A DNA stretch of 64,000 nucleotides from NCBI GenBank assembly GCA_032158295.1, contig CM063253.1, forward strand, positions 3,193,001 through 3,257,000, in the 5' to 3' direction. This document shows, one piece after another, positions 1 through 64,000 of the stretch. A program made the position numbers and the translations under genes. The stretch is from Pycnopodia helianthoides (lineage: Eukaryota; Echinodermata; Asteroidea; Forcipulatida; Asteriidae). Under the pieces are notes generated by a model. That model had not been told where the DNA came from, did no database searches, and saw only the letters and a list, made by a program, of their open reading frames with translations. How positions within the stretch are numbered: the stretch's first letter is position 1; each line of letters starts with the position of its first letter.

Positions 1-300
1 ATTATTGACAACTCATCTTAATATGAATCTTTGTCTTTGTGAAAACGGCCCCTGAGCATGCAATTCGCCTGAATGATGAAAATTCAAAAAGCTTTTAAAA
101 ATGTCCTCCACAAAGCCAGCCTTTTGTCAAACCGCACGTGCAGGGTCGTTAGAGATATACAGAAAAAACACAACTTATTTGAACCTAAAATGCTAAGTTA
201 AAATAGATCAAATTAATTATTTTCAACCGGCCGTCACCGTCCTCTATTAAAAAAAGAATTCAAAGATGTTTTTGTTTGAACTATAAACAGCCGAGCAACG
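1..300. other. Gene-free start of window
   Basis: AT-rich sequence; I see no coding frame or repeat match. Confidence 0.6.
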
Positions 301-465
301 GCCGAATTTCATAAAGCTTCTTCAGCACAAAAAGTAGCTAAGCACAACAAAATATTGCCTTCTAGGCTAAGTTTACCAGCCAAAAGTACGATGTCACATG
401 CACAATCTCTGACTGGTATCCTGCTCAATTTTGCTTGGCAGCAAACTGTTAAGCAATAATATTCT
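301..465 (+). mobile_element. Repeat family F (GCCCAATTTCATAAAGCTGCT type), partial
   Basis: The left end GCCGAATTTCATAAAGCTTC and the interior AGTAGCTAAGCACAACAAAA match other F copies. The right end is not here. An F right end (GCAGCTCTATGAAATTGGGC) directly follows the TTAA of family B copy 1 at 1235-1238. Confidence 0.55.
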
Positions 466-857
466 GTTTAAATGTATTACAGTATTGGTAAGGATGTGAA
501 AATATTCTTAAGTTTTAGGCTGACCCTTACTGGTTATGAAGCTCAAACAAAACAAATAAACCAATTATTTTCACCTAAGTGAAATGAAGTCATATTCGAG
601 AAAACTGTATCTGAAAACCCCCCAAAACGCAATCAGCTGATATCAATTTGTTACAACCAAAATTAAAGACAATGTGTTCACATGCTGAAAATTGTGCATG
701 GTTTTTTCGCTATTTTCTCCCAACTCACAAAACGGATTAAGCCAAAGTTTTGACATGTTTGTTATTTCATGTAGGCCTATAACGGTTGATCACATAATGG
801 TTGATCTCACAACACATTAACACTGCCTGCGACTTTTATCTCTACTGTATAATACCT
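466..857. other. Gene-free AT-rich stretch between repeats
   Basis: I see nothing specific; 1239-1814 is similar apart from an F-type end at 1239-1262. Confidence 0.5.
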
Positions 858-1238
858 TTAAAGACACTGGACACCTTTGGCAATTGTCAAAGACCAGTCT
901 TCTCACTTGGTGTATCTCAACATATGCACAAAATAACAAACCTGTGAAAAATTTGAACTCAATTGGCCGTCGAAGTTGCAAGATAATGGAAGAAAAAACA
1001 CCCTTGTCACACGAAGTTGTGTGCTTTCAGATGCTTGATTTCGAGACCTCACGCGTGAGGTCTCAAAATCAATTCAAATATTTTACTGAGAAATTACTTC
1101 TTTCTCAAAAACTACGTTGGGAGCCGTTTCTCACAACGTTTTATACTATCAGCAGCTCTCCATTGCTCGTTACCAAGTAAGTTTTTATGCTATAAACAAT
1201 TATTTTGAGTAATTACCAATAGTGTCCAGTGCCTTTAA
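858..1238 (+). mobile_element. Foldback MITE family B, copy 1
   Basis: TTAA lies at both ends, with inverted ends AAAGACACTGGACACC and GTGTCCAGTGCCTTT. A perfect 22-base palindrome at 1043-1064 (half-arm GAGACCTCACG) lies at the centre. No coding capacity. Confidence 0.85.
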
Positions 1239-1814
1239 GCAGCTCTATGAAATTGGGCCCACGTGATGAGGCTGTTTTTCCAGATTTTACACCCATTCGT
1301 AACACGCTCTCATTCAATCATGGAGCTATAAAAACCATGATTCAACTAACTGAAATAATAAGCAAAGGCTCACTACACGAGACAGCGTCAGACTGGCTAT
1401 AGCAAAGGTATTTACTTAATGAGACATGTCTCTGCCTTTTCCGAAGCCTAAGTATTTCATTACGAATGAATTCATCGGTTAATCATCTGACTGTATAACA
1501 CAAAGTCTACTTGTCTGTAGTGTATGAGTGTCCAAGGGAAACCATTACACGGAGATGGCATGCAGTAATGAGTAGACACGCTTGCATTAGCTGGGTTAAG
1601 TAATAAGGCCGTCTTCTTCATTATCAAACTAATTGAAAGAATGACAAAACCTTCGCACGACCAGTGGCACTAAAAGATTACTGGACAAAACCTAACACAA
1701 CAGACAAAATGGGTAATTATAAAAATAAAAACTGATTAGTTCGGTACAAAGGCCGTTTAGATTCATCCGAGCACCATTCTTAGAGAAATAATATTTATGT
1801 CTGGTGACATGCAA

Positions 1815-2191
1815 TTAAAGGCAGGGTATACTTTAGCTGCCAAGACCAGTATCCTCACTTGGTGTATCCCAACATAAATTAAGCATAAAATAACAAACCT
1901 GCGGGCTCAATATTGGTCATCGAAGATGCAAGAAAATAATGAAAGAAAAACACCCTTGTTGCATGGAATGATGTGCTTTCAGATGCATGAGAAAGACTTC
2001 ATGCCCGAAGCTTTTCTCAGATTCAAATTTGGGGTGAACAATTAACTCTTTCTCAAAAACTAAATTACTTCAAAGGGTGTCGTTTCTAACAATGTTTTAT
2101 AACAGCTGCCCAGTGCTCTTTACCAAGTATGTTTATAATAATTATGGTCATTAAACTTGTGGAGTAATTACCAAAAGTACACTGCCTTTAA
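1815..2191 (+). mobile_element. Foldback MITE family B, copy 2
   Basis: TTAA lies at both ends. It shares ACTTGGTGTATCCCAACATA, GCAAGAAAATAATGAAAGAAA and the CAGCTGCCCAGTGCTC region with other copies. It abuts repeat C copy 1 directly. Confidence 0.8.
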
Positions 2192-2520
2192 AAACCCTGA
2201 AACGACGGCCGCTGTCAGCACTTCCCGACATGTTTTATTATTTCCATTGTCTTAACCACATCGTACACAGAGGCTCATTATGACCTGATATCCTTACGCT
2301 GGGGGCATGCAACACATCAATCATAGAGGGGGGGTGTCAATCAACAGGGACCAGTGATTTGGGCAGGAGGGGCAGGAAGAACCAATTGTCAATAACAAAT
2401 TGTCAATGGGTAGATATGACCCAATGAAAAAAAAAAATTAATTATACAAACAAATAGGCTGAAACTAACCCAGGCAATACCCGAACATGTATATAACATA
2501 CTTGGATTGACAAAAGTTGT
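2192..2520 (+). repeat. Dispersed repeat family C, copy 1
   Basis: It shares ATTATTTCCATTGTCTTAAC, GGGGTGTCAATCAACA, AATTGTCAAT, AATTAATTA..CAAACAAATAGGCTGAAA and AGGCAATACC with 51413 and 62491, in the same order. It has no inverted ends and no coding sequence; class unknown. Confidence 0.7.
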
Positions 2521-3822
2521 TGACCTATCGGAGAACACTATAGAAGCATACTGACAATGTAGACGCGCGTCCATTTGAACCAAGATGTGCCACGTTATTG
2601 AGCACGTTTTGACGGTCAATATCCCGCCCATTCCACCAATGCAATTAAACACAAAGCGCAATAATTGTGACAAAAGCAATACTGACATTTAAAAAAAACC
2701 TTAGTCCCGTTGGTTCGTAATAAAAACGGTTCACCTAATTTGATATAATGTCCACTCTTTGGTTGGATAACTTTTTTAAATTTTTTATACCGGACACAAA
2801 GGGAATTTGATTTTTGATCTTTCAATAATCAACACAAAACCACCTTTATAGGCAAAGGTTCAAAATAATCAGTCTGCATCACTCAAAAAATCCGCCTACT
2901 GGTTTGCACTCAAGCCAATGTTTTTTATGTTAAAATATTGAAATGAGCGACCTTGAATATCATTCTCTCGTTTTAAGTTTAGAAACGGTTTCGGATGTTA
3001 ATTCAGTTAAACCTATACCGTCATCTGCGGTCGAGTCCACTCTTTATAGCTTCTGTAATTAACGGTTGTAATAAAACATTTTTGATTAAAAACTTCACGA
3101 CCGTGACGTGTAAATTAGTGGCGATTTCATAAAGAGACAAAGTGCAAGTCGTTTTTCAATTAGCCTTGGTCAAAACACTGATAGTTCAAATTTGTGCTGA
3201 AAGTGTAACTCAACATTTTTAATCATCCATCCACAATGATCATGAACTTGGAGACAGAATGCAAAACAGTCTGCCCTCCTTGACCTATGTATGTGGTGTA
3301 TACACATAAGCTCTTAGGGGACTAGACTCAAACAAAGCTAATCACAGCTCAACCTCGTTTCCGTGTAGCTGTATTGATCTGTGCACGTCATTTACCCCAC
3401 CATGTCTTGACGAGAGGGGATCGACACTTTGCACCGATCGTTGAAACGAGGTTGCGCTAGCATTGATGCCGTTCATTAACACTCGTCTTAATATTTACTT
3501 CCAAATTGCAAAAAATGTGCAAACAAGTAATTATAGAGAAGGTCAATTAGTTAAGAATGATAATTGTATGAAACACAATGAAACAGAGGCAAACAATAAA
3601 AATGGAGACATTATAGAAACTGGACCACGGTACTCGAAACAGTCGCCCATCCAGACAGGAACTTGGGTACAGGACAACCAAACAACCAAAGCAAAAACGA
3701 CCCAGCGCCGAAACTAGAGTCAACTATTTTGGGGCACAAGGGGTGCACCATATTTTCTGGTAAATTAAAAACTGTAGTTTACGTTTGCATTTTTCCAAAA
3801 AACAACCCCCCTTTAAAGGAAC
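2521..3822. other. Gene-free stretch
   Basis: AT-rich with only short frames of random character. No repeat match beyond the neighbouring C and A elements. Confidence 0.5.
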
Positions 3823-4199
3823 ATTACAGAATTGGTATAAATTGTAAAATATACTTTTGATCACAGATTGACATAAAACTTACACGGTCTAATGATGATG
3901 ATAGTAGAAAACACCCCTTGAAATATTTCTGTCTGAAATGCCATATTTGACGAGAAATGAATAAACTAATTTTCCGATTGGAGTTTATCGCTCAGTGAGC
4001 GTTTTATTCATTTGTTGAACCTATATGATTTCATGCAAATGTGTAATCGGTTTTTCACTATTTTCTCGTGACCCAGTGCGCCGATCGATCTCAAACTTCT
4101 ACAGGTTTGTCAGTTTATGTATATGGTGGATTACATAAAGTGCTTACACTGCCAGCAACTGTTTTGTTAGCAAAAACCAATTCTGTAATGTTCCTTTAA
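3823..4199 (+). mobile_element. Foldback MITE family A, copy 1
   Basis: The element is flanked by TTAA on both sides. Its ends are inverted: TTAAAGGAACATTACAGAAT at the left, and the reverse complement at the right. The core contains TTATCGCTCAGTGAGCG and CTCGTGACCCAG. No coding capacity. TTAA target duplication is known for piggyBac-type elements, so a non-autonomous piggyBac-like origin is possible (inference). Confidence 0.85.
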
Positions 4200-5809
4200 G
4201 CGCTCTCTTTATGTAATTTACTATTTTTTGTTTAAAAGGTATTCTGCCGTGGAGGTACAAACAAATACATGTCTGCGTGTAAACAGAAAAAAACAAACTA
4301 CATATAAAGCTCATAAAATGTATTTTTTTTATTCGGTTAGTCCTTAATCGCAAAGGTCTAGATGGGGGCACTGGGGAACGGACATCAATATGGGGGCGTG
4401 TGTCACCCCCCGGTGCCACCCTTTAGTTACCCCACTGAAGTGACCCAACGTAGGATGCAACAAGAAGGTATAAATCATGAATCTTGCAACCCATCCGAGT
4501 GAAAGATCCACTTTAAGGGTAAACGTACCATTACATTTTGATTATTTTTTTTTGGTAATACTCGAGAAACCAATGTTGCATATACGAGTACATCAACATA
4601 ACGCAGTTGATCGAGACCCTGTGCCAGTCAGTCGTTCAAGTCCCATTGTTCGGTTCTGTCGCTAAATTATGCGGGTATTTTTTTAGGATGAAATTTCTGG
4701 AATATGTTTTGCATTTACGACTGTGGTGTATACCCCTGGGAGTAATAATTCAGTCGCGGTCGTGAGTCATCGCCAAGTCAGCATGACGTGGAACGAAAAC
4801 CATTCTGTTAATTATAAAATTTGCGTAGATGTCAAAACCTTAATTTATTAAAAAAAAAAAAAAACCTTGAAATTAACCTTTCCTCAAATTGATTACTTTG
4901 TTAGTCTTACATTTCCATCAGAATCCTACAGCTTAGTGGTGTGAAACTAATGTGCCATACACAGATTGGCTTGCCAATGAGCTCCAGTCTAATACCAATC
5001 ACAGGTGGTTTCTGCCGGAATTTGTTTAGCTTTAATGAGGTCGATTACTTAGATTCTATACTGCCTAAAACGATTTGCATTCATTTTAATAGAGACCATA
5101 TAAAAGTGGCCGCAACAAAATGGGTGCACCAACAAACTGCCCATAACAGCCGCAAGGATTTTACCTTTACTTAATAATAATAGTAGTAATAATGGAGTCT
5201 TGTTTGGCGCCGGTATCCGCCAAAAAAGGGCGCTCATGGCGCTCGCTCATGATACAAGAAACAGTACAAAAGAAAGGGACACAAAATATATACATGTTGA
5301 ATATCACTGGTCAACATTTACTTCAAAAAGATGAGTTTTGAGAGCAGTTTTAAATGATGATGTTGTATCAGCAGTCCTGATGTAGTACGAATAAAAATAT
5401 TCCACACTTCTACTCTACCAAAAGGTCAAAGTAAAATTTACATTTCTCCAATGTTTCCCATGTTAACATAGTATCTGCATTTCAAAAACAAACACATTTG
5501 TTTTTTTTTTTTTGCAGACATTTTACCGGTAAAAAAATGAGTTTAAAAATCATCAATATAAACCATGTCTGGCCAGGGAATTTCCATCCATGCCACAATA
5601 TTGTATTGCCTTTCGACAGATTAAACGAAGTTCTAAACCACTTTCTAAAAAAGCAACCCACACAAATTTCCACGAGCTCTATGCGCCATTAATGGAGGGG
5701 GAAAACCCTATAAAAACATTGGACGAATTGCCCTGGCTAAATTCCTATAATACCCAATAACTCCTCAACGTCGTCCTTGCGAATGAGGTCAGTTCAAATA
5801 AACACAAAC
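4200..5809. other. Gene-free stretch
   Basis: It contains an A run near 4850 and a short TAA/TAG microsatellite at 5172-5192. No coding signal. Confidence 0.5.
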
Positions 5810-6199
5810 TTAAAGGAACATTACAGAATAAGAACAAAACTTGTAAAATATACTTTTCGATCGCAGATTTACATAAAACTTACACGGTCTAATGATGATG
5901 ATGGTAGAAAACATCCCCTGAAATATTTCTGTCTGAAATGCCATATTTGAGGAGAAAAGAATAAACTAATTTTCCGATTGGAGTTTATCGCTCAGTGAGC
6001 GTTTTATTCATTTGTTGAATCTATATGATTTCATGCAAATGTGTAATTGGTTTTTCACTATTTTCCCGTGACCCAGATGGCCGATCGATCTCAAACTTCT
6101 ACAGGTTTGTCAGTTTATGTATATGGTGGATTACATAAAGTGCTTACACTGCCAGCAACTGTTTTGTTAGCAAAAAACAATTCTGTAATGTTCCTTTAA
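5810..6199 (+). mobile_element. Foldback MITE family A, copy 2
   Basis: A complete copy with TTAA at both ends, nearly identical to copy 1 through the core. The left end is slightly altered after ACAGAAT. Confidence 0.85.
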
Positions 6200-7601
6200 A
6201 CGACGTTGTGGTTGAGATGTTTTTAACCTGGCGAATCCGTTTGGGGGATGCCCAAGGCGTGTACGTACCCATGTAAAACGTCTTCAATTATTCACGAAAA
6301 ACAATTCATGTTTTACAATCAAACATTTTCGATTGTTTGTTTTGGTGTGACGACGTCGACGGCTGTTGTATCATGCAGTGGGCCCTTTTTTCTGTAAAAG
6401 TCTCATCGTAGACGGAAATTCAAATAAAAACAAACGTCAATTGTTTTTTTTTTTTAATTTGTATACTACTTGCAATAATTCTATACCGGGAAAAGGTTTC
6501 TTTGCGCAGAGAACATCCCATGTTAAAAATAACTGATTCAAAATAAATTGAAAAGTACAAATAAATTTACAAAAATTATCACCCTGAAATCATGTTGCAC
6601 CTTTAACCGTGTAGTGCTTCTTGCAAAAAAAAGAAGAAAGAAAAACCCGTCATTCAACAGCCGTTGTAAATGCGACGGCGGCAACAATCGCTCATCCTCC
6701 CTGCCTCTTTTCAAACTGTTGCCTGTTCACAATGCGCATCATTGTAGAGCAGTTTCAGCTGGTGTTACTCCGCCGCAGGGGGGACACTGCGATCGTCAAC
6801 AGACTTGGATCCGAGCTCTCTTGTGGAAGGTAAGCCCTTCATTAATTCTCACGTCCCGTACCTGGGTTTGTCTCAAAACGGAGCAACAACAAAAGCCGTC
6901 GAAGCTTACCCGGTGTGTTTCAACCACGCAGGTATATAAAAGGTATACTGATACGAGCGGTAGTTAATAGTGCTCGCACACAGAAGTGAAATTATTTTTT
7001 CAAGCGGGAGTTATAGCAACGCTGGCGTGGGTGAGATCCTTGTGTAAACCAGGCATTACCATCCTCTCCCCCTGCTACTCCTTATCAGCCCGACTGATGC
7101 CGTGTTATTCTTCATCGCTCGTACAATCTGCATTCCTGCTTTGAGAGCCTGGGTTGGACACAGTGCATCATCTCTCTCTCTCTCTCTCTCCCTGTATACT
7201 GATATCGCGTGTTATTAATTGACTTTACTGTTGGAGTTTACCACTGAGAGCTTGCAGTCTGCCGTGGACTTTTTAATTACATGCTGTGCTTCATATATGG
7301 CTGGAATATTACACACAACACCCTACTGTTTTAAACTCTCCCATAGTTCACCACCGCTACTAGAGGTAAGGTATAATATAAACGTGTTAGATATTTGGCT
7401 GTTTTAATCAATATAGGCCTACACGTATAATATATCCTTAGTCGATTTGTGTCAAGTTCCTCAATGCGACGATTGAAACTGCAGCGCTGTTATTGATAAA
7501 ATGTGATGAGGGGGCTTAAGTGGAACAAAATAAGGGGGACTTTTGTAAAACCAGGTAAAGCTTTCGTGTCGTTTCAGGTGACACAGCTATAGTTGGTTTA
7601 A
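6200..7601. other. Gene-free stretch
   Basis: It contains a short (TC)n at 7170-7191. A 139-codon frame at 6548-6967 lacks recognisable content and is probably chance. Confidence 0.45.
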
Positions 7602-7678
7602 TCCCCACCTCCGATCCCTCACGGATTATGGCCGGGAGGGATTGCTGTTAAACCCCGGCCATAGGGGAGGGTGGGGTC
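7602..7678. repeat. GC-rich hairpin
   Basis: A perfect 10-bp stem TATGGCCGGG / CCCGGCCATA (7627-7636, 7654-7663) lies inside a longer imperfect inverted repeat CCCCACCTCC..GGGAGGGTGGGG. Confidence 0.6.
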
Positions 7679-7889
7679 TGCCTCTCAATTCGGCTTTAGT
7701 TAATTATAATAAAGCGTGGTTGATACCGATACTGTAAAATTAAATAAAACTCAATTGCGATACTTGGAACTTGTTTCAAGACATGTTTTCAGGGTAAAAC
7801 AGCGAGTTGCGGGTATACAGAAAAATAATGTGTCCGGTTTGTCACCAAAGAGAATTCTACATGGCTTCTGACTGGCACCCCGCACAACG

Positions 7890-8015
7890 ATATTGACAAA
7901 ACAAGGAGACCGCCAACATTTAGGGCTAAAGCTCAGTTGGTTATAGAGCGCCGGCACGTTAATCCGGGAGGTCGCAGGTTCGAGTCATTTTTCCTTTGCT
8001 CAACCCAAAATCAAC
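7890..8015 (+). mobile_element. tRNA-derived SINE (family H), copy 1
   Basis: AAGCTCAGTTGGTTATAGAG is a good A box and GGTTCGAGTC a good B box, the internal promoter of RNA polymerase III. The anticodon-loop region reads ACGTTAA. The pre-tRNA leader CCGCCAACAT and the tail CTTTG.TCAA.CCCAA are shared with the copy at 38582, so this is a SINE, not a tRNA gene. Confidence 0.7.
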
Positions 8016-8151
8016 TCTACGTGATAAACAAAAAACAAATGCAGTTTTGTTTTTATAATCTTAAAATAGTAAGAGTGAGTCAGAATGTTGTAAAAGCGCA
8101 AAACAGAGTACGAAACTGTGCCGTGATTATCGTAGTTTTTCATTTCTTGGT

Positions 8152-8522
8152 TATTGTCCTTTTGGTAATTAGTACCATCACTTGGTGAATCCCAACATGT
8201 ACATAAAATAACAAACCTGGGAGAAAATGGGCATCATGGGTCATTGAAGTTGCAAGAAAATAATGAACCCTCCCCCCAAAAAACCCCACCTTGTTGCATA
8301 CAAATTGTGTGCCTCCAAATGCCTGAGAAAGGCTTTACTCAGATTCAAATATTTCAGTGAGAAATGACCTCTTTCTCAGAAAACTGCATTACTTCAGAGG
8401 GAGTCGTTTTTCACAATGCTTTATACTATCAGCAGCTCTCAGGTGCTCCGTATAGCATACCATGCACGTTTTTACGGTACTGTATTTCTTGAGTAATTAC
8501 CAAAAGTATCCACTGCCGTTAA
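8152..8522 (+). mobile_element. Foldback MITE family B, copy 3
   Basis: A family B core with the right-hand TTAA (8519-8522). The left end is degraded. Confidence 0.75.
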
Positions 8523-9004
8523 CACGCATTTTTTAAGTTTATAGAGAGCAGAAAAAATGTCTTCCCTAAGACAACAAAGCAGGTATTCAGTGAAGTGCTA
8601 TCCAGATTCTAATTCTATATTTACTCATTGGTAAGACGACAATACAAATAAATTCGGAGGGAAACGGCACATCCCAAATCTTGGGAGACAAAAAACAGCA
8701 AGCGATCAGTATAACCACTTTTCGATCCTCTTGTTTTTGAAATCGATGATTATTTGTGTTTGAAGTATCGATTTGCGTGACACTCACAATGAGATATGTT
8801 CTTGGAATACTACTCCCAGCAAATGCCCAACAAACACCTCAACATTTCTTCTCTTTTGTTGGAATAATGCCCCATAACGCAATAGGAGTGCCTGTACAAG
8901 GTCACGGTATCCTTTAGGCGCGCCTAGGCGGTGCGAAAGTACAAATAGGGCGTGCCTCGGCGACTGGATATGTACGGAGCTCGGGAAGTGCCATCACCAA
9001 CTTG
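8523..9004. other. Gene-free stretch
   Basis: I see no coding frame or repeat match. A GGCGCGCC lies near 8917. The stretch 9311-9844 is likewise unremarkable. Confidence 0.45.
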
Positions 9005-9310
9005 TTGAGATCCTGAGGTAATTTACTGCAGGATGAGGACATCGTAAACGTTATCGATGACTACACACTGAGATGATTCATCTCGGCATGACGACATCTT
9101 GGAAAGTAGGATGCATCGTCTTCCAAAGATAATTCATCTCGGAATGTCGACAGCTATACTTGTATGATGTCGACACCCTAAGATAAAAAATAGATCTGGA
9201 AGACGACATCTAACTTTAGGATGTCGTCATCCCGCGCTAAATCATCTCATCTCAGGTTATCGTCATTTTTTAAGTTTATGATGACATCACCCTGCGGGAA
9301 ATTATCTCAT
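9005..9310 (+). repeat. Degenerate repeat rich in ATCTCGG / GATGTCGTC
   Basis: Repeated forms of TGATTCATCTCGG, GACGACATCTT and GATGTCGACA occur about every 45-55 bases with mixed orientation. Confidence 0.4.
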
Positions 9311-9844
9311 GAAATTAACATGTCGGATGGCGTTTCCAGAATTCCGTACTTTTTTGACCTGCAGAATGACACCTTGATTCACCATAATGTTAAACGTGAA
9401 TATAGTTTCATTCTGAATTCCTTCTGTCCGAATTGATGACATAATATTCAATGCGCGTGCGTACCAAACTTTTCGCGAGTCGTCTGGTTTCCTTTCCATA
9501 TCACCCACCCCACCCACTCGTCTGGTTCCATTCGCTTCCATTTTCAGTGACACACATTGGATTAGTTCTGTCTATTATAACCATGAGGCGATATTTTGGG
9601 TAAAACATAAAATAGCTAAAACACCTTTTAGGTTTAGTTATGCTTCTAGACTGCGAAGGCTTCTAGTGCTCATAATCTCCTACCGGTATATTACTATAAA
9701 TACTTCATATTTGAGGGGGGATTGTTTGAAAGATTATACAAATTGATTGAGCATTATTGCTTCATGTTAATCCTACATGTAAGCTCATTTCAAGCCTGCA
9801 TGGTCATTTCAGCAGTAGATTGGTTGACGTGACAAGAGTCGTTT

Positions 9845-10209
9845 TTAAGGGCAGGGTATACTTTTGGTAATTGTCAAAACCAGTATCCTCACTTGGTGTA
9901 TCCCAATATGCTTAAAATAACAAACTTGTGAGAATTTGGTCAACGAAGTTGCAAGAAAATAATGAAAGAAAAAAATACCCTTGTTGCATAGAATTGTGTG
10001 CTTTCAGATGCCTGAGAGCCTGTAGCCTTTCTAAGATTCAAATTTTGGGGTGAAAAATTACCCCTCTCTCTAAAACTGCATTACTTCAAATGGGTCGTTT
10101 CTAACAATGTTTTATAATACCAGCAGCTCTCCAGTGCATGCTCTTTAAGTTTTAATGGGCAGGTCATTAACATGTGGAGTAATTACCAAAAGTACACCCT
10201 GCCTTTTAA
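9845..10209 (+). mobile_element. Foldback MITE family B, copy 4
   Basis: TTAA lies at both ends, with left GGGCAGGGTATACTTTTGG and the inverted GTACACCCTGCC at right. Confidence 0.8.
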
Positions 10210-12879
10210 GTGCTTTGATATTGTTTGCAAAAGAGCCACAGAGCCTGGAGTTCTGCACAATTTTATCCCTTTAAAAAACTCAATCAGATGTACAGCTTTT
10301 ATGTAACAAAATATTGTACATGTCCAGTTGTTTAATGGGCAGACAATGTCATTAATGAAACATTGGAAGAAACACGATCCTCATGCTGAACTGCTTCCTT
10401 CCGTACAGAATCAAATTCTTTAAGTACAATTGGCAGATTTTTTCCTCCCTAAGGACGCATGCTATAGAAAATTCATCCCAGCTTACTGCGTTTCGTGTTC
10501 CTTCGTCGTTTCTGATGTGAAAAATCAAATTCTTTAGTAAATTTGACAGATTTTTTTTCTTCTTCTCAAACGATGCATAGGCTTAGTTCATCCCAGCTAA
10601 AAAAAAAACTAAAAAAACTCAAGGTTAATTCAAGTAAAATGTTCCAACTCGAAGTACAAAATGAATCAGGGACGAAGTAATTTCAGCGTGTCTTTTTATT
10701 AGAGAGAAGGGTTTCAGACACAATTATCCAAGAGCAGAAAAGGATTTTTTTTTCCAACAAGATGGAAATCTGATAAATGACTACTGACTTCTCCTCATCA
10801 GTAATTCACAGATCCTTCCTGAGACTCTCTCCGAGGAGATGCGGTTTCATCCTGACAAAGAGCCTCTCCTGGTTGTTTGCGACGACCTCCCCACAGATAC
10901 GATCAAACCCATCTTCCACAGGCTTATAAAATATATAGTCGGGACCCTATTTTACCATACAGTTTATGAGACGGGTTGTAAATCAAGGACTTAATATGAA
11001 AATGCTTTTAACAATTCGGGGGGGGGGAGTTTGGGGGCTGGGGAGTTTGGGGGCTGGGCGTGGGAGATAATTGCTCAGTGCAGCATCACTGTGTATCACC
11101 ATCTTCAACAACAGAAACGACGCCCGGCGCAGCTTTGACGTGATTTGTGCTATCGAGTCATTAATCTTTATAAATATTTTACAGATTGCATTTCGCAACA
11201 CAAGGTATAGGATGAATTATAGTTTTATGCATTGAAAGACCACAACATTTTGATTGTATAGCTTACGTACATGGATTACACGATCATATAGGTTAAAGTT
11301 CATGGTTGATGTTAAACTTACGGTAGCCGATGTCGATAGCAATCAGGCATCCTTTTTTATTTGGTTGTACACTGTTGCGTGTTCCTTCCCAAGAGTTGTG
11401 AATGAAAATAAATGAGTAAAAATGCAAGCAAAGTAAGAATCACGACACCAGGTTGCCTGAGATTGGCAATCCATCAATTAAACACCCCTCTTTCCCAGAG
11501 ACCTAAACAACTTATAGGTTCTAAAACCCATCGATCGTGTGCAATGCCCGAGAGGCGTAAGTGACAACCGGGGACCAGAGGCGCGTGCGTCCCCATAGCC
11601 GGGCCGGGCCCAGAGACCCCGTCGCCATCCGTCACTTCCGAGCCCCCCCCCCCCCCCCCACAATGCTCTTCAATTAACACACACTCAGATCGGTACTTCA
11701 CAGCCGCTAGATACGTCCTGTATATTGACTGTCAAGAAATTGCCAAAAAAAAGGCCATTAAGGTGTGATTTCACATATTGCCCGAGTTTGAGATAAGGTT
11801 TTTAAAGCACCATGAATCACAAAAAGTGGACCTATTATACACTCCACGTTAACAAAGCATGTGTACGTTGTTTTTGTAATGGTATACTTGAATCGCACCT
11901 GTTTGTCTTTCCAATTTGAGGTGAGCGATTACTCATTTTGGATGAAAATTCACGTTATTACATAATTTTAAATGATTTTCATAATGATAACCTCTGATTT
12001 GTAATCATCAATCTTAATGAATGCCAGTAATAAGTAAGTTATCTAAAACAGTATTTCTGTAGTAAATTGCTATAAACTGCCGCCGTAATAAAAATCACAA
12101 TTTCATCAGCCAAATATTTTATAGCATCATTTCGCGCGTAACAATGAGTTGATTTCTGCCCATCCACGAGCGGCTCCCCCGTTCAACACCTTTAAAAGCC
12201 CCGGGGCTGTCCAATTTCTTTAACCCTGTACAGAGTACGTGACACTCGGGTCTAATCTACCGATATATCCCCCAGTATCACCAGCAAATACTTGTAATAG
12301 TTCCAAGCGAGCGGCAGTGCTGGCTGTTTCTTGCATGCATAATTTGGTCACAATAATGACCACGTATATTGTGAATTTGACTCCGGTAGTTCGATTTGGG
12401 GGAGATCATTACTGCCCGTGAATCGTGAGTGATCTTAGCGCGGTTTGATTCACACCATTATTGACCTGTTGAGAGAATATGAAACTGCTCAAGTCTACGC
12501 CGGCATCCTGTCGCCATTATTATCACGGGGACGTGACTGCAGAGTTCCTGCATTTATATTTCAGTTCATAACGCAGCAATAACGAGAGTTTTTGGCTGGG
12601 TTTTCGGGTAGACAATTGCCCTCTGTAATAATTATAGACATGCTTTGCATATCGACCTCTTCCTGTAGTGTTAGACACTGTACGTAATTTTGTATTCAAC
12701 TGGTAGGAGATCAAATTCAAAGTAATATCGCTAAATTCAGCCTGTATGGGCATCCTTGAAATGCCAGAAAGTGGGGCCCCAATCCCTGCAGTCGATAATC
12801 TGTGTATTCGTAGTTTCAACTTTGTTGGCGTTGTAGCTCAGCCCGCTCGTGTTATACGCGCGAATGTATTGAGTGTTCA
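10210..12879. other. Gene-free stretch with homopolymer tracts
   Basis: It holds the G-rich tract at 11019-11068 and a C run at about 11643-11660, next to GC-rich sequence (11580-11640). No convincing exon. Confidence 0.5.
11019..11068 (+). repeat. G-rich tract with quadruplex potential
   Basis: A run of ten G is followed by two GAGTTTGGGGGCTGGG units. This gives more than four closely spaced G runs of three or more, enough for an intramolecular quadruplex. Confidence 0.6.
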
Positions 12880-13075
12880 ATAGATGGATTGCACATGACG
12901 TCATTGAACACCATCTTTGATGAAATACAATGGAAACGTGCACGCGTGTACGCGCTGCGCACAACTCTCAGCCAATGATAGCCTTTCACGCGCGCACGTT
13001 TTATCAACGATGGCGGCCAACGCAAAGGGTCTTTAAGTAAACGTGCAGTTCCCGTGATAATGCATGATGTCATTA
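12880..13075. repeat. GC-rich imperfect inverted repeat with CRE-like and GATGGCGGC motifs
   Basis: ACCATCTTTGATGAA..AACGTGCACGCG pairs imperfectly with CGCGCGCACGTTTTATCAAC and then GATGGCGG. It contains a perfect TGACGTCA-type site (ATGACGTCATTG near 12895) and GATGGCGGC (YY1-like) near 13009. It may be a decayed foldback element or a small promoter; no transcript evidence. Confidence 0.35.
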
Positions 13076-13273
13076 TAGAATCGACATCAACTGTCCGTTT
13101 TATATTGCTTTAAAGTTTGGGTGGACTTTCAGTCCGCCCGAATAATAATAATTTATGCCCATTAGGCTATACGCTCCAACAAAATCACAGCTATTTATTA
13201 TAAGTTTGTTCTGGTAATGAAACCAAGGATGCCTAAATAAGCGAACTTAATCACTGTAGCTTACGCAAAGTCT

Positions 13274-13860
13274 GTGAATGTTCGGTCTCCGCCACGATTG
13301 TGAGATCTTCGTAATGCTATAAAGGAAAGCATAACAATTGGAGCGTATGTCGAAATGGTCGATGACGTTGAGGACTAATAATTGATGAACATTGTCCAAA
13401 CCGAACTTCGTGGCCGATCGCATTGTTCCATTCCTTAGTATCGAAGTGAATGTTCCGTCTCCAGCACGATTGTGAGGTCTTGGATAATGCTATAAAAGGA
13501 AAGCATCCAAATTGACGCGGAGGTTATGTCGAAATGGTCGACGACAGTGAAGACGGTTTATAATGTAATTTAGTGACTAATAATTTATGAAAGTTGTCTA
13601 GCTAAATTGAGCTTCTTGGCCGATCGTATTGTTCCATTCCTTAGTATCGAAGACCGTGAACGTTCTGTGTCCGGCATGATTGTGCAGTTCTTGGATAATG
13701 CTATAAAATGAAAGCATCCAAATTGAAATGGTCGATGACGTTGAAGACGGTTTATAATGTAACCTAGTGACTAATAAGTGATGAAAGCTGTCTAAATCGA
13801 GCTTCTTGGCCGATCGTCTTCATTATGGTCTGTCTCCAGCAAGATTGTGAGTTCTTGGGA
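13274..13860 (+). repeat. Tandem repeat with approximately 160-220 bp units, about 3.3 copies
   Basis: Copies begin near 13274, 13447 and 13667, with a partial near 13829. Each has GTGAACGTTC.GTCTCC, CACGATTGTGAG, TAATGCTATAAA, GAAATGGTCGATGACGTTGA and TTCTTGGCCGATCG. Indels separate the copies. Confidence 0.8.
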
Positions 13861-14846
13861 ACTTTGGTCTTCAAAGGATGTAACCAGCCGTAGAGCATGA
13901 ACCAAATGACTTCGAATCTGCGGATGCTATTGCTTTATTTCATTTTGATGTTACTTTTCATAATCATTTTGAAAGTAAAAATGCTCAGTGCCATTTAAGT
14001 TCTTAAGTAACATATTAGTTGTTTAACGGTCCGTACATGCATCGCACAGCTGCCGTTCATGTGCTGAAGAATCACATACTTTACGCAAGCCGTATCCGAA
14101 ATGGCGGTTACGGCTTCGGCTACGACTGTTGCTATTGGTGTTCCTAAGGACGTCCTATACTTTAATGCATGATGACACAACAATCTAGCCGTAGCCGTAG
14201 CCGCCAAGTTCGGACTAGTCCCAGTCCCGTAGAGACGCGTATTCTATGGGCCGCAACCCAAAAAGAACTGAACAACTCAGTTGGGTCGCCCAACCTATCA
14301 GAAGCGCTACAAATTTATCGTGACACCTTTGATCATCCTGCGCAAGCAACTAAAGATTGCCTCACAATTAATTTATCACCAAAAACAGGGTATGTTTCCT
14401 TAACTTTTGTTATCAGTTCATTGCAATATTCAACCATGAAGGTAGAAAATAAATACTTCATGACTCAACTATACAATAAAAACAAACTGCGTCACTGAAA
14501 CATTTACTCCGGTGTAAGATAAGCCTGTTTTTATGACATTAGCTCTGCCAGCAGGGGGGTTCAGTCGGCCGGCGATAAGCCGGGTTGGTCGCTGTCAAGA
14601 GTGCCTGAATTTTTCATCGTGCCGCTGGCGTAAAAGTTTGTGGATCGCCTATATTGGCCGAATTATTTGTTGCAAAAATAAAATGTTCATATTAACTTGA
14701 CACTGGGGCTTACACCTGGAAATTCCAAGTTTGAATAAGGCATGTTTAATATGACGCCGTTCCCGAGCGGTCTTGAATTTTAGATGACCTTCTGGTCAAG
14801 TGCTATATGTGTTGAAGTTCATTGCGAGCTAGCCCAAGAAGATTCC
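13861..14846. other. Gene-free stretch apart from a foldback element
   Basis: A 109-codon frame at 14169-14498 starts inside the foldback arm and has no recognisable content. Confidence 0.45.
14085..14225. mobile_element. Foldback element with GCCGTAGCCG arms, copy 1
   Basis: CCGAAATGGCGGTTACGGCT pairs with the right arm AGCCGTAGCCGCCAAGTTCGG. The loop contains TACGACTGTTGCTA and ATGATGACA. Confidence 0.7.
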
Positions 14847-15240
14847 TTAAAGGCAAAGTATACCTTTTGTTTTTTGAACCGTTCGATTGTTTTAATCTTG
14901 TATTTGTAGATATGTACAATAAAACCAACCCGTGAAAATTCATTTCAAAAGGTGGTAGCGTATTTGAGATATCGCCAAAAATCGGCAGCGATTTTGTCCA
15001 CGCATGAAGAATAATCCCTAATAGGAATACACAATCTGAGAAACCTTTCTGACAGAAACGTTTCTCAGATTCAAATTTTGGGGGATAAAAACTGACATCT
15101 TTTTTCCCATATCCACGTTATTTTGAATTGAAATATCTCCATGCTTTATACTATCGAAAGTTGCTGTACTTCTAAACCAAGTTTTTACTGCCTTAAATTT
15201 TTAGAGTGATTACCAATCGTTTAGGCTACCTTCCCTTTAA
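14847..15240 (+). mobile_element. Foldback MITE family E, copy 1
   Basis: TTAA lies at both ends. It begins AGGCAAAGTATACC and contains GAACCGTTCGATTGTT, GAGATATCGCCAAAAATC and GAAGAATAATCC. It also contains a local inverted repeat CTGAGAAACCTTTCTGACAG..AACGTTTCTCAG. Confidence 0.75.
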
Positions 15241-15978
15241 TTTTTTTAAAAATAAAAACAAAATAAAGGTCGAGTCTTTGCAAGAATCTAAACGCTTTTA
15301 AAACATCAATCACACATTTCGGTTCCACGGGCGTATATACTCTGCAGCGTGCTGCGTTATCATATAGTAAAGCGGTCCGCTGGCAAAAATAAATGCTGGT
15401 TTAAAAAAACACCCGAGCACCAGTACAAATTCTCTCAAATTAGTGGTCCGGCTGGCTAGTTCAGTGTTTAGAAAAATCCTTATTTAATATGAAATATGGA
15501 CCAATGAGAAAGCTGACGGAGTATAGTGAAATGTCAAGACAACTAGGCCTAGTCCAGACGGCAAACCCTGGCACACAATAACTGAAAATTAGTTTTCTTG
15601 TACCGTATTTACTTCTTAATAGTACCAATAATCATACAGTATAACCCAATGTGGACCCGTACACTAATATTTTCTGCGGTAGCTGGTGCTAAATAAGTTG
15701 TTATCATTCCACCGAATTTGTTCATCGAACCTTTTTACAAGTTGCTACTGATGAAACGGATAAAACAAAATAGGGGAAAGACGGTGGAAATTGATATATC
15801 CACGGCGACACAAATCAAAATCTTTGAATCTATGAGTGGCTGATAGCAATAATGATAACAATTGGTTCTTATAATGCACTTATCCTTGTAGCAAGATCAA
15901 GGCGCTTTGCAACAGTGTCCTTGTTCATAATTTTAGATCATTCCTCTAACTCTGTCAACTCCCTCTGAGCATACCACC
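15241..15978. other. Gene-free stretch
   Basis: 15855-15920 has the texture of a SINE body (CAAGGCGCTTTGCAACAG) but too little to classify. Confidence 0.4.
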
Positions 15979-16155
15979 CAAGCTGCTAATTAATTAGCGA
16001 TATAAAGGGGCTAATCCAACACAATACTGTCTCAGACCTCGCATGTCCTCATTTACACACCTGGGTTAAGAGAAGCAAATAATGGCCGAGTGCCTTGCCC
16101 AAGGACACAAGTGTCATGACCGGGATTCGAACCCACACTCCGAGGATTCAATCAT
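15979..16155 (-). mobile_element. Second SINE body in tandem with the tRNA-Leu SINE
   Basis: It repeats the body and B-box end of 16171-16390 (CTCGCATGTCCTC, TGGCCGAGTGCCTTGCCC, ACCGGGATTCGAACCC). The tRNA 5' half is absent. Confidence 0.6.
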
Positions 16156-16170
16156 CTATATAGATACAAA

Positions 16171-16390
16171 CCCAAGCTGTTAACATTAGCGCTATTAAAG
16201 GGGGTAAATCCAGCACGATACTGTCTCAGCCCTCGCATGTCCTCATTTTACACACCTGGGTTAAGAGAAGCAAATAATGGCCGAGTGCCTTGCCCAAGGA
16301 CACACGTGTCATGACCGGGATTCGAACCCGCACACTCCGATGATTCAACCATCTTGAACTTGAGTCCAATGCAGCGAGACCGCTCGGCCA
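16171..16390 (-). mobile_element. tRNA-Leu-derived SINE, reverse orientation
   Basis: The reverse complement of 16311-16390 reads like a tRNA-Leu: TGGCCGAGCGGTCT A box, GGACTCAAG with a CAA anticodon, and GGGTTCGAATCCCGGTC B box. It runs into a shared SINE body with GTCCTTGGGCAAGGCACTCG. A SINE fits better than a gene because the body is present and repeated. Confidence 0.65.
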
Positions 16391-17530
16391 CAACACACAA
16401 ACAGACGAACAGACAAATCATATAACAGTTTGATTTATCCGACCAAAAAACGCACACTTCCCCCCCCCCAAAAAAAATGAAGAGCAAAGACCGTATAAAC
16501 AACATTCCAGATGGAAGGATTATAAAAACTCTCTGGTACATTGCAAGAAAAGAGTGTTGGCTGGCATCATGCAACCACCTCTCCGTGACATACACTCCCG
16601 ATCAATAACCCTTAGCATCTCTTTCCTGTTTCAAGATCTCATGTCTGGGGTGGGGGGGGGGGGTCGCTTCCTCCGTGTTAGCATGAAAACAGACACAGAA
16701 ATCCATTTGATTCCCTATTACCTCTCTATCGAGCAGATGAGTGCAAAGGTTAACTCACTTTCATTTCTTCATCTCGGATGCCCTTGAAGGTATACTTCTT
16801 GCAGTGGAATAATTATTGGAAAGGTTAAAATAACCGTTTGCGACGAGACGCGACTATACATTATAGAGGTATAGTGCGTGGGTTAGATCTGGGGGTTGCA
16901 AATAAAAATCGATCCAGTCTGGTTTGGATGTTCACTTAGTTTCTTTTATTCAATCATAGTGCGCACTTTTCTTTGATGGCCGTTGTTGCGAGTGTGTCAA
17001 GAGCTGAAGACTTCGCCGTCGGATGATCGGATTTAACGGCGGGGATTTAGGCGTCCCCTTTCTTCAGCTTATACTTGCCGATGAGTTTCAATCCAACATT
17101 TAAACCGTTATAATGCTAATCTACCTTCGACCATTAATTAAATACACTTGTTGTGATGTTAAACATCGAACAACTAGTATACCGCCGCAAGCCTACAGGG
17201 AGCATAAAAACCTATTAATTTAGGGTACGAATCCGGCGAAAAATCTTTGGATATGATATGCAATAAAGCATACAATTCCCCATGCTTCATGCATTTTGTT
17301 TTGGGGTACTTTAAAAACTGCAACTCCAAACAACATTATCAGGAGAGTTGGCTCCAACGGGATATCCACCCACTGAATTCACATAAACATTTTAGTGGTT
17401 GATGCTTTACCTGTACAACACCCACATGAAAAGAAATGCACTGTGGCTGACGGCATTTGAACAACAAAATCGGTTAAAGGCTTACAAGTTGCATCTTTTG
17501 TGATTATTTAACATCAAGTAACGCAAGTTA
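16391..17530. other. Gene-free stretch
   Basis: It contains a G run at about 16650-16663. No coding signal. Confidence 0.5.
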
Positions 17531-17715
17531 AGAGCGAGTTCGGATGGGCGACTAGAGTGACTAAACTAACCAGAAACAGTGTGAAAGTGTGTGACGTAGC
17601 TCTCGAATTTACTAGATCGACCATGCTCCAGTGCATGGTCGAGCTATAGTCAATCTTCCTGTGCTCTATGGTTTCTAGTAAGTCTAGTCACTAAAGTCGC
17701 CCACCCGAACTTGCT
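17531..17715. mobile_element. Foldback element of about 185 bp
   Basis: GAGCGAGTTCGGATGGGCGA at the left pairs with the right end TCGCCCACCCGAACTTGCTC. Pairing continues through AGTGACTA and TAGAAAC to a centre GACCATG-CTCCAGTG-CATGGTC. Confidence 0.75.
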
Positions 17716-18335
17716 CCATGGTGACACTATTTGCTTTGAAGACATCCTCGTTGTGTTCCCTGGGTGCAATAACAAATCATACACTACCGTTATATGCGTT
17801 ATCAAAGAGAGGGGGGGGGGGGGCAAGACTGTTTTATCCCTTCCAGCCTCAGTATGGTGACGTGGATAAAGAATGTGAGAGAGAGAAAAAAAAACAGGCA
17901 TTCACCATGTTGAGCCCATCACATTCGCCATCAGGCGCTTCCTCTCTGTGCCGATAATCCATCCAAACATTGCGGTACAGGGTAAAAAAAAAAAAAGCAA
18001 ACTGGGAAATGAATTCTTGTGTTCTTCATCCACCCCTTCCTATGCATCCCTTGCGCATAAGTTGAAGGCTATTTACTCTAAGATTACCAACGTCTCAAGG
18101 CAGAGCGACCCTAATCATACCATTAATCTATGGGGATTGCTTTTTAGCCAATTAGTGTATACCGACAAGGTTTTGATGACGTGCACGGCGGATAGAATAT
18201 ACTACAGCAAGGCTATGATAAATGGGACAGCGCTTTTAATTGGTGCTCTTTATAATTGCAGCAGAAATGTTCATAGAATCATTTCGTGAGCTCCGTAATT
18301 AAAGCTACAATAAAGCCCTAATATACAGAACAGCA
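17716..18335. other. Gene-free stretch
   Basis: It contains a G run at about 17810-17823 and an A run near 17982. The 113-codon frame at 17948-18289 shows no recognisable content. Confidence 0.45.
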
Positions 18336-18815
18336 GAGATCTCTATTTAAAATTTGGGTTCTTGAAAAATGAAGAAGAAAATAAAAATCCAAACCACCTG
18401 CTCAAAACGCAAATGGATACAAACCTCATAAAGACCAGAATAGAGGTCTCTATTTAAATTGGGATTATCTTGAAAAATGAAAAAGAAAACCCTAGACCAC
18501 CCAAATAACACGCTTATAAAAAATCTCTTGAAGACACAGAATACAGATCTCTATTTAACTTTGGATTATCTTGAAAAATGAAGAAGAAAACCACCCGCAC
18601 AAAACGCTAATATACAAACCACATGAAGACCAGAATAAAGGTCTCTATTAAAATTTGGATTATCTTGAAAATTAAAAAAGAAAACCCTATTAAACCACCC
18701 ACACAAAACGCTTATTGAAGACACAGAATAGAGACCTCTATTTAAATTTGGATTATCTTGAAGAATGACCGTATAAAGAAAAGAACCAAACCAGAACCAC
18801 ATACACAAAATGCAA
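18336..18815 (+). repeat. Tandem repeat with approximately 95-105 bp units, about 5 copies
   Basis: Units start at the (A/G)G(A/G)TCTCTATTTAAA motif near 18336, 18446, 18546, 18640 and 18735. They contain GATTATCTTGAAAAATGAAG and CCACCCACACAAAACGC. Confidence 0.75.
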
Positions 18816-18886
18816 CAAAAAAAATATAATCGTGAACTGAGATAAACCCATACTCTGAAACAGAGATAGGCCTATTAATATAAAAC

Positions 18887-19274
18887 TTAAAGAAACATTA
18901 CAGAATCGGTTTTTGCTAACAAAACAGTTTCTGGCAGTGTAAGCACTTTATGTAATCCACCATATACATAAACTGACAAACCTGTAGGTTTGAGATTGAG
19001 ATTGCTTCTGTGACCTGGGTCACGAGAAAATAGTGAAAAAACGATTACACATTTGCATGAAATCATATAGATTCAACAAAATGAATAAAACACTCACTGA
19101 GCTATAAACTCCAATCGGAAAAAAATTAGTATTCATTTCTCATCAAATATGGCATTTCAGACAGAAATATTTCAAGGGATGTTTTCTACTATCACCATCA
19201 TTAGACCGTGTAAGTGTTATGTAAATCTGTGATCAAAAAGTATATTTTACAAGTTTTTTTCTTAGTGCCTTTAA
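18887..19274 (-). mobile_element. Foldback MITE family A, copy 3 (reverse orientation)
   Basis: The core matches the family in reverse complement. The right end has lost most of the terminal inverted repeat but still ends at TTTAA. Confidence 0.8.
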
Positions 19275-19934
19275 ATATAAAACTTAAATCTCAGGTTTTA
19301 ACACACAATACTTGAACGTTGATTTACCTCAATGTCCTATAGTATCGTAAATGTTAATTTATAAAGGAGCTGTCCTGCTTCTCCACAACTGGATAAAAAC
19401 CCCAATTAGACTGAACGATTGACCTATGTGATCTGAATGGCGCTCTCTGGCTTAATAGATGGGCGTTTCTACTGATCTAGAACGGTTGTCCTGCCCAATG
19501 TGAGGAGGGGGGGGGGGATTTATGCTTCTGTGACCGATATTAAACAATCTTCTACATCGGCAGGTTGAGGACGTAAACTCAAAGAGTCTTGAGAGTATAC
19601 ATGGTCCCCCATAAATCAACCCTTGATTGCTCCCAATTTCTGCAATTTCAGACTCGAGCTTAAAGATAATGTTTAGGTTCGTTTTTTTTTTACCCCCGGT
19701 ATAATGTATAGCACGACCGAATGTCGCAGTGACCTCACTGAATGTAATTCATGCATTCAAAACAAAAAATCGTCACTTTGTTGTTGCTAAAAGTGTGATA
19801 TAGAATAACAAGTGTGCATTTCCAATGAGGAATCTATACTTCTAGGGCTATAATAAGTATAGTCTTCCCTTTATTGGCCTAAATAAACCAACTTTGGTTC
19901 TTGTTAAGAATGTTACTTAATGGTAAGAGATTTG
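19275..19934. other. Gene-free stretch
   Basis: It contains a G run near 19506-19517. 20171-20573 also shows nothing specific. Confidence 0.5.
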
Positions 19935-20170
19935 CAAGATGACGCATATACCTCCCCCGGTATAATAAGCAGGACAGTTCTTTGCAGAACTAAGTAGTCT
20001 CCCGAATTCCCGAAATCTACTCCGCGGCAGTATAGAATAAATAGAAAGCCAAGTTCTCAAAGAACAACTCAACACAGCAAAGTAAATATATACACATGGT
20101 GTTAACCGCCAAACCGAATATATTATGATGCCTCGCCATGCAGATGCCTCGAAAACCCAAAGACACATAC
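19935..20170 (-). mobile_element. Repeat family D, copy 1
   Basis: The reverse-complement partner of 57641-57947, in the same block order. It contains a CCCGAATTCCCGAAATCTAC segment. Ends not defined. Confidence 0.6.
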
Positions 20171-20573
20171 CTCGTCTTTAAACTCGAATGAGCTCGCGTC
20201 CAAACGGTTTGCATGTGATTGTCGAACATAAGCCGAAGTCCCGAGCCCCAAGGCACCCATTGCTAGTTAACGCTCCCCGGATCCCCGCAGGGTTATTATT
20301 CGATCGCATGTAAGTTGATGCATCTAGACTACATACATCAGTCGTCCATACTTTATGCCGACTTATTTGATCACGTATCCATTTGTGTTATTACTAAGTT
20401 TAGCAGAGGGAAATATTTATTGGTTAACATGAAGTTTTTTCGAAGGCAAAGATAGCTTGAACAAATGCCGTAGGTGTATGTTTCGCATTCTCCAACTCAC
20501 AATTTATTGGCAACTGCACTTGTTAGATATTTATTTCTCACAGATTAAGTCAAATTAAAGCGTTTCTTAGCGT

Positions 20574-20964
20574 TATAGGCAAAGTATACCTTTGGTTTTT
20601 GGAACCGTTCGATTGTTCTAATCCTATAAGAATGTAGACATATTACAATAAAATTATCTGTGAACGTTTCATTTAAAAAGGTATTAGCATTTTTGAGATA
20701 TCGTCAAAAATCTGGAGCGGTTATGTCCACGCAGGAAGAATAATCCGTAATTGGAACACACAATCTGAGAAACGTTTCATGCAAAAGAACGTTTCTCTGA
20801 TTACAATGTTTTTTTGACTCCCTCTCTCTTAAACCACATTCCTTAGAAGGGAATCGTTTCTCAATATGTTATAACATGACCAACAGCTGCAGTGATTCTT
20901 ACCAAGTCGGTTTTCACGGCCATCAATTTTTGGAGTAATCACAAAGGGTATACCCGCCCTTTAA
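20574..20964 (+). mobile_element. Foldback MITE family E, copy 2
   Basis: It matches copy 1 through GAACCGTTCGATTGTTCTAA and TGTCCACGCAGGAAGAATAA, and ends at GGGTATACCCGCCCTTTAA. Its final TTAA is shared with family A copy 4. Confidence 0.75.
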
Positions 20965-21355
20965 AGGAATATTACAGAATTGGTAAGAAAAAAAACTTGT
21001 AAAATATACTTCTTGATCACAGATTTACATAAAACTTACACGGTCTAATGATGATGATAGTAGAAAACATCCCTTGAAATATTTCTGTCTGAAATGCCAT
21101 GTTTGATGAGAAATGATTAAACTAATTTTCCGATTGGAGTTTATCGCTCAGTGAGCGTTTTATTCATTTGTTGAATCTATATGATTTCATGCAAATGTGT
21201 AATCGGTTTTTCACTATTTTCTCGTGACCCAGATGGCCGATCGATCTCAAACTTCTACAGGTTTGTCCGTTTATGTATATGATGGATTACATAAAGTGCT
21301 TACACTGCCAGCAACTGTTTTGTTAGCAAAAAACAATTCTGTAATGTTCCTTTAA
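20961..21355 (+). mobile_element. Foldback MITE family A, copy 4
   Basis: A complete copy. Its left TTAA is also the terminal TTAA of a family E element (20574-20964), so the two abut directly. Confidence 0.85.
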
Positions 21356-21684
21356 AGTCCTCGTAAAAAGACAAAATTTAAACACAGCACACGTGAATTT
21401 TATAAAGCTTCCCAGACTGAAGTTATTCACATCTACAGCAGCCATGATTGTTATCATTGAGTCGTTGAAGAAGAAGCTTTCGAGACCTGTCATGGTGGTT
21501 GTTTGTTTTCTCCATTTAACCCTCTCGCGAAGCCTCGATGCTCTTTCTTGTACAAATCATCCAATTTCTCTCATACGATTATTACCTCACCCATCCTACG
21601 TGACGGGATTGTAAGGACGTCAGTAGCTCGTCAGAGAGAGAGAAACTGAGCAACTGGTTGAGTGTGAATGCATGCTATGAATAC

Positions 21685-22054
21685 TTAAAGGGACATTACA
21701 GAATTGGTAAGAAAAACATTTGTAAAAATAAACTTTTTGATCACAGATTTACATAACACTTACACGGTCTAATGATGATGATAGTAGAAAACATCCCCTG
21801 AAATATTTCTGTCTGAAATGCCATATTTGATGAGAAATGAATAAACCAATTTTCCGATTGGAGTTTTTGTTGAATCTATATGATTTCATGCAAATGTGTA
21901 ATCGGTTTTTCACTATTTTCTCGTGACCCAGATGGCCGATCAATCTCAAACTTCTACAGGTTTGTCAGTTTATGTATATGGTGGATTACATAAAGTGCTT
22001 ACACTGACAGCAACTGTTTTGTTAGCAAAACCCAATTCTGTAATGTTCCTTTAA
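21685..22054 (+). mobile_element. Foldback MITE family A, copy 5
   Basis: A complete-ended copy with TTAA at both ends and an internal deletion of about 25 bases that removes the GCTCAGTGAGCG core. Confidence 0.85.
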
Positions 22055-22329
22055 AAAGAACATAAACATGAGTTAAATTTACATTATGCTGGGGGGTTCG
22101 ATACTGTCGTCTCGCCTCTGGAGATAATTTCGACGTCGAAGCTCAAGACCATAATAATATTTGTCTCACGTTTTGTGAGAAGAGAAAAATATTCCTCAAT
22201 GCTAATTCAAGGGCAGAGTCACCACTTTGTATTTTGGATTTACATTGCTCAGTAGGCCTAATAATAGCTGAATTATTCGATGAATTCAATTCGGCAAATC
22301 AATCTACTCTTAGAAAGTACGGAGCCTCT

Positions 22330-22600
22330 AAAGGGACATTATGATGAAAACAGATTCACAGGTATACCAAGAAATAATTTGAGCTCTTTATTGCAAGTGT
22401 GCACTCAAATCATTTCGTTCACTCAAAATCATTTCGTGCACTCGAAATTAATTATTTCGAACGCTCGAAATCACTTTGTGTGCTGGAAACTATTTCGTGC
22501 TTACAAAATGATTTCAAGCGCACGAAATTCTCGAGTGCACGAAATAAAGAACTAAAAATGTTTCTTGGTACGTGAATTTGTTTTAATCATTATGAAAGCA
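22330..22600. mobile_element. Foldback element with approximately 50-bp inverted ends
   Basis: CATTATGATGAAAACAGATT..CCAAGAAATAATTTGAGCTC at the left pairs with the reverse complement of the right end (TTCTTGGTACGTGAATTTG..TTATG). The middle is a run of CGAAAT/ATTTCG motifs in both orientations. Confidence 0.65.
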
Positions 22601-22887
22601 TTTCAGAGAGTATACAAGTTGAGGGAAGGGACTGTGCAAGTTTATGGCTCCAACGCGCATTGCTTAATCGTGCGCAAGGAAACCAAATTCTCACACTTTA
22701 ACGGGTCCCAACATTAGAACACGCGAGACTTGCAGACTATTCACGAATAGCATCATGCTATTTCCAATCGATTTGCATAGACAGCACACCGAATAAAATA
22801 TAATTTCTGCGCAATTGGTTTTTGATATGTCACATTAATTTCTTTCAACATCAGAAAGTAAAAAAAAAATCTAATTTGTTTTAGGAA

Positions 22888-23235
22888 AAAGGCAGGGTAT
22901 TTTTTTTAGTAACTGTCAAAGATTATATCTACATAATAACGAACCTGTGCAATTTTGGGCTCAATTGGTCATTGGAGTTGCAAGAAAATAATGAAAGAAA
23001 AACACCCATGTTGCATAGAATTGTGTACTTTCAAATGCCTGAGAATGCCTGAAGCCTTTCTCAGATTCAAATATTTTAGTGAGAATTACCTCTTTCTTAA
23101 AAACTCCATGACTTCAGAGGGAGTCGTTTCTCACAATGTCTTATACTATCAGCAGCTCTCAGGTGCTCCTTACCAAGTCAGTTTTATGGTAATGTATTTC
23201 TTGAGTAATAAAAAAAAAAGGATCCACTGCCTTTG
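22888..23235 (+). mobile_element. Foldback MITE family B, copy 5
   Basis: It shares the GTTGCAAGAAAATAATG and TATACTATCAGCAGCTCTC segments. Both terminal TTAA sites are degraded. Confidence 0.75.
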
Positions 23236-24651
23236 ATATACTCTAGATCTCAAAAATTTAGACTAAGATTACGATCATCCGAAAACATGGCTGAATTAAT
23301 AAAAAAGAAACAGCACAACAACAATGTTGGCTAGCCTACTATCAGCATTGGCCATGCCTCAACGACATGAAGCCTTTCTGTATTGACGGATATTGACCGC
23401 CTTGAATACTCCTTAAGTCTAAATTAGATCGAGTTAATATTAATGCCACGGAACACTCTGATGTCTATCGTCAGACTCATCCCAAGTCCATCACAAGAAC
23501 TTTACATATCTCCACATCAAAAATACATACGTTCGATGCTGTTAACCTTTGCATAAAGTGTGTCGTATAACAGCTCCATGCAGCAACCCCCCCTCCACCC
23601 AGCCCCCCACGACGTGATCACAAACCGTAGAAGTACAGTGGTGTCAAATTTCATCTAATCTTAAGAGATGCAGTCATAACTAATTATAATTTTAATTGAG
23701 AATTATATCACACGTGGCTCCATGACCAATGTTCTCATGAATTTCCACCATCCGGGAAGTCACTGACAGTGTGGACTTGAGTAAGAGTATATAATTTATA
23801 GCCATAATCTTCACACTGTGATCAAATGATAGCTTTGTGTGTAATCCGAGCGTTTTCGTCGGGTCAGAAATACCCCTAAGCCACCGTGGCCATTGTATAT
23901 CAAGTACTTAGGCCTTCTGCATGAGGTATTTTATTTGACTACGTTGGACAAAGAGACGGCAGTCTCATATGGATGGTTCTGCCTTTGTTATGAGCTTATA
24001 AATTAGCCAAGCAGCGATATTCTTGGATTTAATTTGAGATCAATCTGAGCTCAAATTTCTCAGAAAAAAAAAAGTTTCGTGTAAAGATTTGATTAAAGTC
24101 GTCAGCTCGAGGAATTTCCCATAGGGGTGTACAACGAAAATGTGTCTCTTGGAATTTAGTGTGAGGCAAGATTAAACATGCAGGGAGTACACGTGGGGTC
24201 AGTGCCCTGCCTCGCTATTTTAGCCTGTTACAATCTGTTTCCGTTTTTGACGTGAAATTGAAGAATGATTCCGAGGGACTGAGCTCACACCTGCCTGATG
24301 CAGTTTGATCAATCAAACTCAACTAAGTGCCCCAAACGCTCGTGCGGACTCTATAGCTCCTCGAGGTGATACAGCCGTGTCATGACGCTCACCGCGGCCC
24401 GGGTCTGCCCGGCAACTGAGCTCGGTACAACAACCTGACAACAAAGTACTCTCACCGTCCGAAAAGGGATGATTCATTATACATGATAGTTTCAGTTTGG
24501 TATAGTGAGTCAATCATTCAAACCATTTTTCATGTAGTTTTCAAAAAGCCTAGTTTTTTCAGGCAACTTCAATTCGAATTCGAGCGAGAATTCCTCGAAT
24601 ATGACTGCCCGTTCTGACAAAGGAATTATTTCTTGAGACGACTGGCCTTGC
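23236..24651. other. Gene-free stretch before the 34-bp array
   Basis: No coding frame of note and no repeat match that I can see. Confidence 0.5.
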
Positions 24652-25238
24652 CTCAAGGCACCACAAATATAGCAACGACTGGTGCCACAAGGTACCACAA
24701 ATACAGCAACGGCTGGTGCCACAAGGTACCACAAATACAGCAACGGCTGGTGCCACAAGGTACCACAACTGTAGCAACGGCTGGTGCCACAAGGTACCAC
24801 AACTATGGCAACGGCTGGTGCCACAAGGTACCACAACTATAGCAACAGCTGGTGCCACAAGGTACCACAAGTACCACAACTGTAGCAACGGCTGGTGCCA
24901 CAAGGTACCACAAATACAGCAACGGCTGGTGCCACAAGGTACCACAAATACAGCAACGGCTGGTGCCACAAGGTACCACAACTGTAGCAACGGCTGGTGG
25001 CACAAGGTACCACAACTGTAGCAACGGCTGGTGCCACAAGGTACCACAACTATAGCAACGGCTGGTGCCACAATGTACCACAAATACAGCAAAGGCTGGT
25101 GCCACAAGGAACCACAAATACAGCAACGGCTGGTGCCACAAGGTACCACAATTATAACAACGGCTGGTGCCACAAGGTACCACAAATACAGCAACGGCTG
25201 GTGCCACAAGGTACCACAAATACGGCAACGGCTGGTGC
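24652..25238 (+). repeat. 34-bp minisatellite, about 17 copies
   Basis: The unit is close to GGTGCCACAAGGTACCACAA followed by (A/C)TA(C/T)AGCAACGGCT, with a GGTACC in nearly every copy. One unit has an extra GTACCACAA near 24870. Because 34 is not a multiple of three, any single open frame implies that all three frames on that strand are open. This produces long meaningless frames on both strands. Confidence 0.95.
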
Positions 25239-27007
25239 GTTTAATATTGAAAAATAAAATTACACGTTGAAATTCCAAAAAATGTTGACCAAACTCATCT
25301 GGATTTTTCATGTTAGAGAAGGCAAGGCTAGTAGTTTTGTAAATACCACGTGCATAAGAAAATCTTAAAGTCTCTGATGTGAAAATTTTGAAGGGACACC
25401 AAGTCAATGACCAGGGCAAGGCTGTGGCCTTCTTTGGCCTCTGGGCCTATGTACTTCCAGGCCCGCACTGAAATTCCATCATCGATGTTAATTTAACGAT
25501 GGTGTAAATCTTCCTCCTATTAAGCTGTCCTTTCATTTAAAATAGTTGTCATTGACAAATATAGTCACCATATTCCTGTCCATTTCTAACCTAAGGAATG
25601 GGTAAACAACACGTGTTCATCTTGAGCTGAAGAAAATGTATAGATTTAATTCGACTTGCACTTTTTGCAGTCACCTGCTTCTTCTTGGGTTCTTTTCCTG
25701 AGAAAGTTTTCATAAAGACAAAGGTTATTACGTTTGTATATTCCACGTGATAGTGATTGAATCCTTTGAACATTGATTATTATTTACATGTCAGAGGAAG
25801 GTATTACGATGCAGAGAAAGTCTTGTCATATTAATTGCAGAAAACTGAAAAAGAAAATCCTTTTTTTTGGGGGGGGGCAACTGTTTTTCCACCCACAATT
25901 GAATGTCAGGGCTGGTTAAACTTCATGTAACCATGAAACAGTCGTCGTTTTCTGCACCGTGCCGTATCGAACGTGTCATTGTTTCGTATGAAATGATTCG
26001 TCACGGGATAATTAAACACAGTTTAAAAGAGAGGACGCCATTTTTTTTTATAGCTATACAATTGCTATATCTCATCCCCTTGGAGGTGATATTAATATTT
26101 TAGCCGGCGCTATTTCATGGCATATCTGGTCATGTCTGGAGTCATCCCGTCTATACGGAAACGCCTCCGGTGTGTGATGAATAAGTAGTTGACCACCATT
26201 ATGACATTTTTCTTACCATTTGATTACAAAGATATGTTCAACTACCACCTGTTTCATCTATCTATCACCTTATAGTTAAAGTTCCTTAGGACTGTATCCG
26301 ACGTGGAGGGGGTAACTTGAGGCTTGTGTGGGGCCTTGATTAGAGTGCTGTATAATGATTTTAATCGGTGGTTCTCGTGAGTGTTGATTGAAAAACTGGT
26401 ATGGATTTGAGCCATTAGTGGTGTATTGTTTTACGTCGTCTATATACAATGTCTTTATGAGATGATTGTATATATATATATTTTTTGGTTGTACATTGAA
26501 AAAATTGACTCGAGAAGGATTTGAACCTGCGACCTTCCGGATTAAACGTGTTTATGTTACATCGTGGGAAGCGGCAGTGAGAGGGATCACCTTTTTAAAG
26601 GGGATGCGATTTCTTCTTTTTTTATTGTACCCAACAGTCAGTTTCCCTTGTGGTTTATTTCTTGATTATATAATACTTTGTGATTGTTGCATGATATTTA
26701 TCAACCCCACATGATTGCCTTCCGGTGACGACGCCACAATGAGAATCGTTTTGAGTTGTTGGGTTTTGAACAGACTAAATGAGTTCAAATTAATCAACAA
26801 ACCGTCTCATTAATAATGCAACTCTTCCTTCCAAGCTGATCAATGTTACAGACATTCAAAGACAATTTGTAACGAGAGCTTTAACACCATTATGCATCCA
26901 ACCTAATTCGGTTCACCGGTGCAAAAAACAAAATGGCCGCCTCATTGGTCCACCACATCCCATGCAGTGATACCACAACAAATGGCCTTACACGAGTTCG
27001 CTTTACC
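25239..27007. other. Gene-free stretch after the 34-bp array
   Basis: A reverse B-box-like GGATTTGAACCTGCGACC at 26518-26535 hints at a decayed tRNA-derived element. A G run lies near 25870. Nothing else. Confidence 0.4.
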
Positions 27008-27379
27008 TTAATAAAGGCGGGGTGTTTTGGGTAATTACTCCACAATAACATAACAACTTACTTGGTAAAGAGCATCGGAGAGCTGTTGATATTATAAAAC
27101 ATTGTACGAAACGACGGACACCCTTTGAAGATGTAATTTTAAAGAAAGAGGTAATTTTCACAAAAAATCTGAATCTGAGAGAGCCTTTATCGGGCAACTG
27201 AAAGCAAACAATTTTATGCATTCAAGGGTGTTTTTCCTTTCATTATTTTCTTCCATTACTTCGATGACCAATTGAGCCCAATTTTGTCACAGGTTTGTTA
27301 TTTTATGCATTATGTTGTTATACACCAAGTGAGGATATACTGGTCTTTGACAATTACAAATAAATATTGTACCCTGCCA
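27008..27379 (-). mobile_element. Foldback MITE family B, copy 6 (reverse orientation)
   Basis: A reverse-complement match over the whole length, from GGCGGGGTGTTTTGGGTAAT to GTACCCTGCC. It is diverged, and the ends are degraded. Confidence 0.75.
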
Positions 27380-27911
27380 TATGGACGCTAATAGTAAAAT
27401 GCAAAACAGATTTATAGATCTAATAAAATACGGTCCGTCTGCAATGCAAAGTCTGCAAGCTCATAAACCATTGTTCCTGAAGATGGGCACGTGCCCAATG
27501 TAAATTTCAACCGGCACGTGACTGTACTACTGAATTTAGCGTTAAAAATCCACATTCCCCGACCCTTTGTTTACTTCTAATAGTCATTATTTAATAGGGT
27601 TACACAAAGGAAATATAAAAATTAGTTGCCAATTAACTCGCATTCACCATAAGGTTTTGAATGCGAGTATAATTTGCATAGATGAATAAACTTTTTGTTC
27701 AATTGCCGTGTAGTCAATGCACTATGCTGTCATTGTATTTTACACGCTTCAATACAGTTTTCACTATTTTCAGGCAAGAAGCACGAGGCATCAACTTTCC
27801 CCCTTTGTTCACTTCGTATAAGTCTGGCTGGCGCATGTTTGCAGACATTATTACGCAGCCTGGCGACAGCGATGTTTATTAAACAGATATACATTTGATG
27901 AACATTATATG
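27380..27911. other. Gene-free stretch
   Basis: Two overlapping short frames near 27690-27890 have no recognisable content. Nothing else. Confidence 0.45.
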
Positions 27912-28295
27912 TTAAAAGGGACATTACAGAATTGGTAAGAAAAAAAAACTTGTAAAATATACTTTTTGATCACAGATTTGCATAAAACTTACACGGTCTA
28001 ATGATGATGATAGTAGAAAACATCCCTTGAAATATTCTGTCTGAAATGCCATATTTGATGAGAAATGAATAAACTAATTTTCCGATTGGAGTTTATCGCT
28101 CAGTGAGCGTTTTATTCATTTGTTGAATCTATATGATTTCATGCAAATGTGTAATCGGTTTTCACTAATTTTTCTCGTGACCCAGATGGCCGATCGATCT
28201 CAAACTTCTACAGGTTTGTCAGTTTATGTATATGGTGGATTACATTGTCATTAACTGTTTTGTTAGCAAAAACCAATTCTGTAATGTTCCTTTAA
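27912..28295 (+). mobile_element. Foldback MITE family A, copy 6
   Basis: A copy with TTAA at both ends. A small deletion removes the AAAGTGCTTACACTG segment near the right end. Confidence 0.85.
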
Positions 28296-29418
28296 TGGTG
28301 TTGTTAATGCTCACTTTAACATACAGTCGTAATCCCTTTTTTTTGTGGTAGCTATCGAATGACTGGTAGACAACTCCATTCATGTATCAACGACACGTTT
28401 GATCGTTGGTGACCACTATAATTAAAACGACAAGGGGGTATTCGCCGTGCGGGCCTCTCTTGATTAAAGTCACCACATATCAAACATCAAGTGTCCATCA
28501 GTACTTTTCAGATTTTCATATTTAGATCATTTAGGCCGGACGAGTCCCGGGACAAGGGTGTTATTTGCTCCCGCCAAACAGATTGAGAAGCACGGTCCCG
28601 GTACGCCTGTCGATTGAGGCATCGGCAACCCTTCTTGAATTACATCTGAGATTTGCAGAAGGGTGCATTCAACCGCAGATCTGGTGCATATGATTCAACC
28701 ACCTTCACACTCCATCTATATCAAACTTGCACGACTTGTGGTTAAAACAAAATGAAACTCGACTCTTTATAACTCTTCTGCTCCTTCAAAACGTCTCGGT
28801 CCCGCCAACAAATTCTGCGCACGTTTTTAGGGGAAAAAAACCTTGAGACTACCTCGGGGCGATTCCTGCAACGAAAATAAGGAGTCCATTGAAAGTGTAA
28901 TGATGCATCCTTGTTTTCCGTTAATAAAGCTATTACCTTTCTCCTGAAACGACGATGGAACTGTAGTGTATACTGTTCGATGTTTTTATCTTTTCTTTTA
29001 CGAAGCGTATTATTTAAAGATCATAGTATTTTTTTTTATCATTCCTTGTGCGCGCTAGTTATGGTTGAATCCATCTCCATAACCGTTATAGACCGTGGTG
29101 CGGCTATCTTGATTATCTCCCATTCAAATCAATGTAGCCAAATCGAGGCTGGAAGGAGAAAATAGTCTGGTTCCTTTTTTTGTACAATGCATATTAGCAT
29201 TAGTTTATGTCTTTGGATACAAGGAACATGACCAAGCTAACAACACAGACCGAGGTCAGAAGGACAATTGTCTATATCCATCCTGAGTAATGGAAATCAG
29301 CAATGTAAAAAATAAAATACGAGGTAACATAATGTAGGCACAAAAAGTTGACCTCATTCTTGTAGGGTATAAAGTCAGACTCTTTCAGTTATGTCGGTCA
29401 CGGCCTGTCTATTTAATT
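28296..29418. other. Gene-free stretch before the 83-bp satellite
   Basis: I see nothing specific. 30177-30555 is likewise featureless. Confidence 0.45.
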
Positions 29419-30176
29419 ACTACGGAAGTGCTCCTTTTGTATGCAGTGCAGTTGTTTGCCCCCGAGTTGCATGTAAAAATTGCCCTGTGTGGCAACCCTT
29501 TATACTACCAAAGTGCTCATTTTGCATTCAGTACAGTATTAGTTGCCCCCGAGTTACCTGTAAAAATTGCCCTGTTTGGCATCCCTTTACTACCAAAGTG
29601 CTCATTTTGCATTCAGTACAGTATTGGTTGCCCCCGAGTTGCCTGTAAAAATTGCCCTATGCAGCAAGGCTTTTACTACCGAAGTGCTCCTTTTGCATGC
29701 AGTGCAGTTGTTTGCCCCCAAATTGCCTGTAAAATTGCCCTGTGTAACAAGGCCTTTACTACCGAAGTGCTCATTTTGCATGCAGTACAGTTGGTTGCCC
29801 CCACACTGCCTGTAAAATTGCCCTGTGTAACAAGGCCTTTACTACCGAAGTGCTCATTTTGCATGCAGTGCAGTTGGTTGCCCCCACACTGCCTGTAAAA
29901 TTGCCCTGTGTAACAAGGCCTTTACTACCGAAGTGCTCATTTTGCATGCAGTGCAGTTGGTTGCCCCCACACTGCCTGTAAAATTGCCCTGTGTAACAAG
30001 GCCTTTACTACCGAAGTGCTCATTTTGCATGCAGTACAGTTGGTTGCCCCCACACTGCCCGTAAAAATTACCCTATGCAGCAAGGCCTTTACTACCGAAG
30101 TGCTCATTTTGCATGCAGTACAGTTGGTTGCCCCCATTGCCTGTAAAATTACCCTGTTTAACAAGGCCTTTACAGC
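29419..30176 (+). repeat. 83-bp tandem satellite, about 9 copies
   Basis: The unit contains CTACCGAAGTGCTCATTTTG, CATGCAGTGCAGTTGGTTGC and CCTGTAAAATTGCCCTGTG. The central copies (29751-30083) are nearly identical and spaced exactly 83 bases apart. The outer copies are more diverged, as expected from unequal exchange. Confidence 0.92.
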
Positions 30177-30555
30177 ATCCTCGTCCATCAAACCACGCCC
30201 TCGCTAATTATTTCCCATGTAAACGAAAAAGAGATACCCTACATCCAATAATGTTTAACCTACATTTTAGCCATTCACGAGTGAGGGGCAAAGTGTCTGC
30301 CAGGTCTGCGTGTATGCTATTTACATGTTAGTGGGAAAGTATTCCTATAACACACGTGGCAGGTGAGATGCTTTAAGGCGCATTGTTGACGGACATCCGA
30401 GCGGAAAATTACACCAACGTTTCCGGGATAAATGCTCTGACTATGTTGAGACTTTTGGTTAATCCCATCTCTCGTTCTGATGCATTAGATGCTAAATATG
30501 TCAACTTGCTCGTCTATGCACACTTGCAGTTCGGTACAGAGTCAAACATATACTG

Positions 30556-30952
30556 TTAAAGGTACATTACAGAATTGGTTTTTGCTAACAAAACAGTTGC
30601 TGGCAGTGTAATTGCACTCTATGTAATCCACCATATACATAAACTGACAAACCTGTAGAAGTTTGAGATCGATCGGCCATCTGGGTCACGAGAAAATAGT
30701 GAAAAACCGATTACACATTTGCATGAAATCATATAGATTCAATAAACGAATAAAACGCTCACTGAGCGATAAACTCCAATCGGAAAATTGGTTTATTCAG
30801 TTCTCATCAAATATGGCATTTCAGACAGAAATATTTCAAGGGATGTTTTCTACTGTCATCATCATTAGACCGTGTAAGTTTTATGTAAATCTGTGGTCAA
30901 AAAGTATATTTTACAAGTTTTCTTTCTTACCAATTCTGTAATGTTCCTTTAA
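30556..30952 (-). mobile_element. Foldback MITE family A, copy 7 (reverse orientation)
   Basis: A complete reverse-oriented copy with both terminal inverted repeats and TTAA at each end. Confidence 0.85.
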
Positions 30953-31023
30953 GTAACATTGCGGGGATTGTTGGATTCATAATGCAAACAGATCACTTTT
31001 TTGATCCTAAAAGATGTTAATTT

Positions 31024-31222
31024 TTGTCAAAGGGGATAAATTATTAATTTTACCCTTACACCAATGTACTGTATACTCGGTACTTTCCCGAGCTCAGTGA
31101 AAAACCCGAGTGATTTGCCTGTGGATTTTTTTTTACAGAGCTTGGGAAATTACTGAGTATACAGTGCTTTATACACATCGGTGTGAGGGTAAAAACCAAA
31201 TTAATTATTTTGATCATTTTAT
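31024..31222. mobile_element. Foldback element with approximately 80-bp arms
   Basis: Left TTTACCCTTACACCAATGTA, ACTGTATACTCGG and CCCGAGCTC pair with right GAGCTTGGG, CTGAGTATACAGT and the inverted GGTGTGAGGGTAAAA. The arms meet around a short AT-rich loop. Confidence 0.7.
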
Positions 31223-32256
31223 TTTAGAGTAGGGCCTACATAGATTATACATGCATTGGACTGTGTCCCTTATAAGGTCATGGTATTTTCTAAGTGGCTC
31301 CGTTTGCATGTTTCTGTTCGTCTAATGGCCATCTCGAATCATGTCCGAAATCGTTGACACTTGCCATCATACATTAATTTCACGCTGGCATATCTAAAAA
31401 ATATGAATATATAAATCTATTTATAAAATACCACGGAAGAAATAATCTTGATCAATGTGCAAAATACCCTCCGCAATATCTTTTAAGACCACGGGCAAAA
31501 ATAGTCTTCATTGCAGAGAAAATTTTCTTCAGAAAAAAAACACATCGAGAATGACATCCCAGAATAGACCGTTCTAGTTCTGCTGTCCCCTCCAGGTTTG
31601 AAATTCTTCAACCAGAAATGTATTTTTTCCCCCTGAAGAGACTTGGGGATATTTTTCTGCCGAATTAAGACAGTAATGTGCTGACTTCACTCAGTTAGAA
31701 TCGAATCCAGCAGAACGGTTAAAATTGTAGCTCAGCAAGTGCCTCTATCATAATGAGATAAAAAAAACCCGACCATTCCAGTCATTGCATTAAAAGATTC
31801 TTAGCATAGCTGTTTTTTCCCCGGAGGGGAAGCTTAACGCCCCTGGGGAAATAAGAGCCTCTTTGCCTCGATGTATCTGCGACATGACAGAATACAAGTT
31901 GATTGTACTTGCACTGCATGAATACGGCAAATGGTACAGCGTCAGATTGGTCTGATCCTCAGAATATAAATATTGAGTGACAATCCATGTAGCTAAAAAC
32001 ACGTCTGCCTAATCTGACAAAGCGCGTATATAAGTAGCCCCGGCTTACGTCTGATGTACAAGACTGTCGGGATTTTACAAATTAGTTACACGTCGTCTTA
32101 AAAACTTGCCATTTTTAAATGTTGGAAGAGCTGAGCAGAAAGGAGAACTGTCGCTGCAAGAATACGATCCCTTAAAGGCGTTATGTATTTATTTGTTTAA
32201 AAACGTCACATTGAAAACACGAAAATTGCTTTCCAGTGTGTATTACCAAACCCAAA
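31223..32256. other. Gene-free stretch
   Basis: AT-rich with no coding signal, leading into CAA-rich simple sequence. Confidence 0.45.
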
Positions 32257-32460
32257 ACAAAACAACAGAAAACAAAACAAAACAAAACAACAACACAACA
32301 CAACACAACGCAACGCAACGCAATACGCCGCCCGGCGACGACGACGACAACAGAGATAGCGACAGTGACAGCGACAGCCACAGCGACAGCAGCTGCAGCA
32401 ACAGCAACAGCAACAGCAACATCAACAGCAACAGCAAATATCAACTACAACATCAACATC

Positions 32461-32493
<33 letters not shown>

Positions 32494-32517
32494 AACAACA
32501 ACATTAACAACAACAAA

Positions 32518-32598
<81 letters not shown>

Positions 32599-32599
32599 G
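32257..32599 (+). repeat. CAA-rich simple repeat
   Basis: Irregular ACAAAACA, CAACG and GACAGC simple sequence leads into (CAA)n from about 32456 to 32599. The strand is almost free of T. Long Gln/Asn/Thr frames across it are by-products. Confidence 0.95.
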
Positions 32600-34439
32600 C
32601 CATTTTTTTAAAACTCAATGCTCAACATTGGGTTTCGTCGCACGCAGTAAAAGACAATTATGCAAAAGAAACGGGCAGTTTATAGAGATTTCTGTTCGAC
32701 AAAACAAATTTCTTCAAATCGACCCATATTAAAATGCCCTGGCACGCGATGCTTTTCGTGGAGACGCATACAATCCGTTGACAAATATTTGTCTCTTTGA
32801 TTTTCAGAATAAACATACACGGTGAAACCCACGGAAGTCCGACGGTTAAAACCAGAGGTTATGGGTCAGTTATAGATTGACATGATAATAATTGATCTAA
32901 TGAATTGCTGATATTTTACGTGCGTTTTAGTGTTGCTTGGTTACAGCACGTTCAGCCCACAGGGCGCGAGTCGTCTGCCTTTGGCTCCCGGATGCTGTTA
33001 TAACATTTTTCCAGATATTCTGATTGAGGATTTAACTTTTTTATTTCTTTTACACAAACCGCCCAAAGGATGTATGTAACAATGCAGTTGTCTCACTTCG
33101 ATCACACTCTCTCTCTCAGACTAGATGACCCATCATGTGATTTCCAAGCTGTGATATCTATTCTGTATGTAAATTCAGTACTCAATGTACATGCACAACA
33201 CATGACGCTCGAATTCAAAGTTAAAATGTGTATAACACCCACAGGTACGGTACTATACAAGTATGCTGCCAGATGCCCTAAAGCAATAAGAAGTGTGTTT
33301 TGTCTATGTGTTCTTCAATCTCTATATAGATTGATTTTTTTCTTTTAGACTCCGGCATTTATAAAATAACAGTTGAGAGGCGTTTCGTGCATTTGATCTG
33401 CTCTTTCTATTACACGGGACCCCAACGTATATAAAAATGCACACCGTCTGAGGTATGTAGTTGGATACTGTAAACTACGTGCGTTTACATGGGTTTGGAT
33501 AAACACTCCAACCTGTTACTATCGTCATACGATAGCACGGAATCTCGATGAGTGCGGTGGATGGATCGGGCACATACACTGCGCACACAAGGAAAACATT
33601 CATGAAATTGCCTTGCTCTGGTTGGAAATAACTTAGGCCATTAAATGAATTCTTGCCAATAATAGGGGAAGTTACATCTAGATTGGTTCTCAGTACAACT
33701 CAACAACGGAATTCATGACAGGTTTTTAAGGATTCAAATGTTGTATGCTTTTAAAATGTTGGCACGTATGAAAATTTTGACTCTATGAAATTCCCTTTAA
33801 TCTACTATCACAGGATGATTTGTCATTCGATCGGCAGTGGTCAGAGATCAGGTTGACGTCTTTCAAATATAGCATTACTGACATGTAAAACTAAATAAAT
33901 AAACAACACTTTCAGCACGGCAATTTAAATTTTTGCAAGCTGTGGCAAAACCTTCTCATTACAAAATGAAGTACTAATTGCTATTCACAGTCTATGCGTT
34001 GACCTGTATAATAGGCAGTTTCAACCTATAAACATGTATCATCATACAGTACGTCGAATGCCGATGACCTACTTTTTAAAAATACTACCAGGCGCTTTTA
34101 AGCACACCAACAATAGAAACAGATGTCAGGCACATTCTATATCATTTCGACCCTGGGGATACAATTGGAGATCACTTAGAGATTTGAAGTTATTGCATTA
34201 TCATTTCGTGAACATTATTGACAACGGGTTCAGATAATTGAATTGCCATTCTTGAATAGTAAATCCATGTCTATACTTCAGTTTTTCGACAAACACAACA
34301 AAACAAAAAATCTAGCACTAATTCTAGGGTCTTACGTAACATGTCTGGTTTAAACTCATTCAAATGCAAACCAGAGAGATACAGGAAATCTACCATTCCA
34401 CAACTTGCCAACATGTTGTAATAGTTTTTATTACTGGTT
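32600..34439. other. Gene-free stretch
   Basis: Only short random frames. I see no repeat match. Confidence 0.45.
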
Positions 34440-34735
34440 TTGTTTTTCTTGCCTTTTGTGTAATCCCTTTACTGTTCTTGTGACTGTTTGTATTTTCACT
34501 GTTCTTGCATTTTGCCAATGAACCAGTGAGTTTCTTAATCTTTCATTCCACAATTGCTCAAATGTAGTATTTTTTATGTAGCGTTTTGTAAATTGTGTAC
34601 TTGTTACACTTTATTGCCTTTTATTGTGTGTTTGTTGATATTTTTAGATGTACTTTGACCCTTTCAGCTTCTGCTGCTGGTCATTTTATTTGTATATATA
34701 CCAATAAAAAAATAAAAAAAAAAATAAATAAAACA
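34440..34735 (+). repeat. Possible LINE 3' untranslated end with A-rich tail
   Basis: A T-rich stretch with TTTTATTGTGTGTTTGTTG ends in ATACCAATAAAAAAATAAA and an A-rich tail. This is the texture of non-LTR element 3' ends. No coding sequence is visible upstream, so the call is weak. Confidence 0.3.
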
Positions 34736-34837
34736 ACGAACCAATGAACATTTCGCCAAATTCTGTGGTCACAACGAAAAAAAACCTATGGCTTAAACGT
34801 ACCATACGAAGGACGAAGCTATTATGACGAGGGCGTA

Positions 34838-34925
34838 AGTGCCACGGCTCAGAACCGAACCCCACACTCTATAAAACAACACCAGAACTTGAGTCCGGTG
34901 CACTGCACACTTGGCCACTGCACAC
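34838..34925 (-). mobile_element. Degenerate tRNA-Leu-like SINE fragment
   Basis: The reverse complement contains TGGCCAAGTGTGCAGTGCAC, CCGGACTCAAGTTCTGGTG and GTGGGGTTCGGTTCTGAGC, a decayed tRNA-Leu-like order. Confidence 0.4.
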
Positions 34926-35723
34926 TCCGCATTGTATCATGATCACAAATCCAAAGTCATCGTCAAACTATAGGATATCAACCACCGTATGGCAAATAAC
35001 TTTGCCTCACGAGTAAAAACGGATTTCTTTCCGATGCAATCGCCAGAGCTAGGAACTTTGTTGTTTATACAATTTAAAATCTATAATGTCTCTTAAATGC
35101 ATTCCCTGCATTGATACGTTCCCTGTGAGATAAGTTAAACTGACATTAACATGTACAAGCTCGGTCCTATGCCGAGCTGACTTTATGGTTGAGAGTAATC
35201 AGCCACATCACATCGAGTCAGAACAGTTCATGGACACCTTTAGGTATATCTTTCATTTCAATGGGTGAACCGCACAACACAAACAACTTTACAAAAATGT
35301 TGGATGCATGGGTTCATGCTGCCACCGCTCCAAGCTGCAGGCAGTTTTAACACATAACGACTCTGCAGTATAAATAACATCATCAATACTCCATTGAGTC
35401 AGCACTGTGTGCTAACCCTCACGGCCTATTCTATACATTATTTGCCTCAACTATTGATTGGCAAATTTTAAAGTCTGTGGTGCTAACAAATAAAGGAAAT
35501 TGAAAGTAGCGTCCTATAGCAGTGCGTGCTGTAGTATATAAAGGGAGTCTGGGGCGCATAAGTATATTGATTACCTCCCTGTGTTATAGACGAAACCAAG
35601 ACGTCTTGATCCAAAGGTTTAATTTGTCAGCGATAATTGAGCTCCAGACGTCGGGTAGTTATAACTAACCAAATAAAGTGTGCGTCATTAAACTATGCTC
35701 TTCAACAGACGAGATACGCACAG
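34926..35723. other. Gene-free stretch
   Basis: No coding signal. 36223-36764 is similarly plain. Confidence 0.45.
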
Positions 35724-35893
35724 CGCCCAATTTCATAAAGATGTAATAGCAGAAAATAGTGCTTAACTTATTTCTTTGCTATAAAGCAAAAGTTGAGTGG
35801 GGTACCAGTCGCAACAATGTAAACTTTATGGAATGTTGGCTGGTAGCCAGTTTCTGGTAAGCAATATGTTTCTGTGCTTAGCAATTTTTCCTG
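35724..35893 (+). mobile_element. Repeat family F, partial copy
   Basis: It has GCCCAATTTCATAAAGATG at the left and GGTAAGCAATATG.TT..GTGCTTAGCA inside. The right end is degraded. Confidence 0.5.
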
Positions 35894-36024
35894 CCTACAG
35901 GCTTTAGGAAATTGGGCACAGGTACGAGTTGCGGATGGTCCTTTCGGCCAGAACCGAGTCGCGCAGTCCGCGCAGTGCGTTTTCGGAACGCTGTTTTTTA
36001 ACACTGAGTGCCCGTCATGCTGCA

Positions 36025-36222
36025 GGGCCCAATTTCATATAGAGCTGCTTAAGCAGACAATTTTGCTTAACAAATGTCTTCTAAGCAGAAATGAGCAGAA
36101 TACCAGTCACAAATTTTACATGTGACATGCTAGTTTGGCAGGTAATCTTTTTTCTGGTATAAAGCATAATTTTTACTGCTTAGCTACATTTTGTGCTTAA
36201 GCAGCTCTATGAAATTTGGACC
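36025..36222 (+). mobile_element. Repeat family F, complete copy
   Basis: The inverted ends are GGGCCCAATTTCATATAGAG and GCTCTATGAAATTTGGACC. The interior is rich in TAAGCAG and CTGCTTA. Confidence 0.7.
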
Positions 36223-36764
36223 AGCTGGGCGGGCAGCAGGCATGTCAACAACGTTAAACAGCCTTAAATGAACACGTTCCGTTTATAAACTTTTGACTGA
36301 TTAAAATCATCATGAAAAACATGATGGCGGCCAAAGGATTATTTCAATTTGTTTGTATTGATGAAACGGGTTGTCGCTCTTGAAAGACTTCAAGGAAATC
36401 ATTACTCGAAAGCTCCAAGCTAAAAAAAATCGTTAATAGAGCCTTGGGATCTGGAACGGGCACCTCCCCCGCACGCTGTAGGCGTCTGAAGAACGTTATG
36501 AGGTTTTTGAAGCCCTTTCCCCCAACACACCCACCCCCGTCCTGCCCCTTGACCACACAGCAGCTTAACACAAATAAAGATATATTTAACCTTTTGGCAG
36601 CGGGCGCAGCAAACAGTAATAATTGTTTATAAATAATATATTGCATTTCGTACATTTCAGACTAATGTTGGACACAAGTGCAATTCATAAACCAATAATA
36701 GTAATAATACTTTAGCTATAAAACCTGTACATTATTCAAATAAATTGAGACAATTACAGCTACA

Positions 36765-37090
36765 GCAAATGACCTCCAGGCCATCTACATTGGATACCCC
36801 GACCACAGTCATCTTGAATACTTCCCAGTCTGGACTGGCACAATAAATCAACAAGTTCAACCGTTGGAAAGAATCCAGAAGCATGTCATCAAGCCTGTGT
36901 TTAGGTGATGACAAGAATCTCGTTGCAATCGACGAAGTACCTCGTGTTTAGGCAGTTTCCTTCGGAGTTTACCACTGAACGGAATATGTCTCACTTATTT
37001 CCAAAAAAGCCAGATGCTCCATGCATCGCAAAACTTAATTGCTACCACAACCGAAATGCAAAAAGCACAGGCTCAGAGACACCATAACTT
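36765..37090 (+). pseudogene. Decayed non-LTR retrotransposon, reverse transcriptase C-terminal part
   Basis: One frame reads HLEYFPVWTG and then VQPLERIQKHVIKPV. This matches the pattern LEYxxxVWxP...xxLExVQRRxxK that ends reverse transcriptases of Jockey/CR1-type LINEs. The frame is broken soon after. The AT-rich sequence to about 37,440 could be the element's 3' untranslated part, but this is inference. Clade not determined. Confidence 0.5.
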
Positions 37091-37741
37091 ATGATCAGTT
37101 TTACTATACTTCTAAATAATTAGGTGTTCGGGGCAATAGCCCGAACAAATCATTGTTATTACAATTATTTTCAAATTACATTTTTATCAACAGTGTTGAT
37201 TATCTTACTTGTTTCTCTTTAGAATACATTTTTGCTGGTTGTAATTTTTTTGCACTTGGCTCTCAAATTTAATGTACGTTATATTCATTAAAACAGTATG
37301 TGTAACTTGTTATGCGATACCTAAGGTCTGCCCTTTAAAATGCTCTTTCCTTTTTTCATAGTATGTAAATTGTGATATACAGTTCAGCCCCTGTGCTTCC
37401 TTATCATTTGTTATCAGTTCCATAGATACAATTTATAATGACCCCCCACGATATATCGTGTATCTCAATTGAACCTCTAGCATGTTCTGACGTAATGCTG
37501 TGTAAATCCATCGTAAAACGTAAACCGCTAACGAGTTGCCCTTCATTGTTTTAAGAGCAGACCACCTTATGTAAAAAAAAAAAAAGCTTTCTGAATAAAT
37601 ATTCACAATTTGCTTTGAAGATCGATTAGTGTGCAGTCGTCAACTCCACGCTATATAAACCGGCTGGGCTGTTGCTCAGCCTGGAGGGTCGGTCGGGTTT
37701 GTATACCGTGTTGCCGTAAAACCAAAGCTTAGTATCCACAT
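37091..37741. other. AT-rich stretch, possibly LINE 3' sequence
   Basis: It follows the reverse transcriptase remnant. A 14-base palindrome CACGATATATCGTG lies at 37448-37461. Confidence 0.35.
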
Positions 37742-38187
37742 TTAAAGGGAGGGTGTACCTTTGGTAATTACTACAACAAATTATGACCATAAAAACTGAT
37801 TTGGTAAGAAGCACTGCAGCTGTTTGTTGAGGGAGGGTATACCTTTGGTAATTACTACAAAAAATTATGACCATAAAAAATGATTTGGTAAGAAGCACTG
37901 GAGCTATTTGTTGAGAAACGATTCCCTTCTAAGGAATGTGGTTTAAGAGAGAGGGATTCAAAAACATTTTCTATCTGATGAACTTTTCTGCATGAAACGT
38001 TTCTCAGATCGTGTATTCCTATCGGGGATTATTCTTTACGCTTGGACATATTCACTGCGGATTTCGGCGATATTTCAAAACGCGACCAACGTTTTCCAAA
38101 ATGTTCACAGGTTAGTTTAATTGTATATATCTACATTTATATAGGACTAAAACAATCAAACGGCCCCAAAAACCAAACGTATACGTG
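37742..38187 (-). mobile_element. Foldback MITE family E, copy 3 (reverse), with an internal 84-bp duplication
   Basis: A reverse match to family E. The GGGAGGGT(A/G)TACCTTTGG end is present twice in tandem (about 37747-37830 and 37831-37914). Confidence 0.7.
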
Positions 38188-38581
38188 CGCATATAAGCCA
38201 TGGCGAAACATGTACGGTTTGCCTTTGTTTTCCCTAAAGCTGGCCCGATTAGCGAGATGAAAATTTCACAGGTTGTTTGTATGGTGTGTTTATTAAAAAA
38301 ACAAACAAAAACAACAACAACAACAACAACACCAAAACCAAATCCCTTTGTCGACATTATAAAATATTATTAAAGCTGGTAATTTTTGTTATTATATAGC
38401 CTGATCAATTTCTACTTTTTAAAATAATGTGGAAAATAATTCGAGTCTGATGATACCTAGGTCAGCAACGGTTTACGTTATTGGTGCGTAAACGATCATA
38501 CGCAAATATTTGCTTCAGTTTTGTCTGCTGATTCTTCGAAAACATGCATGCTCAATAATTAATCAATATAATGACAAAATG

Positions 38582-38713
38582 TATTGACAACATAGGGAAA
38601 CCGCCAACATAGGGCTAGATAGCTCAGTGATGGGTAGAGCGCCGGCACGTTCATCCGGAGGTCGTTCAAGTCCCAAGTTCTAGTGAACTTTTTCTTTGTT
38701 CAAACCCAACTTA
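38582..38713 (+). mobile_element. tRNA-derived SINE (family H), copy 2
   Basis: The same leader, A box (TAGATAGCTCAGTGATGGG), GCGCCGGCACGTT segment and tail as copy 1. The B box is weaker (CGTTCAAGTCCC). Confidence 0.7.
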
Positions 38714-40823
38714 CTCAGAAATTTTTACACTCAGTTATTGTGGTCATTACTTGATAAGTAAAAAAAAAATAAGCACGAAAAAGAAAATCCCTACGTTTAA
38801 GGAAGATGATTATAACCCAAATTGGTCAAAAGAGCGAACAAGGGGGTGTCACCTTGTCCTTATCGAACTGCTAAATCACTCACACACACCAATGTTTGTC
38901 GACCCGGTAAATCGAGGACTTCTCTTTGTCCTCCCACTGATTCCACTTATTTTCGGACTCCTTCGGTTTTGCAAGGGAAGTGAGGACGTCCCCCGGCCTG
39001 TCAAAACACCCGTATCCGATTTGTTAATAAAAGTCCTCGGTTTCAAAGGGTATAGACAGTAACGCTCCTTATTATGCTGGTTTTCCCCAAAACACAACAA
39101 CATTGAAATTACGGAGTTTCGTCATGTCAACTCGCTGGAAAAAAATGCATGATATCATTCTGATATAACATTCATGAATTCCGAATTGATATGCATTGTG
39201 ATTAGCCTTACGGTAGTCGCCTGTCAAGACAAAACATATTCGCGGGTAAAGCATTCAGAAGACAACACCCTACACAGTTGTATACAAAATCTTTTTTTTT
39301 CTCACATGACCAAGCTAATTACCGCTGATTACACAATGACTAGAACAAGCATCGTCGTCTAGTTACTGAATCACAATTTCTTGATCTGTGCAACTCATAA
39401 TCATAGACGTTAAACCAATGTTTGTATTGAGAGAGATTGGGTGCTGCCAGTTTGGTGTTTATATCCCCTTTTGGGAGTTTGCCGAGCTCCCCTTGATGTG
39501 AAGACCATCCAGACAGTCAGACAGACAGTCTGGACGGAATCTAACACAACAATTTGAATACGGTGATGGCGCCATTTTAAGAGGTGTATCACTCTGATCG
39601 GTGCACGGTGTGTCCCCGCATGCTATTAGAGAACCCGTTTTGGCTCAAAGGGGGATTTCCCACTGATCCCCAGCTGTGGACGATCCACACATTGTCTATC
39701 ACCCCCAGAAGGATGCCCGTAATCTCGCCGAGACCACGTGCTATTTACCCGAGCACCCACTCACTGGCGATATCACAACATGACGACCAAAGTTTCCCGC
39801 GCTTTCTTTAAGTCGCAATAATAAGAAGCTGACCGCGAGTGAACACCTTGTAGGCTATATACTCTAAATGATGTTATCTTTAACAGTGTGTGGGAAAACA
39901 GGTCCGGCCGTCATAATGCGTCTCTGACACGACATAGCCTAACAGAAATATCATTCCTCTATAACAGAAATATGTATTCCTTGAATGATAATTGGGAATG
40001 GAAGAGGGATTATTTTTTGCCAACCAGATCAGTGTAAATTCTTGTTTTGTACGAGGTAAGACGTCATACGTGAGCGGCACCGCAAGGCAACTAATTAGAA
40101 GCAAACTATATCCTCTCGCCAGAGGTGTTTGTTGTTACGGTAACGGGAAGGCGACGCACGCACGGAATGACAAAGTTTCTTTGAGTTTTTGTTGGGTGTA
40201 TATTTAACCTCTCAGGTCGGGCAATGTATCAGACGAATCATTGAGAAGTAACCTTTTAAAGAAATGTGTCTTTTTATGTTAAAAACCCCTGAAATTAATG
40301 CAACATTTGTGATCTGACAGACTGCTTTGCTCGACTTACAGAGCACTTGCAGAGCTGATTTTGTGTTGACAGTTTCGGTTATATGCTCAAAATAGGGATA
40401 ATAACCTATTTAGATAGTTACTAAACTCATTTCGAAGCCTTACCATTAGCATGTACAATTTGAGAATTTCATTCATTTAAGTGTACCCGACAATTTAACA
40501 TTCTAATCATAGCCTATAGCACAACTAATATGATAATTGTGGCTATCATTTATTTGTCATGGTAGAATTAGCTTCACGTCTGAATTTTCCTCACAATAAA
40601 AACCACAATGTGGACAATTTTTTCCATCTATCTACATAAGGCTGATGGATCAGGCTTTTTAGACGCCCAACTGTAAAAGACAGACAATAATTTACAATGG
40701 ACAGATATAGGCCACGTCACACTCCATCATATTGTAATACGATGAGCTATTATTTAGCAATATCTTATGACTTAATAATTCCCCAAGATGCGGTAACTTC
40801 TTTCCTTCATAATATGGTAACTT
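38714..40823. other. Gene-free stretch apart from a SINE tail
   Basis: Frames at 38751-39062 and 39584-39811 were examined and show no recognisable content. A CAGACAGT microrepeat lies at 39510-39532. Confidence 0.4.
39313..39470 (+). mobile_element. SINE family G tail fragment
   Basis: It shares GCTGATTACACAATGACTAG and TACTGAATCACAATTTCTTG..CATAATCATAGACGTTAAAC with the intronic copies. No tRNA head is present. Confidence 0.55.
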
Positions 40824-40947
<124 letters not shown>

Positions 40948-42129
40948 CTGTTCCAACGAGTGTGACTTCGACACAGCACTCAATTGGTGAGACTCGCCCC
41001 ATTTAACTCTTGACCGCTTTTTATCAAATCGTCTGAAAAACCCTTTTCTTTTTTCCCACCCTTCTCCTTCTACAGAATTCATCTGACCGGGCGATCTGAG
41101 CTTGTGTGGTTAATGCGGAATGAATGGATGCACGTTGGCGAGAAGAGAGAGTCTCCTGTCGGTCCCAATGTTGATTACTCAGTGAGGTAAAACATCGGTA
41201 TTCAACTCGCAGGCTGCGTTTGGAGGAACCATACGTCTACGGTAGCAGTACGCTGAGGGTGAACGCGTGACGGTACTAATAACGTATTCAGTTTCTACTC
41301 CAGTAAAATCTACAGGACGACCACGGGAAGCCAATTGGATTCTTGTGTTTTAGTTGGATATAGCTGTTAATATTTGACGGTGGGCGAGAGAGGGAAGTCA
41401 ACGTGCCCGAGAGTTATGACTAATTAATATTGCAGAGACATGTTTTTACTGAGTCCTCCGTATACTTGAGGTGAAGACAGACGCCGAGAAATACATACAC
41501 TGTAGACGTTCAACTCGCCAGAGAACTGGCCAGAATCAATCATCCAGGAATACGACCTATAGATCAGGCTAGAGCGCAGGAAGCACAACAGCACATTGGC
41601 ATCGAAGCGAGGGAATATTTATGCCCATTGAAATTGTCTGCAAATATAATCGGCGTTTGTTCGGACGCCTCTCATCATCTTGGCTCGTTCAGTAATTTAC
41701 CGGAAACATTTCTTCCCTTTTATCAATGCCTGAGTGACTGCATATAGAAACGTGGATCTGACGAGAGAATTTAAAAGATCTGTGTTTCAGTTGTCGTTCA
41801 CGTGGAATATTTAGTGAGCTTATGATCGTCTGGCAACGATGACATCCGTGTACACATTCTGCTTGATTTAACTGCGGGCTGTCTTTAATGCACGACAGAC
41901 ACATACTGTCCTAATTGCTCTGTGTGCCGCATTAGTCACAACCACACTGCATTGCACAAAGTCTGTGTTCGATCACAACCATTTATTTTATTTATTCAAC
42001 AAGGGATGGTGATGATCTCATGGTATGTGTGCTAGTGATTTTGTTAATGGAGAATATCATTACAAACTCATTAACTGTTATTATGTGATTTAGACTCAGT
42101 CAAAACGAACCAAACGGCTCGGCATCAGC
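40948..42129 (+). other. 5' flank of the receptor gene
   Basis: About 1.2 kb between the GA microsatellite and the start codon. It presumably holds the promoter, the 5' untranslated region or an upstream non-coding exon; an acceptor-like gatttagactcag lies at 42086-42098. No TATA box was clearly identified. Confidence 0.35.
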
Positions 42130-43077
42130 ATGTCGACTTTATCCCCGTACATCCCGGAACCACACCCGGCACCAAACATTGCTGCCTTTGACTCGGCCCC
42201 CGGACTCAATTCCCCCATGGATGAATTGGAGGCGAAGGGCACCACGAACGCAGGAGAGACAGAAGAGCTGGCCAATATGACCAGCATGGTGGCGCTGATG
42301 CCTAGTGTCAGCGTCATCACACCCATCACCATGATGGGAATAGGGCTATTCGGTAATGTCATAGCCCTGGGGATATACAACTGCTCGTGTACTGCTCATC
42401 GCAAACTCCCTTTCTACGGCCTACTCCACGGGCTGCTCTGGACTAACATCTTCGGATACATAGCCGTGTACCCGCTCATAATCGCCGCCTATTTCAACGG
42501 TTTGCAATGGATCGGCGGGAGTCACACGTGCAACTTTCAAGGACTGTCTCTCCTGAGCTTCGGCATGTCCACCTCGCTGCTGGTCGGCTGCATGGGGTTC
42601 GAACGCTTCCTGGCCGTGTGTAAGCCCCAGCTCCACGCCAAGCGAGTGGAGAGAAGGAAGATCCCCTATCTGATATTCTTAGTATGGGTGTTTGCTGTCT
42701 TCACAGCGTTCATGCCCATCGTGGGGTTCGGTGAGATGGTTCAGCACTATCCCAACACGTGGTGCTTCGTGAACTGGCGCCACCAACAGACCGTTGGTAA
42801 ACTGTACACCAGCATCCTCGCCGCTGAACTCTCCGGGGTGTTATTACTCGTCATCTCCTGCCTGGGATCCGTCGTTGGGATGACCGTGTTTAGAGCCATG
42901 TGTCTGAAAAATGGACGTCCCGGTGACATTGTGGAGGTGACCGGAACGGAGATCAGGCGCCTGTCTATTCGGACTGCCAGACGTCATGGGATTAGCCCTG
43001 CAATAACCTCAGTGTGGCTGACTGCGCATTACGTCTTTTTCGCCCTTGCGGTATTAATCTGTGTAATTCCAATTGTG
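42130..43077 (+). CDS. ptger4-like: Prostanoid (EP4-like) receptor GPCR, coding exon 1 (N-terminus to TM6)
   Basis: Encodes residues 1-316 of a rhodopsin-family GPCR, expected in the plasma membrane. The start ATG follows an in-frame TAG at 42091. There is a long extracellular N-terminus with a sequon at N49. TM1 lies at about 60-84 with GN at 75-76, and TM2 carries TNIFG at 105-109. C134 and C212 can form the usual disulfide. The TM3 end reads ERF at 158-160. Extracellular loop 2 has HYPNTWCF at 206-213, close to the prostanoid-receptor YPGTWCF signature. TM6 ends LICVIPIV, very like EP4 LICSIPLV. The exon ends in phase 0 at a GTG/gtaagt donor, and vertebrate prostanoid receptor genes also have an intron at the end of TM6. 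By family, EP4 couples PGE2 to cAMP signalling, but D2.50 is replaced by Asn here, so ligand and signalling are not certain. The prostanoid-type assignment is strong; the exact subtype is inference. Confidence 0.9.
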
Positions 43078-43323
43078 GTAAGTTAGCTGTTTCAAGTTTT
43101 CCAACAGATACTTGTAATGATGACGTCATGGTTTAGCTTCCGACAATTGTACAGATAACAATAGTTTACCATTCTTCTGCAAAGTGGTACACAAACTGTG
43201 ACGTCATCAGTACTGTTAAGTTTATTCTTCCAAAGGTTTGACGACAACTATAATTGTTTTACCTACGTATTCTCTGTAGCAATGGTTTGAGGGCTAATTT
43301 TGTTCTTTGAAGAACATATCTCG

Positions 43324-43464
43324 TCACCGTGGTCCAGTGGTTAGGCTGCAGGCCTTGCAATCGCAAGGTTGTGGGTTAGAATCCAACCAGGCTAATTGCT
43401 GATTTCACAATGACTAGAATTAGTACTATCGTCTAGTTTACTGAATCACAATTTCTTGATTCTT
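43324..43464 (+). mobile_element. tRNA-derived SINE (family G), copy 1, in receptor intron 1
   Basis: The tRNA-like head has TGGTCCAGTGGTTAGGCTG and GGGTTAGAATCC as A and B boxes. The tail is GCTGATTTCACAATGACTAG. It lies head to tail with copy 2. Confidence 0.6.
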
Positions 43465-43465
43465 G

Positions 43466-43640
43466 TCACCGTGGTCCAGTGGTCAGGCTGCAGGCCTTGC
43501 AATCGCAAGGTTGTGGGTTAGAATCCTACGAAGCTAACTGCTGATTTCATCATCGTCTGGTTACTGAATCACAATTTCTTGATTTGCGCCATTCATAATC
43601 ATAGACGTTCAACCAATGTTTTGTATGTTGCCAGCTTTTG
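43466..43640 (+). mobile_element. tRNA-derived SINE (family G), copy 2, in receptor intron 1
   Basis: The head is nearly identical to copy 1. The tail extends through CATAATCATAGACGTTCAAC. Another tail occurs alone at 39313-39470. Confidence 0.6.
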
Positions 43641-43847
43641 CCAGTTAACCGAGTTACCCTGACGGGAAGATCCAAACAGATAAACCAAACAAATAAACAA
43701 CAAAAACAGATTGAGATATGCAAAGAAAATACTGTACAGTGGTAAAACAGCAAACACAGAGCCAAGTCACTGCAGTGTAAACAATATGATGTTTCATTTG
43801 AAATGAGAATTCGCAGATTAACTTCCTCTCAATTGTTCTTCCACCAG

Positions 43848-44295
43848 TTGAGAATAATCCTGAATGTGTCGGGCCAGCCGGAGAATCATTTTGCAACCTT
43901 TTTAGCCATGGGCTACGCCGAGTGCTTCCCCGCCGCCGCCCCGTGGATTTACATGCTGTTTCACCGTCAGTTCTGGAAGCGGGTCTTACCGTGCTGCTTC
44001 TCCAAGAAGCTGACAAACTCCAACGGTATCCACGCCGTTAATTACTACCACCGCCCGGTATCGGGAGGGGACAATAACTCCGGTCCGGAGGACCACGAGG
44101 ACGGGAATGCGAACAGTATACTACCCAACAGTAACGGGGTGATACTATGAACACGTTTGGAGTTATGACCGAGGAGGGCAGCACGGCTGATATTCTGACA
44201 ATGGCTCGGAAGAGCACGCATTCGTTGAGGCAGGGGTCGGTTGGGGCGACGCCGTCTTGGCAGACGTCCGAGGAGGCGTCCAACTACAACAAAAG
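43848..44295 (+). CDS. ptger4-like: EP4-like receptor, coding exon 2 (loop 3, TM7, start of C-tail), with apparent frameshift
   Basis: The acceptor is a pyrimidine-rich tract ending ccaccag at 43847, and the exon continues exon 1 in phase 0. Across the junction the protein reads IPIV then LRIILNVSGQPE, matching the EP4 TM6-loop 3 region. TM7 ends FPAAAPWIYMLF, where family members have DPW(V/I)Y, so position 7.49 is Ala. The family Arg 7.40 that binds the prostaglandin carboxylate is replaced by Gly. The receptor frame stops at 44148-44150, giving 416 residues. However, another frame stays open from there to a good donor (AAAAG/gtgggt at 44295) and joins exon 3 in phase. Adding one G to the run at 44136-44139 makes one continuous frame of 542 residues. 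I read this as a one-base assembly or real deletion. Confidence 0.8.
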
Positions 44296-44973
44296 GTGGG
44301 TATCAATCGATCGCAGGTGTTTGCTCTGCTGGATGTTCAAAAACGGAGACTTTGTTTATGATTCTATCGTCACTTTTCCATACCTAGACAAACAAGGATG
44401 CTCTTGCCATGCTGAGATGTAGAACAAAGAGCCATACCAACAGCCTTTCCATGTGCTGCATATCTCTTTGGAACTCATTACCTGGTGCATGTTTTCATCC
44501 TTCCTACAATCTTAGACTGTTTTAAGAGGAATATCAATTCCTACATTCAGCTTCCCTGAGTTATTTTCATTTGAAATGTTTTCTTGTTGTAGTCCCTTAC
44601 CAAGAGTGGCTTTGAACCCTGTTTGGGGTGAACTTGGTAGAAAACCTCCGAAACAAACAAACAACAACAACAACAACAACAGCACTCTGCTCTACCAGCC
44701 AGGCTCCTAGTGGATGATACCCATGCCTACATCCTTACGGACTGTGAAGGGGGGTAACCCTGTTTCAGCCCTAGGAGTAGGGCATGGCAACGTGCCCCTT
44801 GTGTCAGTTGATTTGGGTAAACAGCCCAAATCAGTTACGTGTAGCCCTCACCTTGAAGTGGCCGTTCAGCCATGTGAGTTAGGCGATATCTAATTTAAAA
44901 AACATAACAAAAAAAAACCAAGAACAACACTTTTCCATCTTCATGTTTTTACTGTTGATTTCCTGTATCTTAG
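44296..44973 (+). other. Intron 2 of the EP4-like receptor gene, containing a LINE remnant
   Basis: The intron is bounded by gtgggt and ttcctgtatcttag. It includes a decayed non-LTR retrotransposon 3' end (about 44401-44690). It then holds a moderately GC-rich stretch (44700-44880) in which I recognise nothing. Confidence 0.6.
44401..44690 (+). pseudogene. Non-LTR retrotransposon 3' end remnant in receptor intron 2
   Basis: A short frame reads CCISLWNSLPGACFHPSYN. After a one-base shift it continues CFKRNINSYIQ. The LWNSLP...FKRxLxxYL pattern is the usual C-terminus of Jockey/CR1-like reverse transcriptases. It is followed by about 100 bases and a CAA-rich tail (44659-44681), typical of a LINE 3' end. 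Confidence 0.5.
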
Positions 44974-45205
44974 AAACAATAGCACATCAAAAGTGCCGCC
45001 ATACCGGGACCACTCTAAAGACTGCTGTCCTCCTCACCACGTGACAGGCCACAAGAGCCACCACTGTCCCCATGGTAACATAGCCCGGGTGGAGTACCAC
45101 GCGCTCGTTCGGATGATGGATGAGGGTTCGCACACAGAGGGCGCTATTGACGACACCTCGGATCTGGCTAAAGCATGCACATTTGGCAAGGAGTCCACTA
45201 TCTGA
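44974..45205 (+). CDS. ptger4-like: EP4-like receptor, coding exon 3 (cytoplasmic C-tail end)
   Basis: The acceptor is ttgatttcctgtatcttag, ending at 44973. The exon supplies one base to finish the Arg codon begun by the last two bases of exon 2, then 76 codons and a TGA at 45203. The predicted tail is Ser/Thr/His/Asp-rich with no membrane segment, as expected for a GPCR tail that could be phosphorylated. The phase match with the shifted exon 2 frame, not with the stopped receptor frame, is the main evidence that this exon is real. No family motif was recognised, so the call rests on splice signals and context. Confidence 0.6.
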
Positions 45206-45380
45206 TGGCCACTCACGAAACGGTTTTTTAGGATCATGCTTATAACAGAACATACTTTTTGAAGGGATGGGGCAAAATAATGTATTTGCCATGTTTTTGG
45301 GTCGTTGGACTACTGTGTGTAATGTTATGTGTTTACATCAACGGAACAGGCTGAAAGTTTCTAAGTTTTTTCACTTCGGA

Positions 45381-45421
45381 AATAAATTACAACTATTAAA
45401 ATGAACAAATTAAAGAATAAA
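45381..45421 (+). promoter_or_regulatory. Candidate polyadenylation signals of the receptor gene
   Basis: Two AATAAA hexamers at 45381-45386 and 45416-45421 lie about 175 and 210 bases beyond the exon 3 stop, a normal distance for a 3' end. Their presence supports exon 3 as the last exon. Confidence 0.5.
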
Positions 45422-45684
45422 CATTGTTCGTATACAACTTTTAAAAGTAAACTAGTGGATCACTTAAAATTGCATGCTGTTTATATCTATACAACTGTAC
45501 AATAAATAAATGCATGAAGTAAAGAAACGGGATCTCAAATGTAAATCTTACTTTATTGAAGTCTACAACTTGCAGACTTCGAAAAACAAACCAAACCGAT
45601 GTCGATTTAAACTCGCCAGTAATTGGACATCGAGACTGGAATATTTTTCCTAAATGCGACTGTTGATCTGGTTTCACACAAACT

Positions 45685-46026
45685 TTAAAGGCCCTGTACA
45701 CTATTGGTAAGATCGAAAAACACAATGTTCACAGATTCACACATAACTTACATGATTTAAAATAAGTAATGGTAGAAAGGGTTCTTTACAATATTTCTGC
45801 CTTAAAATGCTATCGTTTCTGAGAAACGAGTAAAACAATAGTAATTATCGCGCGCGATAATTTGAAAAACAGAAAACACATAAGATCTCTTTTCACTATT
45901 TTCTCGTGACCTCGATGACCGATTGAGCTCAAACTTTCACAGGTTTGTTTGTTCATGCATGTGTTTAATCACACAAAATGTGGACACTGATTTTGAGCTA
46001 ATACCAAAAGTGTACAATACCTTTAA
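45685..46026 (+). mobile_element. Foldback MITE, divergent relative of family A
   Basis: TTAA lies at both ends, with left AAAGGCCCTGTACACTATTGG and a matching inverted right end. The core shares TTTTCACTATTTTCTCGTGACC with family A. Its centre is a perfect 20-base palindrome at 45843-45862. Confidence 0.75.
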
Positions 46027-46883
46027 ATGGTGACAGCTCATCTTAAAGATGAATCGTAGTGCTTCGTGAAGTCGATCCCAGTGTAGTGTATGGATTCAAA
46101 GTGCGAGTGGCAAGGGGCGCCCTCAATATTTATATTTAAGCCAGTCGTGTTGATTCATCCCACTTTCGTGGATGGTTGAATACCCTATTCTGAGTCATTA
46201 TTTCCTTTTCCTAGTTTTGTTTTAGGATTCAAATTATTTTACAGCTTGTAGTGCAGGATAATCAGACGTTATTCTGCAGCATTGTTTAAGATAAGTGAGT
46301 TTCTTCACTACACGGTGCTGGACCACCGTTTGATGTCTTAACAACTTTTCATTGTAAAAAAAATAAAACCAACATCGAATATCGAATGAATTAATTTTGA
46401 TATTCAATTAAACTAAATAATGTATCTTTTGGGGACAAAGAGTATGCACTGAACAGTTATTGAGACTTTACTGCGAGACTGGTTGTTCCATTGATGTCCA
46501 TTGTTCGGTCAGAACAACAGAGGACGCTAAACTGTAATGGACGACTTTGTTTCTTCACAGCTTGGACAGGCAAGTTGTTGGGTTTTTTGTGTACAAACAA
46601 AATCAGAACTACGATTACTTAATTATTACACAGTACACTACTTGAATGAAAGATAAAAAGAAATGATTGTATCTTTCAAAATTGTACTTTAAGTTCATTT
46701 TGTGAAGGTAGTGGTTGAGAGATGTGAAAATAAAATATATTTAAATTCTTTGAATCAAAGTATAATTATTGTATTTTGTGATTCATTTTGGGGCATTTTA
46801 TCGAACTGAATAATTTCTCTACCTAGTACACTAAAGTGCTTGATTGGATTAAAGAAGCAGAGGAGTTTTTATTCGGTTTCATT
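46027..46883. other. Intergenic stretch after the receptor gene
   Basis: AT-rich, with no coding frame or repeat match. Confidence 0.45.
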
Positions 46884-47235
46884 CAAACTTGCTGCACGAA
46901 TGATGAATTGGTTCTCAAATCATGCAGAAAGAGAGAAAATGATTTTTCTTCAAAAAAAGCCTGAAACGAAATTAAAGTATTTATAGTTTCCCACGCCCGT
47001 TGAGTTTCTGCTAAAAAAATGACAGCGCAGAGGAACTTTTTATGAAAACCGTAAATGATCAAACTTGCTGCACGAATGATGAATTGGTTCTCAAATCATG
47101 CAGAAAGAGAGAAAATGATTTTTCTTCAAAAAAAGCCTGAAACGAAATTAAAGTATTTATAGTATCCCACGCCCGTTGAGTTTCTGCTAAAAAAATGACA
47201 GCGCAGAGGAACTTTTTATGAAAACCGTAAATGAT
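46884..47235 (+). repeat. Recent 176-bp tandem duplication
   Basis: Two head-to-tail copies (46884-47059 and 47060-47235) differ by a single base that I can see (ATAGTTTCCC against ATAGTATCCC). The duplication must be young or recently homogenised. Confidence 0.92.
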
Positions 47236-47583
47236 CATCGATGGAGTTGTCGCATGATGACTGGGGTTGTCGACCCCCCCCCCCCCGAGATGCAACTGGT
47301 CTGCAACGTTTATACCAAAAACTATTTTTTCCTTAATTACTCATACATTTTTAAGCAAAAAAAAAGGTGAAACCCTTTAAATTCTATCCTCATCAGACAG
47401 GCCCGATTGACACTGCCTATGATGACCCTGTATGTAGGCAGTATGACTCATATTCTCCAGTTTAAATATAAAACGCTGTTTATATAGTATAGGGAATGTA
47501 CAAAAAATCTGTGGTGTCGCAGTGTAAAAACAGAATAATTACCCCCCCCCCCACACACACACACGTGTGTAAACACCTGCAAT

Positions 47584-47690
47584 CGGGGACCTCCTATTGT
47601 CCCTCTTTTGTTTGTACTCTAACTTTTTGTACTCTGACCTTTCCCCAAACGGGGACCCTATTGTCCTCTTTTGTTATAGGTCCCCGGTTT
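47584..47690 (+). repeat. Short tandem duplication of about 70 bp
   Basis: CGGGGACC.CCTATTGTCC.CTTTTGTT occurs at about 47585 and again at about 47654, next to a C run and CA repeat at 47541-47565. Confidence 0.55.
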
Positions 47691-48752
47691 GAATGTGTAT
47701 ACCTACCCACACAAAAATAATAAAAAATGTTAGCAATAAACCACAAGTGGAAACTAACAGGGTAAATCTTAATTATTTTTGGTCTGAACAAAGAAAAATT
47801 GACGTCGGGGGAATTGAACCAGTGACACTGGATATTTACGCACACACTTTTTGAACACCAGCAAGGTCAGTGATTGGCTTAACTCCATGCTTATACAGAA
47901 ACAGTCTGAGAACCATTGGCAGAACGACAGGTTGGTTCTTTCTGACGTTGATGTTTAACGTAAAAATCAATCAATAAGACGTGACAGTGGGGGGCGCTTC
48001 CTTTTTAATCCTTTTAACATATCCATTGAGTGGGGGATTATGCTGAACTATGACCTCCATACAGCAGATTGCATGGGGAAGCTTACACTTCCTTCAGGTC
48101 GGGTTCTATTGCTTGGATCATAGAGAAAGGACCACAGATTAGCTTGGATACACTTCGATCCAAGGTATAACCGGGAGGTAAATCATGGTATTAAACCATG
48201 GAGGTAGACAGGTATAACACAGGGAGATCATCACCCATCTGTACCACTGTGGATGTAGAACATAAAATCTCAATAAAATACACATTCACGGTACGTCTCC
48301 ATGATTTTCTTAACACCACTTTGTTTACGCGCTGGAAGTCATCGCAATTAGATCGCCGAGAGAGAAGGGGGGAAACACACCCACTCACGCCCCATCGATT
48401 ACGCAAACAAGGATTTCTTGGGAGAGAATGGACTGGACAGTGAGTACAACGTGTTGCATGTAGTGGTCACTGCATTGTTTACTAAGCAGGACACCCCCTG
48501 CCGGGTAAACGTGGACAAGAAGGGGGTAACGCCAACACAAACACGCACACACACACGCATGTATACACAAGAGCCTTACCATTGTGTTTGATGTACGCTC
48601 TACCACCCAGCATCAGTTGGGAAGTGTCATATATCGATGATTAACACCACCATCCACGTCTGTATAAGCATGGCATAAACACCCACTTAATTCGTTCCAC
48701 TTTTTAATTTGAAAGCTAATCGAGTTATACGGTACGGTGACTCAAAAAAACA
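47691..48752 (+). other. 5' flank of paralogue 1
   Basis: No clear homology to the 5' flanks of paralogues 2 and 3 beyond a short ACGGTGACT near the start codon. A frame at 48198-48443 has no recognisable content. Confidence 0.4.
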
Positions 48753-50666
48753 ATGGCGAGTGATGCGATAACGCCTCCTAAGTCAGTTCCAGCTGGTACA
48801 ATCGGGGTATGGTGCAACCACCACCAATCGAACACTATTATTACCCAAACCAACCCCGGTATACAACGACCGAACATCAGTTCAGGAGGAACCATGGCCA
48901 CCTCCAACTCGTCCAATCCATCGGCAGAGCAGTCCATGGGACTGATGAGCCCACGACCGGGCCGTAAGCTTCGCCTGGCTGTTGCCGACGACGGGGAACG
49001 ACTACGGTCGACAAGCCCCCACTCTCCACGGAAGCCACGGACATCAAAGTCACCGAGCAGAGACAGCAGTTTGGGTTACGTCTCTGATAGCCCACCAAGA
49101 CGTCCGAAATACAAATCATCATCCCTCGAAGATGAACCGCCATCACACGTTAAAGGATCTTTTGCATCAGCACTAAGGTACCCATTGCAGCTAAGGACAA
49201 AAAACAGCGCACCCGTGTCAATTCCAAAGATTGTCTCTTCAGACGACTCGCCTAAACCCGGTCGAGTTAGGGTAAGGCATGTTGATCTTCGTTCCAGTTC
49301 CATGACCAGATTGGACGCCTCCAGTCCACTGAGTTCTCCTAAGCCTCCCCGAGCTCCCAGATGGGGTAAGTCTTTGAGTTGGTCCACAGACTCTGAAGAA
49401 GACTCCCCGAGATCAGCTACACCCCTGCCCCCAGTCTCCTCATCGCCGGAGAAAGATTCTCCAATCAGCTCCCGGAATGGAGCGTCTGAAACTAACAACA
49501 AACTGGTCAACCATAATGGAGGGAAACAACTTTCCGAGGTGTCCTCGCGGGGCAAGTCATCTCAACCATCACCAAAGACATCCCCGAGGTCCATTCTAAA
49601 AAAGAATGCCTCTCTTGAAAAAGAAGGGTCTCCTGAATCCGAGCGCGGGAAAACCGAGAGGAAATCCCGCAAGAAACACTCAAGTTCAAAGACTCACAAG
49701 AGGGTGCTCCAAAACCAGCCCTCATTCAGTGGCGCTAGTGATAATGACGACGACGAGAACGATGTATTCCCGTCGTCTTTCTCCCTACCAGAGCGTGCCC
49801 CGCTCCCGGACACCTCGTCCATATTCCAGCAAGCTCTTACCAACCTGAGCAGCCGGCAGTCAAGTCTGAGCAGCGACCCGGGCGACCTCCACGTCCGCCG
49901 GTCATCTCTTGTCAACAGCTTCTTAGACCTTACCGACAGCAACTCATCGCAGATTCCTCCTCCGAATGGGATAGACTGTCTGTTCGATGTGATGTCAACA
50001 GTATCAGAAAACGACAACAACAACACGGACAAAGAGCCAAGCTTGACAAAATCTTTACTTCTGAAAGTTTCAAACTGGACCGGCAGATCTCGGAAAAAAT
50101 CAGCCCCATCGAAGATGGTGACCGAAGACCAGACACCCCCGAGCACTTCCACCACACAAACACCGTCAAGACGCAGGGTAGTTTCGGAGATAAGACCCCC
50201 TCGACGAGAACTTCTGGAAGGGGTGGACAATCCCCGTCCCAAGACAATCACAGATTCAACGAGTGAATCAAGTGAGGTATCCTCAAGCTCCGGCCAGACT
50301 TACGTCACTGACATCCCCCGTCCTCTGATCAGTAAAAGAGGTATGAATTATATTATGAGCTTCATCTCGAAGGCAACTGTCTCTGATGCTGCCCCGGGAT
50401 TGAGCACGAACCACACGGCCCATCAGCCAGGGAGGGAGAGCGCAATGTTTCCGGAAATACACAACTCCAGCTCATCTCGGCGAGCCAGGGACAGACGGGA
50501 CTCTTTAAGGGCAATCCAGCACGTTATAAATGAAGGTAACACGTTAGGGGACACGACTGAGATTACGAGTTTTGATGATTTGAAAAATTGTAGGTATATT
50601 CGAGAATTTAAACCGACTGGAAAAGAGACTCGACATGCTAAACGTACAGCATACCACGAATGGTAA
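48753..50666 (+). CDS. Paralogue 1: Ser/Pro/Arg-rich, probably disordered protein of unknown function (637 aa)
   Basis: This is one open reading frame with ATG in AACAATGG context, preceded by an in-frame TGA at 48738. Paralogue 2 begins at the position of M48 here (48894, ACCATGG), so residues 1-47 are an extension and translation may start at either ATG. The protein is rich in Ser, Pro and Arg, with many SP, SPxK/R and RRSS-type sites. I see no signal peptide, membrane span or known fold. Blocks shared with paralogue 2 are at about 48-100, 188-203, 338-395, 470-497, 522-539 and 565-637. The last block contains FDDLKNCRYIREF (607-619) and ends YHEW. A basic segment at 299-317 (KTERKSRKKHSSSKTHKR) is missing from paralogue 2 and may act as a nuclear localisation signal. 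Family and function are not recognised; coding status is strongly supported by conservation. Confidence 0.88.
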   Translation: MASDAITPPKSVPAGTIGVWCNHHQSNTIITQTNPGIQRPNISSGGTMATSNSSNPSAEQSMGLMSPRPGRKLRLAVADDGERLRSTSPHSPRKPRTSKSPSRDSSLGYVSDSPPRRPKYKSSSLEDEPPSHVKGSFASALRYPLQLRTKNSAPVSIPKIVSSDDSPKPGRVRVRHVDLRSSSMTRLDASSPLSSPKPPRAPRWGKSLSWSTDSEEDSPRSATPLPPVSSSPEKDSPISSRNGASETNNKLVNHNGGKQLSEVSSRGKSSQPSPKTSPRSILKKNASLEKEGSPESERGKTERKSRKKHSSSKTHKRVLQNQPSFSGASDNDDDENDVFPSSFSLPERAPLPDTSSIFQQALTNLSSRQSSLSSDPGDLHVRRSSLVNSFLDLTDSNSSQIPPPNGIDCLFDVMSTVSENDNNNTDKEPSLTKSLLLKVSNWTGRSRKKSAPSKMVTEDQTPPSTSTTQTPSRRRVVSEIRPPRRELLEGVDNPRPKTITDSTSESSEVSSSSGQTYVTDIPRPLISKRGMNYIMSFISKATVSDAAPGLSTNHTAHQPGRESAMFPEIHNSSSSRRARDRRDSLRAIQHVINEGNTLGDTTEITSFDDLKNCRYIREFKPTGKETRHAKRTAYHEW

Positions 50667-50697
50667 TTCTGGATAATTACTTTGTCACTAAACTGTA

Positions 50698-50703
50698 AAT
50701 AAA
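50698..50703 (+). promoter_or_regulatory. Candidate polyadenylation signal of paralogue 1
   Basis: An AATAAA hexamer lies 32 bases after the stop codon. Paralogue 2 has lost it by base changes although the surrounding 3' sequence is conserved, so the signal actually used may lie further downstream. Confidence 0.3.
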
Positions 50704-50712
50704 CGTTTTGAA

Positions 50713-50727
50713 TCACACGTAGTGTGA
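50713..50727 (+). other. Short hairpin in the 3' flank of paralogue 1, conserved in paralogue 2
   Basis: TCACAC-GTA-GTGTGA makes a perfect 6-bp stem with a 3-base loop. It is identical in the 3' flank of paralogue 2 (56113-56127), at the same distance from the stop. It sits in a block of about 200 bases of shared 3' sequence, so conservation may reflect only the age of the duplication. Confidence 0.5.
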
Positions 50728-51109
50728 ACATAAATTGAACGATTTCTTTGAAAACTATATCAGTATTATTAACAATTGTCATGACAACTTTCCTGTATAG
50801 AAAGATGGGATATGAATCCCAACAAGCTGTAATCTAAAATGCCAAAAACTACTTCCAATATTTAAAATTATTTTGTGCCAATGTAAAATTTTTTGCTATT
50901 GCTATTGCACATGGATTGCTAGGTTTAGAAAACTGTATGTAGTGTTAACGGGTTATCAATTTTGTGTTACTTTTTTGAAAACACTGAAAGGTATTTTGAT
51001 TTTCTTTCGATGTTTATTTCGATGACTATGTCGATACACACGTCTGATTTAGGTTGGTTTGTGTTAATTGTACAATGTATTTCTTCAATTTCAATCGATA
51101 GTTACAATC

Positions 51110-51250
51110 TTACTTAAAAGGGAGTGCCGGACATTGGTAAGATTGAATATAAATGTACACACATTTGCACATAGCTACATGGTTTGGGTGAAATATTTCT
51201 GCCTGAAATGCTATAGTTGTTGTGATATGAGTAAGCAATTTAGTTTTGAT
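51110..51250 (+). mobile_element. Truncated MITE fragment related to the 45685 element
   Basis: It shares ACATTGGTAAGATTGAA and AATATTTCTGCCTGAAATGCTAT with the 45685 element and family A. No right end is visible. Confidence 0.45.
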
Positions 51251-51270
51251 CTTGCGAGTCCAAAACCTGT

Positions 51271-51405
51271 GCCCAATTTCATAAAGCTGCTCAAGCACAA
51301 TGCTTACCAGAATATGGTTACCAGTCAAACTAGCATCTCACATGTACTTTAAATGACTGGTATCCTGCTACTTTTTGTTGAGCAGATATGTTTTAAGCAC
51401 TATTT
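51271..51405 (+). mobile_element. Repeat family F, partial copy
   Basis: GCCCAATTTCATAAAGCTGC lies at the left, with ACTGGTATCCTGCT inside. It is followed at once by repeat C copy 2. Confidence 0.6.
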
Positions 51406-51412
51406 TCAGCTT

Positions 51413-51805
51413 AAAACCCTCAATCGAGGCACGTTGTCAACACATGCTTCAATATTTTAATATTTCCATTGTATTAACCATAATTAGTGTACACAGGGTG
51501 TGGCAATCAACATGGGACAGTGGTTTGGTTAGAAAGGACAAGACAAAATTCTGCCAGCATCCTTTTTTTGTAAGAAATTGGTCTGTCAATTGTCTGTCAA
51601 TTGTCAAACGTAGTTCAACCAAATTATAAAAATTAATTAATTAAGCAAACAAATAGGCTGAAATTTACACAGGCAATACCTGGACATGTAAACAACAAAC
51701 TAAGATAAAGAAATAATTGGGGAAAATTGCAAAACAAAAATTTGAACCTACGGAAAAAGCTTGGAGGCGTGTGAGTCACGTTTGTCTTAAGTTAGGTGCC
51801 GCGTT
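51413..51805 (+). repeat. Dispersed repeat family C, copy 2
   Basis: It is collinear with copies 1 and 3 from AAAACCCTCAATCGAGG to CTACGGAAAAAGCTTGGAGG. It lies 3' of paralogue 1. Confidence 0.75.
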
Positions 51806-52684
51806 TGAGTAGCCTCGATATCAAGGCTGTGTAGACAAGTACTCCGCCTAAAACCAACAGGAGTTGCATCGCATTCGTGCGGCTGTGGTTATTCACATTT
51901 TTAGCTCTAAAGTAAGCAAACTATTACACAGCCTTGCAATCAAGGCTACGTTTGAGGGAAGCGGCTCCATGCAAAAAGGGGCACTGATGTTTGAAAACAG
52001 TGAAAACATATCAGGTTTTTTAACAAACTATTTTCGTGTGGCATCGATGCAAAATTGAGCTTAAACATACACATGTTTGATAATTCATGTATGATGGGTC
52101 AAATACAATGCTGTTACTGGTATTTGACAATCAAATAATGTCCGTGTGTTGTCAAGAGACCTAGTGTTTATAAAGTGTACCTTCAGATAATTCGTTTACA
52201 TCAACCCTTGAAAGTGTTAATCATACAGGATAGTGTTTTGAATTCGAGAAGTCGTAGCTTATGCACTGCAAAAATTGTTTTCAACATCTACATCTACATA
52301 ATGTATAAAAAGAAAAAGTATACAGAACTCGTAACACAATAGTGTATAGTGTTAATAAAAATAAATGAAGAGCACGATTGGTTTAAATAATTTCCTTCTG
52401 ACTTAGATAGAACGATAACCTTCACATTTCAACGGAATAAAACGCGTAGTAAATGATCTCTTTGCATTCACTATGGTGTTAATCGATACCAGTGATCGTA
52501 TATTGCGTAATTTTTAATCACATGCTTTTACCGATCGATTCTTCCACCCGTGTCTCTCTTTGTGGCAAAAAAATTGATAAACACACGGGCCTTTGCCTTT
52601 CATTACTCTTTAATACACACACGATGGTGTGATCCTTATTATTCATTGTGACGTTATCGTACAATGCAAGTAGAAGCCCATGCA
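51806..52684. other. Intergenic stretch between paralogues 1 and 2
   Basis: Only AT-rich sequence. 52844-53224 contains C and G runs with GGGGGCAAGTGCCCCC near 52901-52916. Confidence 0.45.
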
Positions 52685-52843
52685 GGGCCCAATTTCATAG
52701 AGCTGCTTTAACACAAAAAGTAGCTAAGCGCAACAAAATTTTGCTCACCAGAATACTGTTACCAGCCATATGTAAATCTGTGGCTGGTATCCTGCTTATT
52801 TGTGCTAAGCATAATTCCCTGCTTAAGCAGCTCTATGTGGCCC
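52685..52843 (+). mobile_element. Repeat family F, complete copy
   Basis: The ends GGGCCCAATTTCATAGAGCT and AGCTCTATGTGGCCC are inverted. The interior contains AAAGTAGCTAAGCGCAACAA and GGCTGGTATCCTGCTTA. Confidence 0.7.
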
Positions 52844-53224
52844 TGGTGTGAAGAACATAAATTCGATCGACATGCAGTGGCGTAAAGCGGGAAGGGGGTG
52901 GGGGCAAGTGCCCCCAATGTGATGCCCCCCCCCCACCGCCTCATTTGATATCTAGACTTTTCAGTGAATTAAAAATTACCGGAAGAGAATTTACATTATA
53001 TAAGCTTAAAAGTAGTAATTTCAATGTGATTAAACTATTTTCTAATACACGCAGACACTGTAGTTGTTTTTAACCTCCACGTCAATGTTCGTTATTATTA
53101 TTGTAAACATGTACAGGACAAATCCATGAAGAGAGCGCTGAAAAAGAAAAATTGGTCAGAAGTGCCCACGGGAAATAAATGGTTCACCCGTCGTGCCCCA
53201 TGAAAATGTTACCCTATAGTTTCG

Positions 53225-54450
53225 TCGTTGTCAACGTGAGTTTACCAGTGGCGTAATTGTTTAGCCTTGGTTTGCTAAACTTGTTTGGGCAAAAAAAAAA
53301 ATTGTTTACGAAGTGTATGACGAAATGATACAAGGAAGTGTGTGCACCCCTCCCGACACACTGTTTTGATAGGTCTATGAAAAGCACATTCATAAAATCT
53401 CTAATATTGTAAACATGAACTTCGATTACAGTACACGCAACTGATGTGTAGAACACAAAAAACAAACAGAGAATCGCTTTTTTGTCGTTATGTACAACAT
53501 CACAAAGCAAATAGAGGGCGCTGTTTGTCGTTTGGAATTACTTTGGTTGGATTTCACTAATCTAAAAACTCAGGACGGATTTCAGAATCTTCAAATTCAA
53601 TGAAAGGAGTTCAAAAAATTATAGACACACTGCAAAGATATTTTCCAGATGCCAAGAAGTCATATTTGCACAAAATGTTTGCACTCACGAGAGGCATATC
53701 ATTTGAGGGTGTCTTCATTGTATGTCACGGGATAGAGAGTCAGCGAAAGAGCACTCGTCGTCACTTTCAAAGCAAATTGATCTTGTCTAGCAAATATTTG
53801 CAAATAAATCGACTACATTGTAGACTATTCGGCTTTACATAGTCGCACCTCTAGCATGAGATAGACCCCCCATAAGATGCGTCATATTCATTCAACCTTG
53901 TTGTATGACAGACTTATTGGTATACATGTTGTTACTTGTATTGGTTGTGTTCAAACCTTAGGTATTGATAAATACCAATAAAAACATAAAATAATCGATA
54001 TTACAAATTACCCAACACTGAGGAGAGGTCGTCACTCAGATTCTTAAAACAGTGTGACCTTTTTGTGTGGAATCTGCAAAAAAATACATTATTAATACAA
54101 AAAAAAACATGGTTCACCCCATTGCTGCCGGACTATATCTTGAGCAAGTTAAAACATTTCCATAGAAAACAGCTATATAAATATAGGCCTACATATTCAC
54201 AGAAAACGGTAAGCCAAAACAGTGCTGTTTTTTAACGGGAAAGCTTATTGCGTTGCCCTGTATTGCATGCTTGAGTTCGTAAGAGGAAACATTAAGCATG
54301 ACATATCAACGGTTTTCCGAATGTGAGCTACAAAGGTGACGTAATTTCTGCTAATATTTTTCGATGACCAGGTAACCCAAGGTGATCAAACAACAACAAG
54401 CAAGTCATATTCAGCTTTGAATACCATATAGCAACAATAAGGAACAATGC
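53225..54450 (+). repeat. Segmental duplication unit: 5' flank of paralogue 2
   Basis: This matches 58330-59830, the 5' flank of paralogue 3, in the same order. Shared blocks include GAGTTTACCAGTGG, the GACGAAATG..AAGGAAGTGTGT segment, CACAAAGCAA.AGAGGGCGCTGT, GAGAGTCAGCG.AAGA, GCAAATTGAT.TTGT, TTGCGTTGCCCTGT and TTTGAATACCATA. Short open frames at 53600-53842 and 59279-59497 share the ESQRK block but have diverged with indels, so I treat this as non-coding flank. Confidence 0.7.
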
Positions 54451-54626
54451 ATGAACGTGTGAACATGGAACTGGTCGTTGTGATTTTTTCTTTTGTCAGA
54501 CCAAAGAATTGAAGAATTGAATTGTAAATTCTCCTTCAAACGGTAAATGGCCTGTGTGCTAAAATAGTGATAATCACATGCCATTAACAGCCACGGTGAC
54601 TACCGAACAACAGTTAAGGATGAAAC

Positions 54627-56066
54627 ATGGCTACCTCCAAGTCATCCAAACCATCGGCAGAGCAGTCGGTGCGACTGAGTCCACGATCGGGCCGTAAGTT
54701 TCGCCTGGCTGCTGCCGACGAAGGGGAACGACTCCGGTCGACAAGCCCTCACTCCCAAAGGAAACCACGCACATCAAAGTCACTGAGCGGCAGCATAAGT
54801 GTGGATTCTACCAGCAGACGTTCGAAATACAACAAATCATCATCCATCGGAGATGAACCGCCACCACACAGCCTACCCGTCACAACTCCAAAGATGGTGC
54901 CTCTAAACAACTCGTCCACACCCGCTCGGCTTAGGGTAAAACCGAGTGCTGTTCAGTCCCGCTCCACGGCGAGATTGGACGCCTCCAGTCCACTGAGTCC
55001 TCCTAAGCCTCCCCGAGCTCCGAGATTGGGTAAGACTGTAAGTTGGTCTGAAGGAGACTCCCTGAGATCAACCAAGCCTTTGCCTCCCGTCTCCACATCG
55101 CCAAAAAAGGATGGTCCAATCAGTTCTCGGAATGCAGTGCCAGAAACTAACGATAGTTTCGCTGGTGATAATGACGAGAAGGATGCATTCCCGTCGTCAT
55201 TCTATCTACCAGAGCGTGCCCCGCTCCCGGACACCTCGTCCATATTCCAGCAAGCTCTTACCAACCTGAACAGACGGCATTCAAGTCTGAGCAGCGACCC
55301 GGGCGACCTCCACGTCCGCCGGTCATCTCTTGTCAACAGCTTCTTAAACCTTACCGATAACAACTCGCCCACAACTCTTTCTGGTGGGATAGACTGTCTG
55401 ATCGAAGTGATGTCAACAGTAACAGAAAACGACAACGACACGGACAATGAGCCAAGACTGTCGAAATCTGTACTTCTGGAAGTTTCAAACTGCACCGGCA
55501 AATCTCGGAAAACATCAGCCCCATCGAAGTTGGGGACCGTGGACCAAGCACCCCTGGGTTCTCCCTCCACTCCTACACCGTCAAGACGCAGGGCAGTTTC
55601 GGAGATAAAAGCCCCTCGACGAGAACTTCTGGAAGGGGTGGACAATCCCCGTCCTATTATTACCGATTCGAGGAGTGAATCTAGCGAGGTAACCTCAAGC
55701 TCCATCACTGAAATTCCCCTTCCTTTGATCAGTAAAAGATCAATGCATTATATTATGAACTTCATCTCGAATGCAACTGCCTCTAGCATTTCTCCGGGAA
55801 TAAAAAGCACCACACCCAAACGCCGACCAACGAAGATGAAAACAGTGCTGCCGAAAATACACAACTCCGGTTCGGCCCAGCGAGCCAGGGATAGACGGGA
55901 CTCGTTAAAGGCAATCCAGCAGATTATAAATGAAGGGAACACGTTGGGGGACACGACCGAGATAACCAGTTTTGATGATTTAAGAAATTGTAGGTACATT
56001 CGGGACTTTCAACCGACTGGAAAAGAGGCTCGAGCTGCTAAACGTACAACATACCACGAATGGTAA
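54627..56066 (+). CDS. Paralogue 2: Ser/Pro/Arg-rich, probably disordered protein of unknown function (479 aa)
   Basis: This is one open reading frame with ATG in AACATGG context right after an in-frame TGA at 54621. It aligns with paralogue 1 from M48 onward: MATSxSSxPSAEQS at the start, ARLDASSPLSPPKPPRAPR, and a block of nearly 60 residues from FPSSF to LTD including IFQQALTNL and HVRRSSLVNSFL. SRRRAVSEIKAPRRELLEG follows, then a C-terminal block of about 70 residues with FDDLRNCRYIRDF (449-461) ending YHEW. Compared with paralogue 1 it lacks the N-terminal extension and an internal segment of about 85 residues with the basic cluster. No domain is recognised. It is Ser/Pro-rich and probably disordered. 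AATAAA hexamers at 56728 and 56757 are distant candidate 3' ends. Confidence 0.88.
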   Translation: MATSKSSKPSAEQSVRLSPRSGRKFRLAAADEGERLRSTSPHSQRKPRTSKSLSGSISVDSTSRRSKYNKSSSIGDEPPPHSLPVTTPKMVPLNNSSTPARLRVKPSAVQSRSTARLDASSPLSPPKPPRAPRLGKTVSWSEGDSLRSTKPLPPVSTSPKKDGPISSRNAVPETNDSFAGDNDEKDAFPSSFYLPERAPLPDTSSIFQQALTNLNRRHSSLSSDPGDLHVRRSSLVNSFLNLTDNNSPTTLSGGIDCLIEVMSTVTENDNDTDNEPRLSKSVLLEVSNCTGKSRKTSAPSKLGTVDQAPLGSPSTPTPSRRRAVSEIKAPRRELLEGVDNPRPIITDSRSESSEVTSSSITEIPLPLISKRSMHYIMNFISNATASSISPGIKSTTPKRRPTKMKTVLPKIHNSGSAQRARDRRDSLKAIQQIINEGNTLGDTTEITSFDDLRNCRYIRDFQPTGKEARAAKRTTYHEW

Positions 56067-56112
56067 TTCCGGATAATTACTTTGTCACTAAACTGTAATT
56101 ACACGTTTTGAA

Positions 56113-56127
56113 TCACACGTAGTGTGA
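56113..56127 (+). other. Conserved 3'-flank hairpin of paralogue 2
   Basis: The same TCACAC-GTA-GTGTGA hairpin occurs as after paralogue 1, again 47 bases past the stop codon, inside shared 3' sequence. Confidence 0.5.
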
Positions 56128-56329
56128 ACACAAAGGGAATGGTTTCTTTGTAAATTATATCAATATTATCAATAATTTTCATGACAACTTTCCTGTATAA
56201 TATAGAAAGATGGGATTTGATCCCCAACGAGCTGTAATCTAAAATGCCACCAACTGCTTCAAACAGTTTGTTTAAGTTTGTTGATTTTTACTTTGACGTT
56301 GATTTCGACAATTATGTCTTCGCACTAAT

Positions 56330-57093
56330 TGCTACGTTTGTTTTGTGCCAAAAATGTCATGAAAAATGTAGAATTTATCTTACTTTATTTTGTAACATAC
56401 CCATAGTGTGCGTTCAGATACTGTGGTGATCTGTTTAATACAAAAATAAGGGTGGAGATTGTTTTCCCAAGAATTGCGATGCAGTTTGCTCTACACAATT
56501 TGGATTTATATTTTAAAATCTGGAGCGGTTATGTCCACGCAGGAAGAATAATCCGTAATTGGAATACACAATCTGGGAAACGTTTCTTGAAACGTTTCTC
56601 AGATTGAAATGCTTTTGAATACCTCTTTCTAAAACCACATTCTTTTGAAGGGAATTGTTTCTCAAAATATTATACATTATCAACAGCTTTAAAATCTGTT
56701 TAAATTACATTTTTACAAAATTCCTGAAATAAAAATACCCAGAGCAAGTTGTTATTAATAAACTTTCAATTTATTTATAATACAAATAATTAAAACAAAA
56801 TTAACACTGAAACAAAATTAAAACTTGGGACGAGGATGCTTATTTTTAGAAACCCCATTTTGCCAATCACGTTCGAAATTGTGCATCCATCACATAGGTT
56901 TAATGACAACATGACCGTCAGTTGGGCAAAATTCATAATTTTTTTACAAGTATAACCGGAAACGGTGGTCGAGTCTTATTCTCAGTTTTTCAACGTTATT
57001 TTGTTGAATTGATTTTACTTTCATATTGTTTATCACTTAGTATTACATTCCCAACAACATACGTGTATATAATTTTCATGGCCATAAACTACG
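56330..57093. other. Intergenic stretch after paralogue 2
   Basis: Apart from family E copy 4 and two AATAAA hexamers it is AT-rich and plain. Confidence 0.45.
56505..56700 (+). mobile_element. Foldback MITE family E, partial copy 4
   Basis: The central part only: TCTGGAGCGGTTATGTCCAC through the paired AACGTTTCT hairpin to TTATCAACAGC. Both ends are missing. Confidence 0.65.
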
Positions 57094-57260
57094 TTAAAGG
57101 AACATTACAGAATTGGTAAGAAAAAAACTTTAAAATATACCTTTTGATCACAGATTTACATAAAACTTACACGGTCTAATGATGATGATAGTAGAAAACA
57201 TCCCTTGAAATATTTCTGACTGAAATGCCATATTTGATGAGAAATGAATAAACTAATTTT
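57094..57260 (+). mobile_element. Foldback MITE family A, truncated copy 8
   Basis: The left end with TTAA and about 165 bases match the family, up to AATAAACTAATTTT. The right half is missing. Confidence 0.8.
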
Positions 57261-57584
57261 GAATACGCACGTGACTTGGACAGTCAATTGCTTTTTGCCA
57301 CTAAGGGACTTGAAATATTTGATGTACTAAAACAAAAAACTAGCATGCAGTGCTCGTCATTATAGTGTAAATAAAATGAAGAGCACTATATTTGTATATA
57401 AGTTCCTCATAAAAAGATAAACTTCACAATTCAATGTTATAGCTGTGGGAATGAAAAATTTACTGAGAAATAAATAAGCTCTTTTAATGCGTCATCTATC
57501 TGACGTCTTAATGCATTTGCTATGACTGTTATTTTAGGGTACCAGTATTCGAGTTGTATGTGACTTTTTAACTGTATCAAAGGC

Positions 57585-58182
57585 TTAAAGGCAGTGGATA
57601 TTTTGGTAATTACTCAAGAAATACATTACCATAAAGACTTATATGGGTTTTGAGGCATTGCATGGTGAGGTATTAATATATATTCGGTTTGCGGTAACAT
57701 CATGTGTAAAAAATATCTACTTGCTGTGTAGATTTGTTCTTTAGAGAACTTGTCTTGCTATTTATTCTACTACCGCGGAGTAGATTTTCGGAATTCGGGA
57801 GACTTCTCAGTTCTGAAAAGAACTGTCATGCAATATTAACTACTACCTGGGCGGGAGGTAGGAAATCGGCCTGGACTACTACTTTAGCTTTGTGGATCGG
57901 GGGGACTTCTCGTAATTAACTGCACTGCCGCGGAAGACTTACTTACTTGGTAAGGAGCACCTGTGAGCTGCTGATAGTATAAAACTTTGTGAGAAACGAC
58001 TCCCCCTGAAGTAATGCAGTTTTTGAGAAAGAGCTAATTCCTCACTAAAATATTTGGATCTGAAAAAGGTTTCAGGCATGATGCCTTTCTCAACATGGTT
58101 TATACTATCGACAGCAGCAGGTGCTTCTCACCAATGGTCATAGATTTTTGGAGTATTAACAAATCAAGACCCTACCTATTAA
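57585..58182 (-). mobile_element. Foldback MITE family B, copy 7, split by a family D insertion
   Basis: Family B sequence runs 57585-57633, breaks, and resumes at about 57948-58182, with TTAA at both outer ends. The interruption is a family D element. AGACTTA occurs at both edges and may be the target duplication. Confidence 0.7.
57641..57947 (+). mobile_element. Repeat family D, copy 2, nested in a family B element
   Basis: It matches the reverse complement of 19935-20165 in several blocks: GGGTTTT.GAGGCAT, TATATTCGGTTTG, TATTTATTCTA, GCGGAGTAGATTT and GGAATTCGGGAGACT. No coding capacity; class unknown. Confidence 0.6.
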
Positions 58183-58385
58183 AGTTTCTTTGTGGTTAAT
58201 TGAATAACACAGGGTTGTTACCCGTCACGAATATTATGTGCAATACACACAATGGCAACGTCCCGATTGTTCATGTTGACGTCAATGTACCGGGAGCCCT
58301 GATGTATGAGAACATTAATTCGTTTCAATAGGAGTTTACCAGTGGGGTTAGTTTGGCGTAGTTTGTTGGCCTTGGTTTGCCCATG

Positions 58386-58772
58386 GAGGAAGTTTTCCAA
58401 GTTTGCCAAACTTGTTTCCCAATGGGGGGCTAAATGACTTGTTTTCCAATGGGGGGCTAAATGACTTGTTTTCCAAGTTGGGGGCTAAATGACTTGTTTT
58501 CCAAGTTGGGGGCTAAATGACTTGTTTTCCAAGTTGGGGGCTAAATGACTTGTTTTCCAATGGGGGCTAAATGACTTGTTTTCCAATGGGGGCTAAATGA
58601 CTTGTTTTCCAATGGGGGCCAAATTACTTGTTTTCCAATGGGGGCTAAATGACTTGTTTTCCAATGAGGGCTAAATGACTTGTTTCCCAATGGGGGCTAA
58701 ATGACTTGTTTTCCAATGGTGGCTAAATTAATTGTGGGTGCTAAAAGACATGTTTTCCAATGGGGGCAAAAC
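58386..58772 (+). repeat. 26-28 bp minisatellite, about 14 copies
   Basis: The unit is close to GGGGGCTAAATGACTTGTTT followed by TCCAATG, with variants CCAAGTTG and CCAATG at the join. It lies in the duplicated 5' flank of paralogue 3. The paralogue 2 flank has only TTGTTTGGGCAAAA at the same spot, so the array expanded after duplication. Confidence 0.9.
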
Positions 58773-58984
58773 AGAAACTGTTTGTAAAGTGTGACGAAAT
58801 GTTAACAAGGAAGTGTGTACATCCGCTCATATTCTTGATAGGTCTACGAAAACAACATCCATAAAATTTATATTTATTTTTGTAAACACTGAACTACAAT
58901 CTGAAGATTTGATCGTTTTTATCCTTGCTTCACAAAGCAACAGAGGGCGCTGTAAATCGCTTTGAATCAGAGCTGTGCATGGGC

Positions 58985-59130
58985 CAACAACGTTTTGCCT
59001 CAGCTACAGCTAGCTACGACTGTTGCTAAGGGTGCTAATTGCTACTGTCATTCTATACTTCAATACATGATGACAGGGAAATCAAGCCGTAGCCGTAGCT
59101 GTATAGCCGCTAATTCGGACGCGGCCTTAG
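58985..59130. mobile_element. Foldback element with GCCGTAGCCG arms, copy 2
   Basis: The same loop (CTACGACTGTTGCTA, ATACATGATGACAG) and right arm (AAGCCGTAGCCGTAGCTG) as 14085-14225. It is inserted in the duplicated flank of paralogue 3. Confidence 0.65.
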
Positions 59131-59830
59131 TGTTGGATTTTGCTAATCTAAACCCAGACGCAACATAAATGAATATTACGATGAAATGGGTTTAAAGGCT
59201 TAGACAGACTAAGATGATGCTTCCTAGAACAGCTGAAAAGTCGTACACTAAATATTTGCACACACGGGATGTATAACATTGAATCTGCATTACAATGTCA
59301 CGGAGGTAGAAAGTCAGCGGAAGACCGTCCATCGTGACTTTTCAAAGCAAATTGATTTTGTTCAACAAATATTTAGAAAATGGATCATAGACTACAATAG
59401 GCGCAGCTTCTCCTCTGACACCCAAGATGCCCGTCATATCAATGCAATCTTATTGTACGGCTCGTTTGTTGGTAAATGTTGTCTGAGCAAGTTTTGAAAC
59501 TTGTTTTCTTCGAAGTAATTATTTAGGACCGCATGTTCACAGAAGTCAATAAACCACTTTACGCCGTTACCGGGAAAGTTTTTGCGTTGCCCTGTTTATC
59601 TTCACGCTTGACTCCTCACGGGGGACGGGGGGGGGGGGGGGGAGGGGGAGTTCAACGGTTTCAAGCTGAAGGGCAATTCAGTTGCATACAACTTTTGTTT
59701 ACCAGGTAACCAAGGTGACAAAACAACAAAACACAAGTCATGTTTAAACTGCTTTGAATACCATAAAGCAGCGACAATAAAGCTAATTGTGCGTGATTGT
59801 AGAGGGTATATACGAGTGACTCGAGAAAGG

Positions 59831-60955
59831 TTATTTTTACTGAGCTTTCGGAAAAGGAAAATTAACTTTTAGAAGTTTTATTTATTTCAACTAGACCAAA
59901 GAACTATTTATAGAGAATCACAGGATTGCAGGTCATGCAATCCGGTCTGAGTTGTTTATCGGTACTAGACTTTGAAAGTTCATTGACTTATCATTATTTT
60001 TTTTCATATCTTTACACTAATGCTGTAACACCACCGGCACAGTCAACTATACCTCCATAGTTTTCTAGATATGCTAAGCAGAAATATGATTTCAATCAGA
60101 AGCTAAGCAAAAAGTAGCTGGCAGGGAACCATGTGAAAGACAAAAAATTATCCATAAACAAATTCTGAGCTCTGATTTTTGCTAAGCAGCTATGTGGACA
60201 TTTTCGTTTGCTCGATTAACACGCAGAAAGAATATGCGTTAAAAAAACTGACATTAGTCAATTTCAGTGATAGGGTTCAATACAAGTCCCCTTTTACAAA
60301 GATTTCATGAAATTAAAGATCTGTTTATAGCTAAACATTTACAAGAACATCGTAAATTTACACACAACTGGGTGTCTACAAAATTGAGGTGTACAAATCA
60401 CATTTGGTCACGCTCTTTCGCACGGTTGTGCCATTGTGCCGAAAGAGTAAACTAACACAAAACCCCCTAAACCCGCCTCGAACCCCCCCCCCAAAAAAAA
60501 GCCTGGCCTTGATGTTGTTCTATTCAAATGCTGTTTTTCTACAAAAAAAGGCCACAACACAACCACAATCTACAGATCTGGAGATAGAGCTGACGAAATT
60601 TCCTTAAAATAGCGTTGAACTGTACTTTCCATGTGTTTTTCCGGATAGATCTGGGTTTGCAAGAAACTGCATTTCATCACTCTCAGACACTTGAGTTCGT
60701 TGTCACAAATAATGCTCAACACTGGAACTCTTAATTGACAGTTTAATTCTACGAAGGAGCTTTTGTTTACCGACCGGTGAGGTCCGGTGGGTGAACTTTC
60801 CCCAACAGTCTGCTGACTTTGGCATCAGCACAGGTTTTTTTCTGCACCAAATCACTCAATGGTGGATCGGGACTTCGGATTCTTAAAGGGAGGCTTGTAG
60901 TCGCTTAAAACTTGGTGCCGAGCATATTCAACCATATACACCCATCGTGATCAGT
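59831..60955 (+). other. Region before paralogue 3
   Basis: It contains a degraded F element and a C/A-rich tract (60483-60500). It could hold an upstream exon of paralogue 3, but I find no convincing one. Confidence 0.35.
60073..60197 (+). mobile_element. Repeat family F, degraded copy
   Basis: It has CTAAGCAAAAAGTAGCTGGC and GCTAAGCAGCTATGTGGAC. Weak match. Confidence 0.35.
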
Positions 60956-62463
60956 ATGAGTTGGTCAGCTAGCAGTCTCTCCCCGGGGACGAGGGAAACG
61001 AGGAGGATACGCGTAGCGGTAGCGGCAGCGTTGACAGCCCAGTCCTCGTTCACCTCGTCGTCACCAGTGCCGCACCGAGTGAGACCTTCTTAAAGCTTAC
61101 CGCCAGCGGGGTCTTCAAAGATGAGACCGATGAGGAGCACCTGCAGGATGTCGACGAGCCGGATTCAAACTACGGTGTTAACTTTCCGGTTGGGGACAAA
61201 AGCCAATGGGAGACAGTGAGGGAAAATCTGTCATATATCACACCCAAAATTTGGCCTCAAATCGGCTTGTCGGATGACACGAGTGATGCCATGCTCAAGC
61301 AAGACGCACATCAGCAAGAAACTGCTTCGCAAGATAGCAGCGAGTTCAAAACAAATGAAACCTCGGATGCGACTGCTTCCAAGACCTCAGATCAACAGAA
61401 ACTCACCACGAAATCCACTGACCCATCTTCGTTCATCATCCCAGAGGTTAGTCTCATCACAACAACCAAGAGCACTTTGGCCAGGCCAAAGATGAGAAAT
61501 AACAATTTAAGAGTTGTGGCATTATCCAAGGAGCAAACTAAGAAGGCGTCGCCTCAACCAAGGCGACCAACTGGAAGCAAATTACCAGCAACACCTGCTT
61601 GGCCTTCAGTGGAGCAAGCAGTACACCGTGAACGGGTGAACTCTCTACTGATGCCAGCTAGCCCCAGGGCGACACTCGGAAAAATCGGTCCTCCGAGTGT
61701 CACAGCACAGGCCACCGGTTCAACACCTCGAAAGCCCACTACTACATCAAAGGACAACATCTCCGTGACGCGCAAAATAAGCCCACCACACGCCCCTCCC
61801 AGTAAGCCCAGAACATCTGTGCCAAACTTGGCTTCAACTCACCCAAGAGCTGATGACGGCATTTCTCATGGGAAAATCAGTCCGCCTAAACTACTGCAAC
61901 CGAAGACAACCCCACCCCGAAAGATCACCCCACCCCACAAGCAAACCACACCCAGTCAACTTGAGAAACTACCGTCGCGGAGAAAGAGCTTGCCTGATGT
62001 TTATAATCGCTCTCAAACAAGCAGCCCTAAAGGTAAAAACATCACAGCAATGAACCACCCCGTCGATAGTCCCAATTTACTCCCTCGTCAAGTCCCGCCG
62101 AGACGCAAGATATCAGAGCCTTGTTTCCCCTCTTCCCAACCGATATCGACCTCGCCCTCTTCACTCTCTGACCGCCAACGAGGAGGGATTTTCTCCGATC
62201 CGCGTTACAACCCCATTATCGTCACCCCAAAGACGACCACGGCTGCTGGTGGGTCAGATTTGGCGAGGAAGTACGCCGACATGTGGAGAGGCTCCGTGGC
62301 AAATCGCCCCCTCGCCGGACTGTCTTCCCCGGACTCCGAAGGATCCGTTTATAGCAAGACACTGTCAACCTTCGACGACGCCGAGTATGAAAAATTGAAA
62401 AACTGTCGGTACATTCGAAGAGCTGCTTGGAGTATGGACGATGATGTTCCTAATGCTTTTTAG
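60956..62463 (+). CDS. Paralogue 3: divergent Pro/Ser/Thr-rich family member (about 502 aa), apparent frameshift near the start
   Basis: A frame open from 60973 to the stop at 62461 encodes an acidic N-terminal part (DEGNEEDTRSGSGS), then a long Pro/Ser/Thr/Lys-rich region with repeated ISPP, TPPRK and PPRRK motifs. It ends with YEKLKNCRYIRR, 14 residues before the C-terminus. That motif matches the C-terminal LKNCRYIR of paralogues 1 and 2, and the 5' flank is homologous to that of paralogue 2, so it is a third family member. The frame has no ATG until 61291. An ATG with A at -3 at 60956 lies in another frame that would join it if one base were added in the CCCCGGGG at 60981-60988. SRRKSLPDV and RRKISEP resemble 14-3-3 or basophilic-kinase sites (inference). 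Alternatives are an upstream exon or a start at 61291. Confidence 0.75.
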
Positions 62464-62490
62464 TTATCATTGAGAATAATGATCACTATG

Positions 62491-62905
62491 AAAAACCCTC
62501 AAACGAGGTACGTTGTCAGCACAAATGATTCCATATTATAATATTTCCATTGTCTTGACCACATCATACACACTGGTCAGCTCATATGCCGCAATATCGT
62601 AAGAAGCACACGTCCTAGAGGGGGTGTCAATCAACATAAAACTCTGCCAGCCTCTTTTGTTTACAAAATCAGTCTGTAAATTATTGTCTGTTAATTGTCA
62701 ATAGTAGATGAACCACTTTATAAAAAATAATTAATTAAGCTAACAAGTAGGCTGAAATTACCCAGGCATTACCTGGACAATGTAAATAACACACCTAGAT
62801 AAAGAAATCGTTGAAAACAAAAAAAAACTCTTTGAACCTACGGAAAAACAACTTGGAGGCATGTACTGATAACATAAGTTAAGTTTGTCCAAATGAGGTG
62901 CTGCA
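62491..62905 (+). repeat. Dispersed repeat family C, copy 3
   Basis: It begins only 28 bases after the stop of paralogue 3, so it would form most of that gene's 3' flank. It is collinear with the other two copies. Confidence 0.75.
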
Positions 62906-63021
62906 TATAGTTATCATACTTGTGATGTTTTAGATACGCAGCCCATAATTGTTATTGGAAATTATATAGATGCTCTCAAAACCTTGCCTTTAAAATCTCT
63001 TAACATAGTCTACAAACTCGC

Positions 63022-63370
63022 GGGTCAGAATTGACCCAGAATCCGGGTCCCAGGAGGCATGACCCATTTCTGGGTCAGGCTGACCCATTTCTGGGTCAAG
63101 CTGAGCCATTTTGGGGTCAAGCTGAGCCATTTCTGGGTCAGGCTGAGCCATTTCTGGGTCAGGCTGAGCCAGTTCTGGGTCAGGCTGAGCCATTTCTGGG
63201 TCGGGCTGACCCAGGCTGACCCAAGAAGAAGAAGAAAAAAAAGAAAAAGACTCAGATTCTACGTCAATTTTACTCAACTTTTGGTCAGTTTGAAACTGAC
63301 TCCGGGTCATACTGAGCCAAAAATGGGTCAGCATGGAGCCCGGAATCCAAGTCAGTACTGACCCGGGAGT
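63022..63370 (+). repeat. 21-bp minisatellite of alternating GGGTCA and TGACCC/TGAGCC half-sites
   Basis: The core units (63060-63215) follow CTGAGCCATTTCTGGGTCAGG. More scattered half-sites continue to 63364. The period is 7 codons, so both strands have periodic open frames. It lies about 600 bases after paralogue 3. Confidence 0.85.
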
Positions 63371-64000
63371 TTCTATAAAGTGAAGAATACTCCAAATTGA
63401 TTGTTATTCATACTTTTGATAAACACTGGAATCCAATCAATTTTTTTAATGAGTATTAAACTGTAGTCACCTTTGAGTATTCGTTTACACCAGATTTTGT
63501 ACAAAATGTAAATAAACAAATTCTCAGGGCTGATGCTTCACGGAGGCAATAGAAACAATTGTCTTCATGCTCCTGCTACTTGCCTTGGTGCCCCTTGAAC
63601 TGTTCCAGTGGAAATATTACATTTTTTCATATCAGGTGCCGTTTTGATAAGGAAAAACGACCTTGCCCCTGCAAGAGCGAAGTATCAGGCCCAACAAATT
63701 ATCTGTTTGCAAATTGATCCAAGTTCATTTGAGGAAGAATGTCTCATTGTGTATAATTATAAACAAAAACCAAATCTATCAACTAACTATTCGAAAAGAC
63801 GTTAACAACATTGTGTACAATACCATTGTAAATTTTCAATTATCTGAAATTGTGTACGCTTTGAAAAGACATTTTATTTTCTACGATATTTTCATCTCAG
63901 CCACTTATACATTTTTTTTTTAGTTGATAGAATACTTTATGCATATTAAAATTAGGATTTCTATTTTAATAAAAGCATGTATAAATTAATGCATTTTCTT
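63371..64000. other. Gene-free end of window
   Basis: AT-rich, with short random frames only. Confidence 0.5.

What the first reader, a model, noticed from the sequence alone, without database searches (positions are those of the whole stretch)
48753..62463. Tandem family of three unrecognised disordered proteins sharing a C-terminal NCRYIR motif
Three same-strand single-exon genes encode Ser/Pro/Arg-rich proteins whose only feature common to all three is a short near-C-terminal motif, (F/Y)xxLxNCRYIR. In paralogues 1 and 2 it sits in a 70-residue conserved tail ending YHEW. In paralogue 3 nearly everything else has diverged, so the motif is the most constrained part and is likely the working element, such as a docking peptide or degron. 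I know no family with this signature.
Basis: partly seen in the sequence, partly recalled or inferred. Interest (0 to 1): 0.75.

Follow-up and report, generated by a model that had tools for sequence, protein, structure and literature searches.

The report
Starfish disordered proteins sharing C-terminal motif
Three neighbouring genes in what looks like a starfish genome encode floppy, uncharacterised proteins; two are tandem duplicates, the third looks like an older neighbour, and all share one short tail peptide that is probably a docking site for an unknown partner.

Summary
Three same-strand coding frames (637, 479 and at least 390 aa) share only a near-C-terminal peptide, [FY]xxL[KR][NS]CRY[IL]R. 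An 8-residue identity as between genes 1 and 3 arose in 1 of 5000 shuffles; profile comparison finds this match alone (P 2.4e-4). Two database proteins keep it: a Patiria miniata protein auto-named 'unc-89-like' (like genes 1/2) and an unnamed ENA protein (like gene 3).

Corrections. Gene 3's coding frame starts upstream of 61291: a conserved block (APSETFLKLTxSGVF) lies at 61072-61116, and the 5' end is unresolved. Only genes 1 and 2 belong to the visible tandem duplication (units of about 5.5 kb); gene 3 lies outside it. The motif is the best-conserved stretch in family 1/2 but fifth in gene 3 against P0002. dN/dS of genes 1 vs 2 is 0.60 overall and 0.26 in the last 70 codons.

No Pfam family reaches its cut-off; models are mostly low-confidence. 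Best reading: phospho-regulated disordered adaptors, known here only from starfish-like sequence, with a C-terminal docking peptide; partner unknown. The window's own genome could not be searched (17 requests unanswered).

The parts
48753..50666 (+). Gene 1, single open frame, 637 aa; start matches the Patiria protein's start
54627..56066 (+). Gene 2, 479 aa; starts at the equivalent of gene 1's Met 48
60973..62463 (+). Gene 3, open frame of 496 aa; first ATG in this frame at 61291; true 5' end unresolved
60838..60897 (+). Possible N-terminal coding piece of gene 3, matching the N-terminus of P0002, separated from 60973 by in-frame stops
50571..50603 (+). Motif in gene 1: FDDLKNCRYIR
55971..56003 (+). 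Motif in gene 2: FDDLRNCRYIR
62386..62418 (+). Motif in gene 3: YEKLKNCRYIR
61072..61116 (+). Best-conserved block of gene 3 against P0002 (APSETFLKLTASGVF)
61978..61995 (+). RRKSLP, RxxSxP site of gene 3, identical in P0002
62104..62121 (+). RKISEP, RxxSxP site of gene 3, identical in P0002
50091..50108 (+). RKKSAP, RxxSxP site of gene 1, kept in gene 2 and P0001
55506..55523 (+). RKTSAP, RxxSxP site of gene 2
48866..54440 (+). Tandem unit, copy 1 (gene 1 from codon 38, plus spacer)
54599..59780 (+). Tandem unit, copy 2 (gene 2 plus spacer); ends before gene 3

Best explanation
These are members of an uncharacterised family of intrinsically disordered adaptor proteins, so far seen only in starfish-like sequence. 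Shown: three long coding frames, two of them with a dN/dS below 1 against each other; mostly low-confidence, unstructured models; a short element [FY]xxL[KR][NS]CRY[IL]R 11-23 residues from the C-terminus, kept in two subfamilies that otherwise do not align; conserved basophilic phosphorylation-type sites, including RxxSxP sites of the kind that bind 14-3-3. Inferred: the C-terminal element is a docking peptide that folds on one partner shared by both subfamilies (its hydrophobic positions F/Y, L, C, I/L and its basic positions K/R, R, R each repeat every three residues), while phosphorylation of the disordered body, read by 14-3-3 or similar, switches the protein. Genes 1 and 2 arose by a tandem duplication of about 5.5 kb; gene 3 is an older neighbour, most likely an ancient paralogue.
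For: Motif in genes 1, 2, 3, P0001 and P0002, each near the C-terminus; above chance by profile (P 2.4e-4) and shuffles (1 of 5000). Mean pLDDT 43.6 (gene 2) and 40.2 (gene 3); helices in gene 2 at 370-385 and 415-437 (10-residue block means 70-73 within them) and short turns at 449-453 and 456-459 in the motif, and in gene 3 at 469-476 running into it. dN/dS 0.60 (bootstrap 0.46-0.78) overall, 0.26 (0.12-0.61) in the last 70 codons, 0.05 in 17 motif codons. RxxSxP: gene 3 has 4 vs 0.79 expected and P0002 5 vs 0.76, each reached in 0.2% of 500 shuffles; three aligned sites in gene 3/P0002 and one in all three of family 1/2; RRxS-type sites in excess in gene 2, gene 3 and P0002. Three-residue periodicity of the motif ranks 2 of 627, 1 of 469, 3 of 647, 3 of 486 and 7 of 496 windows. 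Tandem unit.
Against: Genes 1, 2 and P0001 each have one RxxSxP site, no more than chance; twelve patterns were tried. The structure alignments hold 3 and 2 sequences, so low pLDDT may partly reflect shallow input. The periodicity was examined after the motif was known, and its alpha-helical moment is unremarkable (ranks 63 to 406). Bootstrap intervals of tail and whole overlap. Whole-protein similarity of gene 3 to genes 1/2 is no better than shuffles. Only two outside sequences; no data on expression, partner or location.
Confidence: 0.55

Rival explanations
1. The peptide is an Atg8/GABARAP-binding (LIR) motif: the aromatic-x-x-Leu core with acidic residues before it docks on Atg8 proteins, making these proteins autophagy adaptors or cargo.
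For: An acid within four residues before [FY]xxL is present at the motif in 5 of 5 proteins. Reviews describe a W/F/Y-type core, acidic residues before it, and affinity-raising C-terminal helical extensions (PMC7564214, passages).
Against: Such patterns are common by chance: genes 1 and 2 have 2 and 1 against 1.42 and 1.02 expected; the excess in P0001 (6 vs 2.17) and gene 3 (6 vs 1.69, overlapping matches counted) lies mostly elsewhere or overlaps. The conserved extension is basic and holds Cys, whereas described helical extensions use polar or acidic residues.
Confidence: 0.12
2. The element is a degron: an E3 ligase reads the peptide or the C-terminal tail and sets protein turnover.
For: Position near the C-terminus in 5 of 5. 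D-box-like RxxLxx[LIVM] matches are in excess in gene 3 (3 vs 0.31) and P0002 (2 vs 0.26), two of them at aligned places, but outside the motif.
Against: The C-terminal residues themselves differ between subfamilies (YHEW, NAF, PSM), against a C-end degron. The motif matches no degron that I recall (recalled, no call).
Confidence: 0.12
3. Gene 3 is unrelated to genes 1/2; the shared peptide arose by convergence on the same docking partner.
For: Nothing but the motif aligns. Gene 3 lies outside the duplicated unit. The aromatic is F in one subfamily and Y in the other, with an extra acidic stretch in gene 3.
Against: Adjacent genes, same strand, similar composition, same near-C-terminal place, and an upstream FDD or FEE is shared as well.
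Confidence: 0.25
4. The invariant Cys among basic residues is a lipidated membrane anchor rather than a docking site.
For: Cys and flanking Arg invariant in 5 of 5.
Against: No amphipathic alpha-helical moment (ranks 63 to 406 of 469 to 647 windows) and mean hydrophobicity is negative.
Confidence: 0.08

Closest known systems
Patiria miniata 'muscle M-line assembly protein unc-89-like' (P0001, 657 aa)
   Same: Homologue of genes 1/2: 43% identity over 62% of gene 2, E 7.9e-56; same N-terminus as gene 1, same motif and YHEW end.
   Different: Motif reads RNCRYLR. The name looks automatic: Pfam finds 0 families in it at E up to 10, so no obscurin/UNC-89 domain.
P0002, unnamed 506-aa ENA protein
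   Same: Homologue of gene 3: E 5.4e-53 over 98% of the open frame, same conserved blocks and motif.
   Different: Motif reads KSCRYIR; source organism not given.
LIR/AIM peptides of autophagy adaptors
   Same: Aromatic-x-x-Leu core with acidic residues before it.
   Different: Conserved extension is basic and Cys-containing.
14-3-3 client proteins with RxxpSxP sites
   Same: Conserved RxxSxP sites, in excess in gene 3 and P0002 (motif as in PMC5607241, passages).
   Different: No evidence of phosphorylation or binding; no excess in genes 1, 2 or P0001.

Membership tests
UNC-89/obscurin | Ig/Fn3 repeats, RhoGEF-PH or kinase domains (recalled) | tested here: not met
   No such Pfam match at E up to 10 in genes 1-3, P0001 or P0002
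Any curated Pfam family | Score above the curated cut-off | tested here: not met
   Weak matches only, E 0.22 to 3.9, all below cut-off
Family of P0001 | Full-length similarity including the IFQQAL, DPGDLHxRRSSLV, SKRxMxYxMxFI, RDRRDS and motif blocks | tested here: met
   Met by genes 1 and 2; not met by gene 3 outside the motif
Family of P0002 | Full-length similarity including APSETFLKLTxSGVF, RRKSLP, PRRKISEPCF and SDPRYNPxIVT | tested here: met
   Met by gene 3
LIR (Atg8-interacting) peptides | Aromatic-x-x-aliphatic core with acidic N-terminal flank | tested here: inconclusive
   Present at the motif in 5 of 5, but common by chance
LIR (Atg8-interacting) peptides | Binding to Atg8/LC3/GABARAP | not testable with these tools
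   Needs a binding assay or complex prediction
14-3-3 clients | Conserved RxxSxP sites | tested here: inconclusive
   In excess and conserved in gene 3/P0002; one conserved site but no excess in genes 1, 2, P0001
14-3-3 clients | Phosphorylation-dependent binding | not testable with these tools
   Needs phosphoproteomics or pull-down
Tandem array of three | DNA homology of repeated units that includes all three genes | tested here: not met
   Found for genes 1 and 2 with their spacers only

The most novel reading that the evidence does not exclude
[FY]xxL[KR][NS]CRY[IL]R is an undescribed eukaryotic docking motif: the one element held while two sister families of disordered adaptors lost all other sequence resemblance, read by a single conserved partner through a three-residue repeat of hydrophobic and basic positions.
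Probability: 0.25. Interest if true: 0.55.

Novelty: new member of a known kind. Interest (0 to 1): 0.33.

Why it matters
Lineage-restricted disordered proteins are common and mostly uncharacterised. Here adjacent genes isolate one short peptide as the shared constrained element, which makes a small, cheap binding experiment possible and flags a misleading database name. If the motif names a new docking class it would be of wider use; as it stands it is a tidy but modest finding.

Tried and rejected
Relatives by domain or structure: Pfam, PDB sequences and Foldseek against PDB for the gene 2 model gave nothing I accept. One search gave one hit at E 1.6. The C-terminal profile A6 against 8vd6 'CAP REPEAT' reached E 6.7e-4, but as the sum of five weak matches in a repeat protein (best single match i-Evalue 9.1), so I reject it; the other hit of that call (E 1.8) is chance level. 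Foldseek gave two matches, E 4.9 and 9.9. The gene 3 model (mean pLDDT 40.2) was not searched.

Other collections: the genes 1/2 alignment in viral contigs (102 pattern matches, no relative), the gene 3 alignment in bacterial and archaeal genome contigs (113 pattern matches, no relative), gene 2 in phage records (no match). A starfish family is not expected there; the converse pairings were not run.

An intron between about 60897 and 60973 in gene 3 was considered. Reading the sequence by eye I saw no GT-AG pair that keeps the frame; no splice predictor was run. Frame changes in this copy or assembly error remain possible.

An amphipathic alpha-helix for the motif is not supported. APC/C C-box and W-acidic motifs were considered by eye from memory and dropped for lack of key residues (recalled, no call).

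Literature in the held library: 'NCRYIR', 'unc-89-like' with 'starfish', and 'echinoderm' with 'intrinsically disordered' and 'lineage-specific genes' returned 0 papers; 'Patiria miniata', 'orphan genes', 'disordered', two of three, returned 142, of which I saw the listing of 8 and passages of PMC9552553, which do not name these genes. The library lacks most subscription journals.
Full report
Where and what. The nearest named relative of genes 1/2 is a Patiria miniata protein, so I take the window as starfish; this is an inference. Upstream, the frame at 42094-43086 is a rhodopsin-family receptor (7tm_1, E 1.5e-18) closest among solved structures to prostaglandin E2 receptor EP4 (E 2.3e-25). 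The finding covers three + strand coding frames further downstream.

The observation. Genes 1 (48753-50666) and 2 (54627-56066) are 71% identical over aligned residues and end in YHEW. Gene 3 (61291-62463 from its first ATG) resembles them only at the motif. NCRYIR occurs once in each gene, and a six-frame scan of the window for it and near variants found no other place. The longest common peptide of genes 1 and 3 is LKNCRYIR; of 5000 shuffles of gene 3, 1 reached 8 residues, 21 reached 7 and 238 reached 6. Profile comparison of {gene 1, gene 2, P0001} with {gene 3, P0002} gives one alignment, over the motif, P 2.4e-4, probability 43%. BLASTP of genes 2 and 3 gives E 8e-4 on the motif. Whole-protein Smith-Waterman scores do not help: in the six pairs 119, 24, 72, 10, 102 and 37 of 200 shuffles reached the real score. 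The motif is therefore the only sequence evidence that gene 3 is kin to genes 1/2.

Relatives. Three searches of the 5.8-billion-protein collection were run. Gene 2 found one protein at E up to 10, P0001 (Patiria miniata, 657 aa, 43% identity over 62% of the query, E 7.9e-56; 7989 candidates scored). Gene 3's open frame found one, P0002 (506 aa, unnamed, ENA, E 5.4e-53, 98% of the query; 7994 scored). A bait made of motif stretches found the same two among 44 candidates (P0002 E 7.5e-6, P0001 E 0.14). How well this collection covers echinoderms is unknown to me, so 'starfish-restricted' is only as good as these searches. P0001's name, 'muscle M-line assembly protein unc-89-like', has no support from Pfam, which finds 0 families in it at E up to 10.

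Across these five sequences the motif is [FY]xxL[KR][NS]CRY[IL]R, ending 11-23 residues before the C-terminus. L, C, R, Y and the last R do not vary.

Gene structure. P0001 and gene 1 share their N-terminus (MANDAV...VIGVW and MASDAI...TIGVW), so gene 1's start is likely right and a single exon plausible. Gene 2 starts at the equivalent of gene 1's Met 48. Gene 3's frame is open from 60973, and this extension holds the best-conserved block against P0002 (14 of 16). Further upstream, 60838-60897 matches P0002's N-terminus (FSAPNHSMVDRDFGFL against FSVSNLSTMDQDFGAF), with stops between it and 60973 in the same frame. Gene 3 is longer than reported and its 5' end is unresolved.

History. Genes 1 and 2 share DNA homology from 48866/54599 (gene 1's codon 38) through the stop codons and, in seven blocks of 63-84% identity in the same order, through the spacers as far as 54440/59780; one of the seven (51189/57206) is also a dispersed repeat. 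I read this as a head-to-tail duplication of about 5.5 kb. Its right-hand end lies about 1.1 kb before gene 3's first recognisable coding piece, so gene 3 was not made by it. The stretch shared by the 3' flanks of genes 1 and 3 (51413-51772 and 62492-62864) recurs in part at 2190-2507, so it is a dispersed repeat and says nothing on gene kinship.

Selection. Genes 1 and 2 (478 codon pairs, Nei-Gojobori): dS 0.291, dN 0.174, ratio 0.60, bootstrap 0.46-0.78. The last 70 codons give 0.26 (0.12-0.61). In 17 motif codons there are 5 synonymous and 2 nonsynonymous differences. One stretch of 52 codons (343-394) has no synonymous difference in its 47 comparable codons (permutation P 0.011); gene conversion or a nucleotide-level constraint could explain it. 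No such test was possible for gene 3, since no DNA of P0002 was at hand.

Is the motif the most constrained part? In family 1/2 yes: DTTEIxSFDDLxNCRY has 14 of 16 invariant columns over three sequences, the top window, followed by windows with 13 and 12. In gene 3 against P0002 it is fifth (11 of 16), behind windows with 14, 13, 13 and 12. The motif is the one element shared between the subfamilies, but each subfamily has other constrained elements.

Structure. AlphaFold models are low-confidence: mean pLDDT 43.6 for gene 2 (3 sequences) and 40.2 for gene 3 (2 sequences). Gene 2 shows helices at 370-385 and 415-437; residues 371-380 and 421-440 are its only ten-residue blocks with means of 70 or more. 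Short helical turns follow at 449-453 and 456-459 in the motif. Gene 3 has a helix at 469-476 running into the motif. Foldseek with the gene 2 model found two matches, E 4.9 and 9.9.

Short motifs. RxxSxP, named as the primary 14-3-3 binding motif in PMC5607241 (passages), is over-represented in gene 3 (4 against 0.79) and P0002 (5 against 0.76), each reached in 0.2% of 500 shuffles; RRKSLP and RKISEP are identical in both. Genes 1, 2 and P0001 have one each, in the same aligned place, as many as chance gives. RRxS-type sites are in excess in gene 2, gene 3 and P0002, and three are kept in all of family 1/2. D-box-like RxxLxx[LIVM] sites are in excess in gene 3 (3 against 0.31) and P0002 (2 against 0.26). 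Twelve patterns were tried, so single results at 1-5% mean little.

In the motif the hydrophobic residues F/Y, L, C, I/L and the basic residues K/R, R, R each repeat every three positions. At 120 degrees the moment ranks 2 of 627, 1 of 469, 3 of 647, 3 of 486 and 7 of 496 windows; at 100 degrees it is unremarkable (hydrophobicity scale recalled). This was examined after the motif was known. The [FY]xxL with acids before it resembles an Atg8-binding core (PMC7564214, passages), but such patterns are common by chance and the conserved extension is basic, unlike the helical extensions described there.

Verdict. A real, selected, uncharacterised family of probably disordered proteins with a shared C-terminal docking-type peptide. 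Mechanism (inferred): phospho-regulated adaptor whose tail peptide folds on a common partner, unknown. The trio is a tandem pair plus one older neighbour. Interest is modest; the bolder reading, a new docking-motif class, is open and testable.

Noticed in passing
window 42094-43086: Coding piece of a rhodopsin-family receptor, best solved match prostaglandin E2 receptor EP4 (E 2.3e-25), upstream of the finding on the same strand. A frame at 43746-44150 may be a later exon by eye; Pfam gave no accepted match there.
   Followed up: partly
window 49779-49934 and the same codons of gene 2: 47 comparable codons without a synonymous difference between genes 1 and 2, while dS is about 0.29 overall (P 0.011): possible gene conversion or nucleotide-level constraint.
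   Followed up: partly
window 60838-60990: 5' end of gene 3 matches P0002's N-terminus but is interrupted by in-frame stops: unresolved intron, frame changes or assembly error.
   Followed up: partly
window 57094-57260, with copies near 3813, 5810, 19122, 20961, 21685, 27887 and 30784: A dispersed repeat of about 167 bp, 91-95% identical to the copy at 57094, with more diverged pieces at 45726 and 51189; no tRNA or Rfam family was found in the window.
   Followed up: no
window 51413-51772, 62492-62864, and parts at 2190-2507: Another dispersed repeat, one copy starting about 30 bp after gene 3's stop codon.
   Followed up: no
window 24649-25238, 29417-30173, 58410-58735, 63055-63213: Minisatellites with periods of 34, 83, 26 and 21 bp; the last gives ORFs on both strands that are probably spurious.
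   Followed up: no
window 46883-47237: Two 99%-identical tandem copies of a 176-bp unit upstream of gene 1.
   Followed up: no
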